From positions 2,728,001-2,792,000 of the forward strand of contig NC_013943.1 of the NCBI RefSeq assembly GCF_000025725.1: a stretch of 64,000 nt of DNA, given 5' to 3'. Shown here piece after piece: positions 1 to 64,000 of the stretch (position 1 is its first letter; each line of letters starts with the position of its first letter). The notes beneath the pieces are model-generated. The model was not told the DNA's origin. It ran no database searches and worked only from the letters and a program-made list of their open reading frames with translations. This DNA comes from Denitrovibrio acetiphilus DSM 12809. Lineage in GTDB: Bacteria > Chrysiogenota > Deferribacteres > Deferribacterales > Geovibrionaceae. The translations under genes and the position numbers were made by a program.

Positions 1-687
1 ATCGTCATGTCCAGAAACAGCCCTGATACAGGTCTGCGCATACTCAATAGTATAAAGCATTATGGTCTGGATATCATTAGATCAGCGTTTTCCGGCGGTG
101 AGCCTCTGTCCCCATATCTAGAGTCATTCAAGGTTGACCTCTTTCTGTCAAAAGACGAGGGTGATGTTCAGTACGCCATAGACAATGGCGTGGCAGCTGC
201 TCTCCTATACGCTCCGCCCAAAGATTATGAACCGGATACTGAGCATATAAGAATCGCCTTTGATGCTGATGCTGTAATCTTTTCCGATGAGTCGGAACAG
301 ATATACAAAGAACATGGGCTGGAAGCTTTTCAGAAGCACGAATCAGAAAATGAAGACAATCCTATCCCTCCGGGAAACTTCATGAATTTCCTTGAGATTT
401 TGTCAAGAATCCAAAATAAATGCGGCATAGACAATTCACCGCTGAAAGTGGCGATAGTAACTGCAAGAAGCTTTCCGGCAAACATCCGCATAATCAAGAC
501 ACTCCGCAGCCTAGGGGTATATGTGAATGAATCATTCTTCCTCGGCGGCCTGCCGAAAGATGAAGTATTAAAAGCATTTCGTCCGCACATATTCTTTGAT
601 GATCAGGATGTACACGCCGGTCCCGCATCGCAGCACGTACCTTCGGGCAGAGTTCCCTACAAGTCAAATCCTAAACTTAAGAAATGA
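1..687 (+). CDS. 5'-nucleotidase (cytosolic NT5C1-like family), 5' end cut by the window
   Basis: The frame is open from base 1, so the gene starts upstream of the window; the ATG at base 7 is internal. The visible part resembles the C-terminal two thirds of the bacterial 5'-nucleotidase family related to cytosolic NT5C1 (Pfam 5-nucleotidase), which removes phosphate from nucleoside monophosphates. The family motifs are visible: AFDADAVIFSDESE (HAD-like aspartates), VTARSFPANIR, and FFLGGLPKDEVL followed by FFDDQ. It is the last housekeeping gene before about 21 kb of accessory DNA, so it probably marks the left chromosomal flank. The family is clear; the exact nucleotide substrate is not. 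Confidence 0.85.
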   Translation: MVMSRNSPDTGLRILNSIKHYGLDIIRSAFSGGEPLSPYLESFKVDLFLSKDEGDVQYAIDNGVAAALLYAPPKDYEPDTEHIRIAFDADAVIFSDESEQIYKEHGLEAFQKHESENEDNPIPPGNFMNFLEILSRIQNKCGIDNSPLKVAIVTARSFPANIRIIKTLRSLGVYVNESFFLGGLPKDEVLKAFRPHIFFDDQDVHAGPASQHVPSGRVPYKSNPKLKK

Positions 688-765
688 TATTATATTTGAT
701 ATCTATGATTGTATTGCAAACTTCATATGACATGACAGTAGTAGGATAGTGTTGAGATTTTCTGA

Positions 766-786
766 ATAATGTATAATATACATTAT
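766..786. promoter_or_regulatory. Perfect palindrome overlapping a -10 box
   Basis: ATAATGTAT-AAT-ATACATTAT is a perfect 9+3+9 palindrome with TATAAT (772-777) inside it. It sits about 60 bp ahead of the split gene starting at 849. A likely reading is an operator that blocks RNA polymerase at the promoter of that gene, perhaps bound by its own product, whose C-terminus looks like a helix-turn-helix. Confidence 0.5.
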
Positions 787-1348
787 CAAATATGTGATGG
801 ACGTTTAGATGGGTTATCTAATGGTCTATCTCACAAGGGCATGATAACATGTATGATTATGACATTGCGTATGTACAACAATTAACAGGAATAGCCAAAT
901 CAGAGGCCAATTCTCTCGTTAAATATTTCTCTAAACTCCCCGAAAGTGTCCGCATCGAATCTTTCAAATTACAAACTGATTATGCCAGGCAGCATAAGGA
1001 TCAATTCGATAAAGAACGTTCTGCAGAATTCTACTACGCAATGCACTTAGTGGCATTGAGAGCGATGAAGCGAGTAGAGACAGCACAGGCCACAAAAGAT
1101 GCCCTCAATGAGGAAGAAGCCCTGAAGCTTCATAAGCTTCGAATGGAAAGAATAAAAGCTGGCAGAGGCAAGAAGGATAGCAGGAAAGCACGACTGATTA
1201 AAGAGACCTTATTCCATGAAATCAAGAATATGTATTACAATGATGGGTTATCCTGGCGGGAGATTTCTGAATACGTAAGCTTCCCCATTGAGTAGACATT
1301 CCAAATTTAGAGTTTTTCTGGCAAACTATAAAAGCTAGGAGGCTCATT

Positions 1349-1615
1349 TTGAAGAAATCACGATTCACCGAAACACAGATCATCTCGATTCTTAACGAAG
1401 CGGATGCCGGAATGCTGGTAAAAGATATCTGCCGTAAGCATGGTATATCTGACGCAACATATTACAACTGGAAATCTAAATACGGAGGCATGACTGCATC
1501 TGATCTTAAAAAGATGAAAGATATGGAGCAGGAGCTTTCTCAGCTAAAAAAGATGTATGCAGACCTCGCTTTAGAAAATAAAGCAATGAAGGACTTAATA
1601 GAAAAAAAGCTCTAA
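1349..1615 (+). CDS. IS3-family transposase OrfA
   Basis: This 88-residue DNA-binding protein starts at TTG 1349 behind a strong AGGAGG (1338-1343). Residues 1-50 carry the HTH_8-type helix-turn-helix (FTETQIISILNEADAG, then VKDICRKHGISDATYYNWK). The C-terminus is a leucine/methionine heptad region typical of OrfA, used for dimerisation and for contact with the OrfAB fusion. It binds the inverted repeats of the element. The last codons hold the slippery heptamer that shifts some ribosomes into orfB. Confidence 0.93.
   Translation: MKKSRFTETQIISILNEADAGMLVKDICRKHGISDATYYNWKSKYGGMTASDLKKMKDMEQELSQLKKMYADLALENKAMKDLIEKKL
1603..1609 (+). promoter_or_regulatory. Programmed -1 frameshift site A-AAA-AAG
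   Basis: The heptamer AAAAAAG lies in phase as A-AAA-AAG at the end of orfA, two codons before its stop. Slipping back one base continues in frame GCT CTA AGG and runs without a stop into orfB. This is the classic IS3-family mechanism for making the OrfAB transposase. Confidence 0.85.
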
Positions 1616-1647
1616 GGCCGCAGGAAAGACGTGATGCTGTTACTTTC

Positions 1648-2442
1648 TTGGTAAATGAGCATAGTCTTTCTGTTTCACAGAGCTGCCGTTGTGCAAGTCT
1701 CTCAAGGTCGGCCTATTATAAGCCTGTTGTTGTTAATACAGACGATATTCTTGTGATAAATGCGCTGAATGAACTTGTAAAGAAGCACTCTCGTTGGGGC
1801 TTCTGGAAGCTCTTTAAGGTGCTTAGGAAGAAGTATCCTTGGAATCATAAACGAGTCTACAGGGTTTACTGCCAGATGAAGCTTAATCAGAAGCGCAGGG
1901 CAAAGAAAAGACTGCCTAAAAGGGAGAATAATTCTCTGTTTGTGCCAGAACTGCCTAATCAGGTTTGGTCAGCAGACTTTGTAAGTGACAGCCTGTATTC
2001 TGGAAAAAGATTCAGGACGTTTAATATCATAGACGATTGCAACAGGGAAGCAGTGCACATTGAGATAGATACTTCTCTTACAAGCAGAAGGCTTATCAGC
2101 GTATTTGAGAAGATCAGCCTAGAGAGAGGATTACCGGAAGTACTTAGATGCGATAATGGCCCAGAGTTTCTGGGGGCAGAGTTCGTGTCTTGGGCTGAAG
2201 ATGCTGGAATGAAGATTATGTATATCCAGCCAGGCAAACCGAACCAGAACGCCTACATAGAGAGATTTAACAGAACTTATCGTACTGAGGTTCTTGACCT
2301 GTATCTGTTTGATAATTTAGCAGAGGTAAGGGAAGTTACCTACTGGTGGATGATTGAGTACAACGAGGAACGTCCACACGATGCTCTTGACGATATGACA
2401 CCGATAGAATATATGATGAAGAAACAGAAAACTCTAGTTTAG
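1648..2442 (+). CDS. IS3-family transposase OrfB (catalytic part)
   Basis: About 264 residues are given from TTG 1648, but the frame is open back to the slippery site at 1603-1609, so the natural product is probably the OrfAB fusion. The N-terminal part is the HTH_21-like region (KKHSRWGFWKLFKVLRKKYP). The rve integrase core shows the DDE triad in WSADFVSD (D), LRCDNGPEF (D) and NAYIERFNRTYR (E). The C-terminal YNEERPHDAL motif is typical of the family. Full length and undamaged. Confidence 0.94.
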   Translation: MVNEHSLSVSQSCRCASLSRSAYYKPVVVNTDDILVINALNELVKKHSRWGFWKLFKVLRKKYPWNHKRVYRVYCQMKLNQKRRAKKRLPKRENNSLFVPELPNQVWSADFVSDSLYSGKRFRTFNIIDDCNREAVHIEIDTSLTSRRLISVFEKISLERGLPEVLRCDNGPEFLGAEFVSWAEDAGMKIMYIQPGKPNQNAYIERFNRTYRTEVLDLYLFDNLAEVREVTYWWMIEYNEERPHDALDDMTPIEYMMKKQKTLV

Positions 2443-2547
2443 AACTGTCCTCCTCAAGGGGAAGCTTACGAATATATTGCTAAATACCATAAAACAAAGA
2501 TATCACACGGATACCTACAGCAAAAGTTTAACGAAGCAATGTTATAT

Positions 2548-2580
2548 GAGCAGGAAGATTAGTTCTTCCTGCTCTTTATT
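2548..2580 (+). terminator. Rho-independent terminator after the split gene
   Basis: GAGCAGGAAG (2548-2557) pairs perfectly with CTTCCTGCTC (2565-2574) around a 7-nt loop, followed by TTTATTTT. It overlaps the last codons of the interrupted gene. It lies opposite the end of the 33-residue ORF on the other strand and could also act on that transcript. Confidence 0.8.
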
Positions 2581-2660
2581 TTGTGTTCAATTACCACACC
2601 ACTGATAGCTATCAGTGCCATACCGATTGTCAAAGATACGATAAATGTTCCGTATGTCAT
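2559..2660 (-). CDS. 33-residue single-span membrane peptide
   Basis: The ATG at 2660 is preceded by GGAG at a good distance (AAGGAGTGAAAA), and the stop of the upstream fragment sits inside that Shine-Dalgarno region, so the two are probably translated together. The product is one hydrophobic helix (FIVSLTIGMALIAISGVVI) followed by a basic tail (HKIKSRKN), i.e. an inner-membrane peptide with the tail probably inside the cell. I do not recognise a family. It could be a small toxin-like or accessory peptide of the mobile element. Too short for most gene callers. Confidence 0.5.
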   Translation of the reverse strand: MTYGTFIVSLTIGMALIAISGVVIEHKIKSRKN

Positions 2661-2663
2661 TTT

Positions 2664-2846
2664 TCACTCCTTATCATTATTTATTATACCATGATTCTTG
2701 AGACTTTGCTCAAGAGCCTTCTCCATATCGATTGCCATATCGGCAGGATCTTTAGTGAGCTCCAGTGTATTGCACAGCATCTCAGCAAGTCTTGATAAGC
2801 TCTGCAAATTATTCGACCTTCTTTCAAACTCAGATTCTTCAGGTTC
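2664..2846 (-). pseudogene. 3' part of an unknown gene, cut at a tRNA-Leu remnant
   Basis: The frame ending at 2664 has clear coding character for about 58 residues (for example LARLAEM-like helices, KDPADMAIDMEKALEQSLK and NDKE at the end). Read upstream, it runs into the antisense of a tRNA-Leu 3' half at about 2846-2890. The formal ATG at 2891 lies inside that tRNA-derived sequence and is probably not the original start. I read it as a gene truncated by site-specific recombination at the tRNA. The rest is helical and hydrophilic; function unknown. Confidence 0.45.
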
Positions 2847-2890
2847 ATGTGGGCAATAAGCCTGTGGGGGTTCGAGTCCCCCCCTCGGCA
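2846..2890 (+). other. 3' half of a tRNA-Leu gene (attachment-site remnant)
   Basis: The T arm is complete: GGGGG (2866-2870), loop TTCGAGT, CCCCC (2878-2882). The 3' acceptor strand CCTCGGC and discriminator A follow, ending at 2890. The preceding bases (GTGGGCAATAAGCCTG) fit the long variable arm of tRNA-Leu. No matching 5' half (GCCGAGG) lies upstream, so this is not a working tRNA. Such 3' remnants are typical of integrative-element junctions. The tRNA's own terminator still follows. Confidence 0.75.
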
Positions 2891-2897
2891 TACGTAG

Positions 2898-2927
2898 AAA
2901 AGCCCTTGATAAAACAAGGGCTTTTTT
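2898..2927 (+). terminator. Terminator of the former tRNA-Leu
   Basis: AAAAGCCCTTG (2898-2908), loop ATAAAA, CAAGGGCTTTT, then a T run to 2927. A strong intrinsic terminator 8 bp after the tRNA 3' remnant, supporting the idea that the remnant keeps its native downstream flank. Confidence 0.85.
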
Positions 2928-2977
2928 ATGCTCAAACTCTAATTAATTAATCTAGAAAACTAAAGCTAAATGAAATT

Positions 2978-3121
2978 ACCAGTAACACTACCAGTAACAA
3001 TTTACATGTTTGATTCGTAAATCGGGGTGAAAGGATTTGAACTCATTAAATCTAACCCTATGCGGTCTTGAGCACCTTGTTTCATGGGATTCTTACCGCT
3101 CATGTCCGCTCACAACCGCTC
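2978..3121. repeat. Attachment-site-like region with two families of short direct repeats
   Basis: ACCAGTAACA occurs twice with a 12-bp period (2978-2987, 2990-2999). CCGCTC occurs three times with an exact 10-bp period (3096, 3106, 3116). Between the two groups lies the 22-bp tRNA-3'-end-like repeat at 3020-3041. Helically phased short repeats around a tRNA-derived core are the usual layout of tyrosine-recombinase arm sites. No integrase gene is present nearby. The stretch 2891-3217 contains no gene that I can support. Confidence 0.5.
3020..3041. repeat. Left copy of a 22-bp direct repeat (possible attL)
   Basis: This 22-bp sequence recurs at 11279-11300 in the same orientation with one mismatch. 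On the minus strand it reads like a tRNA 3' end: half of a T loop (TTCAAATC), then CTTTC and the acceptor ACCCCGA. The rest of the tRNA is missing. The two copies enclose the 8.2-kb respiratory cassette. Confidence 0.65.
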
Positions 3122-3217
3122 TAGTTGTGACAAATAGTGTGACGAAAAATAAGCTATAATATATATGATAGTATCTCTTTGAATTGAATCTTCACCTAGA
3201 TTGTGGTATACATTGTC

Positions 3218-4156
3218 ATGTATGCTATCTTATATACACAAGCTAAATTTCTGATACGCAAACTACGTAATTTTGCATTAGCTTTCATTCTGCTCTCACT
3301 GCTTTCTTGCTATAATCAAGAGACCGTTGTTAACGTTAATGAGGTAATTCTTCCTCCTAAGAAGAACATCTCTAGCAACACCCTATATATTGGGTTTGAC
3401 TTGCGCTGGAAGCCTGTTGATGATGTCAAATTCTATATCCCGTTAGTAAATTACCTTTCACAAGAGACAGGGTACGATATTAAAATCAAAGTTCCTTCAG
3501 ATTATTATAAAAACATTCAAATGTTAGGGGATGGAGATTTGGACATCTCTATTATGGGGTCTGTCAGCTGTCTTATTGCTCAGAAAAGATACGGAGCTTC
3601 CCCTTTACTGGTAGGACTTAATGAAGATAAACAGCCTTTTTACAAATCAGCAATTATTGTCAAGAAAGGTCAATCTGAGATTAACCAGATAAGTGATGTA
3701 AAAGGTAAAGTCTTTGCGTTTGGCAATCGTTTTTCTACTCAAGGATATTTGATTCCTAGACATATGCTTGAGAATATTAATGTGCAAATGTCAGATATAA
3801 TTTATGAATTCTCCTCTTCCCACGATGAAGCCGCTAAAAAGGTCATAAACGGAATAGTGAGTGCCGGGGCAATCCAAGATAAATTAGCAATTAAATTAGC
3901 TAACCAAAGAATGGTCGATATCCTTAGTTTTTCACAGCCTTACCCATCCAGCACTATCTGTATATCCCCACTATCTGATGCAGATAAAATGAATAAAATT
4001 AAATCTGCTCTATTACGGCTTATCCCATTAGAAAATGTTCCTTTTGTGGAAGCAGGTTGGAACATGACCGAAATGGCTGGAGGGTATGTTGATGCAGCAG
4101 ATATAGATTTTTCAAGCATCTCGACTCTAATCAGAAAGTATAGTTTAGCCAAATGA
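3218..4156 (+). CDS. PhnD-like periplasmic oxyanion-binding lipoprotein (AioX/ArxX-type sensor)
   Basis: A type II signal peptide ends in the lipobox LSLLSC, so the mature protein is a lipoprotein in the periplasm. The body is a PhnD/phosphonate-binding fold (FDLRWKPVDDVKFYIPLVNYLSQETGYD near the N-terminus, GNRFSTQGYLIPRHML in the middle). Relatives named AioX or ArxX bind an oxyanion and pass the signal to a partner kinase. The gene overlaps the kinase gene by 4 bp, and no ABC permease is nearby, so sensing rather than transport is likely. A TATAAT lies at about 3164. I chose ATG 3218 over GTG 3203; neither has a clear Shine-Dalgarno site. The ligand could be arsenic, selenium or sulfur oxyanions. 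Confidence 0.8.
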   Translation: MYAILYTQAKFLIRKLRNFALAFILLSLLSCYNQETVVNVNEVILPPKKNISSNTLYIGFDLRWKPVDDVKFYIPLVNYLSQETGYDIKIKVPSDYYKNIQMLGDGDLDISIMGSVSCLIAQKRYGASPLLVGLNEDKQPFYKSAIIVKKGQSEINQISDVKGKVFAFGNRFSTQGYLIPRHMLENINVQMSDIIYEFSSSHDEAAKKVINGIVSAGAIQDKLAIKLANQRMVDILSFSQPYPSSTICISPLSDADKMNKIKSALLRLIPLENVPFVEAGWNMTEMAGGYVDAADIDFSSISTLIRKYSLAK

Positions 4157-5535
4157 AATTACGTAATAAAATCATGCTCGCCATGACCTCTGTCATTTTT
4201 TTAGCATTTCTATCGACCTTTTTGATAATTAGCAATATCACTTTTGGATCAATGAAGAAGGAAGCAACTCTACTAGGAACAGCATTCGCAAATACAGTTA
4301 GAAGCTATATGGCTGATATGGTTTTGTTAGGAGATTATTATAAAGCGACAGGGTTGGTTCATCAGCTTGTTAAAGAAAACAGTTTTATTGGATATATTTA
4401 TATTTTAGGAGAACATAAAGAGATATTTACGCATAGCTTTAACGAATTGACTGATGTAGAGAAACTTACATATTCAAACCCTGTCATTAAGTTAGAGAGT
4501 GTACAGTTGGTAAGGTTCAGAGACAAAATCTACCGAGATATCGGCATAAAAATGATTGACGGTATAGATTATGAAATCCATATAGGAGTTAAAGAGAATA
4601 ATATTATTGATGCTTTTAACCGGACTATTTCGTCCTTTGTGATTGCATGTATTGTTATTGCGATATTTGCTGCATTTATTTCATATTTTATCAGTGGCTA
4701 TATCATTAAACCTATTATTACAATTGTTGATTTCTCACATAATCTTATTGATCACAAGTTTGGCATTCAGCTCCCTTTAAAAGGGTCAACAGATATACAC
4801 AGATTGACTCAAAATATGAACACTCTGTCTCTAGAGCTAAAACACTATGAAGATCAGATACAACAAGATTTCAGAGAAATGCTGGTTGTAGAAAAACTAA
4901 ATGTTCTTAATAATTTTAAAGCTGGGATGCTTCACGAAATAAAAAACGCCACCACAGCATTAAAACTCTTAGTGAGTAGCTCCTCGTCTGAAGATTTTGA
5001 TGAAGAAGATTTTAATATTATTGCATGTGAAGTTAATAAGATTGACCATATTATGCAAAGCTTATTCGCTGATATGCCTGAACAATTAGAAGTTCGTATT
5101 GCAAATATACAAAACATTTTAAGTCTCACACTTGAAGAGCTTAAACCGCTGGCTAATGCAAAATCGATTAAAATACATTTTATAGAAAAAGAAAATATTG
5201 TCCTTGTGAAGTGCTACCCTATACTAATCCAGCTTATGTTATCAAATTTATTAGATAACGCATTGGAAGCTATTGGAACTTTTGGTAATATTTATATAGA
5301 GGTTGAAACTTCAGAAGATGGAACCTCCATCGAGATATGTGATGACGGTGACGGTATTGACCCTTTGATAATTGAGAAACTTTGCGAACCTTTTTACACA
5401 ACAAAGAAGAAAGGATCTGGGTTAGGACTATATTTGGTACACAACGTTACTCGACTACATAATGGTAGCATGAGTATTAAAAATAAAGACAACGGTGATA
5501 CAGTTTTTAAAGTTATTCTGAGAGGGTTATCATAA
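4153..5535 (+). CDS. Membrane sensor histidine kinase
   Basis: This 460-residue kinase has a membrane span at about residues 7-29, a periplasmic domain of about 130 residues, and a second span near 163-185. A HAMP-like segment follows, then an H box with His261 (MLHEIKNATTALKLL). The HATPase domain shows the N box (LLDNALEAIG), G1 (DDGDGIDP) and G2 (KGSGLGLYL). Its ATG overlaps the stop of the binding-protein gene (ATGA), and its stop overlaps the next start by 1 bp, so all three are translationally coupled. It probably reads the occupied binding protein and phosphorylates the NtrC-type regulator that follows. Confidence 0.9.
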   Translation: MKLRNKIMLAMTSVIFLAFLSTFLIISNITFGSMKKEATLLGTAFANTVRSYMADMVLLGDYYKATGLVHQLVKENSFIGYIYILGEHKEIFTHSFNELTDVEKLTYSNPVIKLESVQLVRFRDKIYRDIGIKMIDGIDYEIHIGVKENNIIDAFNRTISSFVIACIVIAIFAAFISYFISGYIIKPIITIVDFSHNLIDHKFGIQLPLKGSTDIHRLTQNMNTLSLELKHYEDQIQQDFREMLVVEKLNVLNNFKAGMLHEIKNATTALKLLVSSSSSEDFDEEDFNIIACEVNKIDHIMQSLFADMPEQLEVRIANIQNILSLTLEELKPLANAKSIKIHFIEKENIVLVKCYPILIQLMLSNLLDNALEAIGTFGNIYIEVETSEDGTSIEICDDGDGIDPLIIEKLCEPFYTTKKKGSGLGLYLVHNVTRLHNGSMSIKNKDNGDTVFKVILRGLS

Positions 5536-6899
5536 TGCGTATTCTTGTAGTTGATGATCAACATGCAATTTGCCATTCAATGAAGAAGAGCCTTGGAAAG
5601 TTAGGACATAAAGTTGCGACATTAGAAGATGGCTGTTTGGTGGTAGAAACTTTGTTGACCACCAGCTTTGATTTAATCTTTCTTGATATCAAACTAGGTC
5701 AGGAGAATGGGATTGATATTTTAAAACAGATAAAAAGGATGCCTAGCATAGGGCAGGTTCCAGTTATTTTGATGACCGCCTATAACGAAACCGATATTGC
5801 AATCGAGTCGATTAAATATGGCGCAGCTGACTATATTCTTAAACCTTTTGATATTAATGATATAGAAAATATCCTTCTGGAAGTTGCCAAGAGTAATGAC
5901 GATGCAGCCCACTCTGTATGTATAGAAAATGATGGCTCTTTTTGTAAGCAAGCGTTAGTCGGAAGGTCTACTCCATTTGTTAATATTCTTAAAGAGATTG
6001 GTAAGATAGCATGCAATTCTATTCCAGTATTGATTTTAGGTGAAACAGGAACTGGAAAAGACATGGTAGGAAAAGCAATTCATAAGTTTTCAAATCGCAG
6101 TGATAAACCTTATGTGGCTATAAATTGTAGCAGCATCCCAAGGGATCTACTCGAAGCTGAGCTTTTTGGCTATAAAAAAGGAGCTTTTACCGGAGCAGCC
6201 AGCGATCATATGGGTAAGGTAGAGCTTGCCGATAATGGAATACTCTTTCTTGATGAGATTGGGGATATGCACCCAGATCTTCAGGCTAAACTTTTGAGAC
6301 TGCTTCAAGAAGGAAGTTTCTATCCCGTTGGTGGAAATGAATTAAAGACTGTAAATGTTCGTTTCATTGCTGCAACTCACCAAAATATCCAGCAGTTGGT
6401 CAAACGAAAAGAATTCAGAGAAGATCTTTTTTTCAGACTTAGTGGCTACACAATTAATATACCTCCACTAAGGGAGCGTATAGATGACATAGAACCGCTT
6501 GTAATACACTTTATTCAAAAATACGCAGAAAAACCAATACATATCGCTCCAGAAAGTATTGAGAAGCTACAACAGTATAGATATCCGGGTAACGTCCGAG
6601 AGCTTGAAAATATCATGCGAAGGGCATTATTAGAATCTTCAAATAATATCATCTCTGAACGTAATATCTGCTTTAACAAAAGCGAAATATCTGAGTTATA
6701 TGAAACCAGTATTAGTTCATTTGAAACGACTGTTGATATGTCTTCTGGAGATGGAATCATACCTCTACAGAAAGTTACTAAAAACTTCCAGAAAATTTAC
6801 GTCTCCAACGTTTTTTCTCAATACGATAAAAATCAGCTTCAGGCTGCTGCTGCATTAAAAATATCACGTAATACCTTACGGAAAATTCTCGACCTCTAA
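5535..6899 (+). CDS. NtrC-family sigma-54-dependent response regulator
   Basis: The receiver domain (about 1-120) has the acidic pocket near the start (VDDQ), the phosphoacceptor Asp51 in IFLDIKLG, and the conserved Lys in ILKPFD. The AAA+ domain has Walker A GETGTGKD, the sigma-54 contact loop GAFTGA and Walker B ILFLDEIGD. A Fis-type HTH ends the protein (QAAAALKISRNTLRKIL). All three modules are complete. The likely targets are the nested palindromes at 6901-6935 and the -24/-12 promoter at 6987-7001, directly downstream of its own gene. This makes the region a closed sensor-to-enzyme circuit. Confidence 0.95.
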   Translation: MRILVVDDQHAICHSMKKSLGKLGHKVATLEDGCLVVETLLTTSFDLIFLDIKLGQENGIDILKQIKRMPSIGQVPVILMTAYNETDIAIESIKYGAADYILKPFDINDIENILLEVAKSNDDAAHSVCIENDGSFCKQALVGRSTPFVNILKEIGKIACNSIPVLILGETGTGKDMVGKAIHKFSNRSDKPYVAINCSSIPRDLLEAELFGYKKGAFTGAASDHMGKVELADNGILFLDEIGDMHPDLQAKLLRLLQEGSFYPVGGNELKTVNVRFIAATHQNIQQLVKRKEFREDLFFRLSGYTINIPPLRERIDDIEPLVIHFIQKYAEKPIHIAPESIEKLQQYRYPGNVRELENIMRRALLESSNNIISERNICFNKSEISELYETSISSFETTVDMSSGDGIIPLQKVTKNFQKIYVSNVFSQYDKNQLQAAAALKISRNTLRKILDL

Positions 6900-6900
6900 C

Positions 6901-6935
6901 TGTTCTCACCCTGAACACTGTTCAATATGAGAACA
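6901..6935. promoter_or_regulatory. Nested palindromes: probable activator binding site (UAS)
   Basis: An outer inverted repeat, TGTTCTCA (6901-6908) and TGAGAACA (6928-6935), encloses an inner perfect palindrome TGAACACTGTTCA (6912-6924). It starts one base after the regulator stop codon and lies about 55-85 bp upstream of the -24 element, a suitable place for an NtrC-type enhancer. It could also fold as a hairpin in RNA and end the regulator transcript; there is no T run to favour that. Confidence 0.7.
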
Positions 6936-6986
6936 CGGCATATTCTTTAATTTATAATTTCTTGTTATTTATCAACAGTTAAATCA

Positions 6987-7001
6987 TGGCACCTCTCTTG
7001 C
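6987..7001 (+). promoter_or_regulatory. Sigma-54 promoter (-24/-12)
   Basis: TGGCAC (6987-6992), 5 bases, TTGC (6998-7001): an almost perfect match to TGGCAC-N5-TTGC with correct GG-GC spacing. It is 35 bp ahead of the Fe-S subunit start, which has the Shine-Dalgarno GGAGG at 7023-7027. Together with the sigma-54 activator gene it explains induction of the reductase operon. Confidence 0.92.
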
Positions 7002-7035
7002 TTATATCTATCAGTAAATATACGGAGGTGTATGA

Positions 7036-7701
7036 ATGAGCAGACAATATGCATTTATTGTAGACCTGAGAAAATGTGTAGGTTGTGGCGGATGCCAAGT
7101 AACCTGTAAGCAAGAGAATGAGGTTCCTTTTGTAGGGTTCAGATCTCGTGTGGAATACGTGGACGCCGGTAAATACCCTAATCCCGTAAGACACTTTGTG
7201 CCAAAGCTGTGTAACAATTGTGATGATGCCCCTTGCATCGCAGCATGCCCTACCGGAGCAACATTCAAAATGGAAAATGGTATTGTTGCTGTTAATAGAG
7301 ATACTTGTATCGGCTGTGGCAGATGTGCGGAAATGTGTCCATACGGTGCACGATATCTTAATCAAAATCTTTCGATAAAAAATGATCCAGCAAAATATCC
7401 TAATGTAGAGGAAGTGAGAGGAAAATCAAAAAGTTCTCTACACCCTGTTGATAAGTGTGATTTTTGTTACCATAGGATTGCAGCAGACATTGAAGAGCCT
7501 ACTTGCGTAAGGAACTGCCCTGCTCATGCAAGATATTTTGGGGATTTAAACGACCCTAACAGCAAAGTTTCTCAACTACTCAAAGATAACCCTACTATCA
7601 AATGGGCTGACTATTTTGGAACAAAACCACGTGTCAGCTATATCGCAAAAGATATTAAAGTCTTTGAGATGGCAGATGAACTGATAAACGAGGGGGAATA
7701 A
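7036..7701 (+). CDS. Four-cluster [4Fe-4S] electron-transfer subunit of a molybdoenzyme (PsrB/ArrB/DmsB type)
   Basis: A 221-residue ferredoxin-like protein with sixteen cysteines in the usual groups: CVGCGGCQVTC, CNNCDDAPCIAAC, CIGCGRCAEMC and CDFC with CVRNC near the C-terminus. It passes electrons between the donor and the catalytic subunit encoded 4 bp downstream. It has no signal peptide, so it is presumably carried out of the cell folded, in complex with the Tat-signal-bearing catalytic subunit. No NrfD/PsrC membrane anchor follows, unlike typical polysulfide reductase operons and more like ArrAB. The B-before-A order is also known in some arsenate reductase operons. Confidence 0.92.
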   Translation: MSRQYAFIVDLRKCVGCGGCQVTCKQENEVPFVGFRSRVEYVDAGKYPNPVRHFVPKLCNNCDDAPCIAACPTGATFKMENGIVAVNRDTCIGCGRCAEMCPYGARYLNQNLSIKNDPAKYPNVEEVRGKSKSSLHPVDKCDFCYHRIAADIEEPTCVRNCPAHARYFGDLNDPNSKVSQLLKDNPTIKWADYFGTKPRVSYIAKDIKVFEMADELINEGE

Positions 7702-7705
7702 TTAA

Positions 7706-10549
7706 ATGAAAATTAACAGAAGAAATTTCTTAAAAACATCTGCTGGACTTGTTGCAGGGGCGACTGTCACAATGAAAGCAGGAAACGTCTTTGCAAAAAT
7801 AACCAGTCAAGAGGCTGGTATCATAAAAGAATCACTCAAAGGATACAATAAAGTTTTTAGTGCATGCGCCATGTGCCCTGCTGAGTGTGGTCTTGAATAC
7901 TGGGAAAAAGGCGGTGACCTTAAAAAGATCTACGGTAACAAAGATGTTCCAATGAACGATGGAACTTCTTGTGCAAAAGCAGCGGCTATTCCTCAATTGG
8001 TTTATTCACCTTATCGTATCAAACACCCAATGATCCGTACTGGTGAGCGAGGCGAAGGAAAATTTAAAAAGGTTTCATGGGATGAAGCAATCGATTTCCT
8101 TGCAAAAAGAATGATAAAACTTAAAAAGCAATACGGCGCTGAATCTATGTTAATGGATACTGGGGATGTTACCGACAGAGACCAGTATTATCGTTTAGCC
8201 TTTGGTTTTGGGACACCTAACTGCTGCGAGCATGGAGCAATTTGCGACGTTCCAAGAAGGCATGGTCCTAAATTGATACTAGGTGGCAAGCGTATACAGC
8301 CTGACGTCATGAGACCTCTATTAATTAGAGGGGAAGATGGTAAGCTAACTAAGCCTTACGAGTATCAGACAAAGCTCATTATCTATAACGGATGGAACCC
8401 ATTCGTTGCGACACGTATCTACTACGAAAATAGAGGTACTGTAGAAGCAAAACTCAGTGGCTGCAAAGTTGTTGTGATTGATCCATCTTACTCGAATACA
8501 GCAACTGCTGCTGATGAGTGGTTAGCACCAACAGCAGGAACAGACGGCGATCTTTTTGGCGCAATGCTCAGGTATATTCTAGAAAATGACAACCCTAAAA
8601 AAGCTGACAGAAAATATATTGACTGGAATATGAAACAATATGTTTTAGGCTGGGATGAATTCATTAATGAGTTTAAATCATGGTGGAAAAAGAAAGACCC
8701 TATCAATGGTCTAACATACTTTTCTACAACTTGGGCAGCTGACAGGACTGGAATCGATGAGTATAAAATTAAAAAATTGGCTCATGATTTTGGTATTACC
8801 AAGCCAGCAGCATTAGTTTGGGGTATGCAGTCTCCTGGACACCATTATAACGGCTACTGCGCGTCTATAATTGGTACTGTACTAAATGTAATTACAGGAA
8901 ATCTCGATGTCCCTGGCGGTGCCATCGATACTGAAACTGTAAAAGCAAGTAAAGGTGCTAGCGCAACAGCTAAACATTTTAAAAAGCGGAAGCTGAAGCG
9001 CAGAGTAAATGGAAAGATCGTAGAAGGAGAAATGGAACATCTTCAGAAAGACCACTATGGAGATCAATACCCTTCTGCTTGGGATGATGTTGTCGCTGAT
9101 ATCCCTGACAGAATCAGAAAAGGCGTCAATATTGAATACGGGCCTTTCAAAGGGCATAAATATGCGTTCAAGATGTTTTTCCTTAGAACAGGAAATACTG
9201 TTATGACCGCTTCTAATACGGAAGACTGGAAAAAAGCACTGACAGAAAAGGATAAAAACGGCAATTATAAGCTTGAGCTTATGACCGTTATAGACAGTGT
9301 TTTCCTAGAAAGTGCACTGTATGCAGACATAATTTTGCCTGAAGCAAGTTTTGTGGAGCGTATGTCACTCAGCGATATATACCCTTCCCATGCAGTCCTT
9401 TATCTCAGAGATGAAGTGATCAAACCTTTGTATGATTCTAAAAAACCGACAGATATTATGAACCTGTTAGCCAAGAAACTCTATGCTCTTGGTGATAGAG
9501 ACATAAGACCTGAAGACTTTTGGGAAAGATATGCAAACGAAGAGGATTTTGTAAATGACATGCTCACACAATCTCCTAAAATGAAGAATATAGGCAGACC
9601 TCTTCCGTATCCTAAATATCCAGAAGGATATACTATAATAGGTACTCCTGATTCACTTGAAAGCGGCATTGGAGTGACTGTTGACCACAATAAGAAATTG
9701 ATCAAAGGCGACTTGTTAACAGTTGAGTGGTATCGCAAAAATCAAGGCGTTGCTGTATGGCCAATGAGCTATTATCGTTATAAAAAATCAGATTCTGAGA
9801 AACCAAACTTAGCATATCCTAAGACAGATAGTAAAATGATTGAGTTTGTATGGGATTATGAAAAAGATGGCAAAAGATCTGGTAGGTACGCAGGCTACAA
9901 CAAGCTTATTGAAGCATCACAAGTTGTACCAGCAGGTATGCAAGAGATTGGCTTTACCAAGTATCCAAAAACTTTCTACTGGTTCGAGACCAAGTGGAAT
10001 CCGTATACCAATCCAGATTACAGCAAATACCAGAAGGAATATCCATTCCAAGTTATCAACGGCAGGGTACACCATGCGATGACTGGGACTCAAATGGCTA
10101 CTTTCCTTTCACAGGTCAAAGTGGAGGGAACTTGGCACCCTATGAACGAAGAATTTAAGGATGTTAATGTCGAAGGTGTTCAATCTCCGAAACCTGGTCA
10201 AATAGTGAAAGAACATACTTTTAAAAAAGACACTTTTTCTATCGGAACCATCTGGATGAATGAAACAGATGGTAAGGATATGGGTTTTAAAATGGGCGAT
10301 TTGGTCAAGATGACAAACCCTTTAGGAGCCTCCACTAAAGGAAAGTTATTTTTGTCCGGCGGTATTAGACCAAAAGTGGTCAAAATATCATTTGGAACAG
10401 GGGGGAGATTTAGCAAAGGTATAGGACCTCTGTACAAAGCTAGAAACTACACTGCTGATCCGAATATGCTCACTGATCCAAATGCTAGAAGCCCATTTAT
10501 GGGATTCCCAGCATTTGCGGATATGATAGTGAAGATCGAAAAGGTGTAA
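7706..10549 (+). CDS. Tat-exported molybdopterin oxidoreductase catalytic subunit (Phs/Psr/Srr/Arr clade)
   Basis: The 947-residue protein begins with a Tat signal (NRRNFLK, hydrophobic stretch, NVFAK). A [4Fe-4S] site follows with Cys54, Cys57, Cys61 and Cys89 (CAMCPAEC and TSCAKAA). The probable Mo ligand is Cys180 in EHGAICDVPRRHG, a cysteine as in the Phs/Psr/Arr group and not the Ser or Asp of TorA or nitrate-type enzymes. The C-terminal molybdopterin dinucleotide-binding domain is present (FQVINGRVHHAMTGTQM). It should reduce an oxyanion or sulfur compound in the periplasm, but the substrate (arsenate, selenate/selenite, polysulfide, antimonate) cannot be read from sequence alone. The PhnD-like sensor hints at an oxyanion. 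Both ends are intact and an ATG lies behind GAGGGGG. Confidence 0.9.
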   Translation: MKINRRNFLKTSAGLVAGATVTMKAGNVFAKITSQEAGIIKESLKGYNKVFSACAMCPAECGLEYWEKGGDLKKIYGNKDVPMNDGTSCAKAAAIPQLVYSPYRIKHPMIRTGERGEGKFKKVSWDEAIDFLAKRMIKLKKQYGAESMLMDTGDVTDRDQYYRLAFGFGTPNCCEHGAICDVPRRHGPKLILGGKRIQPDVMRPLLIRGEDGKLTKPYEYQTKLIIYNGWNPFVATRIYYENRGTVEAKLSGCKVVVIDPSYSNTATAADEWLAPTAGTDGDLFGAMLRYILENDNPKKADRKYIDWNMKQYVLGWDEFINEFKSWWKKKDPINGLTYFSTTWAADRTGIDEYKIKKLAHDFGITKPAALVWGMQSPGHHYNGYCASIIGTVLNVITGNLDVPGGAIDTETVKASKGASATAKHFKKRKLKRRVNGKIVEGEMEHLQKDHYGDQYPSAWDDVVADIPDRIRKGVNIEYGPFKGHKYAFKMFFLRTGNTVMTASNTEDWKKALTEKDKNGNYKLELMTVIDSVFLESALYADIILPEASFVERMSLSDIYPSHAVLYLRDEVIKPLYDSKKPTDIMNLLAKKLYALGDRDIRPEDFWERYANEEDFVNDMLTQSPKMKNIGRPLPYPKYPEGYTIIGTPDSLESGIGVTVDHNKKLIKGDLLTVEWYRKNQGVAVWPMSYYRYKKSDSEKPNLAYPKTDSKMIEFVWDYEKDGKRSGRYAGYNKLIEASQVVPAGMQEIGFTKYPKTFYWFETKWNPYTNPDYSKYQKEYPFQVINGRVHHAMTGTQMATFLSQVKVEGTWHPMNEEFKDVNVEGVQSPKPGQIVKEHTFKKDTFSIGTIWMNETDGKDMGFKMGDLVKMTNPLGASTKGKLFLSGGIRPKVVKISFGTGGRFSKGIGPLYKARNYTADPNMLTDPNARSPFMGFPAFADMIVKIEKV

Positions 10550-10615
10550 TATCAAATAAATGGGGTAGCCATAACAGCTACCCCATTTAAACATGTAACT
10601 TCAAAGGTGTAATAT
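10540..10615 (+). repeat. 13-bp direct repeat enclosing a strong hairpin between the catalytic and chaperone genes
   Basis: AAAGGTGTAATAT occurs at the catalytic-gene stop (10540-10552) and again at the chaperone ribosome-binding site and start (10603-10615). Between them ATGGGGTAGC and GCTACCCCAT form a 10-bp hairpin (about 10559-10587). It looks as if a 63-bp hairpin unit was inserted with a duplication between genes that were once coupled. The hairpin has only a short T stretch after it and may dampen rather than end transcription. Confidence 0.6.
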
Positions 10616-11144
10616 GAATAGCGTACGAAAGAACATACATTTTGATTTAATTATCAATGTATTAAAGGATGTCCCCAGTAAAGAATTCCTAATTAATATT
10701 GTTCAAAGTCAAGCAGACAATCTAAGTAGTGCTGATGATAAATTAGTAAATGAAATCGCTGACGAGATAAATTGTTTAGGTGTAGATGACGCAGCAGAGA
10801 AATATAACGAAGAATATCTTAAATTATTTTCTCAACCTTCGCAGTTTTCTACAATTCCTGTTGCATCCTATTATCTGGACGAGAAGAAGCTCTTATATTC
10901 GGATATTTCTCTGAGATTAAGAGACCTATATGCAGACTTTTTATTTCAAGTGTTGCCCCCTTATACAGAAGACCACATTGTCCCTTTATTGGTTTTTATG
11001 AACGAAATTGATAAGAGTAAGAAAGATCAATTTATGGATGATTACATCTATAGCTGGGTTCCTGAATTTTTGGAGCAGGTGATAGAAGCTACTAATTATA
11101 AATATTTTTCTAACTCAGCAAAAATAATTAAGAATATAATATAA
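10614..11144 (+). CDS. TorD-like molybdoenzyme chaperone
   Basis: A 176-residue all-helical cytoplasmic protein with the TorD/DmsD family pattern: an N-terminal helical half, then QPSQFSTIPVASYYLDEKKLLYSDISLRLRDLYADF, and later PPYTEDHIVPLLVFMNEI, close to the E-P-x-D-H-I region of the family. It probably binds the Tat signal of the 947-residue subunit and holds it until the cofactor is inserted. A hairpin separates it from the catalytic gene, which fits a chaperone needed in lower amounts. Last gene of the sigma-54 operon. Confidence 0.82.
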   Translation: MNSVRKNIHFDLIINVLKDVPSKEFLINIVQSQADNLSSADDKLVNEIADEINCLGVDDAAEKYNEEYLKLFSQPSQFSTIPVASYYLDEKKLLYSDISLRLRDLYADFLFQVLPPYTEDHIVPLLVFMNEIDKSKKDQFMDDYIYSWVPEFLEQVIEATNYKYFSNSAKIIKNII

Positions 11145-11233
11145 AAAAGGATCAACTCTTAAATGGTAATCGCAAAGACATGCTTTGTTCATCTCGCCAC
11201 CAAAACCTATGAATATTATATTTTAACGTAAAA

Positions 11234-11258
11234 AAGCCAGACCTTGGGAGTCTGGCTT
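11234..11258 (-). terminator. Intrinsic terminator reading leftward
   Basis: AAGCCAGAC (11234-11242) pairs with GTCTGGCTT (11250-11258). On the minus strand it is followed by six T (the A run at 11230-11235). It stands just downstream of the minus-strand tRNA-3'-end-like repeat at 11279-11300, where a tRNA terminator would be expected. It could also act weakly on the plus-strand operon. Confidence 0.65.
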
Positions 11259-11278
11259 ATCGGATATTCTCTTGTATG

Positions 11279-11300
11279 AATCGGGGTGAAAGGATTTAAA
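11279..11300. repeat. Right copy of the 22-bp direct repeat (possible attR)
   Basis: Same orientation as 3020-3041, with 21 of 22 positions identical. On the minus strand it resembles the 3' end of a tRNA followed, after about 20 bp, by a terminator. It closes an 8.26-kb interval that holds exactly the sensor, regulator, enzyme and chaperone genes. Confidence 0.65.
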
Positions 11301-11349
11301 TGTTATTTATCAGCGACCTAGCACCTTTCATCAGCATTTTTTCAATAAC

Positions 11350-11529
11350 TTAGCCGCTCAAATATGATAGAAACCGCCCGATCGGCACACGATTCAGCAC
11401 AAAGTTTTCCTCTTCACTGCTCTCTTCTAATTGCACATTAATTAAAATATACATACTGATTGGTGCATCTCCAATAGGAACATCCTGAAGTTTACCTGAC
11501 AATCTAGGCGTGTGCCCTGATAAATACAC
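11350..11529 (-). pseudogene. Remnant of a coding region, no family recognised
   Basis: Between two stops the minus strand reads about 66 sensible residues (YVYLSGHTPRLSGKL, then PISMYILINVQLEESSEEE, then NRVPIGRFLSYLSG). The only starts are GTG near 11529 and an internal ATG at 11454. There is no good Shine-Dalgarno site. The composition is protein-like, so I read this as the 3' end of a lost gene. Apart from this remnant, the hairpin and the repeat, I see nothing in 11145-11750. Confidence 0.3.
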
Positions 11530-11754
11530 ATAGCTGTGCTTTTGATATTGTTACGCACTGCTTACTCCCGAATTACACCTTGCTGCTATACAGCTTAATA
11601 TGTGTGTATCTCCGGAATTTAAACCTGCTATTCAGTCGGTTACATTATTCCAGAAGCCAAAAGAATAATAGATATGGTAGTCCACTGCTTATCTTCAATT
11701 GCACGCAGTGTATCTCGTAGCCAGCTTATCCGCATAAAATAGCCCTGCATAATT

Positions 11755-11817
11755 ATTTTCCCATAGTTGTTGAATTTTCCCAACATGTATGACATAATGC
11801 AATATAACTGGGAAAAT
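11755..11817. promoter_or_regulatory. Three ATTTTCCCA half-sites ahead of the toxin-antitoxin operon
   Basis: ATTTTCCCA occurs at 11755-11763 and 11774-11782, and inverted (TGGGAAAAT) at 11809-11817, ending 20 bp before the antitoxin start. AbiEi-type antitoxins are known to repress their own operon through repeats in the promoter; this arrangement fits that. Confidence 0.6.
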
Positions 11818-11836
11818 ATTATAGGAGTGATGTCTT

Positions 11837-12844
11837 ATGATGATTGATAATCTTAAAAAATATGTGTCAGAAATACTACATGTTGATTTGCATGGTTTGA
11901 AAAAAGAATCATTTCAGAACCTGCCGATATATTTATCATCTGGTTATGACTATTATACTGGGATTTTACTGAATGAACAAATAGTCTTTATGATACAGAA
12001 AGATAAAGAACTTTCTCCATATCAGATAGATAAAGATTATAATAAGGTCATAAACATTTTGAATCGCTTTCTGGTTTATGTTTCAGAATCTCTTGCCTCA
12101 TATGAAAGAGATAGGCTTATAAAATACGGAGTCCAGTTCATAGTGCCTGCCAACCAGCTTTATCTGCCTATGCTGAAGATTGATTTAAGGGAGTACTTCA
12201 AAGATTCTGTTAAACCTATAAAAAAGCTAAGGCCATCGGCACAGATGGTTTTGCTGGCAGTAATACAGAGAAAATTTAAATCAGAATTTTCATTGGTGGA
12301 GATGGTTAATAGGTTTGAGGTCTCCACATCAAATGCTCAGCGTATCGCAAATGATTTTAAACAGCTTAATCTTGCGGAGACATATAAAATCGGACGGGAT
12401 CGTTATCTGAAATTTAATGATGAAACTAAATATCTTTGGCTGAAAGCCAAACCATATATGAAGTCTCCGGTAAAAGATGTTGTGTATATAAACGATTTCA
12501 AGAGTTCGGTTGCAGTCGGCTTTGTTGCTGGTTTAACCGCTCTTTCAGAGTGTACGATGCTATCTTCTCCTAGTATACCATCTGTCGCAGTATCAGAAAA
12601 AACATGGGAAGAGTCAGAGGGATTGTACGAGATCGCAAAATATCCTGAGGAGGCTGCTCTGCAGGTTGAGATATGGTCATATGCGCCGGAGAAGGTCATA
12701 GACTTTAGCTCTGAGAGCGGTTCGAAAGTTTCATATGGTATGGCATCTGTAGATCAGCTGTCTTTATACCTGTCACTGGAAGATGATAAGGACGAAAGGG
12801 TTCAGGGCGAGCTTGAAGAAATGATGGAGAATTTCCAATGGTAA
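11837..12844 (+). CDS. AbiEi-like antitoxin / winged-helix regulator of a type IV toxin-antitoxin pair
   Basis: A 335-residue protein with an N-terminal domain of the kind found in COG4861-like AbiEi proteins (GVQFIVPANQLYLPMLKIDLREYF at about 95-118). A winged-helix segment follows (LRPSAQMVLLAVIQRKF, then VSTSNAQRIANDFKQLNL), and then a C-terminal domain. It probably represses the operon via the half-sites upstream and counteracts the nucleotidyltransferase encoded by the next gene without direct binding, as in the AbiE system. Its stop overlaps the next start by 7 bp, so both are co-translated. Good GGAG site before the start. Confidence 0.75.
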   Translation: MMIDNLKKYVSEILHVDLHGLKKESFQNLPIYLSSGYDYYTGILLNEQIVFMIQKDKELSPYQIDKDYNKVINILNRFLVYVSESLASYERDRLIKYGVQFIVPANQLYLPMLKIDLREYFKDSVKPIKKLRPSAQMVLLAVIQRKFKSEFSLVEMVNRFEVSTSNAQRIANDFKQLNLAETYKIGRDRYLKFNDETKYLWLKAKPYMKSPVKDVVYINDFKSSVAVGFVAGLTALSECTMLSSPSIPSVAVSEKTWEESEGLYEIAKYPEEAALQVEIWSYAPEKVIDFSSESGSKVSYGMASVDQLSLYLSLEDDKDERVQGELEEMMENFQW

Positions 12845-13593
12845 ACGGACTTGACGTTTTTGCAGAATATTTTAAAGGCTATACACAAAGTTACGTGATA
12901 ATAGGCGGAACTGCATGTGATTATTTTCTTTCAAAAGATGATCTGGAGTTCAGAGTAACGAGAGATTTAGATATCGTGCTGCTTATAGAGGTTCTGGATA
13001 AGGATTTTAATGACGCCATAAAGAAATTTATCACAGACGGCGGTTATAAAAATACAAGCAAGGCAAGCGGTAATAAGCAGTTTTACCGTTTCGAGAATCC
13101 AGATGATGAAACTTTTCCATATATGATAGAGATATTTTCACGCAAGCCTGATGTGATTGAGATTGATGAAGGACCGCATTGTGTCCCTCTTGATTCAATA
13201 GAGGAGGTCAACAGCTTGTCAGCGATTCTGCTGGATGATAACTATTACAGACTGATTAAAGAAAACTGTGTGACTGAAAATAATGTAACCTTCATAAAGA
13301 AAGAATATATTATCCCCTTAAAAGCAAGAGCTTATATAGATAACCAGAGGCTTAAAGATGAAAGCGTTTTTATAAAAGACAAGGATATTTCAAAGCATAG
13401 AAATGACATCTTTCGTATAGCTCAGACACTTACTCCCGAACAACGAATATCCCTGCCTGACAGTGTCAGAGAAGACCTGCGTGAATGTTTAGAAATGATA
13501 CAAGGTGTCGAATTTAAGATGAGAAGTATCGGGGTTAGAGAGATTACGAAAGAAGCCTTGATAAGTAACATTGTAAATATATACAGTCTTTGA
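12838..13593 (+). CDS. AbiEii-like nucleotidyltransferase toxin
   Basis: A 251-residue member of the DNA polymerase beta-like nucleotidyltransferase group seen in AbiEii/AbiGii toxins. The active-site pattern is clear: IIGGTACDYFL (the GG motif) followed by RVTRDLDIVLLIE (the D-x-D metal site), with a third acidic position in MIEIFSR. Such toxins transfer nucleotides to RNA targets such as tRNA and stop growth, often upon phage infection. It overlaps the antitoxin gene. Intact from start to stop, so the pair may work in defence or in keeping the island. Confidence 0.78.
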   Translation: MVNGLDVFAEYFKGYTQSYVIIGGTACDYFLSKDDLEFRVTRDLDIVLLIEVLDKDFNDAIKKFITDGGYKNTSKASGNKQFYRFENPDDETFPYMIEIFSRKPDVIEIDEGPHCVPLDSIEEVNSLSAILLDDNYYRLIKENCVTENNVTFIKKEYIIPLKARAYIDNQRLKDESVFIKDKDISKHRNDIFRIAQTLTPEQRISLPDSVREDLRECLEMIQGVEFKMRSIGVREITKEALISNIVNIYSL

Positions 13594-13700
13594 CTCATTA
13601 TTTTACCTGCCAAATAATAATACAAATTTATTTTAGATGTTTCCATAATCTGGAATCTTAGCGTGCTAGCTTATAATAACAAAATCGTAAGGAGGACATT

Positions 13701-13991
13701 ATGAGCTGGTTAAAATATGGTGCGATAGCCGCAATAGGCGTTGCAGGACTTTTGATTGGGACAGCACTGCTGGCAGATGATACCGAAGAGGAAGAATCTT
13801 ACTCTTTCGATGATCTTGAAGAGGAACTTGGAAATGAGATCGGAGATGAAACACCAGCACATGGCAATATGGTAGATTCAAAAGGTGCTTTTGATACTGC
13901 GATGAATGCTGCAATAGGTGGAATTGGTGCAGCTACCGGAAAGATCAAAACTGAGGCACCGATCAACCCCGAAATAGTACCAGAAGCGTAG
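13701..13991 (+). CDS. Small acidic membrane-anchored protein, unknown
   Basis: 96 residues. An N-terminal hydrophobic helix (AIAAIGVAGLLIGTALLA) is followed by an acidic stretch (DDTEEEESYSFDDLEEELG) and a glycine/alanine-rich second segment (AMNAAIGGIGAATGKI). The start ATG has a perfect AAGGAGG 7 bp upstream, so it is a real gene. Together with the 39-residue ORF two bases after its stop it forms a two-gene unit. I do not recognise the family. Its position between a toxin-antitoxin pair and a WYL regulator suggests a role tied to the mobile region. Confidence 0.6.
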   Translation: MSWLKYGAIAAIGVAGLLIGTALLADDTEEEESYSFDDLEEELGNEIGDETPAHGNMVDSKGAFDTAMNAAIGGIGAATGKIKTEAPINPEIVPEA

Positions 13992-13993
13992 AG

Positions 13994-14113
13994 ATGGGTG
14001 CTTTAGTACTTTTTTTCATTGGCTTTGCTGCTGGGTATTATCTTGCTAAGCGCAAATACATGATCAGGATACTACGTCAGGTGTTAAATTGCTGCGGATG
14101 TTCCGCAAATTAA
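13994..14113 (+). CDS. 39-residue membrane peptide overlapping the WYL gene
   Basis: ATG 13994 to TAA 14111-14113 reads a peptide with one hydrophobic helix (GALVLFFIGFAAGYYLAK), then a basic segment (RKYMIRILRQ) and a cysteine cluster (NCCGCSAN). The start lies 2 bp after the previous stop. The stop overlaps an in-frame ATG (14113) of the WYL gene, and its 3' end overlaps the TTG start at 14089. Unknown function; coupling is likely. Confidence 0.4.
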   Translation: MGALVLFFIGFAAGYYLAKRKYMIRILRQVLNCCGCSAN

Positions 14114-14961
14114 TGTTTGACGGTAGAAAGCATTATCAGGTTGACCTCACCGAATATCTTAATTGTTCGCCTCAGACAATCATACGGATGGCTTGCGAGA
14201 TCGAGACTGTACTCGGGATAAATTTTGAATCAGGCATCGAAGACCGGAGAAAATGGTATCGGATTAATAGCTCCAAAAAGAGCAGCCTTGGACTCGATTT
14301 CGAAGAATTGCGCTACCTGAGCTTGTGCAGAGACCTTTCAAGCGGTATATTGCCGGAGACAGTATTAAGCCGTATCGATGACACTATCTTGCGTCTATCT
14401 GTAAGCATGGCAGACCAAAGTGGTGCTAGTCAATTGTCATTCTTTTCCAAAGGGCGGATAGATTACACTCCTCATATTGGGAATATCGGAAAACTCATCA
14501 TGGCGGCGGAAAATAGACTGGTGTGCATTGTGCAGTATGTAGCTTCGATGAGGACAGAGCCTATAGAGCATCGCTTTTTACCAGGGCGAATAGTCAGCAT
14601 GAGTAATGCTCTATATGTTTTAGGGGTCGGTCTTAGCCGTGATATGGCAGAGATAAAGCATCCCACAAACTTTGCGATTCACCGCATAAAGGACATTGTC
14701 CTGACTGATAGGCAGGTTGATATTGAGATGCCTGAATACAAGCCAGAGGTTTTTGGCCTGCCATGGCACGAACCAAAGACTTTCAAGGTGCGGTTCAAAA
14801 GCGGCAAGTCTGCGGAGTATATGAAAGAAAGAATCTGGTCGGAAGAGCAGACGCTGACCGACACAGATGACGGCGGTGTAATACTGGAACTGACAACCCA
14901 AAGCGAGCCTGAGCTTCAGGCGTGGGTACGCAGTTTCGGTGAGGATGCGGAGATTGTATAG
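14089..14961 (+). CDS. WYL-domain transcriptional regulator, C-terminus cut by IS21
   Basis: Typical WYL regulator: an N-terminal HTH (LLRMFRKLMFDGRKHYQVDLTEYL, then CSPQTIIRMACEIE) followed by a WYL core (LVCIVQY, EHRFLPGRIVSMSNALYVLGVG) and a C-terminal extension (AWVRSFGEDAEIV). The start is uncertain: TTG 14089 keeps the full HTH, and ATG 14098 or 14113 would shorten it. The last codons run into the left end of the IS21 element at about 14955, so the usual few residues after the SFGEDAEI motif are lost. WYL proteins bind ligands such as nucleic acid and often control defence genes. It may be largely functional. Confidence 0.82.
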   Translation: MLRMFRKLMFDGRKHYQVDLTEYLNCSPQTIIRMACEIETVLGINFESGIEDRRKWYRINSSKKSSLGLDFEELRYLSLCRDLSSGILPETVLSRIDDTILRLSVSMADQSGASQLSFFSKGRIDYTPHIGNIGKLIMAAENRLVCIVQYVASMRTEPIEHRFLPGRIVSMSNALYVLGVGLSRDMAEIKHPTNFAIHRIKDIVLTDRQVDIEMPEYKPEVFGLPWHEPKTFKVRFKSGKSAEYMKERIWSEEQTLTDTDDGGVILELTTQSEPELQAWVRSFGEDAEIV

Positions 14962-14974
14962 GTGCTCGTAGCGG

Positions 14975-15135
14975 CGTGACTCGGACAGCGTAGCGTTTTC
15001 CCGTCGGACACCGTAGCGGAAACATTCGGACACCATAGCGGCCGCCGGACAGTCTATCGGTGCTCGGACAGCGTAGCGCTCGCCGGACACTGTATCGGCC
15101 GTCGGACACCGTAGCGGAACTCGGACACTTCCCGC
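14975..15135 (+). repeat. IS21 left-end transposase-binding repeats
   Basis: About seven spaced copies of a 15-20 bp unit of the form CGGACA-C-CGTAGCGG lie in a row between the WYL gene and istA (for example CGGACAGCGTAGCG, CGGACACCGTAGCGG, CGGACACTGTATCGG). Such multiple terminal repeats are normal binding sites of IstA. The matching right-end copies are near 17508 and 19100. Confidence 0.85.
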
Positions 15136-15185
15136 CAGCAAGGTTAACCTTTAAACTGTCCTCCAATAATAAGTTGGAGGCAAAT

Positions 15186-16728
15186 ATGACGAGGTTAACA
15201 ATGAGCGAGATCAAAGAGGTAATACGCCTAAGATACATAAACCAGCTTTCCATCCGTCAGATATCGGTATCCACCGGAATCCCTAAGTCAATGGTATCAG
15301 ACTATGTGAACCGTTTCCGTATAACTGGTCTTAAAGCTGAGGAACTGTCGTCGGTTTCCGAAGATGAACTGTACAGCCGTCTTTTTCCGGAAAGGTCAAT
15401 GCCTTTGAAGCGAACCTTTCCAATGCCCGATCTGGATTATATCGCCAGAGAGAAACGTCGCAAGGGAGTCACCTGGCTTCTCCTATGGCAGGAATATAAG
15501 TCCGTCCATCCCGACGGCTATAACTACACTCAGTTCAAAGAGTACTGCAAGAAACACATCTCCCGTCTAAGTCCAACCATGCGTCAGATATACAACGCCG
15601 GTGAAATAATGTTCGTAGACTATTCCGGTCTGACAATGGATATAGTAGACCGCTATACAGGAGAAGTGAGCGAGGCACAGATATTTGTATCCGCTCTCGG
15701 AGCATCCGGAGCTGTGTTTGTGCATGCAACAGAAAGCCAGAAGAAAGAATCATTCATACTGTCACACAGTCTTGCGTTTGAATATTACGGCGCAGTCTCA
15801 AAGACCGTAGTACCGGACAATCTTAAATCAGCAATAACTAAACACACCAGAGATGTTCTTACGGTCAACAGCAGCTACTCAGACATGGCTAAGTATTACG
15901 GTTGTGCAGTCATCCCCGCCAGACCTGCAAAACCTCAGGACAAAGCAAAGGTGGAGCAGGCAGTTCAGGGGATACAGCGATGGATACTTGCAAAGCTCAG
16001 GAACAGATTGTTTAACACCGTGCAGGAACTGAACGAAGCGATAGTTCCGCTTACTGAAGCCTATAACAGTAAAGTCATAAGAGGCATAGGTAAGAGCCGT
16101 CTTGAGCTTCTGGAAGAGATAGACCGTCCTGAGATGTTGCCACTGCCAAAGGGCAGATATCAGTATCGTGAGTATCTTATAAGGCATGTCGGAGTTGATT
16201 ATCATGTGGAGGTTTCCGGCAGCAGATACTCTGTTCCTTACAAGCTTATAAAGAATAAAGTTGATGTGTGGCATTCCGCCACCACCGTAGAGATATATCA
16301 CAAAGGATACCCTGTAGCCATCCACCCTAAGTCAAAGAGAGGTTCCACTCTCACAGAGCACATGCCGCCGAATCATGTCATGTGGCAGGAAATGGAACCC
16401 TACACGTATACTCAACTGGGCAGGCTCTATAGGCTTCGATACTGCAAGGCTCATGAAGAATATCCTTGATTCCAGAAGTCATCCGGCAAACGCTTACAGG
16501 ACATGTATAGCTATCCTCAGCAGAGCAAAAAGCCATGATAAAAGTGACTTCAACATGGCATGTAAGAAGGCTGTAGAGATAAGAGCTTATTCAGTAAAGA
16601 GCCTTGAATCCATACTTAGCAGTAAAATATATCTTGAGAAGGATGAGAAGAACACTGCTCCGCTCAGCAATCATAATAATGTGCGGGGGAGAGACTATTA
16701 TAAAGAGGAGGACAAATGTCAAAGTTAG
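15186..16728 (+). pseudogene. istA: istA transposase of IS21, frameshifted
   Basis: Starts at ATG 15186 (behind TTGGAGG). It shows an HTH (IRQISVSTGIPKSMVSDYV) and the rve core with FVDYSGLTMDIVD, VVPDNLKSA and DKAKVEQAVQGIQRW as the DDE residues. At about 16405-16415 the frame is lost: the first frame ends at 16469 after an unrelated tail. The proper C-terminus (NWAGSIGFDTARLMKNIL, then HPANAYRTCIAIL) continues in the +1-related frame to 16728. No slippery motif is at the junction, so I call it a mutation (or a sequencing error), not programmed shifting. The end overlaps istB as usual. Confidence 0.85.
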
Positions 16729-17450
16729 AAAACCTTATTGCAGAGCTGAAGCTCGCCGGACTGGAGGCAGCTCTTTCCAGACAGATGGAGAATCCACAGT
16801 ACAGAGATCTGCCGTTTGAGGATCGTCTGCTTCAGCTTCTGCAGGCGGAATCAGCAGAGAGGCTGTCACGCAAGATAAAGAGGAACATGGCGCAGGCGAA
16901 GTTCAAAGACCTCAACGCAAGGGTCGAGGATATCGACTACACGATACCAAGGGGGCTTGATAAGTCAGCTATGCTTTCGCTCATCTCAGGTGAGTATCTG
17001 AATAAAAAGCAGAATATACTTATCACAGGCCCCACAGGAACAGGGAAGAGCTTTATTGCTCAGGCTCTCGCCAATATGGTTGTAAGGGACGGACTCACCG
17101 CTAGATACTACCGACTTCCCAGGCTTATGGATGAGATGAAGCTGGCAAGACTGGACGGTACTTATGTTAAGGGGCTTAATAAAATAGCCAAATATAATCT
17201 GCTCATCCTTGATGACTTCGGAATTAATCCGCTCACCACCGATGATGCCAACGACCTTCTTGAGGTGATTGAGGATCGTGCGGGTATCAGCAGTGTTATC
17301 GTCACCTCGCAACTGCCTGTAGATCGCTGGTATGACTATCTCAACAACGACACTGTGGCTGACGCCATTCTGGACAGACTGCTGCATAGCAGTCACAAGA
17401 TCAAACTTAAAGGTGAAAGTATAAGGAAAATTCAGGCGGATAACGCTTGA
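16716..17450 (+). CDS. istB: IS21 helper ATPase IstB
   Basis: A 244-residue AAA+ ATPase with Walker A GPTGTGKS and Walker B LLILDDFG, followed by sensor motifs (VIVTSQLPVDRWYDYL) typical of IstB. It helps IstA choose target DNA. Start ATG 16716 follows GAGGAGG and overlaps the end of the istA frame, as in other IS21 elements. The reading frame is full length; only its partner istA is broken. Confidence 0.95.
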   Translation: MSKLENLIAELKLAGLEAALSRQMENPQYRDLPFEDRLLQLLQAESAERLSRKIKRNMAQAKFKDLNARVEDIDYTIPRGLDKSAMLSLISGEYLNKKQNILITGPTGTGKSFIAQALANMVVRDGLTARYYRLPRLMDEMKLARLDGTYVKGLNKIAKYNLLILDDFGINPLTTDDANDLLEVIEDRAGISSVIVTSQLPVDRWYDYLNNDTVADAILDRLLHSSHKIKLKGESIRKIQADNA

Positions 17451-17547
17451 TTTATAGATGAACTGGTTCTTATAATCAGAAAAAGGTTACCTTGCGGCAA
17501 AAGTGTCCGACGACCGATACGCCGCTTTATGTCAACGTAGTTGTCGC

Positions 17548-18537
17548 TTATTTTTTTTCTTTATTTAAAATCACTTTTTCTGAAGCATCCCATTTTTTTA
17601 ATTTTCTTCTTCCCCATCTTTCTGGGTATTTTATTTTCGCTGCTTCCATTGTTAGATTTCTAAGTTTAAAAATATTAGCTGCATCCCCATTTCTCATCTG
17701 ACTAGGGGTTACATAACCAATAGAGGAGTGCAGGTGCTCATTATTGTACCACTCTACGAATGACGCCATCCATTCTCTTGCATGTAAAATACTGGCGAAT
17801 TTTAATGGGTACTTGTCATTGTATTTGAGAGTTTTAAAAAAAGACTCTATGAAAGGATTATCATTGCTAGTTCTTGGTCTGCTAAAAGATATAGAGACAT
17901 TCAGACCATTAAGAAATGCCAGTAGAGTAGCTCCTTTCATAGGACTCCCGTTATCACTGTGTAATGATAGAAACTCAATATTTTTCCGACCGCTGAGGGT
18001 TCTCTCAAACAGGTCACGGCTGTGGTACTCTCGTTCATCTTCATGAATTGCCCATCCGACTATGAATTTGTCGTAAATATCTATTATTACGTAAGCAAAA
18101 TAGAATCTACCCCTCACTGTACTGGGAAGCCAGGTAATATCCCAGCACCATACAGTGTCTGAAGCAGTCGCTTGCTTTTCTGGAGGCCTCACAGACTTCT
18201 TTCTGGGTTTTAAATTGCTTCTGTGGTGCTGAAGATTATTTCCCCTTAAGACCCTATAAAAACTGCTTACTGAGGCTATATAAAGTCCCTCGTTTAAAAG
18301 CAGGGGAACTATCTCATGCGGGCTATAATCGCAGAAACGCTTAGAGGTACAAACTGTGATCACTTCTGCTCTGGTTTCTTCACTGAGCTTGCGTGGAATA
18401 ATTTTGCGAGAACCTTTTCTTCTATCAGTAAGGTTAGTGCTCTTTTTCCAGCGCTGGAGTGTTCTCAAAGATATGCCGACTAAATCACAGACTGCAGCAT
18501 AACATGCCCCACAATCATGAGCTTCCTCAATAAGCAT
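17548..18537 (-). CDS. IS3-family transposase OrfB of the nested element
   Basis: 329 residues from ATG 18537, but the frame is open upstream to the A9 run, so the natural enzyme is probably an OrfAB fusion. An HTH-like N-terminus (YAAVCDLVGISLRTLQRWKK) is followed by the rve core with WCWDITWLPS (D), LHSDNGSPMKG (D) and NPFIESFFKTLKY (E), and then YNNEHLHSSIGYVTPSQ. The frame is intact. It belongs to a different IS3 subgroup from the element at 1274-2470. Confidence 0.93.
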   Translation of the reverse strand: MLIEEAHDCGACYAAVCDLVGISLRTLQRWKKSTNLTDRRKGSRKIIPRKLSEETRAEVITVCTSKRFCDYSPHEIVPLLLNEGLYIASVSSFYRVLRGNNLQHHRSNLKPRKKSVRPPEKQATASDTVWCWDITWLPSTVRGRFYFAYVIIDIYDKFIVGWAIHEDEREYHSRDLFERTLSGRKNIEFLSLHSDNGSPMKGATLLAFLNGLNVSISFSRPRTSNDNPFIESFFKTLKYNDKYPLKFASILHAREWMASFVEWYNNEHLHSSIGYVTPSQMRNGDAANIFKLRNLTMEAAKIKYPERWGRRKLKKWDASEKVILNKEKK

Positions 18538-18566
18538 AATTATTGCTCGCTTATGAGATTCGAGAA

Positions 18567-19052
18567 TTAGTCGTCCTCGTCTTCCATGATAAGTGCGTCC
18601 AGTTTTTTTTTGAGAACTAAGAGAGCCGTTGTTTCCGCTAAGGCTTTATCTTTGCGATTCAGCTCTTTTTCCAATGCTTTGATCCGCTTCTTAAGGAGAT
18701 TGACTTCACTATCTTTATTACCATTCTTTTTGTCTAGCATATCTCGTATTTCCTGATCCCACATTGTCAAATGTTCTGTATGAACACCTCGCTCTCTTAG
18801 ATATCGGCCAATATCTTCATCTGAATACTTCGAAGACTCAAGAAGTACATGGTATTTCTCTTTTAAGCTATAATCTCGTGGACTCAGATCTCTTCGTTCA
18901 GCGGGAAACTTGCCTGAACGGTACTCATTAAGCCAATTACAAATGGTTTGCTTATTGACACCAGTCTCTCGGCTTACCTGACGAATACCCTCATTGCAAG
19001 GAGGAAGTACTCGTTTCAATATGCTTTGCTTAAATCCTTCGGAATATCGCAT
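18567..19052 (-). CDS. IS3-family transposase OrfA of the nested element
   Basis: About 161 residues. I chose ATG 19052 (MRYSEGF) because GGAGAG lies just upstream; an ATG at 19076 would fall next to the terminal repeat. The N-terminus is a transposase HTH (KQSILKRVLPPCNEGIRQVSRETGVNKQTICNWLNEY). The second half is a coiled coil rich in lysine and glutamate (EVNLLKKRIKALEKELNRKDKALAE). The last part holds the KKK codons of the slippery A run. Confidence 0.88.
   Translation of the reverse strand: MRYSEGFKQSILKRVLPPCNEGIRQVSRETGVNKQTICNWLNEYRSGKFPAERRDLSPRDYSLKEKYHVLLESSKYSDEDIGRYLRERGVHTEHLTMWDQEIRDMLDKKNGNKDSEVNLLKKRIKALEKELNRKDKALAETTALLVLKKKLDALIMEDEDD
18603..18611 (-). promoter_or_regulatory. 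A9 slippery run for -1 frameshifting
   Basis: Nine T on the plus strand are nine A in the orfA messenger, read as AAA AAA AAA. After slipping back one base the frame (ACT GGA CGC ACT) continues without a stop into orfB at 18537. This explains how an OrfAB fusion is made despite the orfA stop at 18567. Confidence 0.75.
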
Positions 19053-19153
19053 TTTACTCTCCATAAAACACGACATCTATACTGACACATAGTGACGCTG
19101 TCCGAATGTTTCCGATCCCACTGTCCGAATAAGCCGATACAGGCAGTCTGGCC

Positions 19154-19369
19154 TTAGAAATATGTTTCTTTAACACAAAATATAAAAGCAGCAGCAAGCA
19201 TAAAGCCGATGAAATGCGGAATATACTTCGCCCACGCTGGTGAGAAATCTTCGATTATATTCCCACAAATCGGGCAAAGCGTAGCCACTGGCTGCCCATT
19301 ATAAGTATCCAGCTTTGGAACCACAAAGCTGCTGCAAGCCTGACACTGCACTGTTGTTCTGTATGACAT
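19154..19369 (-). CDS. Small zinc-ribbon protein with a C-terminal membrane helix
   Basis: 71 residues: two cysteine pairs (CQACS near residue 9 and CPICG near 33) form a probable zinc ribbon, and the C-terminus is one membrane span (FIGFMLAAAFIFCV) with a short charged tail. GGAGG lies just upstream of the ATG. The gene ends 13 bp from the IS21 right end, so its terminator side may have been changed by the insertion. Two palindromic operators lie upstream (19539-19593). Family and job unknown. Confidence 0.55.
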   Translation of the reverse strand: MSYRTTVQCQACSSFVVPKLDTYNGQPVATLCPICGNIIEDFSPAWAKYIPHFIGFMLAAAFIFCVKETYF

Positions 19370-19538
19370 TTATACCTCCTACCTTCTAAATATATTGTAT
19401 ATTATACATAAATAAAATACAAGCAAAAACAACATATTCACGCAATAAAAGCAACTTCAGCCTGATTTCATATAATCATTGAATACGCCTCAGAAAAAGA
19501 ACAGGAATCTTGACTGGTATTACTACGGAGTAATCTAC

Positions 19539-19593
19539 ATCTGTCACTTTGACAGATTGTATGCTTTTGTATGATCTGTCAGTTTGACAGATC
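19539..19593. promoter_or_regulatory. Twin palindromic operators
   Basis: ATCTGTCACTTTGACAGAT (19539-19557) and GATCTGTCA-GTT-TGACAGATC (19573-19593) share the core CTGTCA-N3-TGACAG; their centres are 35 bp apart. They lie between the HTH gene at 19666 and the zinc-ribbon gene at 19369. A dimeric repressor, possibly the nearby XRE protein, could bind them cooperatively. Otherwise I see only A/T-rich sequence in 19370-19665. Confidence 0.65.
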
Positions 19594-19665
19594 GAAAGGC
19601 TTAATTAGTTATGAAAACAATAAAAAACGATGACGATTGAGATCAATAAACTGATTTTCTATCAA

Positions 19666-19908
19666 TTAAATATCGGTATCAGATAAAAAGACTTCGATAG
19701 AACACTCATAATATTTCGCTAGCAGATACAGATGCTTGAGGTTAAAATGTTTACCGTTTTTAAGATTCTCTGCCTGATTCACGAACGCTGTAGAGCTATG
19801 CCCCAGAGCTTCAAAGGCTATCTCTTCAGTGGTTTTGCCACGTTCGAGCCTCATTCTTTTAACATTGTCAGAAACACGCTTTAAGAAATCCTGATATTCA
19901 TCCATCAA
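19666..19908 (-). CDS. XRE-family helix-turn-helix regulator
   Basis: 80 residues, almost entirely one HTH_3 domain: DNVKRMRLERGKTTEEIAFEALGHSSTAFVNQAEN, then LKHLYLLAKYYECSIEVFL, the classical Cro/CI-type closing. A plausible AGGTT-type ribosome site precedes the ATG. Small stand-alone XRE proteins like this commonly control mobile-element genes. The twin palindromes downstream are a possible target. Confident on fold, not on target. Confidence 0.8.
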   Translation of the reverse strand: MMDEYQDFLKRVSDNVKRMRLERGKTTEEIAFEALGHSSTAFVNQAENLKNGKHFNLKHLYLLAKYYECSIEVFLSDTDI

Positions 19909-20035
19909 GCAACCTCACATTGCCTGATTATCTTCTAGTTAATTTGTGATTACATTTTCCTATAGGTAAATATTTTCCTTGAGGTAAATCACAGATATTG
20001 GTATTTTGACTACAAATTATTATTTGGAGGATTGT

Positions 20036-21529
20036 ATGAGAAGACTTTGGCTTACACTTTTCTTTTTATTTGCGGGGATTGCCCTCTATGGTTGTGGAGG
20101 AACTGGAGCACAGTTTAGCATGCTGAATGCTCTCGGTCCAAATCCATCAAAGGAAAGGCAGCTTGATAATTCCACTTTAAGAGAAAAACTCGCAAAGATA
20201 GGTAGTGTGAAGTATTTGTATGCTTCTTTTCCTGTTGAGTTTATAAACTTTGCAGATAATCAAACAGCCATAGAAGCTGATGGTCAATGGATTGGCTTTA
20301 TTAATGCAGAGCTTTTTAAAATCTGTGACAGTGTCGCCGGCAAAAGTGTCGCTGATAAAGTTATCACTGATTCTTTTACAGGAATACAAACCATTCAAAA
20401 GATGGAGCCTGATACAAAATCGAAGAATTGGCAATGCTATGGCGGTAATTTAGATTTTGCCGTTGAGACAATTATTGCGAAAAGACCAAGGCGGCTTAAC
20501 CAGGAGGATGTTCAGGAGTATAGGTATTTAATGGTTCTGAGCAGCGCAAAGTCAGGCAAACCTGTCTTATCAAATTTTCAGTACAATATGATGAATAAAT
20601 TTGAGAACTCTGACAAACCGAAGACCCTTGAAGGGTTCCTGAATACCAAATTTGGTATTGTGGACGGTAAAGCCGTTACTCATGTAAGGCACCTTGATGA
20701 TGGCTCAATGTATCAGAGATATAACTACGAGATTGAAAATGTTACTGATATAGACGAAGATCTTGGCGTAATATATGACCTGAATGCCTATTGCACGTAT
20801 AAGGGCGGTAATCTAAAATCAGTCAAAGGTTATAATAAAAGCGATATTGAAGCTAGCCTATTCCCAAAAGATGCTGTATTTCAGTGCCTTTCACCATCAG
20901 AGCCCTTTTATGCAAAGATTAAGCACATTTATGGAACAAGCAGATACGAACTATTTGCAAAAGAGGGAATAATTGAAGATATACCCATCAAAAAAGAAAC
21001 CAGAAATGAAGAAATACCAGCTGAGCAGGGTACAAATTCTCAAACTGATCTCAGTGCTTCATTAAGCGAAAAGCTTAAGCAGAAGTTTGCCTCTCAAATG
21101 AGCAACTCAAACCTTGGCGGATCCAGTCTGCTTCAGGTTGTTAGTAAATCTGTGCCTCATGCCGTGATGGATACACCAGAAAATAGTTTAAACGTATACT
21201 GGGTTACAGAAAATGGAGCGTGTGAGAATCTAGCAATTGTTGCTACTTCGAAAATGTCGAAAAATGTTGTATCAATTGAAAATTATCTGAGATGCAGCGG
21301 AAAAGTAAAGCAACTGCCAAACACGTCACTGCCTGTTGTGTTACCTGACAGTCTCAAGTCAAAGCAATCAGATTTTATACAGCAAATCAAAAACTCTGGC
21401 AGTATCGTATTCTACGATACCTTGTCAGGCATAACTGCACTTGGAAGAAAAGAACGGGACACATGTTCATCAACACTCTTTTATATTAAAAACAACTCAT
21501 TGCTCCATGTCGTAAATGGCGGATGCTGA
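20036..21529 (+). CDS. Large lipoprotein of unknown function
   Basis: About 497 residues from ATG 20036, which has GGAGG 6 bp upstream; an earlier in-frame start at 20006 is less likely. The N-terminus is a lipoprotein signal (MRRLWLTLFFLFAGIAL, lipobox LYGC followed by GG), so it is probably anchored to a membrane facing the periplasm. The remainder has scattered cysteines, including one as the last residue, and no motif that I know. The middle region (EEIPAEQGTNSQTDLSASL) looks like a linker between two domains. It stands alone with its own terminator in the accessory region. Confidence 0.6.
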   Translation: MRRLWLTLFFLFAGIALYGCGGTGAQFSMLNALGPNPSKERQLDNSTLREKLAKIGSVKYLYASFPVEFINFADNQTAIEADGQWIGFINAELFKICDSVAGKSVADKVITDSFTGIQTIQKMEPDTKSKNWQCYGGNLDFAVETIIAKRPRRLNQEDVQEYRYLMVLSSAKSGKPVLSNFQYNMMNKFENSDKPKTLEGFLNTKFGIVDGKAVTHVRHLDDGSMYQRYNYEIENVTDIDEDLGVIYDLNAYCTYKGGNLKSVKGYNKSDIEASLFPKDAVFQCLSPSEPFYAKIKHIYGTSRYELFAKEGIIEDIPIKKETRNEEIPAEQGTNSQTDLSASLSEKLKQKFASQMSNSNLGGSSLLQVVSKSVPHAVMDTPENSLNVYWVTENGACENLAIVATSKMSKNVVSIENYLRCSGKVKQLPNTSLPVVLPDSLKSKQSDFIQQIKNSGSIVFYDTLSGITALGRKERDTCSSTLFYIKNNSLLHVVNGGC

Positions 21530-21543
21530 AATATTATAATTTT

Positions 21544-21575
21544 AAGTGCCCTCATAACGGGGGCACTTCGTTTCA
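21544..21575 (+). terminator. Terminator after the lipoprotein gene
   Basis: AAGTGCCC (21544-21551) pairs with GGGCACTT (21561-21568) around a 9-nt loop. A weak T-rich stretch follows. It stands 15 bp after the stop codon. The rest of the gap to 21775 is A/T-rich with no gene that I can support. Confidence 0.65.
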
Positions 21576-21774
21576 TCTCTTTTTCCAAAAAAACCACATT
21601 CCTAGATTACTAATACACATCAAAGATTTATAAGTACAAAATACTGCATTTCTAGCTATCGACCACATAAAATAAAAAAAATATTTCTGCCAAAAAAAAT
21701 TACTCAAATTCCAAAATACCACATTTTTACTTTCAATAAATCAGTAGCCTTTTATTAACAGGAGGCGAGAACAG

Positions 21775-22020
21775 ATGAAAAGTGAGACACTTTTACACCA
21801 TTGCGATAAATGTATTTACCGTTCCAATTCAGTGTGTCCGTATAAGGATATGGAAAAGAACATGCTGAAAACTGAAGATGCGGCAAGATTGTTAGGAAAG
21901 GCTCCGCAGACCATTTATAACTGGAGCAGTAAGGATAAGATTCCGCATACTAAGTCAGGGGGCAACTTGCTTTTCAGGGAATGCCAGCTCATGTGCATGA
22001 TTGCGATGGGGTCAAAATGA
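21775..22020 (+). CDS. Excisionase/MerR-like HTH_17 protein with an N-terminal Cys-rich segment
   Basis: 81 residues. The C-terminal half is a helix-turn-helix of the excisionase family (LKTEDAARLLGKAPQTIYNWSSKDKIPHTKSGGNLLFRE). The first 25 residues hold four cysteines and histidines (HHCDKCIYRSNSVCPY), a possible metal site. GGAGG precedes the ATG. Such proteins direct excision of integrative elements or act as small regulators; here it sits next to a tRNA gene, the usual place for an element end, but no integrase is present. Confidence 0.65.
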   Translation: MKSETLLHHCDKCIYRSNSVCPYKDMEKNMLKTEDAARLLGKAPQTIYNWSSKDKIPHTKSGGNLLFRECQLMCMIAMGSK

Positions 22021-22166
22021 TAATGTTAAAAAAACACTGCTTACATTGTGCTAACATGGGATATGTTGAAGAAATCTTGCGTGATGCACAAACGAAAAAA
22101 GCCCTTCGTAATGAAGGGCTTTTAAAACTCCCCGAGCTGGACTTGAACCAGCAACCTATTGATTAA
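22017..22166 (+). CDS. 49-residue ORF coupled to the HTH_17 gene and running into tRNA-Asn
   Basis: ATG 22017 overlaps the stop of the preceding gene (ATGA), so it is probably co-translated. The N-terminal part has a C-x2-C pair (HCLHCANMGYVEEILRDAQTKKAL). From about 22095 the frame crosses the tRNA terminator and then the antisense of the tRNA-Asn itself, so the C-terminal residues are probably not original. I read it as a gene cut at a tRNA-linked recombination junction. Confidence 0.35.
   Translation: MIMLKKHCLHCANMGYVEEILRDAQTKKALRNEGLLKLPELDLNQQPID
22095..22123 (-). terminator. tRNA-Asn terminator
   Basis: On the minus strand, AAAAGCCCTTC-GTAAT-GAAGGGCTTTT forms an 11-bp stem ending in a T run (A run at 22095-22100). 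It lies 4 bp beyond the tRNA 3' end. It closely resembles the terminator at 2898-2927 after the tRNA-Leu remnant. Confidence 0.85.
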
Positions 22167-22200
22167 CAGTCAACCGCTCTGCCGATTGAGCTATCGGGGA
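22128..22200 (-). tRNA. tRNA-Asn (GTT)
   Basis: A 73-nt cloverleaf: acceptor TCCCCGA pairing with TCGGGGA, D arm GCTC-GAGC, anticodon arm GTTGA-CTGTTAA-TCAAT with anticodon GTT, T arm CTGG-TTCAAGT-CCAG, discriminator G. CCA is not encoded. Its 3' end faces the accessory region, as expected if that region was once integrated at this tRNA. Confidence 0.97.
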
Positions 22201-22273
22201 TTATCTGTAACAGGGAGCGAATATATCAACCTTCCCCCCCTTTGTCAACTATTTATCACCGATTTTTATGAAA

Positions 22274-22783
22274 TTATTTTTCCAGCGAAAACTCCATAGC
22301 GTCAAACCAGAATCCATCCTCATGCATAAAGTCCAGTTCAGCCTTAAGAATGTCATAATGTTTCTGTTCTACACCTGCAAGTTTTTCAAAAAGTTCTTTT
22401 ACAACAGCATCATCAGCTTTGCCAGCCTCTTCGAGGTAAAATGTTCTGGCTTTGACTTCCTGTTCCATGGCTATCTTAAGAGCCTGTTCATCACTGACAC
22501 TTGCTTTGTCAATTTTCTGGCGGGAAGCATCCTGAAGGTCAGGCATAATTTTTGAGAGTCTTCCTGCGGGCACTTCCACAGTGGTAAAAGTTTCGCCTTT
22601 CAGTGTTTTCTCCATAAAGTTCTGTATGAGCTCCATGTGGTCAACCTCATCCAGCGCAAGCTGAATAAACATATCTTTACCGCCTGCAACATTTGTTTCT
22701 TTAGCAAAATGGAGATATGAGCGCATCCCCTCTTTTTCAGCTTCATAAGCTGTTTTTAAAGCACCAATCAATGCAAAGTTCAT
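22274..22783 (-). CDS. Rubrerythrin/ferritin-like diiron protein
   Basis: 169 residues from ATG 22783, chosen for its GGAGG (AAGGAGGATTTT) and because the family starts here (NFALIGALKTAYEAEKEG). Four-helix ferritin-like fold with the expected metal ligands: AYEAEKEG, LDEVDHMELI, MEQEVKARTFY and VEQKHYDIL. There is no C-terminal rubredoxin domain, so it is the erythrin-like short form. It probably removes peroxide or handles iron under oxidative stress in the cytoplasm. First chromosomal gene right of tRNA-Asn. Confidence 0.85.
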   Translation of the reverse strand: MNFALIGALKTAYEAEKEGMRSYLHFAKETNVAGGKDMFIQLALDEVDHMELIQNFMEKTLKGETFTTVEVPAGRLSKIMPDLQDASRQKIDKASVSDEQALKIAMEQEVKARTFYLEEAGKADDAVVKELFEKLAGVEQKHYDILKAELDFMHEDGFWFDAMEFSLEK

Positions 22784-22997
22784 AAAATCCTCCTTATATG
22801 TAATAGTGTCACTAATTGTTGAAACTGTCCATTTCTTATAGTTGCTCCTTATATTATAAGCCAAGCTCACTAATTTATCATATCTTTATCAGATAATAAC
22901 ACTAAATGGACTTCCCTTTCTATAAATTTCTATGGACATACCACCATCATTGTTCTATTAATAAGGTACTTTTGCCTTTATAAATGGAGGTGCACCT

Positions 22998-24308
22998 GTG
23001 AATGCATTAGCAAAAGAGCTTAATGAGATTATTGCAAAAGCCAACCCTGCTGTTCTGGATATGCTCTCAGAACTTGGCAAGAACCTTTTTATGCCAAAAG
23101 GTATAATAACACAATCTGCGGAAGCTAAAGAAAAAGCTCATAAATATAATGTCACGATAGGTATCGCTACTGATAAGTCAGGCCCGATGTTCCTAGACAG
23201 CGTATATCAGTGCTTCACCGACATGAAACCTGCGGATATTTTCCCTTATGCACCGTCATCAGGTAAACCTGAGCTCCGCAAAAAATGGCTGGAAAAGATC
23301 AAACACGACACACCGTCACTCTCAGCCGGAACCTCACTCCCTATAGTTACAAACGCACTCACACACGGGCTTAAAGTTGTGAGCGATGTTTTTATGGACA
23401 AAGGGGATACACTTGTACTCCCTTCTATGTTCTGGGGCAATTACAGACTCACTTTCGCCACTATGGGCGGAGCTGAGATCGCAACATATAACACTTTTAA
23501 CGAAAAAGGCGGATTCGATGTTGAAGCCCTCCTTGAAAAATGCCGTGAATCTGCACAGATCAACGGTAAAATAGTAGTCATTCTTAACTTTCCCAACAAC
23601 CCTTCCGGATACGCCCCTACGACAGTGGAAGCAAAAGCAATCGCTGACGGGCTTATTGAAATTGCAAACAGCGGAACAAAAGTTGTGGCAGTAACAGACG
23701 ATGCATACTTTGGTCTTTTTTACGAAGATGATGTCTATACAGAATCACTTTTCGGTCTGCTCGCAGGCAAAAGCGACAATCTCCTCGCTGTTAAGCTTGA
23801 CGGTTCCACAAAAGAACATTTCGTGTGGGGGCTCCGTGTCGGATTCATCACACTGGGATATACAAACAGCTCAGACCAGTCTGCTATGATGACAGCTCTG
23901 GAAAAGAAGATAACAGGACTCATCAGAGGCACAATCTCTAACTGTCCTCACTCCTCGCAGTCCATAATGCTCCGAGCTCTTAACAACACAGAGTTTGACG
24001 CAGAGCGTGCTGGTAAAGTAGCTATAATGAAAGGACGTGCTGTCAGCTTTAAAAGAGTTCTGGCTGAAAACGACTTCACCGATCAGTTCACTGCATACCC
24101 TTTTAACTCAGGCTACTTCATGTGCCTTAAGCTTAAAAAGGTTGATGCTGAGGAACTCCGTGTTTATCTTCTCGACCAATATGGTGTGGGAACTATCTCT
24201 GTAAACAAAACAGACCTCAGACTCGCCTTCTCATGTCTGGACGAAGCGGACTCTGAAGACCTGTTTAAAATTATCTACAAAGCTTGTGGCGAACTAAGCA
24301 GTAAATAA
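22998..24308 (+). CDS. PLP-dependent class I/II aminotransferase
   Basis: 436 residues, GTG start at 22998 behind GGAGGTG. It belongs to fold type I aminotransferases: YAPSSGKPELRKKW (N-terminal), NFPNNPSGYAPT (cofactor contact), VTDDAYFGLFY (the Asp and Tyr that hold the ring) and DGSTKEHFVWGLRVGFI (the Schiff-base Lys and the phosphate Arg). It transfers amino groups between amino acids and 2-oxo acids; an aspartate or aromatic substrate is likely but not provable here. A strong terminator follows at 24328-24359, so it is a single-gene unit. Confidence 0.85.
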   Translation: MNALAKELNEIIAKANPAVLDMLSELGKNLFMPKGIITQSAEAKEKAHKYNVTIGIATDKSGPMFLDSVYQCFTDMKPADIFPYAPSSGKPELRKKWLEKIKHDTPSLSAGTSLPIVTNALTHGLKVVSDVFMDKGDTLVLPSMFWGNYRLTFATMGGAEIATYNTFNEKGGFDVEALLEKCRESAQINGKIVVILNFPNNPSGYAPTTVEAKAIADGLIEIANSGTKVVAVTDDAYFGLFYEDDVYTESLFGLLAGKSDNLLAVKLDGSTKEHFVWGLRVGFITLGYTNSSDQSAMMTALEKKITGLIRGTISNCPHSSQSIMLRALNNTEFDAERAGKVAIMKGRAVSFKRVLAENDFTDQFTAYPFNSGYFMCLKLKKVDAEELRVYLLDQYGVGTISVNKTDLRLAFSCLDEADSEDLFKIIYKACGELSSK

Positions 24309-24327
24309 ATATTTGAAAAACTCTGAG

Positions 24328-24359
24328 AAGGGCGTACTTTAAAGGTGCGCCCTTTTTTT
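24328..24359 (+). terminator. Strong terminator after the aminotransferase gene
   Basis: An 11-bp stem (AAGGGCGTACT with GGTGCGCCCTT, two wobble pairs) with a 5-nt loop, then seven T. It separates this gene from selD. Confidence 0.9.
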
Positions 24360-24391
24360 ATAACCGCGCACTCAAAAAAACTAAGGAGACA

Positions 24392-25429
24392 ATGTTGAAA
24401 GTCAACAGACCGCTGACCTCATACGCAAAAGCCGCAGGCTGAGCAGCAAAGATGGGTCCGGCGGACTTAGCAGACACACTTAACGGGCTAAAACTGTTTC
24501 GTCCTGACCAGCTCCTTGTGGGGTTTGAGACAGGAGACGATGCGGGTGTGTTCGACATGGGCAATGGACTCTACCTTGTTCAGACAGTCGACTTCATCAC
24601 CCCTGTCGTGGACGATGCATATGACTTTGGCCGTATCTCTGCGCTCAATTCCATGAGTGATGTTTACGCTATGGGGGGAACCCCTGTCACAGCGCTTAGT
24701 GTGTTGCTTTACAACTGCTCCATTGGCGGTGAAATTATCAAAACCATGCTTCAGGGGGCTGCCGATGAATTTGCAAAAGCAGGATGTGCACTCGCCGGAG
24801 GGCATACCGTTTACGACCCGGAGATAAAATTAGGTTTTTCCATCACCGGAAAGATAACAAACGGGAAAATATATAAAAATGTAGGACTTAGAGAAGGGGA
24901 TATCCTTATATATACAAAGCCATTAGGTATAGGATTAATCTCAACCGCACTGAAGGCGCAGATGGCGTCACCGGAGGACATCAAAGCTGTCACCGACACG
25001 ATGCTTATGAGTAACGCAGCAGCTTCTGAGATAATGAAAAAATATGATGTTTCAGCCTGTACAGACGTGACGGGCTTCAGCCTTGCCGGACACTCTTACG
25101 AAATGGCGTCAGGCTCCGGCGTAACAATAGAGATCGACTCCAGAGCAACATACACTATTGAAGGTGCATTCAGGTATGCCAAGGATTTCATTATTCCCGC
25201 CGGTGCATATTCAAACATGGAATTTCTGAAAGGAAGATGTGAATTCGAAACAAAACCGGATAATGCCCATATGGTCTTCTTTGACCCGCAGACATCGGGC
25301 GGACTCCTTATAGGTGTATCTGAGACCGACAGCAATAAACTTCTGGGAGAACTGCTCGAAAACGGCATCCCGGCTCAACAGATAGCATATGCCACAGCTA
25401 AAAAAGAGAACAGCGTCATAATCAGATAA
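24392..25429 (+). CDS. selD: Selenophosphate synthetase, itself a selenoprotein (UGA at codon 17)
   Basis: ATG 24392 follows AGGAGAC. The frame has an in-frame TGA at 24440-24442 (codon 17) and then continues to 25429. The product starts LTSYAKAAG-Sec-AAKMGPADLA, matching the SelD active-site loop, where the residue is Cys or Sec, followed by Lys (AAK). Other motifs: FETGDDAGVF, VDFITPVVDD, LAGGHTVYDPE, and the SGGLL near the end. It makes selenophosphate from selenide and ATP for Sec-tRNA. A caller starting at ATG 24452 would lose the catalytic loop. The organism must therefore decode UGA as Sec (selA/selB/selC elsewhere). Confidence 0.95.
24440..24469 (+). promoter_or_regulatory. Sec UGA codon with bacterial SECIS-like hairpin
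   Basis: The UGA is followed 10 nt later by a 7-bp stem, TGGGTCC (24453-24459) with GGACTTA (24463-24469), closed by the loop GGC. Position and size fit bacterial SECIS elements, which lie just downstream of UGA inside the coding region. The pairing includes two G-U pairs, so the exact fold is tentative. Confidence 0.6.
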
Positions 25430-25477
25430 ATAAAATCCACCAGTTACTGCATTTGTAACAATAACAAACCTGACAGT

Positions 25478-27313
25478 TTAGAATAATCCTTCCAGCGGAC
25501 CGCCTTTTGCAGCCATATCCATAACCTTTCTCTCGACAGCAGCATCCAGCTCCAGCGCAGGGGCGTGGAAAGGCTTCATCCGTGCATCTATAACAAGCGC
25601 ACCTTCACACCCGAAATGCTTGCAGTCCACATAGGAACCGATACCGTAGATATCTGTTGCGGGGTTGGAGCGAGTGAATGTAACCCATAGGAAGTTGTCA
25701 ATACTGGCTGAGGCAAATTCCCCATCATCAACGATTACAATAAGCGGGAACTCATTAATAGGACGGTCAAGCTCAATACTTTCGCAAAAGTTCTGAATTA
25801 CCTTATCAGCTTTCCCCCGTTCGCTATAGCATTTAGGTCCTTCGATAACTAAAACACCATCCATCACAGCAGCGGGTTTAGAAAACCCTGTAGGCAGAAT
25901 AACATTCTCCGGCACATCGCAGTGCAGCTTGCGGACTTTATCTCCGGCGGCAGCTATCACAACTTTTGATCCTTTATTCAGCCCATGCCCTGTGTAATCA
26001 AGCGTGTCGATAGTAACAGATGTCTGAAAGTGCAGATCACGCCTCCAGTCAACACGCTCCAGCATGTGTCTCAGGAACTTTTCGGGGCGGTGTATATCAA
26101 GGGACTGGTCGTCATAATGATTCGCAATAAACAGATATTTAGCAAGAGACAACTGCCCCTGCCCGAGCACAGCGTTAGCCTGAGTGAGAATTTCCTTCGG
26201 TTCCGTCAGTTTCTCATAAGGAGTATATCTTTCGCTGCCTATAGCAAGCAGAAGCGGATGCACCCCCGCAGCATCAACAGCATGCACAGCTTTTATCCCC
26301 GGAAGAACAGCAGGGATAAGATCTCCTGTCAGCTCATGTATAAATTCACCGAAACTCGTATCTTCCTGCGGAGGTCTCCCCACAGAAGTAAATGGGAAGA
26401 CGGCATCATTCCTGTGCCAGACTTTATCAACCTTCATCACAGGGAAATCATGCTGAAGGCTGTAGTAGCCTACATGATCACCAAAAGGTCCTTCCGGCTT
26501 GACCGCTTTCGGGTCTATGGTTCCGGATATGACAAAATCACTTTCTGCAGGCATGGGAAGCATATTGCTGTGTTTCACAAAAGGTATCCGGTGTCCGCCG
26601 AGAACTCCTGCAAAAGAAACCTCAGGCATCCCTTCCGGCAGAGGCATCACCGCCGCCAGCGTCAGAGACGGTGCACCGCCTATAAAAACGTTAACACGGA
26701 GCTTTTCCCCAGACTGTTCTGCCTGTGTATGGTGAATGCCTATCCCTCTGTGTATCTGATAGTGCAGACCGCATTCATCCGGCAGATAATCATTGCCGGA
26801 TATCTGAACACGATACATCCCCAGATTGCTGTTTTTATAGCCGCCTTCAAGGGACTCTGTATAAACAAGGGGGAGCGTTATAAACCCACCCCCATCCATT
26901 GACCAGCTCAAAAACTGCGGCAGATCGGAAAGTGCACATGTATTTTCTGTAACAGCACCTGTTGAGACAGTTTTAGGCAGAAGATTATATGCTCCTTTCG
27001 GGAGCCTGAAAAGTGATGACGGTTTTTTTAAAAGTTCTTTGGGGTTAAGTTTGGCTTTGACAAGTGTTTCGATAACAGGCAGAGCATCACGGAATATAAA
27101 CCTTGTACGCTCCATTGTGCCGAATATGTTCCCTGCCATAGGGAACTTTGTACCTTTCACGTTGGTAAAAAGAAGCGCAGGCCCACCATTGCGATAGACA
27201 AGACGCTGGATAAGCCCAACCTCAAGATAAGGGTCGACCTCTGTAGATATCCTTTTAAGCTGTCCGTGTTTTTCAAGATCATCAAGACATGAACGAAGGT
27301 TTCTGTATCCCAT
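25478..27313 (-). CDS. UbiD-family prenylated-FMN decarboxylase (menaquinone pathway likely)
   Basis: A 611-residue UbiD-type enzyme with the family signatures DLPQFLSWSMDGGGFIT, the cofactor region SGNDYLPDECGLHYQIHRGIGIHH, and PEGPFGDHVGYYS with the catalytic acidic residue. It needs prenylated FMN from UbiX. In anaerobes using the futalosine route, such a protein removes a carboxyl group from a menaquinone precursor; quinone is required by the respiratory enzymes in this window. Other UbiD-type aromatic decarboxylases are possible. Full length; start ATG 27313. Confidence 0.85.
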   Translation of the reverse strand: MGYRNLRSCLDDLEKHGQLKRISTEVDPYLEVGLIQRLVYRNGGPALLFTNVKGTKFPMAGNIFGTMERTRFIFRDALPVIETLVKAKLNPKELLKKPSSLFRLPKGAYNLLPKTVSTGAVTENTCALSDLPQFLSWSMDGGGFITLPLVYTESLEGGYKNSNLGMYRVQISGNDYLPDECGLHYQIHRGIGIHHTQAEQSGEKLRVNVFIGGAPSLTLAAVMPLPEGMPEVSFAGVLGGHRIPFVKHSNMLPMPAESDFVISGTIDPKAVKPEGPFGDHVGYYSLQHDFPVMKVDKVWHRNDAVFPFTSVGRPPQEDTSFGEFIHELTGDLIPAVLPGIKAVHAVDAAGVHPLLLAIGSERYTPYEKLTEPKEILTQANAVLGQGQLSLAKYLFIANHYDDQSLDIHRPEKFLRHMLERVDWRRDLHFQTSVTIDTLDYTGHGLNKGSKVVIAAAGDKVRKLHCDVPENVILPTGFSKPAAVMDGVLVIEGPKCYSERGKADKVIQNFCESIELDRPINEFPLIVIVDDGEFASASIDNFLWVTFTRSNPATDIYGIGSYVDCKHFGCEGALVIDARMKPFHAPALELDAAVERKVMDMAAKGGPLEGLF

Positions 27314-27366
27314 AACTACACCGCAAAAGTTTTTTCCAGAATACCAGAAAGAGAGTTACGCTTCTA

Positions 27367-27909
27367 TCAGAAAATAAACTTAAGCCCTATAACAGCCAGC
27401 ACAGCAGAACCGGCATATTCGGCATAATGCCCGATATACTTACTGCTGGAGCGTCCCATATGCACCCCGCCGAAAGCAAAACACATGCAGACAACACCGA
27501 TGATGCAGGATGCGGAGACTATACCGCCGTCCCATAAAGCAAGCGATATCCCTGCACCGAGTGCATCCATGCTTGTAGCCAGCGAAAGCATAATGATTGA
27601 CAGCCCGACAGTAGGGTCAGAAAGATAAACTCTGCACTCTTTATGCTGAAGTCCTTCACGGAGCATGTTAAACGCCACAAAGAAGAGGATAAAAGCAGCA
27701 AGATACTTGAGATTGTCAGTATAGCCCAGCAGAACACGCCCGGCAACTGCACCAAGGACAGGCATAAGAAACTGAAAAAAACCAAACGAACCGCCAAGCC
27801 TCAGATAATGCTTCGGCTGATGATACTTTACCCCTATGCACACCGACACACAAAATGCGTCAATGCTCATCGCAACAGCGATCCCCAGAATATCAATAAA
27901 ACTAATCAT
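27367..27909 (-). CDS. mntP: MntP-like manganese efflux pump
   Basis: About 180 residues with six predicted membrane helices. The family hallmark aspartates are visible in AMSIDAFCVSVCIGV and LATSMDALGAGISLAL, the two repeated halves of the protein. Such pumps export Mn(II) across the inner membrane. I prefer ATG 27909 (MISFIDILG) to an upstream TTG (27945), though the Shine-Dalgarno site is weak. It lies 54 bp upstream of ubiD on the same strand and may share its messenger. E. coli mntP has a yybP-ykoY riboswitch; I saw no such structure here. Confidence 0.85.
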   Translation of the reverse strand: MISFIDILGIAVAMSIDAFCVSVCIGVKYHQPKHYLRLGGSFGFFQFLMPVLGAVAGRVLLGYTDNLKYLAAFILFFVAFNMLREGLQHKECRVYLSDPTVGLSIIMLSLATSMDALGAGISLALWDGGIVSASCIIGVVCMCFAFGGVHMGRSSSKYIGHYAEYAGSAVLAVIGLKFIF

Positions 27910-28079
27910 AGCAATTCTAATAACCTTCTTAACGTCTTTTTGCAACTAATTTCTGAACGCCAGTGCGATATATACCGGATAGCTGAACAGGTGCCACATC
28001 GCTTATTCATGAGTTTAAAGTTATCATTTATCAGGAAAGCTACTCCTGCTTAAGCATTTTCTTAACGTGAAGCCAATAC

Positions 28080-29843
28080 TCAGAATGACCTAAAAGTTAT
28101 AACAACCTGCACCCCTCCCCGCGTGTTGCTGATGTCGATACTCCCGTTCATCTGCTCTTCCATAATATTTTTCGCTATATATAACCCCAGCCCCATACCT
28201 ATGGAAGCGTTCTTAGTTGAAAAGTAGGGATCATAAATTCTGTCAATAATAGCACCGTCAATACCGCCGCCATTATCTCGGATTACAATTCTAAAGGTAT
28301 CTCCCACCTTTGAAAGCTGGAGCCATATCTCCCCCTTCGCTGTCAAACCTCTGAACATACTCTGCTCAACAGCCTCTCTTGAATTCTGCAGACAGTTCAG
28401 CACGACCTGCTTCAGCATATCAGGATAGATTTTCGCTTTATATACCACACGCTCCGATTCATAATTATGTTCAGGTGAATCACCGTCTATGGTGAAACGG
28501 AAACTAATCCCTTTTGCGTCATACTGAACCCTCACGATACTGTATATGCTGTATAAAACTCCACCCACATTCGTATCGGTGAGTTCTTTTGTCTCCGCAA
28601 AGAAATTACGAAAATCATCTATTGTTGTCGAAAGAGCTGTGAGACTCTTCATCGATGTTTCTACTGTCTGCTGAAGGTACTCTTCATCCAGATGCCCACA
28701 CATAAAGGATTCCTCCAGATCCTGAATACACAAACCAATGGAATTAAGAGGCTGACGCCACTGGTGAGCTATGGCATTTAGTGTTTCGTTCATGCTGTAA
28801 AAACGAGCCTGCTGCATCATAACACTTTCCTGCTGTATACGTTTCTCCATTTCTACGTGAACAAGTTTTTCAAGCTCTTCATTCCTTCTGGCGAGACTGT
28901 AGTCCTTGATAACCATATAAGATAACATGATCACACCGATAATAAGCAACCCGACAACAAACATCATCTTCTGATAAAATGCAAAAAGTTCGTCATTAAT
29001 CTCTTCGACGGGGGTTGAAACAGCTATTGACCATAAATTATTCTCTATATTAACAGGCACATAAACAGCATATTTCTTTACCGGCTCAACTTTGACATCT
29101 TTTATCATATCGAATGTATAAGTTGTTATGCCCGACTCACCGCGCATCATAGCTGCAGCCATATCTCTCAGTTCCGTGAAACCTTCTGTCGTTGTCATAA
29201 TATTAGAACCGGTATGCCCCGGGACAGGCACATAAAGTTCTGTGCCGTCTCTGCTGATCATCCATGCATACCCCTTGTCATTAATTTTGATTTTATCCAG
29301 AAAGTTTTTTGCTATATATTTAAAGTCGATGAGGAAAGCAATTACTCCAATAAACTCTTCACCGTCATATATCGGCTCCGACATGGCAACGCACTGATAA
29401 CCCTGAACTGAAATGAAAACGTCACTGATGCTTGACTTATGATCACTAAGGATTTTACTGACATGACTCTGATATGAAATATTTTCCCCGACAACCAGCT
29501 CCGGATTAGGATAAGAATGTAGTATCACCCCTTTACTGTTGTAAATAGTGATCGCCTTTATGTGCTCATGACCTGCTTCGTATTCCCACTGAGCAGCCTC
29601 AGCCTCTGCCTCCTCCTGATCGAGATGAATAGAATATGGATGGAGAGCAAAATGCTGAAGCAGCCTGCGTTGCTCTCTGAAAAAGTTTTCTATCCCTAAA
29701 GCAGCCTGTCTCGCAATAAGCATCTGTCTTTCGTTGAGCTTTTCAACTGCATTACTTTTCAGCTCCACATACGGGAAATAAAACATCAGAAGAGACGTCA
29801 GTACTACCATTAAAAAAATAACACTGCGGAGACCTGCCTTCAT
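28080..29843 (-). CDS. Cache-domain sensor histidine kinase (orphan)
   Basis: 587 residues: N-terminal span (about 5-25), a periplasmic dCache-type ligand domain (about 40-275, with IYNSKGVILHSYPN and GYAWMISRDGTELY), a second span (about 292-312), a coiled coil, then the H box with His360 (IAHQWRQPLNSIG). The HATPase has NCLQNSREAVEQ, DNGGGIDG and GMGLGLYIAKNIM. The HQWRQPL type of H box is common in kinases of Campylobacterota and Deferribacterota. No response regulator is next to it. The ligand may be a small organic acid or amino acid. Confidence 0.88.
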   Translation of the reverse strand: MKAGLRSVIFLMVVLTSLLMFYFPYVELKSNAVEKLNERQMLIARQAALGIENFFREQRRLLQHFALHPYSIHLDQEEAEAEAAQWEYEAGHEHIKAITIYNSKGVILHSYPNPELVVGENISYQSHVSKILSDHKSSISDVFISVQGYQCVAMSEPIYDGEEFIGVIAFLIDFKYIAKNFLDKIKINDKGYAWMISRDGTELYVPVPGHTGSNIMTTTEGFTELRDMAAAMMRGESGITTYTFDMIKDVKVEPVKKYAVYVPVNIENNLWSIAVSTPVEEINDELFAFYQKMMFVVGLLIIGVIMLSYMVIKDYSLARRNEELEKLVHVEMEKRIQQESVMMQQARFYSMNETLNAIAHQWRQPLNSIGLCIQDLEESFMCGHLDEEYLQQTVETSMKSLTALSTTIDDFRNFFAETKELTDTNVGGVLYSIYSIVRVQYDAKGISFRFTIDGDSPEHNYESERVVYKAKIYPDMLKQVVLNCLQNSREAVEQSMFRGLTAKGEIWLQLSKVGDTFRIVIRDNGGGIDGAIIDRIYDPYFSTKNASIGMGLGLYIAKNIMEEQMNGSIDISNTRGGVQVVITFRSF

Positions 29844-30033
29844 CGCCCACCTAAATTAACGGTTATTTATATTATTTTATCAGTAAATTATTTTTTTTAC
29901 ATCTGAAAAGCACTGATATCGCAACTATCAGCTCAAAAAAAATAAACTTCCGGTAATGAATCTGAAGTTTTTTATAGAAATCATTTTAAAACTCAGGTCA
30001 TAGAACTTTAAAAAATGTGTTAATTCGCCATTT

Positions 30034-30062
30034 TTGACAATTTTATACACTTTTCTTATTAT
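30034..30062 (+). promoter_or_regulatory. Sigma-70 promoter of the polyamine operon
   Basis: TTGACA (30034-30039), exactly 17 bp, TATTAT (30057-30062). It predicts a transcript start near 30069 and a leader of about 150-175 nt before speA. A palindrome AATATC-N6-GATATT (30172-30189) lies in that leader and could be an operator. The gap 29844-30216 otherwise shows only A/T-rich DNA. Confidence 0.7.
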
Positions 30063-30216
30063 ACCTAAGATATTGTCTATTAGGGATTTTTATATGATAT
30101 TGTAAACTTATCTATTGACTTTATCACAGAAAATACTTAAATACTTCTGGTTTTGTTTAATATGAGACGAAAATATCAAATGAGATATTCCTTAATAAAT
30201 ATGATAGAATCATCCT

Positions 30217-32169
30217 ATGTGTGATTTTACGGAGCTTTGTCAAATGTGGAGAGATCCCGAAAAAACAAAAAACTGGACAGTGAAAAATGCTGCGGAACAT
30301 TACGGTATAGGTAAATGGGGCGCAGATTATTTCTCTGTGAGCAAAAACGGTGACATAGTAGTCACCCCACTTGGGAAAGATAAGGGACCTCAGATAAGCC
30401 TGCACGAAATAGCAAGCGAGATAGAGGACAGAGGTCTTTCGATGCCGGTTATACTTCGTGTTGAGAATATACTCGGTTCCCAGATAAAGCTGCTCCATGA
30501 AACATTCAGAAATGTTATAAAAGAAACCGGCTACACCGGAGAATTCAAAGGCGTCTTCCCCATAAAGGTCAACCAGCAGGAACAGGTTATTGAAACCATC
30601 ACAAAATACGGCAAAAAGTACAATCACGGTCTCGAGGCAGGAAGCAAGCCTGAGCTGATCGCCGCCATATCTATGCTGGACAACAGGGATGCATATCTTA
30701 TATGTAATGGCTATAAAGACGAGGAATTCATTGATCTCGGTCTTCATGCGGTAAAGATGGGCTTTAACTGTTATTTCGTTGTTGAGGTTCCGGGGGAAAT
30801 AAATGTCATCCTCGAAAGAGCCAAAAAGATGGGTGTCAAACCTCTTCTGGGACTACGCACAAAGCTCACAACACAGGCAGAAGGTCAGTGGTCTGAATCC
30901 GGCGGTGACAACAGTGTTTTCGGGCTGACCATAAGCCAGATGATCGATGTAATAGACAAGCTGAAAGAAGAGAACATGCTCGACTGCCTTCATCTGCTTC
31001 ACTACCACATAGGTTCTCAGATAGCTAACATCCGTGACATTCGTGCCGGAGCAATGGAAGCCTGCCGTGTTTATGAGGAGATGGTGAAAGAGGGTGCAAA
31101 CATGAAGATCATAGACTTCGGCGGCGGTCTTGCTGTGGACTATGACGGCTCTAACACTAACTATCACTCCAGCCGTAACTATTCCACAGAGGAATACTGC
31201 TACGACATCGTAGAGTCTATAATAACAGTGCTGGACAAAAACAACATACCCCACCCGACCATAATAACCGAATCAGGGCGTGCCACGGTTGCTTACTATT
31301 CTGTGCTGCTGTTTAACATACTGGATGTATCATCCTTTACCCCGCATCCACTGCCGGAAAAACTGCCGGAAACAACAAACGACCTGCTTGAAAACCTTAT
31401 GGCAACCTACGACATGGTAGCCCCAAAGACAATACAGGAGTGCTGTAACGACGTACTCTTTTACCGCAACCAGTCCAGACAGCTCTTTAAGCACGGACAG
31501 ATATCCCTGCGTGAAAAGGCGCTTGCTGAAAATATCGTCCGACATATCCTTATAAAAATATCTAAGCTGGCAACGACACTTAAGCATGTGCCAAAGGATG
31601 TCCACTACATCGACAAGCTTCTTTTCGATATATATTACGGAAACTTCAGCCTGTTTCAGTCTTTACCGGACGTATGGGCTATAAACCAGATTTTCCCTGT
31701 GGTTCCGATACACAGGCTGAACGAGGCTCCCACACAGCCCGCTATCATATCAGACATAACATGCGACTGTGACGGCAAGATTGACAACTTCCCAGACATT
31801 GAACATGACAAAAGCCTTCTTATGCTCCACGAGCTGAAAGAGGACGAGGAATATTACCTCGGAGTATTTCTGGTGGGGGCATATCAGGAAACCCTCGGAG
31901 ACCTCCATAACCTCTTTGGCGACACACATGTTGTGTCCGTATATGTTAACGACGACGGGACATATCAGGTGTCTCAGGAGCTCGAAGGGGACAGCGTATC
32001 TGATGTTCTGTCCTATGTTGAATACGATATCAAGGCGATGAAAAACCGCCTTAAGCAACTGGCAGAAGACTCTATAACAAACGGTTTCATAACAGCGAAA
32101 GAACGTAAAAAGATCCTCGACAGTTTCGAAGAAGGGCTCAGAGGATACACATATTACGAAAAAGAGTAG
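30217..32169 (+). CDS. speA: Biosynthetic arginine decarboxylase
   Basis: 650 residues of fold type III PLP enzyme. The PLP lysine is in KGVFPIKVNQQEQVIE, the phosphate-binding glycines in IDFGGGLAVDYDG, and the C-terminal catalytic cysteine region in ITCDCDGKIDNF. It converts arginine to agmatine. The N-terminus WTVKNAAEHYGIGKWGADYF is the usual SpeA opening. ATG 30217 has no clear ribosome site; ATG 30244 has GGAG about 10 bp upstream and may be the true start. It heads a four-gene polyamine operon whose last gene, speB, uses its product. Confidence 0.95.
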   Translation: MCDFTELCQMWRDPEKTKNWTVKNAAEHYGIGKWGADYFSVSKNGDIVVTPLGKDKGPQISLHEIASEIEDRGLSMPVILRVENILGSQIKLLHETFRNVIKETGYTGEFKGVFPIKVNQQEQVIETITKYGKKYNHGLEAGSKPELIAAISMLDNRDAYLICNGYKDEEFIDLGLHAVKMGFNCYFVVEVPGEINVILERAKKMGVKPLLGLRTKLTTQAEGQWSESGGDNSVFGLTISQMIDVIDKLKEENMLDCLHLLHYHIGSQIANIRDIRAGAMEACRVYEEMVKEGANMKIIDFGGGLAVDYDGSNTNYHSSRNYSTEEYCYDIVESIITVLDKNNIPHPTIITESGRATVAYYSVLLFNILDVSSFTPHPLPEKLPETTNDLLENLMATYDMVAPKTIQECCNDVLFYRNQSRQLFKHGQISLREKALAENIVRHILIKISKLATTLKHVPKDVHYIDKLLFDIYYGNFSLFQSLPDVWAINQIFPVVPIHRLNEAPTQPAIISDITCDCDGKIDNFPDIEHDKSLLMLHELKEDEEYYLGVFLVGAYQETLGDLHNLFGDTHVVSVYVNDDGTYQVSQELEGDSVSDVLSYVEYDIKAMKNRLKQLAEDSITNGFITAKERKKILDSFEEGLRGYTYYEKE

Positions 32170-32181
32170 GAGATTTTTAAC

Positions 32182-33399
32182 ATGGCAAAAGTTCTTATCA
32201 TAGGCGCCGGAGGCGTTGGTAATGTAGTGGCAAAGAAATGTGCTCAGAACAGTGACGTATTCACTGAGATAGTTCTTGCCAGCCGAACCAAAAGCAAATG
32301 TGACGACATAGCCGGTGAAGTTAAAAAACTCTACGGCATAAATATTAAAACCGCAGGCGTTGATGCTGACAATGTCCCTGAGCTTGCCGCACTTCTTAAG
32401 GCAGAAAAGCCTTTCATGGTTATAAACGTCGCTCTCCCATATCAGGATCTAACCATCATGGATGCATGTCTTGAGGCTGAGGTTCATTACCTTGACACCG
32501 CAAACTACGAACCAAAAGACGAAGCACATTTCGAATACAGCTGGCAGTGGGCTTATCAGGATAAATTCAGAGAGAAAGGGCTCATGGCTGTTCTCGGATG
32601 CGGTTTTGACCCGGGTGTCACAAACATATTCTGCGCTTATGCCCAGAAGCATTTTTACGACAGCATAAAAACCATAGACATACTAGACTGTAACGCCGGC
32701 GACCACGGTCACCCGTTCGCTACGAACTTCAACCCTGAGATTAATATCCGTGAAGTAACGCAGGTCGTGCGTCACTGGGAAAAAGGTAAATGGGTGGAAA
32801 CCCCGCCGATACTGAACGAAGACTGTGTTCATTTCCCTTTTGACTACCCCGAGGCAGGCGTAAAAGAGAGTTATCTGCTCTATCACGAAGAGATGGAGTC
32901 GCTTGTTAATAACATAAAAGGGCTTGAAAGAATAAGGTTCTGGATGACATTTTCCGAAAACTACATCAACCACCTGAAAGTGCTTGATAACATAGGCATG
33001 ACCCGCATAGACGAGGTTCAGTTCGAAGGGCAGAAGATAATCCCCCTTCAGTTCCTGAAGGCTCTGCTCCCCGATCCCGGCACACTGGGCACAAACTATA
33101 CCGGCAAGGCTGTGATAGGCTGTGTCTTCAACGGGGAAAAAGCGGGTGAAAACCTACGCAAATATATTTATAACGTATGCGACCATGCAGAATGTTACGA
33201 AGAAGTTCAGGCGCAGGCTGTATCCTACACCACCGGTGTCCCCGCAATGATAGGCGCAATGATGATGGTGAAAGGGATATGGAAGGGCGAGGGCGTTTAT
33301 AACGTTGAACAGCTCGACCCCGACAAATTCATGGACGAACTAAACAGATGCGGTCTGCCGTGGCAGGTTGTTGACTTCGAAGGGGAGCTTCCCGCTTGA
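32182..33399 (+). CDS. Carboxynorspermidine/carboxyspermidine dehydrogenase
   Basis: A 405-residue member of the saccharopine-dehydrogenase-like family. The N-terminal Rossmann motif is clear (KVLIIGAGGVGNVVAKKCA), and the body matches the CANSDH branch (LGCGFDPGVTNIFCAYA, then DILDCNAGDHGHPFATNFNPEINIREV). It joins putrescine (or diaminopropane) with aspartate semialdehyde using NADPH to make carboxy(nor)spermidine. The neighbours encode arginine decarboxylase and the matching decarboxylase, so the putrescine-to-carboxyspermidine reaction is the likely role. Start ATG 32182, 12 bp after speA, with AGGAG. Confidence 0.93.
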   Translation: MAKVLIIGAGGVGNVVAKKCAQNSDVFTEIVLASRTKSKCDDIAGEVKKLYGINIKTAGVDADNVPELAALLKAEKPFMVINVALPYQDLTIMDACLEAEVHYLDTANYEPKDEAHFEYSWQWAYQDKFREKGLMAVLGCGFDPGVTNIFCAYAQKHFYDSIKTIDILDCNAGDHGHPFATNFNPEINIREVTQVVRHWEKGKWVETPPILNEDCVHFPFDYPEAGVKESYLLYHEEMESLVNNIKGLERIRFWMTFSENYINHLKVLDNIGMTRIDEVQFEGQKIIPLQFLKALLPDPGTLGTNYTGKAVIGCVFNGEKAGENLRKYIYNVCDHAECYEEVQAQAVSYTTGVPAMIGAMMMVKGIWKGEGVYNVEQLDPDKFMDELNRCGLPWQVVDFEGELPA

Positions 33400-34556
33400 G
33401 AGACAAAAAGGCTCTTGCCGATTTCCCGAAAGAGATAACAGGCAGGGTAAAAACTCCCTGCTACCTCATAAGCCGTGACGTAATAAAGTGCAACTGCGAG
33501 TTGCTTGATTATGTCCAGAAACATACAGGGGCAAAAATCCTGCTGGCTCTGAAAGCATTTGCTATGCCTGCGGTTTTCCCTCTGATATCTGAATATCTCC
33601 ACGGCGTATGTGCCAGCGGACCGATAGAAGCACAGATGGGGCGTGAGGAATTCGGCAGAGAGGTGCATACATACAGCCCCGCTTTCACTGATGAACAATT
33701 TGAGCGCACCGTAAGATATTCTGACCATATAGTTTTTAACTCTGTAAGCCAGTGGAAGCTTTTCAAAGATAAGATACCGGCAGAGAAAGAAGTAGGTTTG
33801 AGAGTTAATCCGGGGCACGCAGAGGTTGAGGTTGATCTTTATAACCCCTGCATCTCAGGATCACGGTTCGGTGTTAATCCCGCCGACCTCGAAGGTGTTG
33901 ACCTAAAAGGAATTGACGGTCTGCATTTCCACGCAATGTGCGAGCAGAACTCTGATGTTCTTGTCCGCATACTTGAAAGCTTTGAAAAGCGCTTCGGTCA
34001 TTTAATCCCACAGATGAAGTGGATTAACTTCGGCGGCGGACATCACATCACAAGGGACGACTACGATGTTGACCTGCTTATTGAAACAGTACTCAGCTTC
34101 CGTGAACGTTACAATGGGATCAGGGTTTACCTTGAACCGGGTGAGGCCGTTGTGCTGAACGCAGGTGTGTTCGTAACGTCTGTTCTGGACACTATAAAGA
34201 ACGGTGTTGATATCGCTGTAATGGACTGCTCCGCAGAAACACACATGCCCGATGTACTCGCTATGCCTTACCGTCCGCACCTGATAGAAGCGGATGAGGC
34301 AGGGAAAAAAGCACACACATACAAATTAGGCGGCATATCATGTCTTGCGGGTGATTTCATCGGAACATATTCATTTGAACACGAGCTTAAGCGAGGCGAC
34401 AGACTGGTTTTCACAGATATGGCACTCTACTCATTTGTCAAGAATACGAGTTTCAACGGGGTTGAACTTCCGGATCTTGCGGTATTTGACAACTCCGGCG
34501 CTGTCGAGGTCGTACGCAGATTCGGCTACGCAGACTATAAGGGGCGATTATCATGA
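33396..34556 (+). CDS. nspC: Carboxynorspermidine/carboxyspermidine decarboxylase
   Basis: 386 residues, PLP-dependent fold III decarboxylase. The lysine is in ILLALKAFAMPAVF; the specific motif CASGPIEAQMGREEFG and the glycines of WINFGGGHHITRDDYD fit the NspC branch. It removes CO2 from carboxyspermidine to give spermidine. Translation starts at a TTG that overlaps the stop of the previous gene (TTGA), so coupling is tight. Its end overlaps the speB start by 4 bp. Confidence 0.93.
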   Translation: MRDKKALADFPKEITGRVKTPCYLISRDVIKCNCELLDYVQKHTGAKILLALKAFAMPAVFPLISEYLHGVCASGPIEAQMGREEFGREVHTYSPAFTDEQFERTVRYSDHIVFNSVSQWKLFKDKIPAEKEVGLRVNPGHAEVEVDLYNPCISGSRFGVNPADLEGVDLKGIDGLHFHAMCEQNSDVLVRILESFEKRFGHLIPQMKWINFGGGHHITRDDYDVDLLIETVLSFRERYNGIRVYLEPGEAVVLNAGVFVTSVLDTIKNGVDIAVMDCSAETHMPDVLAMPYRPHLIEADEAGKKAHTYKLGGISCLAGDFIGTYSFEHELKRGDRLVFTDMALYSFVKNTSFNGVELPDLAVFDNSGAVEVVRRFGYADYKGRLS

Positions 34557-35413
34557 ACGAAATTTTAAACTTTCACGGTGACGATGTAACACCTTCTGCT
34601 CCAGAGGAAGCATACTTTCACGTAATCCCTGTACCCTACGAACAAACTGTATCTTTTGGCGTGGGTACTGCTGAAGGACCGGAGGCAATCCTTAAAACTT
34701 CGGCACAGCTCGAAACATTCGACAGCAAATCAATACCTGCCGAGCTGGGGATATATACCGCTCCCCCTGTTGACTGCACAGGAGCAATAAAAGATACTCT
34801 GCTGAACATAACATCCGCTGTAAACAGTACGCTGCAAATGGACAAAACACCAGTGGTTCTGGGCGGAGAGCACACCGTAACATATGGAGTGATTGAAGCA
34901 TTATATAAGAAGTACGGAAAAGATTTCTGCGTGGTACAGTTCGATGCACATGCTGACCTCCGGGACTCATATGATGGCACAAAATTCAGCCACGCATGCG
35001 TGATGAAGCGCATATTTGATCTGGATATCCCTTTTTATCAGCTGGGCACAAGGAGCTACAGCATAGAGGAACACAACCTCCGTCTGCGCCACAACATACA
35101 CTTTATGGATGCGGAAGAGCTCTGCTCCGGCGGTGACGAAACATTCGTACTCCCGCCGTATTTTCCGAAAAATATATTCATAACATTCGACATAGATGCA
35201 CTCGATGCTGCTATAATGCCGGCAACTGGAACCCCTGTTCCCGGAGGACTGGGCTGGTATCAATCGCTGAAACTCATAGAAAAAGCACTGAGCGGACGAA
35301 AATGCATAGGATTTGACGTTGTGGAATTCTCCCCTATAGAAGGATTTCACGGGTATGACTTCACTGCGGCACAGCTTGTCTACAACATCATGGGTATTAT
35401 CCACAGATCCTAA
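34553..35413 (+). CDS. speB: Agmatinase
   Basis: 286 residues of the ureohydrolase family with the manganese ligands in GGEHTVTYG, QFDAHADLRDSY and TFDIDALDAAI. It splits agmatine into putrescine and urea, linking speA to the carboxyspermidine branch. Overlaps nspC by 4 bp (ATGA). Length and motifs are complete. Confidence 0.94.
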   Translation: MNEILNFHGDDVTPSAPEEAYFHVIPVPYEQTVSFGVGTAEGPEAILKTSAQLETFDSKSIPAELGIYTAPPVDCTGAIKDTLLNITSAVNSTLQMDKTPVVLGGEHTVTYGVIEALYKKYGKDFCVVQFDAHADLRDSYDGTKFSHACVMKRIFDLDIPFYQLGTRSYSIEEHNLRLRHNIHFMDAEELCSGGDETFVLPPYFPKNIFITFDIDALDAAIMPATGTPVPGGLGWYQSLKLIEKALSGRKCIGFDVVEFSPIEGFHGYDFTAAQLVYNIMGIIHRS

Positions 35414-35479
35414 CTTCATTCATACTTACAAATTATGACATCTTACATTATAATTAAGAATGTATAAGTGAGGTGTTAT

Positions 35480-35815
35480 ATGATGATTGACTGGATGTAT
35501 TTCCGAGCCGGATGCACTTCCTGTAAAAAAGCAATGGCGGTCTTCAGCCACAAAGATATTGAAGTCAAAGAAACTGTTGAAGCCAGAAAGATTAAGATTG
35601 AGCCTGACGAGGCGTGGGAAATGCTCTCTTCCGGTAAAAAGATCATAGTAGCCAAGGGGAATAAATTTGTAGAAACAGACACTGCGGATGCCGACAGATT
35701 TGACATTCTCCAGATAGCAATGGGCAGAAGCGGGACACTGCGTGCACCAACAATACGAATAGGCGACACATGGATTGTCGGCTACAACGAAGAGGTCTAC
35801 AATACTAAGATATGA
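35480..35815 (+). CDS. ArsC/Spx-like thioredoxin-fold protein
   Basis: About 111 residues from ATG 35480, which follows GAGGTG; a GTG at 35468 is also in frame. The thioredoxin-like fold carries a CTSCKKA motif near residue 13, the same place as the active Cys-x-x-Cys of Spx or glutaredoxin-like proteins. The C-terminal half (SGTLRAPTIRIGDTWIVGYNEEVY) ends like a glutaredoxin-type domain. The Arg that positions arsenate in true ArsC (R-x-P pattern) has no clear match, so arsenate reductase activity should not be assumed. A stress-linked thiol protein is the safer reading. A terminator follows. Confidence 0.65.
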   Translation: MMIDWMYFRAGCTSCKKAMAVFSHKDIEVKETVEARKIKIEPDEAWEMLSSGKKIIVAKGNKFVETDTADADRFDILQIAMGRSGTLRAPTIRIGDTWIVGYNEEVYNTKI

Positions 35816-35820
35816 CTGTT

Positions 35821-35848
35821 ACTCCTCCTGCTATCAGGGGGAGTTTTA
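35821..35848 (+). terminator. Terminator after the thioredoxin-fold gene
   Basis: ACTCCTCCTG pairs with CAGGGGGAGT (one wobble) around CTAT, followed by TTTTAAT. Confidence 0.85.
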
Positions 35849-35918
35849 ATAAGTAACGCTCAGTCTGCATAGTCCATAATAGACTTCCCCCGTTAATATT
35901 TTTCTGTTATAAGTAGCC

Positions 35919-36671
35919 ATGTGTCTAATCTTATTCGCCTACAATACGCATCCAGAATATAAGCTCATACTCGCCGCCAACAGGGACGAATTTTATAAGC
36001 GTCCAACCAGGCAGGCGCATTGGCACGGCACAAACCCGGGCATACTCTCAGGTATTGACAAATACGCAGGGGGAACATGGATGGGCATCAGCGAAAATGG
36101 GAGACTGGCTGCTCTGACAAATTACCGCAACCCTGCCGACATGCAGCCGCACCGAGCATCACGGGGCAAGCTTGTTTACGACTTCCTCAAAAGCAGCCTG
36201 AACGCCACTAGCTACAGCGGTGTACTCACAGAAACAGCAAAACAGTATAACGGATATAACCTGATATTTGGCGATGTGGATAATCTCTGCTACTATTCAA
36301 ATAAAATCGGCGATGTACTGGAACTGAATACCGGAATATACGGACTCAGTAATCACCTGCTGGATACTCCCTGGTCAAAAGTAACGAATGGAAAGACAAA
36401 ACTCCGCTCTGTCATAAATCGTGAGTTCTTCACAGAAGACCTGCTCAGCATGATGCATGACGAAACCATAGCTCCGGACGATCAGCTCCCAAGCACAGGT
36501 ATTAGCAGTGAAAAAGAGAAAATGCTTTCCCCGATGTTCATAAAAAGCGCAGAATACGGCACCAGATGCACCTCAGTGATCCTTGTGGACAGAGCCGGAG
36601 CGGTAACTTTCACTGAACGGTCTTTCAATTCTGAAAACACTTCAGACGTTTCTTTCAGGTTCAGGCTCTAA
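35919..36671 (+). CDS. NRDE-family (TANGO2-like) protein
   Basis: 250 residues beginning with MCLILFAYNTHPEYKLILAANRDEFYKRP, the defining Cys2 and NRDE region of the family, and then YAGGTWMGISENGRLAALTNYRN. The N-terminal Cys can become residue 1 after methionine removal, as in Ntn-type hydrolases. Relatives (TANGO2) are linked with haem handling and lipid metabolism, but no firm bacterial function is known. Its stop overlaps the start of the next gene. Confidence 0.85.
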   Translation: MCLILFAYNTHPEYKLILAANRDEFYKRPTRQAHWHGTNPGILSGIDKYAGGTWMGISENGRLAALTNYRNPADMQPHRASRGKLVYDFLKSSLNATSYSGVLTETAKQYNGYNLIFGDVDNLCYYSNKIGDVLELNTGIYGLSNHLLDTPWSKVTNGKTKLRSVINREFFTEDLLSMMHDETIAPDDQLPSTGISSEKEKMLSPMFIKSAEYGTRCTSVILVDRAGAVTFTERSFNSENTSDVSFRFRL

Positions 36672-37228
36672 TGTTTACTGTACTAACTCCTGCACACATC
36701 TCAATTGAAATAAAGAAATCACAGTTCATAGCCCATATTCTCCCCTATCATGCCTTTGATGAATATATGAAAAAGCTGAGATCCGAACACCCGAAGGGGA
36801 GGCATTTTGTATGGGCGGTTCGTTATCTCAACGAGCTGGGACAGATTGTTGAAAACTGTTCTGACGACGGCGAACCTAAAAACACCAGCGGCAAACCGAC
36901 TCTGAAAGTTTTACAGGGGCATGGGATAATCAATGCCGCAATCATAACCGTACGCTACTTCGGCGGAGTAAAGCTCGGCACAGGCGGGCTGGTTCGTGCA
37001 TATAATGATGCGGGGCAGGAAGCCGTGCTGAAATCTGATCTCGTTAGCACAGACAGCCTGAACGTCCTCACCGTAAGCATCCCGTATGACATGACCAGAC
37101 AGGCGGAATATCACATAGACAGGCTCGGTCTTAAAGTTCTGTCAAAAGACTTCGACGGAGAGGGAGCGACACTGACGGTGCAAGGGGAAAGCAGAAAGCT
37201 GAAAGAGCTCGCAGATTCGGTAAAATAG
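36671..37228 (+). CDS. YigZ/IMPACT-family protein (UPF0029)
   Basis: 185 residues. The N-terminal domain shows the signature ITVRYFGGVKLGTGGLVRAYNDAGQEAV together with EIKKSQFIAHILP and DDGEPKNTSGKP. The C-terminal ferredoxin-like DUF1949 domain follows. Bacterial members are thought to act in translation quality control or RNA binding, without firm proof. The ATG overlaps the stop of the NRDE gene, so they are coupled. The 260-bp gap to 37489 holds no gene that I can support. Confidence 0.87.
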   Translation: MFTVLTPAHISIEIKKSQFIAHILPYHAFDEYMKKLRSEHPKGRHFVWAVRYLNELGQIVENCSDDGEPKNTSGKPTLKVLQGHGIINAAIITVRYFGGVKLGTGGLVRAYNDAGQEAVLKSDLVSTDSLNVLTVSIPYDMTRQAEYHIDRLGLKVLSKDFDGEGATLTVQGESRKLKELADSVK

Positions 37229-37489
37229 ATTCCCACGGGTAAACCCATGGTTCTATTGCTTCGTCATTACATTCCCCGCAATGACTTATAAGCTCTAAAG
37301 CTGTGATTAGCTCATTCATCCACACATAAATGCGTGGTGTTCTGTCTTCCACCGCATAAACGAGCCCTCTGCAAAAATAAATACAGAGAGCTCTAATCAT
37401 TGTTCATCAGACGAAACATCCGCCGGACTTTCTCTCTGCTATAGAAACAGTCATCGGCATTCTGCTATAAACCAAGTAGCGCTTAATGA

Positions 37490-39070
37490 TCACAGAAACG
37501 AAAATCTTTCTACGTCAAACACCCCTTTGTCACTTATCTTAAGAGCAGGGATAACCAGAAGAGCCATAAATGAGAGAGTCATAAAAGGAGCCCTGAGCTT
37601 TGTCCCCATATCTTTTACTTTGCTGTCGAGCTTTCTGTAGGTCTCTGCTGTTTCATATCCGTCGGTGTCTGTCATCAGACCTGCAACAGGGAGCGGAAGC
37701 TCCATACGGTCAGCCCCGTCAACAACGGCAAGACCGCCCTTATTGCTGATTATAATATTAACAGCTTCTGCTATACTTTTATCGTCACAACCAACACAAA
37801 TAATGTTGTGAGAATCGTGGGCAACACTGGAAGCTATCGCTCCTCTTTGAAGCCCGAAATTCTTTATATACCCAACTGCCGGAGCTTTATCTTTATATCT
37901 GTTAACAACCGTTATTTTGAGAATATCATCATTATCTGCCGGAACAGCTCTTATCCGCCCGGTAATGAGTCTGCCGTCTGTAACAGTTATCACATCCGCC
38001 ATCGACTTTTCGTCGGAAGCGAAGTCAGAAGCCTGCTTTGCGGATGCGTCAAATCTGTTAACTGGTTCTGTCTGTACAGAGTTCAGCAGGGGTTTTCCGT
38101 CCTTCGCACAGAGCGTTCCTTTTATATATGTTTCAAGAACATTCATATTTTCGTCAAGACTGTCCACTAATATCATATCGGCGCTGTCACCAACTCTCAG
38201 AAGTCCGCAATCCAGCCCGTAATGCTCCACAGGGGTAAGACAGGCAGATGTGAGGACATTCATAGGGTCAACACCCAGAGATATAGCTTTCTTCACCAGC
38301 AGGTTAATATGCCCTTCCACAAGATCATCAGGGTGAATGTCGTCACTGCAAAGCATACACATCTTTGAATATTTCCACATAAGGGGCGAAAGCTCCGCAA
38401 AGTTTTTTGCAGCGGAACCCTCACGTACCTGTATCTTCATACCGTGGGATATCTTCTCTTCCCCTTCGGCATATGAAACAGCTTCATGGTCGGTTGTAAT
38501 GCCTGCTGCGATGTACCGGACAAGATCGGCACCTGAAAGCATAGGCGCATGTCCGTCTACCACACGTCCTGCATCCAGTGCGGCTTTTATCTTCTCTTTT
38601 ATAGTTTCTGAATCCCCAAGCACACCGGGTACATTCATCATCTCGCTGAGATATTTAATACGGTCGTCCTTGAAGAGCTCCCGTATATCCCCAACAGTAA
38701 TCTCCCCCCCTGCTGTTTCAAAAGGGGTGGCAGGAACACATGACGGCGCACCGAAATAAAACCTGAAAGGTGTCTCCTCTCCGTTTTCTACCATAAACCT
38801 TACACCGTCGGCTCCCAGCACATTACATATCTCGTGGGGGTCAGACACAGAAGCCCCTGTACCATGAACAGAAGCAAGTCTGGCAAACTCTGTTGGCACA
38901 AGCATAGAGCTTTCCACATGAACATGAGAATCGATAAAGGGGGGAAGTATGTAGTTCTTATAACGTCTCCTCTCCTTTGTTATCTCAGTTATTATTCCAT
39001 TATCAAATGTTATCGTACCTGAGTACGTCTCTTTGTTTTTTACGTCTACTATATTTCCAGATATCTGCAT
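37490..39070 (-). CDS. ade: Adenine deaminase
   Basis: 526 residues of the amidohydrolase superfamily. Metal ligands are in PPFIDSHVHVESSML, further histidines in VVDGHAPMLSG and ITTDHEA, and the C-terminal family region in SVAHDSHNIICVGCDD. It converts adenine to hypoxanthine for purine salvage. It lies 4 bp after the purine permease gene on the same strand, which supports an uptake-and-use pair. Complete. Confidence 0.95.
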   Translation of the reverse strand: MQISGNIVDVKNKETYSGTITFDNGIITEITKERRRYKNYILPPFIDSHVHVESSMLVPTEFARLASVHGTGASVSDPHEICNVLGADGVRFMVENGEETPFRFYFGAPSCVPATPFETAGGEITVGDIRELFKDDRIKYLSEMMNVPGVLGDSETIKEKIKAALDAGRVVDGHAPMLSGADLVRYIAAGITTDHEAVSYAEGEEKISHGMKIQVREGSAAKNFAELSPLMWKYSKMCMLCSDDIHPDDLVEGHINLLVKKAISLGVDPMNVLTSACLTPVEHYGLDCGLLRVGDSADMILVDSLDENMNVLETYIKGTLCAKDGKPLLNSVQTEPVNRFDASAKQASDFASDEKSMADVITVTDGRLITGRIRAVPADNDDILKITVVNRYKDKAPAVGYIKNFGLQRGAIASSVAHDSHNIICVGCDDKSIAEAVNIIISNKGGLAVVDGADRMELPLPVAGLMTDTDGYETAETYRKLDSKVKDMGTKLRAPFMTLSFMALLVIPALKISDKGVFDVERFSFL

Positions 39071-39074
39071 AATA

Positions 39075-40409
39075 TTATCCTGCGAACCATATATATCTGA
39101 CCAGAAGGAGCAGCGAACAAATATGTATCGCCGGACTGGTCTTCAGAAATTTTCCACTAAATACCGACAGCACGCTATAGGAGATAAATCCAAAAGCAAT
39201 ACCGTCTGTCATGCTTACGGTGAGCTGCATCACCATCATAGTCAAAAACGCCGGGATAGCCTCTGCCGGGTCTGTCCACAAAACGTCCTTGGCCGATTTC
39301 ATCATCATCACACCGATAATGATCAGTGCCGGAGCTGTCACAGGGTACAGCATAATATCATCGCCGACGGGCATCCCCCCGCCCACCATCTTAACAATTG
39401 GGCTGAAGAAAGGAGTGATAAGGAAAAACAGACCTGTAACCACAGCAGCAAGACCTGTCTTCGCTCCTGCACTCATACCTGCGGAGCTTTCCACATAGTT
39501 TGTAAGGGTGGATGTACCCAGAAGAGCACCGACTACGGTACCGCTCGAATCAGCAAGAAAAGCGTTTCTGTTTATATCTACCTTCCCGTCAGGCTTTACA
39601 ATCCCAAGCTCAGGCCCCAGACCTATCAGTGTCCCCATAGTGTCGAATATATTCAGAAACAGAAATATTGCGATAACTACGATGATGTCCACGGAAAACA
39701 TCCCTGAGAAATCAGCCTCTAAAAACGTGGGCGCCATAGAAGGAGGAGCACCGACAATGCCATTATAGTGGATCATGCCGAAAGCAAGCCCCACAAGGGT
39801 CGTCAGTATAATTCCGTAGAGTATTGCACCCGCCTTCTTCCTCACGACAAAAGCGCTTGTCACGAGCAGTCCGAATATAGCAAGAGCAACAGGCGGAGCA
39901 GTAAGGTCTCCGATACCTACATATGTGCCCGGAGCGGGAACTATTATCCCTGACCACTCAAAGCCTATCAGGGCTATCATAAGCCCTATCCCTACTGTTA
40001 TCCCCGCATTCAGTGACTGAGGGATCGCATCGAGAATCACCTTACGGATGTTAGTAAGGGAGAGAATAAAGAAAAGTATGCCTGCGATACAAATAACCGC
40101 CAGAGCTTTCTCCCAAGGGATCTGCATACCGAGAACTACTGCAAATGCAAAATAGAAGTTGTGCCCCATGGCAGGGCCAAGAGCTAACGGATAATTAGCT
40201 GAAATCCCCATGAGTATAGACGCAAAAGCCGAGCTGAGGCATGTTGCGGTGAAAACTGCGCCAAAATCCATCCCGGCAGCAGAAAGCACAACAGGCTGCA
40301 CAAAAACAATATAGGCAATAGTCATGAAGGTAGTTGTTCCACCGAGAAACTCGGTAGACAAAGATGAACCCCGGTCGTTCACCTTAAAAAAACGTAATAA
40401 TGAATTCAT
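39075..40409 (-). CDS. NCS2-family adenine/purine permease (AzgA-like)
   Basis: 444 residues with about 12-14 membrane spans. The AzgA subgroup marks are visible: TEFLGGTTTFMTIAYIVFVQP at the start, ANYPLALGPAMGHNFYFAF, and TPFFSPIVKMVGGGMP. It imports purine bases, most likely adenine and hypoxanthine, by proton symport through the inner membrane. It precedes ade by 4 bp; the Shine-Dalgarno site is weak but clear (AGAGG). I looked for a purine riboswitch in the 100 bp upstream and saw none. Confidence 0.93.
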   Translation of the reverse strand: MNSLLRFFKVNDRGSSLSTEFLGGTTTFMTIAYIVFVQPVVLSAAGMDFGAVFTATCLSSAFASILMGISANYPLALGPAMGHNFYFAFAVVLGMQIPWEKALAVICIAGILFFILSLTNIRKVILDAIPQSLNAGITVGIGLMIALIGFEWSGIIVPAPGTYVGIGDLTAPPVALAIFGLLVTSAFVVRKKAGAILYGIILTTLVGLAFGMIHYNGIVGAPPSMAPTFLEADFSGMFSVDIIVVIAIFLFLNIFDTMGTLIGLGPELGIVKPDGKVDINRNAFLADSSGTVVGALLGTSTLTNYVESSAGMSAGAKTGLAAVVTGLFFLITPFFSPIVKMVGGGMPVGDDIMLYPVTAPALIIIGVMMMKSAKDVLWTDPAEAIPAFLTMMVMQLTVSMTDGIAFGFISYSVLSVFSGKFLKTSPAIHICSLLLLVRYIWFAG

Positions 40410-40568
40410 AAAAGACCTCTTCGATTTTCAAACCTCATATATTGAGGGAATAATTAATAATTTCTATTGTGTAAATTACATTTCTAGCTAACTATACATC
40501 ATACGTTGTAAAAGTGAATGAATACTTTGACGGGTACACTATTTTTTAAACTTTTAGGACAAAAACCT

Positions 40569-40949
40569 ATGACTCAACACGTTAAAAAGCTTATAGCCGG
40601 CGGTCTGGGGCTTCTTTTTCTGATACTGGGGCTTGTGGGAATACTGCTCCCTGTACTGCCTACAACACCTTTTTTGCTTCTAGCCTCATTTTTCTTTATG
40701 AGAAGCTCCGACAGAATGCATAAGTGGCTGCTCAACCATAAACTTTTCGGGCCTACTATAAGAAGCTACATGAACCATAGGGCGCTTAAAAAGAGTACAA
40801 AGGTTAAAGCACTGTCAACCCTCTGGCTGTCTCTTTCCATTTCAATTTACATAGTTGAAATCATATACATAGACATACTTCTTATTGTCGTCGGTTTGTG
40901 TGTCAGCTGGTATCTCCTCTCTCTTAAAACCTTAGCTGAGGAAGCATAA
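40569..40949 (+). CDS. DUF454 (YbaN-like) membrane protein
   Basis: 126 residues from ATG 40569 (AGGA upstream); an ATG at 40518 would add 17 residues not typical of the family. Three to four membrane helices. The family core is LIAGGLGLLFLILGLVGILLPVLPTTPFLLLASFFFMRSS. No biochemical role is established. It points away from the purine genes and stands 47 bp ahead of the phospholipase D-like gene, with which it may be transcribed. Confidence 0.82.
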   Translation: MTQHVKKLIAGGLGLLFLILGLVGILLPVLPTTPFLLLASFFFMRSSDRMHKWLLNHKLFGPTIRSYMNHRALKKSTKVKALSTLWLSLSISIYIVEIIYIDILLIVVGLCVSWYLLSLKTLAEEA

Positions 40950-40996
40950 GCTACTGCTGATTTGCTTTTTTCGCTCTCTCGTCTATAATAACTTAT

Positions 40997-43126
40997 ATGT
41001 ACAGCTCTGATCCCTCCCCAATACTAAAGCCCGGCAGAAACTGCTGGAAACTGACTAAAACAAACAGATTAGCTCCTCTTATTGATGGAGAAAATTACTA
41101 TCGGGCAGTGGCAGACGCTATATCAAATGCCAAAGAAACAGTTTTCATCACAGCGTGGGACATTGACAGCAGAATACGCCTTATACGGGGCGAAGAGAAC
41201 ATTACGCTCACCGATGTGCTGACTAAAGCATGCCAGAACAACCCCCGTCTGCGCATCTTTATCCTTTCGTGGGATTTTGCCATGCTTTACGCTATGGAGC
41301 GAGAGAAACTGATGGGGCTGAAGTGGAATCTGGCGACACCGGAAAGTATAAGATTTGTGCTGGACAACGAATGCCCCTTTGCTGCGTCCCATCACCAGAA
41401 ACTAGTAATAGTGGACGACGCCCTTGCTTACGTTGGGGGTATGGACATCTCGAACAGCCGGTGGGACACGCGCGAACACAAAGAGAACAATCCACTCAGA
41501 CGTGACCCTATGGATGAAAATTATATACCTTATCATGACGTAATGTTTGCTGTGGACGGAGACGCCGCAATGAGCTTGTCGGAGCTGTTCAGAAGACGGT
41601 GGTACACAGCCACAGGTGAAAAACTGCCTATAGCACAACAGCAAAGCGACCCCATGCCCGGCTGGATAAAGCCTGTTATAACAGATACTGAGATAGCCAT
41701 ATCAAGAACCTATCCAGCATATAAAACAAATAGTGAGATTCGCGAAATTGAAAAAACCTACCTTGAGATCATAAAAAGAGCTGAAAAATATATCTACATA
41801 GAAAACCAGTATTTTACTTCCCATAGCATATATTTGGCGCTAAAAGAGCGGCTGAAATCAGACAACTGCCCTGAAATACTTCTTGTAATACCCAAAAAGA
41901 GCCCCGGCTGGCTGGAAGAGGCAACCATGGTCAACATCCGCAGTGTCTATATCCGGCAGCTTAAAATAGCTGATAAGCGCAACCGCATCTCCTTCATGCG
42001 TCCCCATAACGGCGCAGCAGGCGAGGGTTTTATGAACATTCATTCAAAGCTGATAATCGCAGATGACGAAATCCTTTTTGTCGGTTCGGCAAACCTCAGC
42101 AACAGAAGCATGGGATTCGACACAGAAGTAAACATCGCATTCGAGTCAGGCGCCAATGACGATAAACGAAAAGCCATACATAACTTCATGACAGACCTGC
42201 TGGGGGAACACCTGGGCACATCTCCGGAGAAAACGTCTGAGATGCTGAAAGAAACCGGTTCGTTATTCACAACTGTTGATAAACTCAGCAAAAACGGGAG
42301 AAGACTGATGCACATCCCCAACAAAAATACTTTCTTTTTTGAAAAACTGTTTCCAGACAGCAGATATCTTGACCCGGAAAAACCCGCACTCCTCGACCGG
42401 ACTGTTGATAAATTTGTTACACCAGCAAGGAAAGATATGGATATACTAAACAACCTCAAATACTTCCGCTTCTTCATGTTTGTTCTCACACTGGTTCTGA
42501 TTGCCCTCTTGTGGAAGTTCACCCCTCTCAAGGAATACACAGATAAAGAAACGCTGACGGCTCTCATTAAAACAGTGCAGAACTCACCCGGTTCCCATTT
42601 TATTGTTATAGGTGGATTTGCCGTCCTCGGCATGCTGATGATGCCTGTAACTGTACTCATCAGCACAGTTGCTGCATTTTACGAACCTGTTACAGCATTT
42701 CTGATATCTATGACAGGGAGCGTGATAAGCGCATCTCTTATGTATATACTGGGCAGTGCGGCAGGCGGAAAAACAGCAGAAAGGGTTCTCGGTCCGAAAA
42801 GTAAACATATAAGAAATGTCCTTCGAGGCAAAGGGACTCTGACTATCGCAATACTCAGACTTATCCCCGTAGCTCCTTTCACAGTGGTAAACGCAGCAGC
42901 AGGAGCATTTAAAGTCGGCGGGCGTAAATTTGCTATGGGCACGGCAATAGGAATGACACCGGGCATTATAGCAGTAACTGCTGTGACTAACAGGTTCATA
43001 AAGTCTATCTTCGAGCCAACCCCGCTGAATATATCAATACTGATTGCGGCTGCGGTCACATTCTTCGCAGCAGGTTACTACATAAGTAAGCGTCTCAGAG
43101 CTAATGCTCCGGATGACGTGAAGTAG
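40997..43126 (+). CDS. Phospholipase D-type protein fused to a VTT (DedA/SNARE-associated) membrane domain
   Basis: 709 residues. Two HKD motifs show an active phospholipase D fold: SHHQKLVIVDDALAYVGG (about 135) and HSKLIIADDEILFVGSAN (about 350). A membrane span near 490-510 follows, then a C-terminal VTT domain (PVTVLISTVAAFYEPVTAF, AILRLIPVAPFTVVNAAAGAF). It is probably a cardiolipin-synthase-like enzyme or lipase joined to a lipid-scrambling domain. The next gene starts at the last base of its stop, so both are co-translated. Confidence 0.9.
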   Translation: MYSSDPSPILKPGRNCWKLTKTNRLAPLIDGENYYRAVADAISNAKETVFITAWDIDSRIRLIRGEENITLTDVLTKACQNNPRLRIFILSWDFAMLYAMEREKLMGLKWNLATPESIRFVLDNECPFAASHHQKLVIVDDALAYVGGMDISNSRWDTREHKENNPLRRDPMDENYIPYHDVMFAVDGDAAMSLSELFRRRWYTATGEKLPIAQQQSDPMPGWIKPVITDTEIAISRTYPAYKTNSEIREIEKTYLEIIKRAEKYIYIENQYFTSHSIYLALKERLKSDNCPEILLVIPKKSPGWLEEATMVNIRSVYIRQLKIADKRNRISFMRPHNGAAGEGFMNIHSKLIIADDEILFVGSANLSNRSMGFDTEVNIAFESGANDDKRKAIHNFMTDLLGEHLGTSPEKTSEMLKETGSLFTTVDKLSKNGRRLMHIPNKNTFFFEKLFPDSRYLDPEKPALLDRTVDKFVTPARKDMDILNNLKYFRFFMFVLTLVLIALLWKFTPLKEYTDKETLTALIKTVQNSPGSHFIVIGGFAVLGMLMMPVTVLISTVAAFYEPVTAFLISMTGSVISASLMYILGSAAGGKTAERVLGPKSKHIRNVLRGKGTLTIAILRLIPVAPFTVVNAAAGAFKVGGRKFAMGTAIGMTPGIIAVTAVTNRFIKSIFEPTPLNISILIAAAVTFFAAGYYISKRLRANAPDDVK

Positions 43127-43797
43127 TGAAGTTCATATCATACAACGTCCACGGGTGGGTCGGAACTGACGGTGTCAGAGATTTCAGAAGAGCACTTGGA
43201 TTCATCAACGAATCAGCACCCGATGCTGCCGCTTTACAAGAGGTTGTAACACCTGTTCCTGCGGATAATCTTTCAGAAGCACACGACTTTATTCAGGACC
43301 ATTCGGGGATGTATGCGACATTCGGTCAGACCATGCTTAAAAAAGACGCCCCCTACGGCAATGTTCTGCTCACCCGCGAAAAACCTCTTCATGTGGATTT
43401 TCAGGATATCTCTGTAAGCGGATACGAACCGAGAGGCGTTATTATCGCTGAAGTCAGCTCCGGATACGGCAGTCTTACAATCCTAACAACACACCTGGGG
43501 CTAAACAGAAAGGAAAGAGTCATACAGGCAGGAATGATACGGGGCATTATCTCCGGCACACCGGAGCCAACAGTGCTTATGTGTGACTGCAACGAATGGT
43601 ACAGGAGCAGAGCATCGAAAATACTCGACTCATGCTTAAGCCAAGCCCACAGACAGAGGACATTCCCGTCAAAGTATCCAATCCTTGCACTGGACATGAT
43701 CAGGACAAAAGGACTCCGAATCAGAACAGAGGTTATCAAGAGCAGGCAGCTAAGGGTTGCGTCTGACCATCTCCCCCTTGCCGCTGAAGTTTTTTAG
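43126..43797 (+). CDS. Endonuclease/exonuclease/phosphatase (EEP) family hydrolase
   Basis: 223 residues with the EEP landmarks: FISYNVHGWVG (N-terminal Asn), ALQEV (metal Glu), VLMCDCNEWYR (Asp-Asn pair) and VASDHLPLAAEV (catalytic Asp-His). The GTG start overlaps the phospholipase stop. With the fused phospholipase D upstream it may act on phosphodiesters of lipids or nucleic acids; substrate unknown. Its end overlaps the convergent CNNM gene by 4 bp. Confidence 0.87.
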   Translation: MKFISYNVHGWVGTDGVRDFRRALGFINESAPDAAALQEVVTPVPADNLSEAHDFIQDHSGMYATFGQTMLKKDAPYGNVLLTREKPLHVDFQDISVSGYEPRGVIIAEVSSGYGSLTILTTHLGLNRKERVIQAGMIRGIISGTPEPTVLMCDCNEWYRSRASKILDSCLSQAHRQRTFPSKYPILALDMIRTKGLRIRTEVIKSRQLRVASDHLPLAAEVF

Positions 43798-44849
43798 TCA
43801 GCATCACCAACATCGAGCCCCATACGGTCGGCACGCTTTCTCCACTGCTGACGGGCAAGGTTCTGCATATCCTGCACTATATCCTTCTCATCTATAATCT
43901 CAAGACCTGTGAGAGTCTCTATTATATCCTCCAGAGTTACAACCCCTGCCACACCGCCGTACTCATCAATGGCAATGGCTATATGGTGATTCTCTGCGAC
44001 CATCTCTTCGAAAACCTGAAAGACATTAAGTGTTTCGGGGATCTCTTTTATCTCACGCTTAAGCTCTGCAAGCGTGACATCCGAACGCCCCTGATGTGAA
44101 GCCAGCAGAAGGTCACTTTTCAGCACAAAGCCAAGTATACTGTCCATGTCGTCACTATACACAGGAATACGTGAAAATGTCATATCCGGATTATCTGCGA
44201 GTACCTCTTTCACCGTGAGGTCTTCCTCAAGGGCAAACACAACAGTCCTCGGTGTCATTATCTGCCTTGCAGGGAGTTTGCGGAAAAGTATCATATTCCG
44301 GAGGATGCTTGATTCCTGCCAGCTGAAGATACCTTCTTTCACAGCCTTTTCCATAAGAGCTTCAAATTCATCCTTGTCTATAAGCTCACTTTTATGATCT
44401 TTACGGAGCATCATCGTTATTACGTTTGACATCACTACCAGAGGATACATAGACACCAGAATCAGGCGAACCATTATCGCAACATACGGAGCGAGGCTTT
44501 TCCAGTGCAGAGCACCTATTGTTTTCGGGATTATCTCTGAGAAGATCAGTATCGCCAGTGTGAGAACAGCGGATATAATCCCGACATATTTATCGCCGAA
44601 AACATATGCCCCCTGTGCCCCAGCCCCGGCAGCCCCCAGAGTGTGTGCGATAGTATTCAGGCTCAGTATTGCCGCAAGAGGGCTTTCGATGTCTTCTTTC
44701 ATCCGGCGGAGCTTGCGCCCCTGTCGTCTGTTTTCTTTTTCTTTCTGAGCGATATATGCAGGTGTGATACTAAGCAGAACAGCTTCCATAATAGAACATA
44801 TAAATGACAGAACCAGAGCAAGCAGTATGTAAAAGACCAGAAGTCCCAT
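43794..44849 (-). CDS. CNNM/CorC-type transporter (DUF21 plus CBS domains)
   Basis: 351 residues. The N-terminal DUF21 domain has about four membrane helices (residues 1-150, with SIMEAVLLSITPAYIA). Two CBS domains follow (MTPRTVVFALEEDLTVKEVLADNP, then AIAIDEYGGVAGVVTLEDIIETLTG). There is no CorC_HlyC C-terminal domain of full size. Such proteins export or sense magnesium and related metals. Both ends are normal. Confidence 0.9.
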   Translation of the reverse strand: MGLLVFYILLALVLSFICSIMEAVLLSITPAYIAQKEKENRRQGRKLRRMKEDIESPLAAILSLNTIAHTLGAAGAGAQGAYVFGDKYVGIISAVLTLAILIFSEIIPKTIGALHWKSLAPYVAIMVRLILVSMYPLVVMSNVITMMLRKDHKSELIDKDEFEALMEKAVKEGIFSWQESSILRNMILFRKLPARQIMTPRTVVFALEEDLTVKEVLADNPDMTFSRIPVYSDDMDSILGFVLKSDLLLASHQGRSDVTLAELKREIKEIPETLNVFQVFEEMVAENHHIAIAIDEYGGVAGVVTLEDIIETLTGLEIIDEKDIVQDMQNLARQQWRKRADRMGLDVGDAD

Positions 44850-44953
44850 TTCAACTCCATATTTTTTTAATAAATAACCATATCATTTTCAGGCGAAAAG
44901 AAAAGAGAGTTATGCAGTGTTTATTACAAATATATTATATCAGGATTGACATA

Positions 44954-45008
44954 CGTTATTACTTAAGGATATAACGTGTTATAGCGTTATTACTATGACA
45001 ACATAACG
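44954..45008. promoter_or_regulatory. Two tandem ModE-like operators
   Basis: CGTTAT (44954-44959) with ATAACG (44971-44976), and CGTTAT (44985-44990) with ATAACG (45003-45008): two inverted repeats with 11- and 12-bp spacers. The half-sites match the ends of the known ModE box (CGTTAT...ATAACG). They lie just before modC, so molybdate-bound ModE probably represses the operon. No modE gene is in the window. Confidence 0.82.
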
Positions 45009-45030
45009 ATATAAAATCTTAAGGTGAAAC

Positions 45031-45729
45031 ATGCTGGAAGTCAATGTAACCAAAAAGCTGGGAACAACACTGATAAATGTAAGCTTTGAAGCTCCGGAAA
45101 AGGGGATCACAGTCCTTTACGGGCACTCCGGCGCAGGTAAAACCAGCGTAATCAATATGCTTTCGGGTCTGCTGAAGCCGGACAAGGGGCGCATATGTCT
45201 CAACGGCAATGTACTCTTCGACTCTGCAAAAAAAATTAATACTCCGGTGCATAAGCGTAAAGCGGGATATATCTTTCAGGATAAACGACTCTTCCCTTTT
45301 ATGTCTGTGCGTAAAAACCTGCTGTTCGGAAGGAAGCGCGGGATAAGCCCTAAAGTCAGGCTGGAGGACATTACCGCCCTTCTGGGGATCTCTGACCTGC
45401 TCGACAGAAAACCCGACTTCCTCTCCGGCGGCGAAGGGCAAAGGATAGCCATTGGGCGTGCCCTGCTTGCAGAACCTGATTTCCTGCTGATGGACGAACC
45501 TATGTCGTCCCTTGATCAAGACAGAAAGAATGAACTGATCCCATATATACGTAAAATACCGGAGAAGTTCGGAATACCGGTTGTCCTCGTTACCCACGCA
45601 TACGAAGAAGCGGCGGCTCTTGCTGATCATGTTGTGCTTCTGGACGGCGGGCGTGTAACCGGAAATGGCAAAAGCAAAATGATACTACCGAGAATAAATT
45701 ATGCTGCTCCGTTGAGTCCGGCGCAGTAA
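45031..45729 (+). CDS. modC: Molybdate ABC transporter ATP-binding protein, short form
   Basis: 232 residues of ABC ATPase with Walker A YGHSGAGKTSV, signature LSGGEGQRIAIGRALL and Walker B FLLMDEPMSSLDQD, with the ModC-type YIFQDKRLFPFMSVRKNL. It lacks the C-terminal molybdate-binding (TOBE) domain, so at 232 residues it is shorter than the usual 350. It powers uptake across the inner membrane. AAGGTG precedes the ATG. The gene order C-A-B-D is unusual compared with modABC. Confidence 0.9.
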   Translation: MLEVNVTKKLGTTLINVSFEAPEKGITVLYGHSGAGKTSVINMLSGLLKPDKGRICLNGNVLFDSAKKINTPVHKRKAGYIFQDKRLFPFMSVRKNLLFGRKRGISPKVRLEDITALLGISDLLDRKPDFLSGGEGQRIAIGRALLAEPDFLLMDEPMSSLDQDRKNELIPYIRKIPEKFGIPVVLVTHAYEEAAALADHVVLLDGGRVTGNGKSKMILPRINYAAPLSPAQ

Positions 45730-45740
45730 AAGGAGATATT

Positions 45741-46463
45741 ATGAACAGAAAAATTCTGACACTGACAATTGTTTTTATAATGCTTACAGCCTCATATGCG
45801 CAAACATCTGAGATTGTAGTTGCTTCCGGTGCAGGTTTCAGAAAAATGGTTGTAGATGTTTCTAAAACCTGTGAAAAAGACTACGGCGTTAAGATGAATA
45901 TGTCGTTCGGAAACCTGGGACAGGTTATTGCCCAGATCAAAAACACAGGACTCGTTGAGGCTGTCATAGGTGATGAAAGATTTCTTTCAAAAGCAGGACC
46001 TGAATTTGCAGAATCACACCTCATAGGCAAAGGGAAGCTTGTGCTTATCTGGCGCAAAGGGCTGGATATCAAATCTGTCGAGGACATCACAACAGATAAA
46101 GTCGGCAAACTTGCCATACCTAATCTGCAAAAAGCGATATACGGCAGGGCAGGATCTGAATTCCTCGCCAGCAAAGGGATGACAGAAGCTGTCAAAGACA
46201 AGCTCCTCGTTGTGGCGACTGTGCCTCAGGTAACATCGTATATTGTGACAGGTGAAGTTGATGCGGGATTTTCAAACCTCACAGATACTCTCGGCTCACT
46301 GGACAAAATCGGCGGGTACATCCTCATTGAGGACGGTTATAAAGAAATTAATATTATAACAGGGATAATCAAAGGGTTCGAGAATACAGACGCAGCGGCA
46401 TATTACAGAAGATGCATCACCTCTGCGGAAGTAAAAGAAATCGCTAAAAAACACGGGATGTAA
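45741..46463 (+). CDS. modA: Periplasmic molybdate-binding protein
   Basis: 240 residues with a cleavable signal peptide (ILTLTIVFIMLTASYAQ). ModA fold: EIVVASGAGFRKMVVDV at the start, SFGNLGQVIAQI, AIPNLQKAIYGRAG and VDAGFSNLTDTL. It captures molybdate (tungstate not excluded) for ModBC. AAGGAG precedes the ATG, and its stop overlaps the modB start by 1 bp. Confidence 0.88.
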   Translation: MNRKILTLTIVFIMLTASYAQTSEIVVASGAGFRKMVVDVSKTCEKDYGVKMNMSFGNLGQVIAQIKNTGLVEAVIGDERFLSKAGPEFAESHLIGKGKLVLIWRKGLDIKSVEDITTDKVGKLAIPNLQKAIYGRAGSEFLASKGMTEAVKDKLLVVATVPQVTSYIVTGEVDAGFSNLTDTLGSLDKIGGYILIEDGYKEINIITGIIKGFENTDAAAYYRRCITSAEVKEIAKKHGM

Positions 46464-47137
46464 TGGATTCTGTTTTACAGCTTTTAACAGATAAAGATCT
46501 GGCGTTTACTATCGCGCTTACCGCCAGAACATGCGCAGTGGCTGTTATTCTGCATGCTTTTGCAGGTCTCTTCTTAGGCTATTACCTCGCCCGCAAAAAG
46601 AGCATTATAACAGCCCTTGTGGATTTCATAGTTACTCTCCCCCTCGTATTCCCTCCCATCGGAACAGGTTTTATCGTTCTGCTCCTCTTCGGCAGGAACG
46701 GCTTCTTCGGAAAAACCGGTCTGACGCCGGAAATCATTTTCACTGAAAAAGGTGTGGTCGTGGCAGCTTTTATCGCCGGGCTCCCCTTGGTGGTAAAGCC
46801 AATACAGTCCGCTGTGGAGAGGGAAGTTTTCAAGCTGGCGGAAGCTGCACGAACTCTGGGCAAAAATGAGTTTCAGACATTCTTTCTCGTTATAGTTCCT
46901 GCCGTCAAAAGAAGTCTGGGGGCTGGGCTGATTCTCGCTGCGGGACGTTCTATGGGCGAGGTAGGCATAACCCTTATGGTTGGCGGAAATATCATCGGCA
47001 AGACAAACACTATCTCACTGGAAATTTATAACTCTGTGATGGATGCGGACTTTCTGCGAGCCTCTTTCCTCTGCCTGATACTCGGAAGCATCTCTCTGGG
47101 AGTTTTCTTTGCCCTTCGGCGCATGTCTGCGCTATAA
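46463..47137 (+). CDS. modB: Molybdate ABC transporter permease
   Basis: 224 residues, about five or six membrane spans. The EAA loop that docks the ATPase is clear (LAEAARTLGKNEFQTFFLVIVPAVKRSLGAG), as are the ModB segments TLPLVFPPIGTGFIVLLLFG and GRSMGEVGITLMVGGNIIGKT. Overlaps modA by 1 bp; modD follows after about 30 bp. Confidence 0.94.
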   Translation: MDSVLQLLTDKDLAFTIALTARTCAVAVILHAFAGLFLGYYLARKKSIITALVDFIVTLPLVFPPIGTGFIVLLLFGRNGFFGKTGLTPEIIFTEKGVVVAAFIAGLPLVVKPIQSAVEREVFKLAEAARTLGKNEFQTFFLVIVPAVKRSLGAGLILAAGRSMGEVGITLMVGGNIIGKTNTISLEIYNSVMDADFLRASFLCLILGSISLGVFFALRRMSAL

Positions 47138-47169
47138 TAAACTATTGCTCAAAACAAAGGAGTTTAAAA

Positions 47170-48012
47170 GTGCTAATACATGATTTTCTAATCGACCGCC
47201 TCATATCCGAAGATGTCCCCTATGGCGACCTCACAACAGAATCTATGGGAATATCGGGGATTGCCGGTGAAATGACATTCAGAGCGAGATTTGACTGCAT
47301 ACTCTCAGGTGTGGATGAAGCTGAAAAGATTCTCCGTAAACTCGAAGCAGAAGTGCAGGTAAGCGCACACAACGGTGCAAGCCTAAAGGCTGGCGACCAC
47401 ATAATGACTGCAAGAGCTGACGCAGGAACACTTCATATGGGCTGGAAAGTCGCCCAGAACATCATGGAGCATGCAACAGGCATAGCCACCAGAACTTTCA
47501 CAATGGTTGAAAAAGGACGACGCATCAATCCATACCTTGTTGTGGCATGTACCAGAAAAAGCTTTCCGGGTGCAAAGACAATATGCCTTAACGCTGTCCA
47601 GGCTGGAGGCGGAACTCCACACAGGCTCGGCACATCAGAAACATTTCTGCTCTTTGGCAACCACTCATCATTTTTCAGAAATGAAGACGAGCTCTTTAAA
47701 GCTCTTAAAAATGCGGCTATGTCTCAGCCAGAGAAAAAGCTCACTGTCGAATGTGAAACTCTGGAATATGCTCAGAAAGCTGCTGAAAATGGCGCAGGCG
47801 TCATTCAGTTTGACAAGGTGAAACCGGACAAACTACAGCAGTGGATACCGCTCCTCAGAAAAAAATATCCAAACATAACTCTTGAGGCAGCCGGAGGCAT
47901 CAACATTGAAACTGTGGAAGAGTATGCAAAAACCGGAATTGATGTTGCAGTTACATCGTTTGTCTATACAGGGAAACCTATGGACATCGAAGTTGAGATA
48001 AAACCTTTATAA
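47170..48012 (+). CDS. modD: ModD, nicotinate-phosphoribosyltransferase-like protein of molybdate operons
   Basis: 280 residues related to nicotinate-nucleotide pyrophosphorylase (NadC): DVPYGDLTTESMGI, ATGIATRTFTMVEKGR, CTRKSFPGAKTICLNAVQAGGG and LEAAGGINIETVEEYA. ModD is a paralogue found in mod operons; its reaction is not established, so I avoid a NadC call. GTG start with AGGAG upstream. Last gene of the ModE-controlled operon. Confidence 0.9.
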   Translation: MLIHDFLIDRLISEDVPYGDLTTESMGISGIAGEMTFRARFDCILSGVDEAEKILRKLEAEVQVSAHNGASLKAGDHIMTARADAGTLHMGWKVAQNIMEHATGIATRTFTMVEKGRRINPYLVVACTRKSFPGAKTICLNAVQAGGGTPHRLGTSETFLLFGNHSSFFRNEDELFKALKNAAMSQPEKKLTVECETLEYAQKAAENGAGVIQFDKVKPDKLQQWIPLLRKKYPNITLEAAGGINIETVEEYAKTGIDVAVTSFVYTGKPMDIEVEIKPL

Positions 48013-48057
48013 ATAAAATAACAACTGGCTCCCTGATACCTTATAAGTTGACGGGAG

Positions 48058-48165
48058 TCATTTCAGCACACTCATGCCCACTTCGCTCACAAACTTTGAT
48101 CTGACAAGGTTGACCATTTCCACATCAATATCTATCTCAAGCAAACCATTCAGCCTCTGTTTCAT
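48058..48165 (-). pseudogene. Short coding-like remnant
   Basis: ATG 48165 to TGA 48058-48060 reads 35 residues with good codon character (RLNGLLEIDIDVEMVNLVRSK at the centre). The pattern with DVEMVNL recalls the C-terminal end of flagellar hook-associated or flagellin-type proteins, but this is a weak resemblance. A stop lies just upstream and there is no ribosome site, so it is probably the tail of a lost gene. The rest of the 303-bp gap (48013-48315) shows an imperfect hairpin near 48026-48060 that may end the mod operon. Confidence 0.25.
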
Positions 48166-48315
48166 TTCAACTTATGCAGACTTCTTTTCTTTCAGCCGTT
48201 AAATTTCATTCCACAATTTAACTAAAATTGACCCTTTATAGATATATATCTCAAACTTATATGGCATCCGAAAAGGATAATACGGTGTTAACAAAAATAA
48301 TACGGAGGTCTCAAC

Positions 48316-49614
48316 ATGTATCAGATATCAAGAAGGAATTTCCTGCGCACCAGCATAGTTCTCAGCGCCGGGATGTCTCTGGGGGTCTCGGGATGTGGTG
48401 GTGATTCGGATGATAATCCTGCATCCGCCCGTTTTGCAGTACTGTCTGATCCACACATCTACGATCCTTCTCTGGGGACAACAGGAACAGCTTTTGAAAC
48501 ATACCTCTCCAGTGACAGGAAAATGCTCGCCGAGAGTGTGGAAATACTCGAAGCTGTTGTAAATGACCTGACGAAAGCCGACCTCAACTTTGTACTTGTG
48601 CCGGGTGATCTCACAAAAGACGGAGAATATATCTGCCATGAAAAATTCATCTCTATAATGAGTGCTCTTCAGGACAAAGGGGTAAAGGTTTACGTTGTAC
48701 CGGGCAACCATGACATAAACAACCCGCACGCCGTATCTTTTGACGGAAACTCAACATCACATGTGCCGTCTGTAACCTCCGAGGATTTTGAAAAACTTTA
48801 TGATGATTTCGGTTATGGAAAAGCAAAATACAGAGACAGCAACTCATTAAGCTATGTTGCAGAACTGACAGGTAACGTATGGCTGTTCGCTATTGATTCC
48901 TGCAAATATGATAACAACGACACCTATCCGGAAACATCAGGCGCGATAAGTGATGAAACTTTTGAATGGCTCAGTGAAAAACTGGCTGAAGCAGAAAGAA
49001 AAGGGAAGCTGTGTATAGGTATGCTTCACCACAACGTTATCCCCCACTTTTCAGCCCAGACAACATTTTTCTCTGAATATGTTGTGGATGACTATGATGT
49101 TATGGGGAAAAAGCTTGCAGATGCTGGTCTGGGAATAATCTTTACAGGGCACTTCCACGCTCAGGATATCATCAGGGCAGAATATGACACAAGCACCCTC
49201 TATGAGGTTGAAACAGGCTCTACAGTTACAGCACCATGCCCTTACCGTATAATCGATCTGGACATAAGAAACGCTGCACTCACCATCGAAAGCCATACTG
49301 TTGAGTCTATCCCTTCTGTTGATAATTTTAATACTTACAAAACAAACTTTACCGCATCGGGGATGCTTGATCTTTACACCGCCCTGCTGCCATCATACGG
49401 AATCGACCCTTCTGTTGCTCCAGCAGCATCAGAGATACATGTCATGCATTACGCCGGAGACGAAAAATACTCTGACCTCAGTACAACAGCAGATGCAATA
49501 ATCCAGTCCCTTCTAACCAGCGGGGACACTGATGCTGTGACACTTGGCTATGCTCTCACCGATTGGGCGGCAGATAATGCCCCCAACGACAACGACACCA
49601 ATATCACACTCTGA
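48316..49614 (+). CDS. Tat-exported lipoprotein metallophosphoesterase
   Basis: 432 residues. The start carries a Tat motif (SRRNFLR) and a lipobox (GVSGC), so it is a lipoprotein exported folded. The calcineurin-like metal motifs are all visible: SDPHIYDP, PGDLTKDGE, PGNHDIN, GMLHHN and FTGHFHAQD. It probably hydrolyses phosphodiesters or monoesters outside the inner membrane. GGAGG precedes the ATG, and a perfect terminator follows. Confidence 0.9.
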   Translation: MYQISRRNFLRTSIVLSAGMSLGVSGCGGDSDDNPASARFAVLSDPHIYDPSLGTTGTAFETYLSSDRKMLAESVEILEAVVNDLTKADLNFVLVPGDLTKDGEYICHEKFISIMSALQDKGVKVYVVPGNHDINNPHAVSFDGNSTSHVPSVTSEDFEKLYDDFGYGKAKYRDSNSLSYVAELTGNVWLFAIDSCKYDNNDTYPETSGAISDETFEWLSEKLAEAERKGKLCIGMLHHNVIPHFSAQTTFFSEYVVDDYDVMGKKLADAGLGIIFTGHFHAQDIIRAEYDTSTLYEVETGSTVTAPCPYRIIDLDIRNAALTIESHTVESIPSVDNFNTYKTNFTASGMLDLYTALLPSYGIDPSVAPAASEIHVMHYAGDEKYSDLSTTADAIIQSLLTSGDTDAVTLGYALTDWAADNAPNDNDTNITL

Positions 49615-49630
49615 TAAATCAGCTTAATTC

Positions 49631-49670
49631 TGTCACGCCTTTAACCACAAGGCGTGACACTCTCTCTTTT
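49631..49670 (+). terminator. Strong terminator
   Basis: TGTCACGCCTT (49631-49641) pairs perfectly with AAGGCGTGACA (49649-49659), then CTCTCTCTTTTTC. It separates the phosphoesterase from the TMAO-reductase region. Confidence 0.9.
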
Positions 49671-49823
49671 TCAAAAAAAATTTCAGATTTTGAACATATT
49701 TTTATAACAAACACCTTATTCTTTACTTTATCTTAACCAGACTTTGTCTAACATTCATTCATACCTCATACACAAAACCATTGCCATTTTCATGCTGGCT
49801 GCAAATATTAGTGAAGGAAAACA

Positions 49824-50507
49824 ATGAAGATATTATTAGTCGAGGATGACATAGACCTCGTCGGAAACATTATAGATTACCTCGAGATTCACAACTGTCA
49901 TGTTGATCATTCCGAAACAGGGGAAAAAGCTCTTGAGATGCTTCATAAAAATGACTACGACGCTATGGTTCTCGACATAAATCTGCCCGGTATTGATGGG
50001 TTTGAGGTATGCAGAAGGGTCAGAACAGAAATGTACCTGAAAATGCCGATAGTCATGCTTACAGCGAGAATTATGCTTGTTGATAAGCTGGAGGGGTTTA
50101 AATCCGGCACAGACGATTTCCTGCCGAAACCATTTGACCTTTCAGAACTTAAAATGAGACTTTTTGCTCTTCACAGAAGAGTACATCAGGGGATGGCAAT
50201 TCAGTTCTGTGTTGATGACCTTTATGTAGATCCGGAAAACGGCACTGTCATAAGAGACGGTGACCACATAAAGCTACCCCCGATATGCTTCACAATACTT
50301 CTGAAGCTTATGGAAAGTTACCCGGGCATAGTCACAAAAGAAGAGCTTGAAGCAGCGATATGGGCAAATCACCCCCCCATGACAGATGCGCTGAAAGTTC
50401 ATTTTTTTACACTGAGACAAAAGGTTGATAAACCGTACGATAAACAATTATTATATAATATAAGAGGCAGAGGATACACAATCTCCACAAAGGGCAATAT
50501 AATTTGA
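49824..50507 (+). CDS. OmpR/PhoB-family response regulator
   Basis: 227 residues. Receiver domain with VEDD at the start, Asp51 in MVLDINLPG and the Lys in LPKPFDLSE; the winged-helix DNA-binding half has PPICFTILLKLMESYPGIVTKEELE and YNIRGRGYTI. GAAGG precedes the ATG. It overlaps the kinase gene by 4 bp and probably controls the TorA-type operon behind it, in the role TorR has in enterobacteria. Confidence 0.93.
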   Translation: MKILLVEDDIDLVGNIIDYLEIHNCHVDHSETGEKALEMLHKNDYDAMVLDINLPGIDGFEVCRRVRTEMYLKMPIVMLTARIMLVDKLEGFKSGTDDFLPKPFDLSELKMRLFALHRRVHQGMAIQFCVDDLYVDPENGTVIRDGDHIKLPPICFTILLKLMESYPGIVTKEELEAAIWANHPPMTDALKVHFFTLRQKVDKPYDKQLLYNIRGRGYTISTKGNII

Positions 50508-51877
50508 ATTGGAACCTAAAGCTACGCAACAAGATTATTCTCGCATTTATTGGATATAGTATTTTACTAAGCAGCCTTACTATTCTCGGCGTTATACTCG
50601 CAACCCAGATAAGCGAGACAAGAAGCTACCGAAACAGAGCTAAAATTGAGGCTGAATATTATCTCAGTGACTACATATCGAGCTTTAATGCCCCATCATC
50701 CAATTCATTTAACTCTACAAAACCTCCATCACCTTTTATCACAACATACTTCGGTAATGAACTGCTCCCAAAATGGGTTCCGGAAAAGGTTCCGGCACTT
50801 AAAGAGGGGACATATTTTGTCGATCATTATCAGCAGAAATACTGCCTTCTGATAAGACGTCTGCCGGATGGAGAAAATTTCTATCTGCTTTATAACATTT
50901 CAAGACAGGGAAAATATTCAGCATCGCTTCACTCGCTCCAACGTTCAATTCTGCTGACACTGCTCCCCATCATGATCCTTGCCCTTATACTGGGGCTTGT
51001 GACTGCACATAAGGTTATTGGTCCAATACTTAAACTGGACTCATTTATCAGAAACAGACCTGAAAACGAAAGACTCCCTGAGTATTTTGACAAAAATATA
51101 CATGCTGATGAAATCGGGTTTCTTGCAAAAACACTTACAAAATCCATTAACAATATGCACGACTCCATAGAGCGTGAAAACTCGTTTGCAAGAGATGCGT
51201 CCCACGAACTGCGCACTCCTGTCACTACAATGAAAAATTCCCTTGAACTCCTGGACGAATTAAACCCTGAAATGGACAAGAATGTTGAAAAAATAATAGG
51301 TCGGATATCCCGTGCTACATCTAATATGGAACACCTGATAAAATCCTTTCTCTGGCTTTCCAGAAGAAAAAATCTGGACGACTTTGACTCTGTGGAAGTA
51401 CCCATTAAAGAACTGGTACACGAAGTTATTTCAGAACAGAGCTACATCCTTGAAAAGCGGGATGTCGTGATAACTGTTTTCGATGAAGGGAGCGAGAATA
51501 TCACCGCTGAACCACAACTTACTAAGATTTTGATTGCAAACCTTGTAAGAAATGCCTTTACTTATACTAACAGCGGTTATGTCAAAATACATATAAACAA
51601 AAGTTGTTTTCAGATTCACGACTCCGGCAGAGGTATCAAACCGGAGGTATTGAAAATGATGAATAAAGACCTGAAGGCTTTTCCGGCCGACGGGTTTGGT
51701 TTGGGGATATCCATAGTAAAAAGGCTATGTAACAGTTTGGGGTGGAGCTTCTATATCTTTTCCGAAGAAGGCAAAGGGACAGTGGCTCGCATCTGTTACA
51801 ATACAGCCGATGATTGCGCAAATTGTGCAGGGTTCAGCCTGCAAAGCAACAGGGTAGCAAGGGTGGAAAATGTTTAA
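50504..51877 (+). CDS. Sensor histidine kinase paired with the OmpR-type regulator
   Basis: 457 residues from a TTG that overlaps the regulator stop. Two membrane spans (about 10-33 and 148-170) enclose a roughly 115-residue periplasmic sensor. HAMP and the H box with His234 (RDASHELRTPVTTMKNSLELL) follow; the ATPase shows LVRNAFTYTNSG, IHDSGRGIKPE and GFGLGISIVK. It is a simple kinase, unlike the multi-domain TorS, and there is no TorT-like binding protein. Overlaps the reductase start by 8 bp, so sensing and reduction are encoded as one coupled unit. Confidence 0.92.
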   Translation: MNWNLKLRNKIILAFIGYSILLSSLTILGVILATQISETRSYRNRAKIEAEYYLSDYISSFNAPSSNSFNSTKPPSPFITTYFGNELLPKWVPEKVPALKEGTYFVDHYQQKYCLLIRRLPDGENFYLLYNISRQGKYSASLHSLQRSILLTLLPIMILALILGLVTAHKVIGPILKLDSFIRNRPENERLPEYFDKNIHADEIGFLAKTLTKSINNMHDSIERENSFARDASHELRTPVTTMKNSLELLDELNPEMDKNVEKIIGRISRATSNMEHLIKSFLWLSRRKNLDDFDSVEVPIKELVHEVISEQSYILEKRDVVITVFDEGSENITAEPQLTKILIANLVRNAFTYTNSGYVKIHINKSCFQIHDSGRGIKPEVLKMMNKDLKAFPADGFGLGISIVKRLCNSLGWSFYIFSEEGKGTVARICYNTADDCANCAGFSLQSNRVARVENV

Positions 51878-54248
51878 AGGAATCAGCAGAAGAGATTTAC
51901 TGAAATTAATGGCTACTGCAACTGTATATGCCGGAAGCGGCGCTGCTGTTGCATCCGCCGCAGAGGAAGAAGAGCTCATCACACACGCAACGCACTTCGG
52001 ACCTCTTGAAGCATATGTCAAAGGGGGCAAATTTTATAAGCTGCGTCCTCATCCTATGGTGGGAAAGACCACTGAGATGCTGGACAGCCTTGTGGAATAT
52101 GTAAATACTCCAAACAGAATAAAAAACCCCTGCGTCCGGAAAAGCTTCCTAGAGGGGCGAAATGAACCTCATAGGCGCGGTGCAGAAGAGTTTGTTGACG
52201 TAAGCTGGGAAACAGCACTGGATCTGGTTGCTGCTAAACTTGAAGATGCAAAGCGTTTCGGCGGCAGTGAATCAATCTTCCGGTCATCTTTTGCCGGATG
52301 GGCGACATCCGGAACAATCAACAGACCAAACATCCTGCAAGGGCGCTTCCTTGGACTTTTCGGCGGCTTCACAGACACTGTAGGAGACTACTCAGCAGGT
52401 GCAGCCAGACAAATTATCCCTCATATTATGGGTGGTCTGGAAATCTACTCCAGAAAAACAGCGTATGAGGTTATCCGGTCTAACACTAAAACAATAGTTC
52501 TCTGGGGGATGGATCCGCTCAAAAACTTCAGGATAGACTACGGCGTATATGACCACAAAAAGACAGACTGGTATTATGACCTGAAACATGCAGGTATAAA
52601 TTTCGTCTGCATTGACCCGGTATACAACGACACAGCCAGAGAACTCGGCGCAGAATGGACACCTATCAGACCGTCCACTGACACCGCAATGATTCTCGGC
52701 ATATGCGGTTATCTTTACAAAACAGGCAAATACAGTAAAAAATTCATAAATAAATACACCGTCGGCTTTGATATGTTCAAAGACTACATCACGGGAAAAA
52801 CAGACGGTATAGAAAAAACTCCCGAATGGGCAGAGAGGATATGCGGGGTCAGTGCGTCAAAAATAGTCTCACTGACTGAGCTGATGCTGAAGGATGACAC
52901 ACTAATAAGCACTCTTTACGGCGCACAGAGACACGAATACGGCGAGCAGTTCCACTGGTGTCTTGTTGTTATGGCATGTATGCTGGGACACATCGGCACA
53001 CCCGGCGGCGGCATACACCTTGGTGCCGGCTGGCTGGCATCCTCCGGTGAAAAAATGCCGAGACGGCTTTCACAGGGGCGCAATCCGGCAAGAGCCGTAA
53101 TTCCTGCATCAAGACTCGGGGAAATGCTTCTGAATCCGGGGCGTACAATAGATTTTAACGGCAGCAAGCTCACTTACCCAAATATAAATCTCATATACTG
53201 TTCAGGCGCAAACGCCCTGTCGCACCATCAGGATACGAATCAGCTTCTTCGCGGCATCAGACGCATCGACACCATGATCACCCACGAAATATACTGGAAT
53301 CCGTGGGCGAAAATATCTGACATCGTTCTGCTGGCAACGACAACTTTTGAAAAGAATGACATAGGCCTCAGTTACGAATACAATATCAGATACATATGGG
53401 CGATGAAACAGGTAGTCAAACCTCTACATAATGCTAAAAGTGATTACTGGATATACTCTCAGCTTGCCAAAAAACTTGGCTTTGAAGAAGAATTCACTCA
53501 GGGGCGCTCAAACATGGACTGGGTCAGATGGAGCTACGAATCTGCAAAACTCGACACCCCTTTCGAAGAATTCTGGGAAAAGGGCTTTCTGAAATTCGAC
53601 AAGCCCGAGAAAGACAAAGAGTTCGTATACTTGCAGGACTACATTGAAAATCCGAAAAATAATCCACTGTTCACCCCTTCAGGTAAAATAGAAATATACT
53701 CAGAAAAGGTGGCAAGCTTCGGGTACAAAGACTGTAAAGGGCACCCTGTATGGTTTGAACCTAAAGAATGGCTTGGCTCAACAAGAGCACAGAAAAATAA
53801 ATTCCATCTGCTGTCTATACACTCAAAACACAGGCTGCACTCACAACTGGATAACCTGCCCATCAAAGACCTATATAAGGTTAACGGCAGAGAACCTGTT
53901 ACCCTGAATCCACGTGATGCAGAAGAACTGGGTGTTAAAGAAGGCGACAACGTCGAAATATTTAACCTGCGGGGAGCGATCATCTGCGGAGTTGTTATCA
54001 GCGAAAATATTATGCCTAAAGTCGCAAGAGTTGACGAAGGCGCATGGTATGCACCGGAAAATCCCGGAGAAATAGGCACCAGATGCCTCAACGGAAATGC
54101 AAATGTGCTTACTTCATCGCGTCCGACTTCAAAACTTGCTCAGGCATGTGCAGCGCACAGCTGCCTTGTCTCTATCAGAAAACTTGACGGAGAGGTAAAA
54201 AGCAACACCGCTTATGACAATCCGAAAATTATTACTAGCAAACTGTGA
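51870..54248 (+). CDS. torA: TMAO/sulfoxide reductase catalytic subunit (TorA/DorA/BisC type)
   Basis: 792 residues. Tat signal (SRRDLLKLM, hydrophobic core, AASA). No N-terminal Fe-S cysteines, as in the TorA/DMSO reductase group. The Mo ligand is Ser175 in TVGDYSAGAAR, the serine form. Further family marks: TIVLWGMDPLKNFRIDYG, CIDPVYNDTA, and the dinucleotide-binding domain LLSIHSKHRLHSQLDNLP. It reduces TMAO or related N- and S-oxides in the periplasm. Its gene overlaps the kinase; a TorC-like gene follows. A TorA-type function is well supported; the preferred substrate is not. Confidence 0.93.
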   Translation: MFKGISRRDLLKLMATATVYAGSGAAVASAAEEEELITHATHFGPLEAYVKGGKFYKLRPHPMVGKTTEMLDSLVEYVNTPNRIKNPCVRKSFLEGRNEPHRRGAEEFVDVSWETALDLVAAKLEDAKRFGGSESIFRSSFAGWATSGTINRPNILQGRFLGLFGGFTDTVGDYSAGAARQIIPHIMGGLEIYSRKTAYEVIRSNTKTIVLWGMDPLKNFRIDYGVYDHKKTDWYYDLKHAGINFVCIDPVYNDTARELGAEWTPIRPSTDTAMILGICGYLYKTGKYSKKFINKYTVGFDMFKDYITGKTDGIEKTPEWAERICGVSASKIVSLTELMLKDDTLISTLYGAQRHEYGEQFHWCLVVMACMLGHIGTPGGGIHLGAGWLASSGEKMPRRLSQGRNPARAVIPASRLGEMLLNPGRTIDFNGSKLTYPNINLIYCSGANALSHHQDTNQLLRGIRRIDTMITHEIYWNPWAKISDIVLLATTTFEKNDIGLSYEYNIRYIWAMKQVVKPLHNAKSDYWIYSQLAKKLGFEEEFTQGRSNMDWVRWSYESAKLDTPFEEFWEKGFLKFDKPEKDKEFVYLQDYIENPKNNPLFTPSGKIEIYSEKVASFGYKDCKGHPVWFEPKEWLGSTRAQKNKFHLLSIHSKHRLHSQLDNLPIKDLYKVNGREPVTLNPRDAEELGVKEGDNVEIFNLRGAIICGVVISENIMPKVARVDEGAWYAPENPGEIGTRCLNGNANVLTSSRPTSKLAQACAAHSCLVSIRKLDGEVKSNTAYDNPKIITSKL

Positions 54249-54308
54249 CATTTAGGGTATAGTAGATTAAATATTTTTCGAATAACTTTTATTAACTATG
54301 GAGAAGTT

Positions 54309-54842
54309 TTGAAATTTATCATTTTTATTGGGATATTTTTATCAACTATACTCATTGCCTGCTCAATCTGGTCCAGCAGCGGTTACCTCAGACGTGATTT
54401 TGAAATCAGAGACGAAAAGGGTGACGTTTCTGCAGTTATTCTGCTGGGAGCATATGTCAAAGACGGAAAAGTCACCGCATGGACAGACTGCTCAACCGGT
54501 GAAATATTCCGCACTTCGGAAAGAGACCTTGAATACGGATACCTGTACAACTCTCATATTGCAAAATATACCGGAACAGAAGAAAACGGACTGAAAGAAG
54601 TAACAATAGCAGTCTCTGCAGGAAAAAACGAACTCGCCCCCACAATGTATGAAACTATTGCAGAAATTGAAAACTCATATTACGAACACTGCAGCTCCTG
54701 CCATGCAGCGCCAATCATAAAACATTACCCGAAAATCCAGTGGCACGGCATAATGGACTCAATGATACATCACGCCAGCATGGAAGATAAAGAATCGGAG
54801 GATATAAAAAGATATATCTTCATATCTTTACAAAAACAATAA
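54309..54842 (+). CDS. Stand-alone TorC C-terminal-like monohaem cytochrome c (lipoprotein)
   Basis: 177 residues from a TTG with GGAG upstream. The signal is of lipoprotein type (STILIAC). One haem site CSSCH (Cys128) is followed by KIQWHGIMDSMIHHASMEDKESEDIKRYI, like the end of TorC, whose C-terminal monohaem domain passes electrons to TorA. The four-haem NapC/NirT half of TorC is missing here, so the domain stands alone and needs another electron donor. It directly follows torA. Confidence 0.75.
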   Translation: MKFIIFIGIFLSTILIACSIWSSSGYLRRDFEIRDEKGDVSAVILLGAYVKDGKVTAWTDCSTGEIFRTSERDLEYGYLYNSHIAKYTGTEENGLKEVTIAVSAGKNELAPTMYETIAEIENSYYEHCSSCHAAPIIKHYPKIQWHGIMDSMIHHASMEDKESEDIKRYIFISLQKQ

Positions 54843-55031
54843 CTTCTGACCATAGGTTCAAAACCCCTCACTGCCGGACAATTAGTATTTTTACTAAACA
54901 ATTGTCAAAATTATATAATCCATACCGCCTTTACTTAACCTACGTTTTACCTTTGAAATGTTACTCTTCTTTATACACGGTCGATCTATTTGAATAAAAT
55001 AGTCGCTGATTTTATATCATAAGGAGGAGAG

Positions 55032-56474
55032 ATGCAACACATCTATAAGATTTTTATTATGTCATTTCTTCTGTGCTCCATACTGACTTTTCCGGCCTTC
55101 AGTTTTAATAATGACAGCTATACTACGCCTGACAGCTGGGCACAACATGTTACAACAGGAAAAATAGTAAAAAGTACAGAGGGAACCTGGCTTACTGAAG
55201 ATACAAGTCTTTACACAACACTCACTACCCGTTTGCGCTTAAAATCTAATGAATATGCAGAGGATAGTGATGTTTATCAGTACATTCGTATGCATACAGA
55301 CCCGGTTAAACTCGGCGACGGAATAGTTAAGTTTTCTGCATACGGGCGTATAGCAACAGATATTAACGGTAACCCGGATAAAGACTGGACGAGCAGTTAC
55401 TACTACAATCAGCAGGACATTCTCGATGCGGAACTTGACAAAAACGATCCGGCAGGACGTCTTTATCAGGCATACGCACAGTTCGACGGTGTTATCAGGA
55501 ATACTAAACTTAATGCCGGCAGATTCTATCTGGAACACCTGAACACTTTTCAGGTTGACGGCGGTGATTTGACGGTCAATGCGGGAAAAAATTTCAAAGT
55601 TTACGCCTTCGGTGGTCTACCTGTCAGCTATTACTACGACTTTGACAACGCAAGTGTCTACGGAGTCGGAGCACAGGGTGCTTTTGCTGAAAACACAAGA
55701 ATTCAGGCAGAGTACACAGCGATGGACATCGACGATATTGATGATGACTATACACAGATCAGACTCATTCAGGCTATACCAAACGGCAGTGTTATGCTTG
55801 GTTTCTCTACTCTCAATGACGCAGCCACTTACAGCGCTGACATTGACTATCAGATACCGGCAACAAACACAATAATCACGCTGGGCTACGAAAAGCTTAA
55901 TGACAATATCGAAGGCAGCGACAAAACATACCTTGTAAACCCAATAACATACGCCCTGATGGATCAGAGCAAATACAGCCGGTACAAAGCTTCTGTATAT
56001 CAGGCATTCCTTGACTATTTCGTTGCAGGCGTCAGTTATGAGACGAAATCTGTTGACGGGGACGAGGACTTCGATAACCGTGATTTCCGTAAGTACGGAT
56101 TCAAATTTGATATAAACGGGCTCCCGACTGAAAAAACATATATTTCAATATCAGCGGATAAATGGGATATAGACGAAACAAGTACAACAGACGACAATAA
56201 CCGCTTTCAGTATGGTCTCCAGATAAGTCAGGGGATCACAGAACAGATAAGTATGTGGGCAGGAACATCCTTCAGCCGTTATGAATATGATTACCTCACA
56301 GACACAAGAAAAGATTCTGTAAGATCGTATTATGTAGGTGCAGAATATCAGCCCAATGAAATGTTTGCAGTCATGGCGGACATCACTCGTGAAGAAACAG
56401 ACTTTTACGATGATATAGACAGTGACCTAAGCAAAAGCTATACAGTTGAGCTCTGGGCAAACGTCTCATTCTGA
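55032..56474 (+). CDS. Outer-membrane beta-barrel protein
   Basis: 480 residues with a signal peptide (FIMSFLLCSILTFPAFS) and long alternating amphipathic strands; the last residue is Phe (WANVSF), the normal barrel C-terminus. Aspartate-rich turns and aromatic girdles are frequent. I recognise no specific porin family. It lies 14 bp before a hexahaem cytochrome gene. Barrel-plus-multihaem pairs can carry electrons across the outer membrane, as MtrAB or DmsEF do, but no MtrB-type CxxC signature is seen. GGAGG precedes the ATG. Confidence 0.8.
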   Translation: MQHIYKIFIMSFLLCSILTFPAFSFNNDSYTTPDSWAQHVTTGKIVKSTEGTWLTEDTSLYTTLTTRLRLKSNEYAEDSDVYQYIRMHTDPVKLGDGIVKFSAYGRIATDINGNPDKDWTSSYYYNQQDILDAELDKNDPAGRLYQAYAQFDGVIRNTKLNAGRFYLEHLNTFQVDGGDLTVNAGKNFKVYAFGGLPVSYYYDFDNASVYGVGAQGAFAENTRIQAEYTAMDIDDIDDDYTQIRLIQAIPNGSVMLGFSTLNDAATYSADIDYQIPATNTIITLGYEKLNDNIEGSDKTYLVNPITYALMDQSKYSRYKASVYQAFLDYFVAGVSYETKSVDGDEDFDNRDFRKYGFKFDINGLPTEKTYISISADKWDIDETSTTDDNNRFQYGLQISQGITEQISMWAGTSFSRYEYDYLTDTRKDSVRSYYVGAEYQPNEMFAVMADITREETDFYDDIDSDLSKSYTVELWANVSF

Positions 56475-56488
56475 CATAGGGAGATAAA

Positions 56489-56941
56489 ATGAAACATATA
56501 ATACTCGTTGCGATGCTGGTGCTTACAACATCCGGAATAGCCATTGCTGTCAGCTCAGACAAGCCGGCAAGCCACGACACTTCATGGATACAGCGCCACG
56601 GCAACGCAAGCAGGGTTGCGAATCAAGAATGCCTTGAATGCCATGTTGAACAGGTTTCCTGCATTCAATGCCATCAGGACACACAACCCCGCAGCCATAC
56701 ATCAGGCTGGGTTAAAAAGGGGCACGGTCTTGAGGCAAGATGGGACAGGTCAAGCTGCCAGACATGCCACAGAGAAGACTCCTGTATCCAGTGCCATCAG
56801 GAAACACCTCCGGCAAACCACAGACCGGGCTGGCAGGAACCTATTAACAGACATTGCAACAGCTGTCACTATCCCGTTCAGGAGACAACCTGTTTCACAT
56901 GTCATAAAACGGCTCATGCACCTAACGAATACGCTAAGTAG
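56489..56941 (+). CDS. Periplasmic hexahaem cytochrome c
   Basis: 150 residues with a signal peptide ending near SGIAIA. Six CxxCH sites: CLECH, CIQCH, CQTCH, CIQCH, CNSCH and CFTCH. Repeats HRPGW and HTSGW with nearby histidines serve as probable haem ligands. The pattern resembles small multihaem cytochromes encoded with respiratory reductases. It sits between an outer-membrane barrel and the remains of a Tat protein gene. Function: electron carrier in the periplasm; partners uncertain. Confidence 0.9.
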   Translation: MKHIILVAMLVLTTSGIAIAVSSDKPASHDTSWIQRHGNASRVANQECLECHVEQVSCIQCHQDTQPRSHTSGWVKKGHGLEARWDRSSCQTCHREDSCIQCHQETPPANHRPGWQEPINRHCNSCHYPVQETTCFTCHKTAHAPNEYAK

Positions 56942-56958
56942 ACAGGAGCTAAAACATA

Positions 56959-57305
56959 ATGAGTCTGGAAAGATAATTAGATAAATAAAATTGATGTGAC
57001 ACGCCAAAGCTTCCTTAAAGGAGTAAGTACAGCCGGCACATCGGCATCTATTTACGGCTGTGGCAAAAGCTGTCGTCAGTCGTTATTATGTTCAGGATGT
57101 TGTTGTAGAAGGATAGTAGTCTGCATGTATGCAGAACTATCCATAAAGAAAACTGGAATATGTTACAGCAGATGAAATTGCAGCAAAATACCAAAATGTT
57201 GTAAAAACAGTTGTAGGAATACCTGATTCTAAGCTAGATTCAAATGGAAACACAATTGACTCTGGCGGTACTGTTTCATCTATATATTTTAAGGCTAAAA
57301 GCTAA
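56959..57305 (+). pseudogene. Decayed Tat-exported protein, probably a lost molybdoenzyme subunit
   Basis: An intact ribosome site (CAGGAGC, 56942-56948) precedes ATG 56959, but stops follow at once. From 56996 the sequence reads VTRQSFLKGVSTAGTSASIYGCG, a worn Tat signal ending in a lipobox-like C, shifting frame near 57070 (RYYVQDVVVEG). The 3' part (57147-57305) is one open frame ending KLDSNGNTIDSGGTVSS and then KAKS, with no start. I infer a gene whose middle was deleted. The neighbours, a hexahaem cytochrome before and a radical SAM and TorD-like chaperone after, would fit a molybdoenzyme. Confidence 0.55.
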
Positions 57306-57361
57306 TTTAAAGCATAACGGGGTCACCTAAGGCTCCGTTATGCAATACAAAAGGCGGCGGT

Positions 57362-58678
57362 ATGATATTTGATTTAACTAAAGATGGTTTGAACAAAGTA
57401 CACAGCGAAATGCTGAAAGAAGAAGCACTGATCCACCTGAATGCATATGAGAAATTTATGCAGCAGGTTCAGGAATCAGGCATGATGATCGACGACAATA
57501 CAGAAGCACCTGTCTTCGCATACAAAGACAAGCTTCAGCACCTTCCGGGTGTATCAGTGGGCAACTCAGGTCACAGCCTTTATTACGGCGAAATATCCCC
57601 CGCTTGTCTGCACTGCAGGACAGGCGAACGCTCCATGACAGTTTTCCATACACTTAAATGCAACAGAAGCTGCTACTTCTGTGCTAATATGAATCAGGCA
57701 AACTATAACTATTTCGTAAAGAACATCAATAATGCTCTTGAAGAGATAATCAACGCTGACGACGGCAACGGATTCAACTCCATTGCTCTTACAGGCGGTG
57801 AACCGCTTCTGCTTCCGGAAATGACTCTGGACTTTTTTAAAGCATGCAGAAAGAGGTACCCCGCAGCACACCTCAGACTATACACAAACGGCGACTTTCT
57901 GCCGGAAGATTTAGCTAAATCCCTTGCTGAAGCGGGTCTTGATGAAGTGCGAATAAGCATTAAAGCCGACGAGAACGGTTATCCTGAAGGGACACTCGGC
58001 TGTATCGAAACAGCAGCCAGACATATCCCCGCAACTATGGTAGAAATGCCGGTCATCCCGGGCACTATTGAAGTAATGAAAGAGCTTTTATTGCAGCTTG
58101 ACAAAATCGGCTGTACCGGGATAAATGTCCTTGAGTTCCTCTACCCATGGATCAATAATACGAACTACAGTAAAAAAGGTTTTAAAGTCAAAAAAAGACC
58201 TTACAGAGTATTGTATTCATACGAATATGCAGGCGGACTCCCCGTCAGCGGCAGCGCAGAAGAATGTGTTGAGCTGGTAAGATTTGCGTCCGAAAAAGAA
58301 CTTAAGCTGGATGTTCATTTCTGCAGTCTGGAAAATAAGCTGACTTCTCAGATTTTTCATCATAATATGGGGATACCTCTCATGCCCTATGAGTATAAAT
58401 CAGAGAAAGACCACTTTATAAAAAGTATACGGGCATACGGCAGTAATGCAACTAAAGCACTGAAATATTTTAAAAAACACGGCATAGAAGACTATCATTC
58501 CGAAGCTCACGGGCTTAAGATTGACTTCCACCCGAAATACGTAAGCAGAATCCGCGGGCTTTCAGAGCTCGCTCTTACATACAATATTGCAGAAGAAAAA
58601 GACGGTCAGACGATCATCAGAGAAATCAAAATAGACCTCGTCGACCCTGAACAATTTGACTATGAAAATGACATATGA
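57362..58678 (+). CDS. Radical SAM protein linked to a molybdoenzyme locus
   Basis: 438 residues. The [4Fe-4S]-SAM motif is C-x3-C-x2-C (Cys100, Cys104, Cys107 in LKCNRSCYFCAN), and SAM-binding follows in LTGGEPLLLPEM. The N-terminal CLHCRTGERSM adds a further cysteine pair that may hold another cluster. It is not MoaA (no C-terminal GG or second Cys triad of that type). The neighbour is a TorD-like chaperone gene 8 bp later. Role unknown: possibly maturation of the reductase whose remnant precedes it. Confidence 0.8.
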   Translation: MIFDLTKDGLNKVHSEMLKEEALIHLNAYEKFMQQVQESGMMIDDNTEAPVFAYKDKLQHLPGVSVGNSGHSLYYGEISPACLHCRTGERSMTVFHTLKCNRSCYFCANMNQANYNYFVKNINNALEEIINADDGNGFNSIALTGGEPLLLPEMTLDFFKACRKRYPAAHLRLYTNGDFLPEDLAKSLAEAGLDEVRISIKADENGYPEGTLGCIETAARHIPATMVEMPVIPGTIEVMKELLLQLDKIGCTGINVLEFLYPWINNTNYSKKGFKVKKRPYRVLYSYEYAGGLPVSGSAEECVELVRFASEKELKLDVHFCSLENKLTSQIFHHNMGIPLMPYEYKSEKDHFIKSIRAYGSNATKALKYFKKHGIEDYHSEAHGLKIDFHPKYVSRIRGLSELALTYNIAEEKDGQTIIREIKIDLVDPEQFDYENDI

Positions 58679-58686
58679 GGTGACAC

Positions 58687-59376
58687 ATGGAAGTAAGTGA
58701 AATAGTAAGCGTCCTTAAAGGGAGAAGTGTTGCATACAACGTTTTCTCTAAGGCTTTTAAAGATGTACCAGATGAAGAAACAGATACTCTTTTTAAAGAA
58801 ACAGCAGAATACATGTTTCAGATGGCAGACTCCAGCAACAATGAGAATTTCAAAAAAGGTGCAGAAATGCTCAAAGAATTTCTCGCTACTGACAACTACT
58901 CTGAAGCAGATATGGCTCCCACAAGAATGGATAGAAGCCGTGACTATACAAGGCTATTTATCATAGGCAAATTCTCAGTACCTATTTATGAATCTGTCTA
59001 CACCTCTCCGCAGCAGCTAACAAAGCAGGACGCATGGGCAGAAGTTAAACGTCTTTACATAAAAAACTTCTACAAGCTTGCAGAAGGCGATAAGACAATG
59101 GAAGACCACCTTGCGCTGGAACTTCAGTTCATGGGGCTTCTTTCAAACAAAACGACGTCCTTCATAGAAGATAACGTGTTTGACGAAGCAGAGACAACTC
59201 TTCAGACTCAAATGGATTTTCTTGAAAAGCACCTCCTCGTCTGGGCTCCGGAATTATGCGACAAAGTGACAGAGCTCAATTCTGCACTCCACACAGGCTT
59301 TTATCCGGCATATGCATATATGCTGAAAGGATTTCTGGAAGAAGATGCAGCAATTGTCAAAGAACTGCTTGACTAA
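58687..59376 (+). CDS. TorD-like chaperone without an intact partner nearby
   Basis: 229 residues, helical, with the TorD/DmsD layout (YTRLFIIGKFSVPIYESVYTSPQQLT in the middle, HLALELQFMGLLSN, FLEKHLLVWAPELCDKV near the end). GAGGTG precedes the ATG; it lies 8 bp after the radical SAM gene. The gene just upstream that it should serve is a remnant, so it may now serve TorA (51870-54248) or be a leftover. All the expected domains are present, so decay has not reached it. Confidence 0.82.
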   Translation: MEVSEIVSVLKGRSVAYNVFSKAFKDVPDEETDTLFKETAEYMFQMADSSNNENFKKGAEMLKEFLATDNYSEADMAPTRMDRSRDYTRLFIIGKFSVPIYESVYTSPQQLTKQDAWAEVKRLYIKNFYKLAEGDKTMEDHLALELQFMGLLSNKTTSFIEDNVFDEAETTLQTQMDFLEKHLLVWAPELCDKVTELNSALHTGFYPAYAYMLKGFLEEDAAIVKELLD

Positions 59377-59448
59377 ATTTAACCCCGTAACGTATCCACA
59401 GCATGGTACGATTATGTAATTGATTGCCCGGGATAGTGATTTTCTGTT

Positions 59449-60657
59449 TCAGATGTCATTATTCCGGGCACCTTCTTTAAAAGTTGCAGCTCCGGCGTTA
59501 ACAGTTGCTGTATCTGTCTGGTGCAGACAAAACACTGCTGTACTCAATATTCCTACCACTCCTGCAAAACAAAAAACAGCGTTAACACCGAATATACCAG
59601 ACAGCACAGAACCAGTCAGAGCTCCAAAGGCAAACCCAGCATTCATAAACAGATTAAAATATCCGAAAGTCCTTCCCATCCCTGCCTTGCCTCCTTCATC
59701 CAGCAATAGAGCTGTACTTGACGGCTGCGATAAAGCACCAAATACTCCTGTGAAGATACAGATAAAAACAACATCAGTAAAATTTACGGCAAACGGCAGA
59801 AAAAGATATGTCACAGCAACAGCAAAACCTCCCAAAACAACCAGAAAACTGCGGGGCACAACGTCTCCAAGCTTTCCCAGAGGACGCAGACAAACAGTCA
59901 TAAAGACCATTGACACCGACAGTACAAAACCTGTCTCTAAACTGCTGAAATGAAGATTTTTCTCAAAATATACCGGCATAAATGCAGCAATAGCAGAAAT
60001 TCCGCATGCCCGCCCGAATATAAAAACAAGCAGAGCTTTTGTGTTTCTGCTCAGAGCTGAGACCGGCAGTCCATTCATACCTCCAGACTGATTGCCAGTA
60101 TATTGCCCGGTATCTTTTATGTAAAACAGAGTAACGAGAAGAGATATAAAACATAGCAAAGAAAGAAATACAAAAACTCCGTTAAAGCCGTAATAATTGC
60201 GTATAAAGCCACCTAACACAGGTCCTGCACCAAGTGCACCATAAAATGAAATGTCAAATGTACCTGTAACAGTAGAACGTTTCCCACTCTCTGTCATATC
60301 TCCGATATACGACAGCATAACCGGGCGAAACATTGCACATGCCCCCCCCTGGATAACACGCAGGATAACCGCCGCCTCAAGCCCCGGATAAAACAAATAT
60401 GAAACAGAAACAAACGAATATGTGATTATTGCAAAGGAAAGAACCCTCTTTCTGCCTATTTTATCTGACAAAGCACCTAATGGAACACTGAAGAATATTT
60501 TAGTAACAGCATAAAAGGCAAATGGAATCCCAAGCATAACTTCCCGTACTCCGGTACTAATAACGTACAGAGAGAAAAATGAGTCGAGTACGCCAAAACC
60601 GAGAGTAATGCAGAAATTAATAAAAAATAGACCGGAGAAAAGCTGTTTGTCTTTCAT
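59449..60657 (-). CDS. Major facilitator superfamily transporter
   Basis: 402 residues with twelve predicted membrane helices. The loop motif GALSDKIGRKRVLSFA (between helices 2 and 3) is the MFS signature, and its weak repeat GKLGDVVPRSFLV is in the second half. Drug- or metabolite-efflux-like relatives are common; no specific substrate is visible. It is the last gene of the minus-strand row cytochrome-flavoprotein-porin-transporter, so it could move the substrate or product of the flavoprotein. Confidence 0.85.
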   Translation of the reverse strand: MKDKQLFSGLFFINFCITLGFGVLDSFFSLYVISTGVREVMLGIPFAFYAVTKIFFSVPLGALSDKIGRKRVLSFAIITYSFVSVSYLFYPGLEAAVILRVIQGGACAMFRPVMLSYIGDMTESGKRSTVTGTFDISFYGALGAGPVLGGFIRNYYGFNGVFVFLSLLCFISLLVTLFYIKDTGQYTGNQSGGMNGLPVSALSRNTKALLVFIFGRACGISAIAAFMPVYFEKNLHFSSLETGFVLSVSMVFMTVCLRPLGKLGDVVPRSFLVVLGGFAVAVTYLFLPFAVNFTDVVFICIFTGVFGALSQPSSTALLLDEGGKAGMGRTFGYFNLFMNAGFAFGALTGSVLSGIFGVNAVFCFAGVVGILSTAVFCLHQTDTATVNAGAATFKEGARNNDI

Positions 60658-60687
60658 ATCTGTTCCTGACTGAACATTTATACTTTA

Positions 60688-60720
60688 GCGGTCCGGATAT
60701 CATAACAATGCCCGGACCGC
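60688..60720 (-). terminator. Hairpin between porin and MFS genes
   Basis: GCGGTCCGG (60688-60696) pairs with CCGGACCGC (60712-60720). No T run follows in the minus direction, so it may only slow or protect the messenger rather than stop it. Confidence 0.45.
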
Positions 60721-60790
60721 AGCAAACGGTTAATGTATGCCGACTGGGTTCGGCTGATACATCATAAAAGCCCTACAGGAGGAGATTCTT

Positions 60791-62017
60791 TTATTTACCG
60801 GAACCAATCGCAAAGGTATATTTAACATACACTCGGAAATCGTTGAAATCTTCGCCTTCGTCAAAATCCACCATTGCATATCTGACACGGACAGATACTC
60901 CGTCAAGGGCTCCGGAGAAACTGTACTGGATGTTAAAGTCAGTTTCATTTATGTCACTGGAAGCATTTGAGCCCGATTCAGGCGTATCATAAATTGCATG
61001 AAAGACATAGGCACTGAGCCCCTTAAGCCCAAGTTTACCAAAGTCATAATTAACTTTAAGAGCGTACGCATTCTCTTCCGCACGTCCGGATGCCATAATC
61101 TGCTGAATCAGAACTTTTCCATCCCCCCATGGGACAAAGAGATCATCATCACCAGTATATGCATAATAGCCTGTTACAGAAAAACCAAAGGCATCAACAC
61201 CTGCATTAAAACCGTATTGATCAGTATCAAAGTCACCGCCGACATCGTCACCGACAGACTTCTGTATAAGATAAGATGGTGTAATATGAAGTGCGTAATC
61301 GTTAAATGTTTTTCCGATTGTTCCTTTCAGATAGGTGGAATTAAATACGTCGTCCATATGGTACTGCCACGCTTCAGCTTTCAGATTGACAGCTTCCACA
61401 GGGAATTTATACTGTGCTCCAAAGCTTAAGAGAGGGTTATCATCTCCGCCTGAACCAACGGAATCCATGATAGGCATATACTCATCATCAGACCATCCCA
61501 TAAAACCTGTGATATAGTAACCAGACAAAGTCAGGTTTTCAACAGACCTGTTCACTATGGAAAGACCTTTATAAGTTTTAGGCATGAGCCGGATATCGTG
61601 TGGGTTCATAAAGGGTGTTCCGATCTTCTGAGCACCGTATTTAATAGTTGTATTGTACCATTCACCCTGAATATAGTATTCCTGCATACGGGTAAAACTT
61701 TCGTGATCACCGTCATCACCTCTCTGAAGGAGACCGTAAACAGCTTTATCGTCGTCGCTTGCTAAATCATTACCCGATGCAAACGTCAAACCAGCACTTA
61801 CACCATAAAGCGGGTCAGTATGATAAAAAAGCATGGTGCCCACAGCCATATCCTCACGATCCTGTGTGTCACCGTCAAAATCTCTGGTAAAGTAATAAGT
61901 ACGTATTTCACCCTTTAGTGAACCTTTAGAAAAAGCCTCTTTAAGATTTGTTGCTCCTGATGCAGAAGAGCTCATCAGAAACATTGAAGACATTATTAGA
62001 AGAATTAAAACTCTCAT
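60791..62017 (-). CDS. OprD-like outer-membrane porin
   Basis: 408 residues with a signal peptide (MRVLILLIMSSMFLMSSSASG). The N-terminal region EAFSKGSLKGEIRTYYFTRDF is typical of OprD-type barrels of anaerobes, followed by about 16 amphipathic strands and an aromatic end (YTFAIGSGK). OprD porins take up small organic anions or amino acids. It lies 59 bp after the flavoprotein gene, with GGGAGG before the start, which links uptake through the outer membrane with the periplasmic reduction. Confidence 0.83.
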   Translation of the reverse strand: MRVLILLIMSSMFLMSSSASGATNLKEAFSKGSLKGEIRTYYFTRDFDGDTQDREDMAVGTMLFYHTDPLYGVSAGLTFASGNDLASDDDKAVYGLLQRGDDGDHESFTRMQEYYIQGEWYNTTIKYGAQKIGTPFMNPHDIRLMPKTYKGLSIVNRSVENLTLSGYYITGFMGWSDDEYMPIMDSVGSGGDDNPLLSFGAQYKFPVEAVNLKAEAWQYHMDDVFNSTYLKGTIGKTFNDYALHITPSYLIQKSVGDDVGGDFDTDQYGFNAGVDAFGFSVTGYYAYTGDDDLFVPWGDGKVLIQQIMASGRAEENAYALKVNYDFGKLGLKGLSAYVFHAIYDTPESGSNASSDINETDFNIQYSFSGALDGVSVRVRYAMVDFDEGEDFNDFRVYVKYTFAIGSGK

Positions 62018-62038
62018 CTTTCCTCCCGGAATATGATA

Positions 62039-62064
62039 CCGCCCGGCATTTTTCAGCCGGACGG
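62039..62064 (-). repeat. Hairpin between flavoprotein and porin genes
   Basis: CCGCCCGGC (62039-62047) pairs with GCCGGACGG (62056-62064), one mismatch, 8-nt loop. On the minus strand it follows the flavoprotein stop by 12 bp; like the one at 60688 it may set relative message levels within the operon. Confidence 0.45.
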
Positions 62065-62076
62065 CTTATTTTGAGT

Positions 62077-63603
62077 TTATTTTAAAATATACTTAACTGC
62101 GCTTTCTGCTGCTATGCGTCCGGAGTTGATAGCAAAACCAAATGTACCGCCTCCAAGCTTGAGGTCGTAACTGTCCCCATACATACCGCCTGCATCGAGA
62201 CCGCCGGAGTAAAGCCCCGGTATTGTTTCCCCATCTGCGTCCACAACTTCTGTATGCTCGTTGATTCTAATACCACCAAGAGTACCCAAAGCTCTCGGAT
62301 GCAGCTTTGTCACATAAAACGGTGCCTTTTCTATTTTTCTGAGATATTTTGCATCTTTATGGAAAAGATCATCTTTGTGCTTCTCAGCAGCGACATTGTT
62401 TGCTTCAACAGTTGCTTTCAATACAGCAGGATCAGCCCCAATAGCTTTTGCAACCTCTTCAATTGTGTCGCATTTATACACATTGCCATTATTCTTTTTA
62501 AGCTCTTTGTTAAAATCTTTTTCAAGATTGTCAAGCTTTGTACCGTGAATAACCCATTCACCGAGAGGCATCTGTATTCCTTCGTTGATGACCATCTGTT
62601 TTGTATTTTCATCATAAATAGAGTAAGCTGTGCCGCCTATTCTCTCCAGAGCATTACCAGACTGAGGCCACTCTGTGATGTTTGACTCATCAGTATATCT
62701 ATGACCGTTGGGGTCTACAAAAAGATACGGCTGTACAGCAGCAGCAATGAGATGTGACGCAGGGTGAAAACCCTTAAGACCAGGACGGTAAGACTGCATA
62801 ACATCAACGCCTTCTTCATCGGCGCCTGCTTTCCATGCCATTTGTATACCATCACCTGTTTTGCCTATGTGACCGATGAAAATCATGTCAGGATATCTGG
62901 AATATTTCGCGACCATCTCTCTATTGTTAGCAAAACCACCTGTAGCAACAAGAACCGCTTTTGCATTAATGCGTATCTTCTCACCTGACTTATCCTGACC
63001 TATAACACCTGCAATCTTTCCATCTTTTTTGATGAGGTCAACACCTGGTGTTTCAAGAAGCAGTGTCCCGCCCAGCTCCTGAAAGCGTTTAGTCAGTGCC
63101 ATCATTACAGCTTTCCCGTGGTGATAGTGTTTCCCATCCTGCTCATAGTCACCGATAACGTGCCATGTGAGAGGACCGCCGAAACCACCCACACCAATAT
63201 ACTCATACTGAATGCCAAACTGCTTAAGCCATTCAATTGTTTCGGCTGATTTATTGACAAAAGCACTCACCAGCGGGCCATTTGCACGCCAGTGGCTGTA
63301 GTCCATGATTGTTTTGAATGCAAATTCTTTTGATACATCTATACCCTGCCTAAGCTGAAGGCTGCTTTCAGCAGCGAAAATACCCTCTGCAAAGTTCCCT
63401 GTACCTCCTGTTATGGGCTGCTTCTCAAGGATGATAACATCAGCCCCAAGCATTTTTGCCTGTACCCCTGCTGCAAGACCTGTTGTCCCGCCGCCGACGA
63501 TAGCAAAATCTGTGTTGTAAACTTTCTCTGCAAATGCTGGAAAAGCAGAAAAAACTGCAAGAATGATAAAAACAAAAAACTTGTTCGATGATAAGGATCT
63601 CAT
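62077..63603 (-). CDS. Periplasmic FAD-dependent reductase (flavocytochrome c flavoprotein family)
   Basis: 508 residues from ATG 63603, chosen for its AGAGG 7 bp upstream and because a signal peptide then follows directly (FFVFIILAVFSAFPAFAEK). The FAD motif is DFAIVGGGTTGLAAGVQA; the substrate half has GDYEQDGKHYHHGKAVM; the end is GLDAGGMYGDSYDLKLGGGTFGFAINSGRIA. True fumarate reductases have Arg in a H-x-x-N-R-L-G-G motif there; this protein reads YDLKLGGG, so fumarate is doubtful. It probably takes electrons from the tetrahaem cytochrome encoded upstream. Confidence 0.82.
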   Translation of the reverse strand: MRSLSSNKFFVFIILAVFSAFPAFAEKVYNTDFAIVGGGTTGLAAGVQAKMLGADVIILEKQPITGGTGNFAEGIFAAESSLQLRQGIDVSKEFAFKTIMDYSHWRANGPLVSAFVNKSAETIEWLKQFGIQYEYIGVGGFGGPLTWHVIGDYEQDGKHYHHGKAVMMALTKRFQELGGTLLLETPGVDLIKKDGKIAGVIGQDKSGEKIRINAKAVLVATGGFANNREMVAKYSRYPDMIFIGHIGKTGDGIQMAWKAGADEEGVDVMQSYRPGLKGFHPASHLIAAAVQPYLFVDPNGHRYTDESNITEWPQSGNALERIGGTAYSIYDENTKQMVINEGIQMPLGEWVIHGTKLDNLEKDFNKELKKNNGNVYKCDTIEEVAKAIGADPAVLKATVEANNVAAEKHKDDLFHKDAKYLRKIEKAPFYVTKLHPRALGTLGGIRINEHTEVVDADGETIPGLYSGGLDAGGMYGDSYDLKLGGGTFGFAINSGRIAAESAVKYILK

Positions 63604-63678
63604 TGAATACCTCTCATAATTTTTGACGCATGCACGCCTTTTTATAGACAGCATAACTGCCTAAATATGTTTTTGACG

Positions 63679-64000
63679 TTACTTAACGACCATGTCAAAG
63701 TTGTGACACTCCTCATTACAGAAAAGATGCGACTCTTTATGGATACCGTGACATGAACCGCAATCAAGTTCTCCCATGTGTGAATCGTGAGGATTTGCCT
63801 CTTCAACATCTGCTGTAGCCTCAGCAAGCTCCTGATATGAACCATGACACTCAAGGCAGGCAGGCATTTTTGCAGACTCAGACGGAGAATCTGTCCCGTG
63901 GCAGTCTGCACACTGAACATCAGCGTCTTTATGGGCTCCCCTCAGCTCGCCACCGGCAATTACTGCTCCTGCATAAAGAACTATCAGAATAAATAAAAAC
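63679..64000 (-). CDS. Periplasmic tetrahaem cytochrome c, start beyond the window
   Basis: The frame is open from base 64000, so the first residues are missing; what is seen starts with the hydrophobic signal part (FLFILIVLYAGAVIAGG). Haem sites: CADCH, CLECH, CGSCH and CNEECH, the last with three residues between the cysteines instead of two. This layout matches the small tetrahaem domain of flavocytochrome c, here a separate protein encoded before the flavoprotein. It probably brings electrons from a membrane quinol oxidase to it. Confidence 0.82.
   Translation of the reverse strand, partial: FLFILIVLYAGAVIAGGELRGAHKDADVQCADCHGTDSPSESAKMPACLECHGSYQELAEATADVEEANPHDSHMGELDCGSCHGIHKESHLFCNEECHNFDMVVK

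Follow-up and report, generated by a model that had tools for sequence, protein, structure and literature searches.

The extracellular DMSO and iodate reductase of Shewanella oneidensis, DmsEFABGH, is supplied through the outer membrane (PMC11302344), and the respiratory cassette described here resembles it in that a single operon encodes an outer-membrane barrel, a multihaem cytochrome, the DmsA and DmsB subunits, and a chaperone of the TorD type. However, in place of a decahaem protein the cassette has a 150-aa hexahaem cytochrome that the DmsE model does not match, together with a 480-aa barrel without an MtrB-type match, additional radical SAM and 4Fe-4S proteins, and a multi-copy organisation with constant and variable parts. 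The Geobacter ExtABCD and ExtEFG conduits (PMC6148476) likewise combine a barrel, a periplasmic multihaem cytochrome, and an outer lipoprotein, and homologues of our barrel and cytochrome were found in similarly laid-out clusters of other phyla; compared with these conduits, the cassette has a molybdoenzyme pair as terminal partner where they have a cytochrome, and its conduit cytochrome is about half as long. For the enzyme itself, the best model is the E. coli DmsA/YnfE family (TIGR02166), although the enzymes of the relatives score below its cut-off of 777.7 bits (504.5, 489.9, 368.9, and 317.2 bits), are about 150 residues longer and carry a lipoprotein signal, with no gene for a DmsC-type membrane anchor in the cassette. 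In Campylobacter and Neisseria, poly-G tracts make surface genes phase-variable; as in those loci, a tract in the Mucispirillum dmsA gene appears to shift the frame between leader and body, but here the product is a respiratory enzyme. The homology of the conduit, the Tat-lipoprotein DmsA, the constant-variable pattern, and the Mucispirillum G tract are new; the surface location, the substrate, and the role of the radical SAM protein have not been shown.

The window analysed is a stretch of 64,000 nucleotides from Denitrovibrio acetiphilus. The initial annotation had placed a barrel, a hexahaem cytochrome, a decayed Tat protein, a radical SAM protein, and a TorD-like chaperone in one direction between 55032 and 59376, and all five were confirmed in position and strand (Table 1). 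The extent given began too late, as the upstream TorA/BisC-type enzyme, the TorC-like protein, and the two-component system (49824-51877) share the same conserved cluster; a homologue of the TorA/BisC-type enzyme with 63% identity lies at the same place in locus L042.

Table 1. Features of the conserved cluster, numbered by position in the window.
Feature	Coordinates	Strand	Evidence
Response regulator (OmpR type)	49824..50507	+	Paralogue 70% identical precedes the four-cassette array; 54% homologue heads the L072 cluster
Sensor histidine kinase	50504..51877	+	Paralogue 62% before the array; 40% in L072
TorA/BisC-type molybdoenzyme, intact, 792 aa, ordinary Tat signal	51870..54248	+	TIGR00509, 873 bits (cut-off 1017)
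Monohaem protein, like the C-terminal part of TorC	54309..54842	+	TIGR02162, E 2e-10, positions 296-376 of 387
Outer-membrane beta-barrel of the conduit, 480 aa	55032..56474	+	Homologues beside hexahaem or 11-14-haem cytochromes; AF2 all-beta, low confidence
Hexahaem c-type cytochrome of the conduit, 150 aa	56489..56941	+	Six CxxCH; aligns with C-terminal half of 11-14-haem cytochromes
Pseudogene remnant of DmsA: start codon, Tat signal, lipobox (codons 1-35), early stop	56959..57064	+	
Weak remnant, DmsA codons ~67-88, other frame	57058..57123	+	68.7% of nucleotides, E 0.008; colinear, weak alone
Pseudogene remnant: final 51 codons and stop codon of DmsB	57153..57305	+	70.6% over 153 nt to array copy 4, E 1e-21
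Radical SAM protein, unnamed family, intact, 438 aa	57362..58678	+	PF04055, E 2.7e-19
TorD-like chaperone, 229 aa	58687..59376	+	PF02613, E 1.6e-23

The proposal that the Tat protein is decayed and its enzyme gene deleted also held. The leader remnant shares 50-64% protein identity with the DmsA leaders of relatives (tblastn E ~1e-9, small region searched) and 68% of nucleotides with the intact DmsA genes of its own genome (E 8e-9). When the radical SAM and TorD-like pair served as bait, the intact order in relatives proved to be barrel, hexahaem cytochrome, DmsA, DmsB, radical SAM, TorD, with DmsA-like and DmsB-like genes filling the gap, as had been anticipated for intact versions; relatives with barrel, cytochrome, and radical SAM genes but never a molybdoenzyme gene between them, a pattern that would have refuted the proposal, were not seen. 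Alignment of 56996-57305 supported only part of what had been expected, the Tat end being DmsA and the 3' end DmsB; the reading of the 3' remnant as the end of the catalytic subunit was rejected. Approximately 3.2 kb has been lost between the hexahaem and radical SAM genes, an internal deletion that removed DmsAB. At 193-216 kb the same genome carries four intact cassettes of the form barrel-hexahaem-DmsA-DmsB, arranged as a tandem array and accompanied by a paralogous two-component system, a TorD, and a ferredoxin but lacking the radical SAM gene. A DmsA-type catalytic subunit with a Tat signal and a four-cluster DmsB are present in the relatives and in this array, whereas the window holds only their remnants. 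The anatomy, the deletion, and the homology are shown, and the locus is best explained as the degraded version of a little-known respiratory cassette of the Deferribacterota.

Searches of Pfam, NCBIfam, and the PDB gave no lead for the barrel or the cytochrome: no MtrB/PioB/DmsF-type match was obtained for the barrel in Pfam or NCBIfam, and the hexahaem cytochrome matched no NCBIfam model, including that of decahaem DmsE (TIGR03508). Homologues of the barrel (E 1e-9 to 1e-29) adjoin 11-14-haem homologues of the hexahaem protein, and outside the phylum this pairing is often accompanied by other multihaem proteins. The two proteins are homologous to porin-cytochrome conduits, but not demonstrably to Shewanella DmsEF, so the resemblance to DmsEFAB drawn in the initial annotation holds well functionally and not by membership. 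The AF2 model of the barrel, built from a three-sequence input, is all-beta with a mean pLDDT of only 46.8; the lumen width therefore remains undetermined, and six haems might be enough to cross the membrane or might not.

Comparison of cassettes within one genome showed conduits that are 97-100% identical beside DmsA bodies that are only 27-69% identical. When cassette copies were compared, identity was 99-100% for the barrel, 99-100% for the hexahaem cytochrome, 91-100% for DmsB, and 54-64% for DmsA, with nucleotide identity dropping sharply inside DmsA and recovering at its stop. In trees, the barrels group by genome and the DmsA bodies by type across genomes. These observations show concerted evolution of the conduit and a constant-variable pattern; recent simple duplication as the source of the identical barrels was rejected, as DmsA types are common to different genera. 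The majority of DmsA proteins bear a Tat-lipoprotein signal; a lipobox is present in most copies adjoining a barrel and absent in L056 and L057. The correspondence is imperfect, with a lipobox in the L072 DmsA, which has no barrel nearby, and two barrel-linked leaders that miss the pattern; the lipobox is the only support for anchoring to the outer membrane.

In the radical SAM protein, the CxxxCxxC motif (100/104/107) and residues C82, C85, and C321 are invariant among 24 aligned members. No NCBIfam cut-off was met, including those of the known maturases of this superfamily (MoaA, TIGR04317, TIGR04311, HxsC; best score 50.1 bits against 267.9), and the AF2 model (mean pLDDT 89.4) has NifB, LipA, and viperin as its nearest solved folds, with a query TM-score below 0.4. 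Across 46 genomes of the order, the radical SAM and barrel genes occur together in 23, singly in 2 and 5, and neither in 16 (p 2.4e-6, without phylogenetic correction). Counting against the explanation favoured below, no copy of this radical SAM gene accompanies the cassettes in the genomes of genus g15 (G033, G035, G039, and G041). The earlier view of this protein as a partner of an outer-membrane system needs revision: it also stands beside molybdoenzymes without any barrel (L056, L057, L072, and Eggerthellaceae) and therefore belongs to the enzyme side. The chaperone, described as an orphan, is one only locally, since the genome contains, in another place, four cassettes with intact enzyme genes but no radical SAM gene; the window copy of that gene has probably been kept because the array lacks it.

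The dmsA genes of Mucispirillum contain a G8-G10 tract joining leader and body, and 4 of the 13 copies are in frame, with bodies open for more than 1000 codons. Selenocysteine was rejected as the cause of the split frames, the parts lying in different frames around the tract. Such a tract, which the DmsA genes in D. acetiphilus lack, is as expected for phase variation and constitutes an apparent on/off switch; reversible switching is inferred, without read data. The open-access literature searched contained no description of this cassette system or of Mucispirillum phase variation. The few Mucispirillum schaedleri genes that go up during gut inflammation include an uncharacterised DMSO-reductase-like system (PMC5285517), which could not be linked to these cassettes.

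The explanation that we favour, with moderate confidence, is that the barrel and the hexahaem cytochrome would carry electrons across the outer membrane to DmsB and on to DmsA, a molybdenum enzyme that would be anchored to the outer membrane as a Tat-lipoprotein, probably facing outward, and would reduce a soluble acceptor. In the cytoplasm, ahead of export, TorD and the radical SAM protein would act on the enzyme. In this modular arrangement, recombination would keep the barrel, the cytochrome, the DmsA leader, and, in Deferribacteraceae, DmsB identical among copies, while the ancient and diverse DmsA body would set the substrate. The outward location, the electron path, maturation in trans, and substrate choice are all inferred. 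Localisation and activity data are lacking, and TorD may be kept for the neighbouring TorA. In addition, D. acetiphilus reportedly grows with nitrate only (PMC3035293), which speaks against this mechanism.

Among the alternatives, the one that survives best, while still falling short of the more probable reading, assigns the TorD-like chaperone, and perhaps also the radical SAM protein, to the TorA of the window and not to the DmsAs of the array. A single TorD gene is present per cluster where TorA and DmsA coexist (L072, L163, L188, and L190), and the array has its own TorD. However, most radical SAM loci hold DmsA and no TorA, and in the genomes of L188 and L190 these TorA-cassette loci and the radical SAM hits lie on separate contigs, therefore TorA need not be linked to the radical SAM protein. 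Less probable, though still possible, is a periplasmic system, with the barrel as a specific porin admitting substrate and releasing product, the hexahaem protein as a periplasmic electron carrier, and DmsAB as a lipoprotein attached either to the inner membrane or to the periplasmic side of the outer one. The small cytochrome, the lack of an MtrB-type match, the unresolved barrel structure, and the ordinary Tat signal of the TorA in the same cluster, which is probably periplasmic, are consistent with it. Against it, homologues of the barrel and cytochrome pair near other multihaem proteins, a small haem lipoprotein replaces DmsA in the Mucispirillum loci L159 and L180, and the barrel and cytochrome genes lie side by side and have been homogenised together. 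Finally, the locus at 55032-59376 could possibly be dead or dying, its barrel, cytochrome, and radical SAM genes intact only through the recency of the deletion, as the absence here of the enzyme genes and of a ferredoxin gene, which relatives carry after TorD, might indicate, but the remnant has decayed to ~70% identity with stops and frameshifts while its neighbours keep full frames and the invariant residues of their families.

Beyond the favoured explanation of an enzyme fed through an outer-membrane conduit, a bolder reading, advanced only tentatively, would see a combinatorial form of surface respiration in the Deferribacterota, with one homogenised outer-membrane conduit serving interchangeable molybdenum reductases, maturation in trans by an undescribed radical SAM enzyme, and, in gut Mucispirillum, on/off switching of each reductase through a poly-G tract where leader and body meet; if true, populations of Mucispirillum would place bets on different electron acceptors. 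A testable class of partners also emerges for the unnamed radical SAM family, whose members occur in Deferribacterota and in gut Eggerthellaceae. Respiratory enzymes, usually seen as stable housekeeping, are here arranged like variable surface antigens, with constant parts for export and electron delivery, variable catalytic parts, and an apparent frame-shifting switch in a genus of the mouse gut.

In loci of relatives (e.g. the contig stretches L042, L043, L045, L046, L050, and L058), the gap between the hexahaem cytochrome and radical SAM genes encodes a DmsA-like molybdenum catalytic subunit of about 950–1020 aa, together with a smaller partner of about 205 aa, a four-cluster ferredoxin subunit resembling DmsB. 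The best NCBIfam model for the DmsA-like protein was TIGR02166 (DMSO/selenate reductase A), with at most 504 bits, the cut-off of 777.7 not being reached. A 4Fe-4S protein of roughly 330 aa follows TorD in relatives and is missing from the window. Comparison with relatives' DmsA leaders (the Tat/lipoprotein signal region), and nucleotide comparison with the intact cassettes (barrel-hexahaem-DmsA-DmsB sets) of the D. acetiphilus genome itself (G000; a single contig of 3,222,077 bases, C1, of which the window covers 2728001-2792000), identified remnants of both subunits in the window (see table). DmsA and DmsB together span about 3.5 kb when intact (copy 4 of the tandem array described below) versus 347 bases in the remnant; therefore, about 3.2 kb are missing. 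The initial annotation, which proposed a possible relic of an outer-membrane-linked reductase system, was upheld with corrections: its genes were all found in the same orientation, and the enzyme deletion held in substance, affecting both subunits and not the catalytic one alone, but the 3' remnant read as the enzyme C-terminus is the end of DmsB.

Coordinates of the remnants, G tracts, and further loci
Feature	Locus	Position	Strand	Evidence or detail
DmsA start remnant	window	56959-57064	+	68% nt identity to own intact cassettes, E 8e-9
Match to relatives' DmsA leaders	window	56969-57064		50-64% identity, E about 1e-9 (tblastn)
Weak colinear DmsA piece	window	57058-57123	+	E 0.008, nucleotide comparison
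DmsB last 51 codons, stop codon kept	window	57153-57305	+	70.6%, E 1e-21, nucleotide comparison
Further molybdoenzyme cluster	window	7036-11144		four-cluster ferredoxin subunit, 947-aa Tat enzyme, small TorD-like protein
Another acceptor-specific respiratory set (likely)	window	60791-63920	-	OprD-family porin, periplasmic flavin reductase resembling VprA (below cut-off), small multihaem protein
Four intact cassettes	L150, L151	G000:C1:186000-222000		flanks near-identical, DmsA bodies divergent
Divergent cassette and its surroundings	L152, L039	G000:C1:676000-702000		second radical SAM/TorD/ferredoxin set
G8-G10 at DmsA junction	L156, L157, L158, L160, L162, L171-L174, L176-L178, L189			Mucispirillum-type genomes
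G9 within barrel gene	L159	8467		Mucispirillum-type
G9 within barrel gene	L180	10096		Mucispirillum-type
G9 within barrel gene	L184	7056		Mucispirillum-type
G9 within barrel gene	L185	7278		Mucispirillum-type
G9 within barrel gene	L186	2211		Mucispirillum-type
G7 over radical SAM TGGEP motif	L040	9385		Seleniivibrio-type
G7 over radical SAM TGGEP motif	L041	895		Seleniivibrio-type
G7 over radical SAM TGGEP motif	L042	8803		Seleniivibrio-type
G7 over radical SAM TGGEP motif	L048	983		Seleniivibrio-type; tract is G8, gene split in two frames (MAG, error possible)

Upstream of the window's barrel and hexahaem cytochrome genes lie those of a two-component system (response regulator and histidine kinase), of an intact TorA/BisC-type enzyme, and of a TorC-like protein with one haem. 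These are part of the same conserved cluster, since such genes are included in the gene orders of L042 (kinase, TorA, monohaem protein, barrel, cytochrome, DmsA, radical SAM, TorD) and of the Thermodesulfobacteriota contig L072 (response regulator, kinase, DmsA, DmsB, radical SAM, TorD, ferredoxin, TorA).

The system may work like DmsEFAB, a function that is only inferred, but its membership of that family has not been demonstrated, and neither the window barrel nor its cytochrome matches MtrB-type or DmsE models. Barrel homologues outside the phylum were detected in nine of 385 sampled genomes (E 1e-9 to 1e-29). At all eight such loci examined, the homologue adjoins an 11–14-haem cytochrome homologous to the hexahaem protein, which is alignable to the C-terminal half of these cytochromes; most have additional multihaem proteins close by, one of which (at locus L212) matches MtrC/MtrF-type domains. 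After some Mucispirillum pairs, the place of DmsA is taken by small haem proteins whose signals resemble those of lipoproteins. These observations suggest, by homology and neighbourhood, that the pair is probably a shortened porin-cytochrome conduit. Most DmsA leaders adjoining barrels carry a lipobox ([LVI]xGC), and the barrel-less loci L056 and L057 have an ordinary Tat signal. The exceptions are the leaders of the 682-kb copy of G000 and of locus L163, which fall outside the searched pattern, and L072, where the box occurs in the absence of a barrel.

Profile searches identified six barrel-hexahaem pairs in G000. Four form a tandem array of complete cassettes at 193–216 kb, which begins with a two-component system paralogous to that of the window (70% and 62%) and has TorD and the 4Fe-4S protein after its last cassette; no radical SAM gene occurs at this array. 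The sixth pair, at 682 kb, is associated with a divergent DmsA and a B12-binding radical SAM protein (780 aa), with a 410-aa paralogue of the window radical SAM protein farther along. The same stretch also encodes a 587-aa protein whose B12-binding match is weak, and a 292-aa molybdoenzyme C-terminal fragment.

Within the array, barrels and hexahaem cytochromes are each 99–100% identical and DmsB 91–100%, whereas DmsA shares only 54–64%. DNA identity is 87–100% from the barrel start to about 170 bases into DmsA, and mostly 40–75% across the DmsA body; it returns to about 80–100% at the DmsA stop and stays there through DmsB. The five cassettes of genome G006, several of them widely separated, show the same organisation (hexahaem 99–100%; four comparable barrels 98–99%; DmsA 27–69%). 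In three Mucispirillum-type genomes, barrel and hexahaem proteins are 97–100% identical, excluding divergent extra pairs, versus mostly 29–50% for DmsA, 40–63% for DmsB, and 24–46% for TorD; a value of 100% for DmsA of one pair in genome G037 arose artefactually, from the assignment of a truncated locus. In trees, barrels cluster per genome or among close genomes, and DmsA bodies cluster per type across genomes. Recent duplication as the source of the identical flanks was rejected, as it does not explain the identity pattern together with the tree groupings; recombination homogenising the cassette flanks does. Draft contigs of four genomes (G004, G005, G007, and G008) break off within a barrel or hexahaem gene, which is what the collapse of several near-identical copies by the assembler would produce.

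The radical SAM protein defines a family that has no name, in which C100, C104, and C107 are invariant, as are C82, C85, and C321. Its AF2 model is good (pLDDT 89.4), and the closest solved folds are merely generic (NifB, LipA, and viperin). Among 46 genomes of the order, 23 have both this gene and the barrel, two only the former, five only the barrel, and 16 neither (p 2.4e-6, uncorrected for relatedness). The family also adjoins molybdoenzymes without a barrel, at L056, L057, and L072, and likewise in Eggerthellaceae, some of whose loci include an NrfD subunit (as in L079). Loci L079–L093, from Eggerthellaceae and other Coriobacteriia (Gram-positive gut bacteria), place it beside Tat molybdoenzymes and iron-sulphur subunits. 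In Mucispirillum, its neighbours are a kinase and a 4Fe-4S protein, without a molybdoenzyme, and two Nitrospirae contigs with the gene showed no such partner nearby. A role in maturing DmsA-type enzymes, often in trans, fits most loci and is the likely, although inferred, reading.

In Mucispirillum-type genomes, a G8–G10 tract closes the constant DmsA leader exactly at its junction with the variable body. Four of the 13 DmsA copies with this tract are in frame and nine are not; the reading frames of the bodies exceed 1000 codons. The complete genome G023 contains about 45 distinct runs of at least nine G, versus fewer than one expected under a dinucleotide model; no G tract was found at the DmsA genes of G000. 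Neither the constant-variable organisation nor the putative poly-G switch seems to have been described in the open-access literature searched. Population switching is inferred, and assembly homopolymer errors are possible in single copies; the pattern is the signature expected of phase variation, which is likely here for a respiratory enzyme, DmsA.
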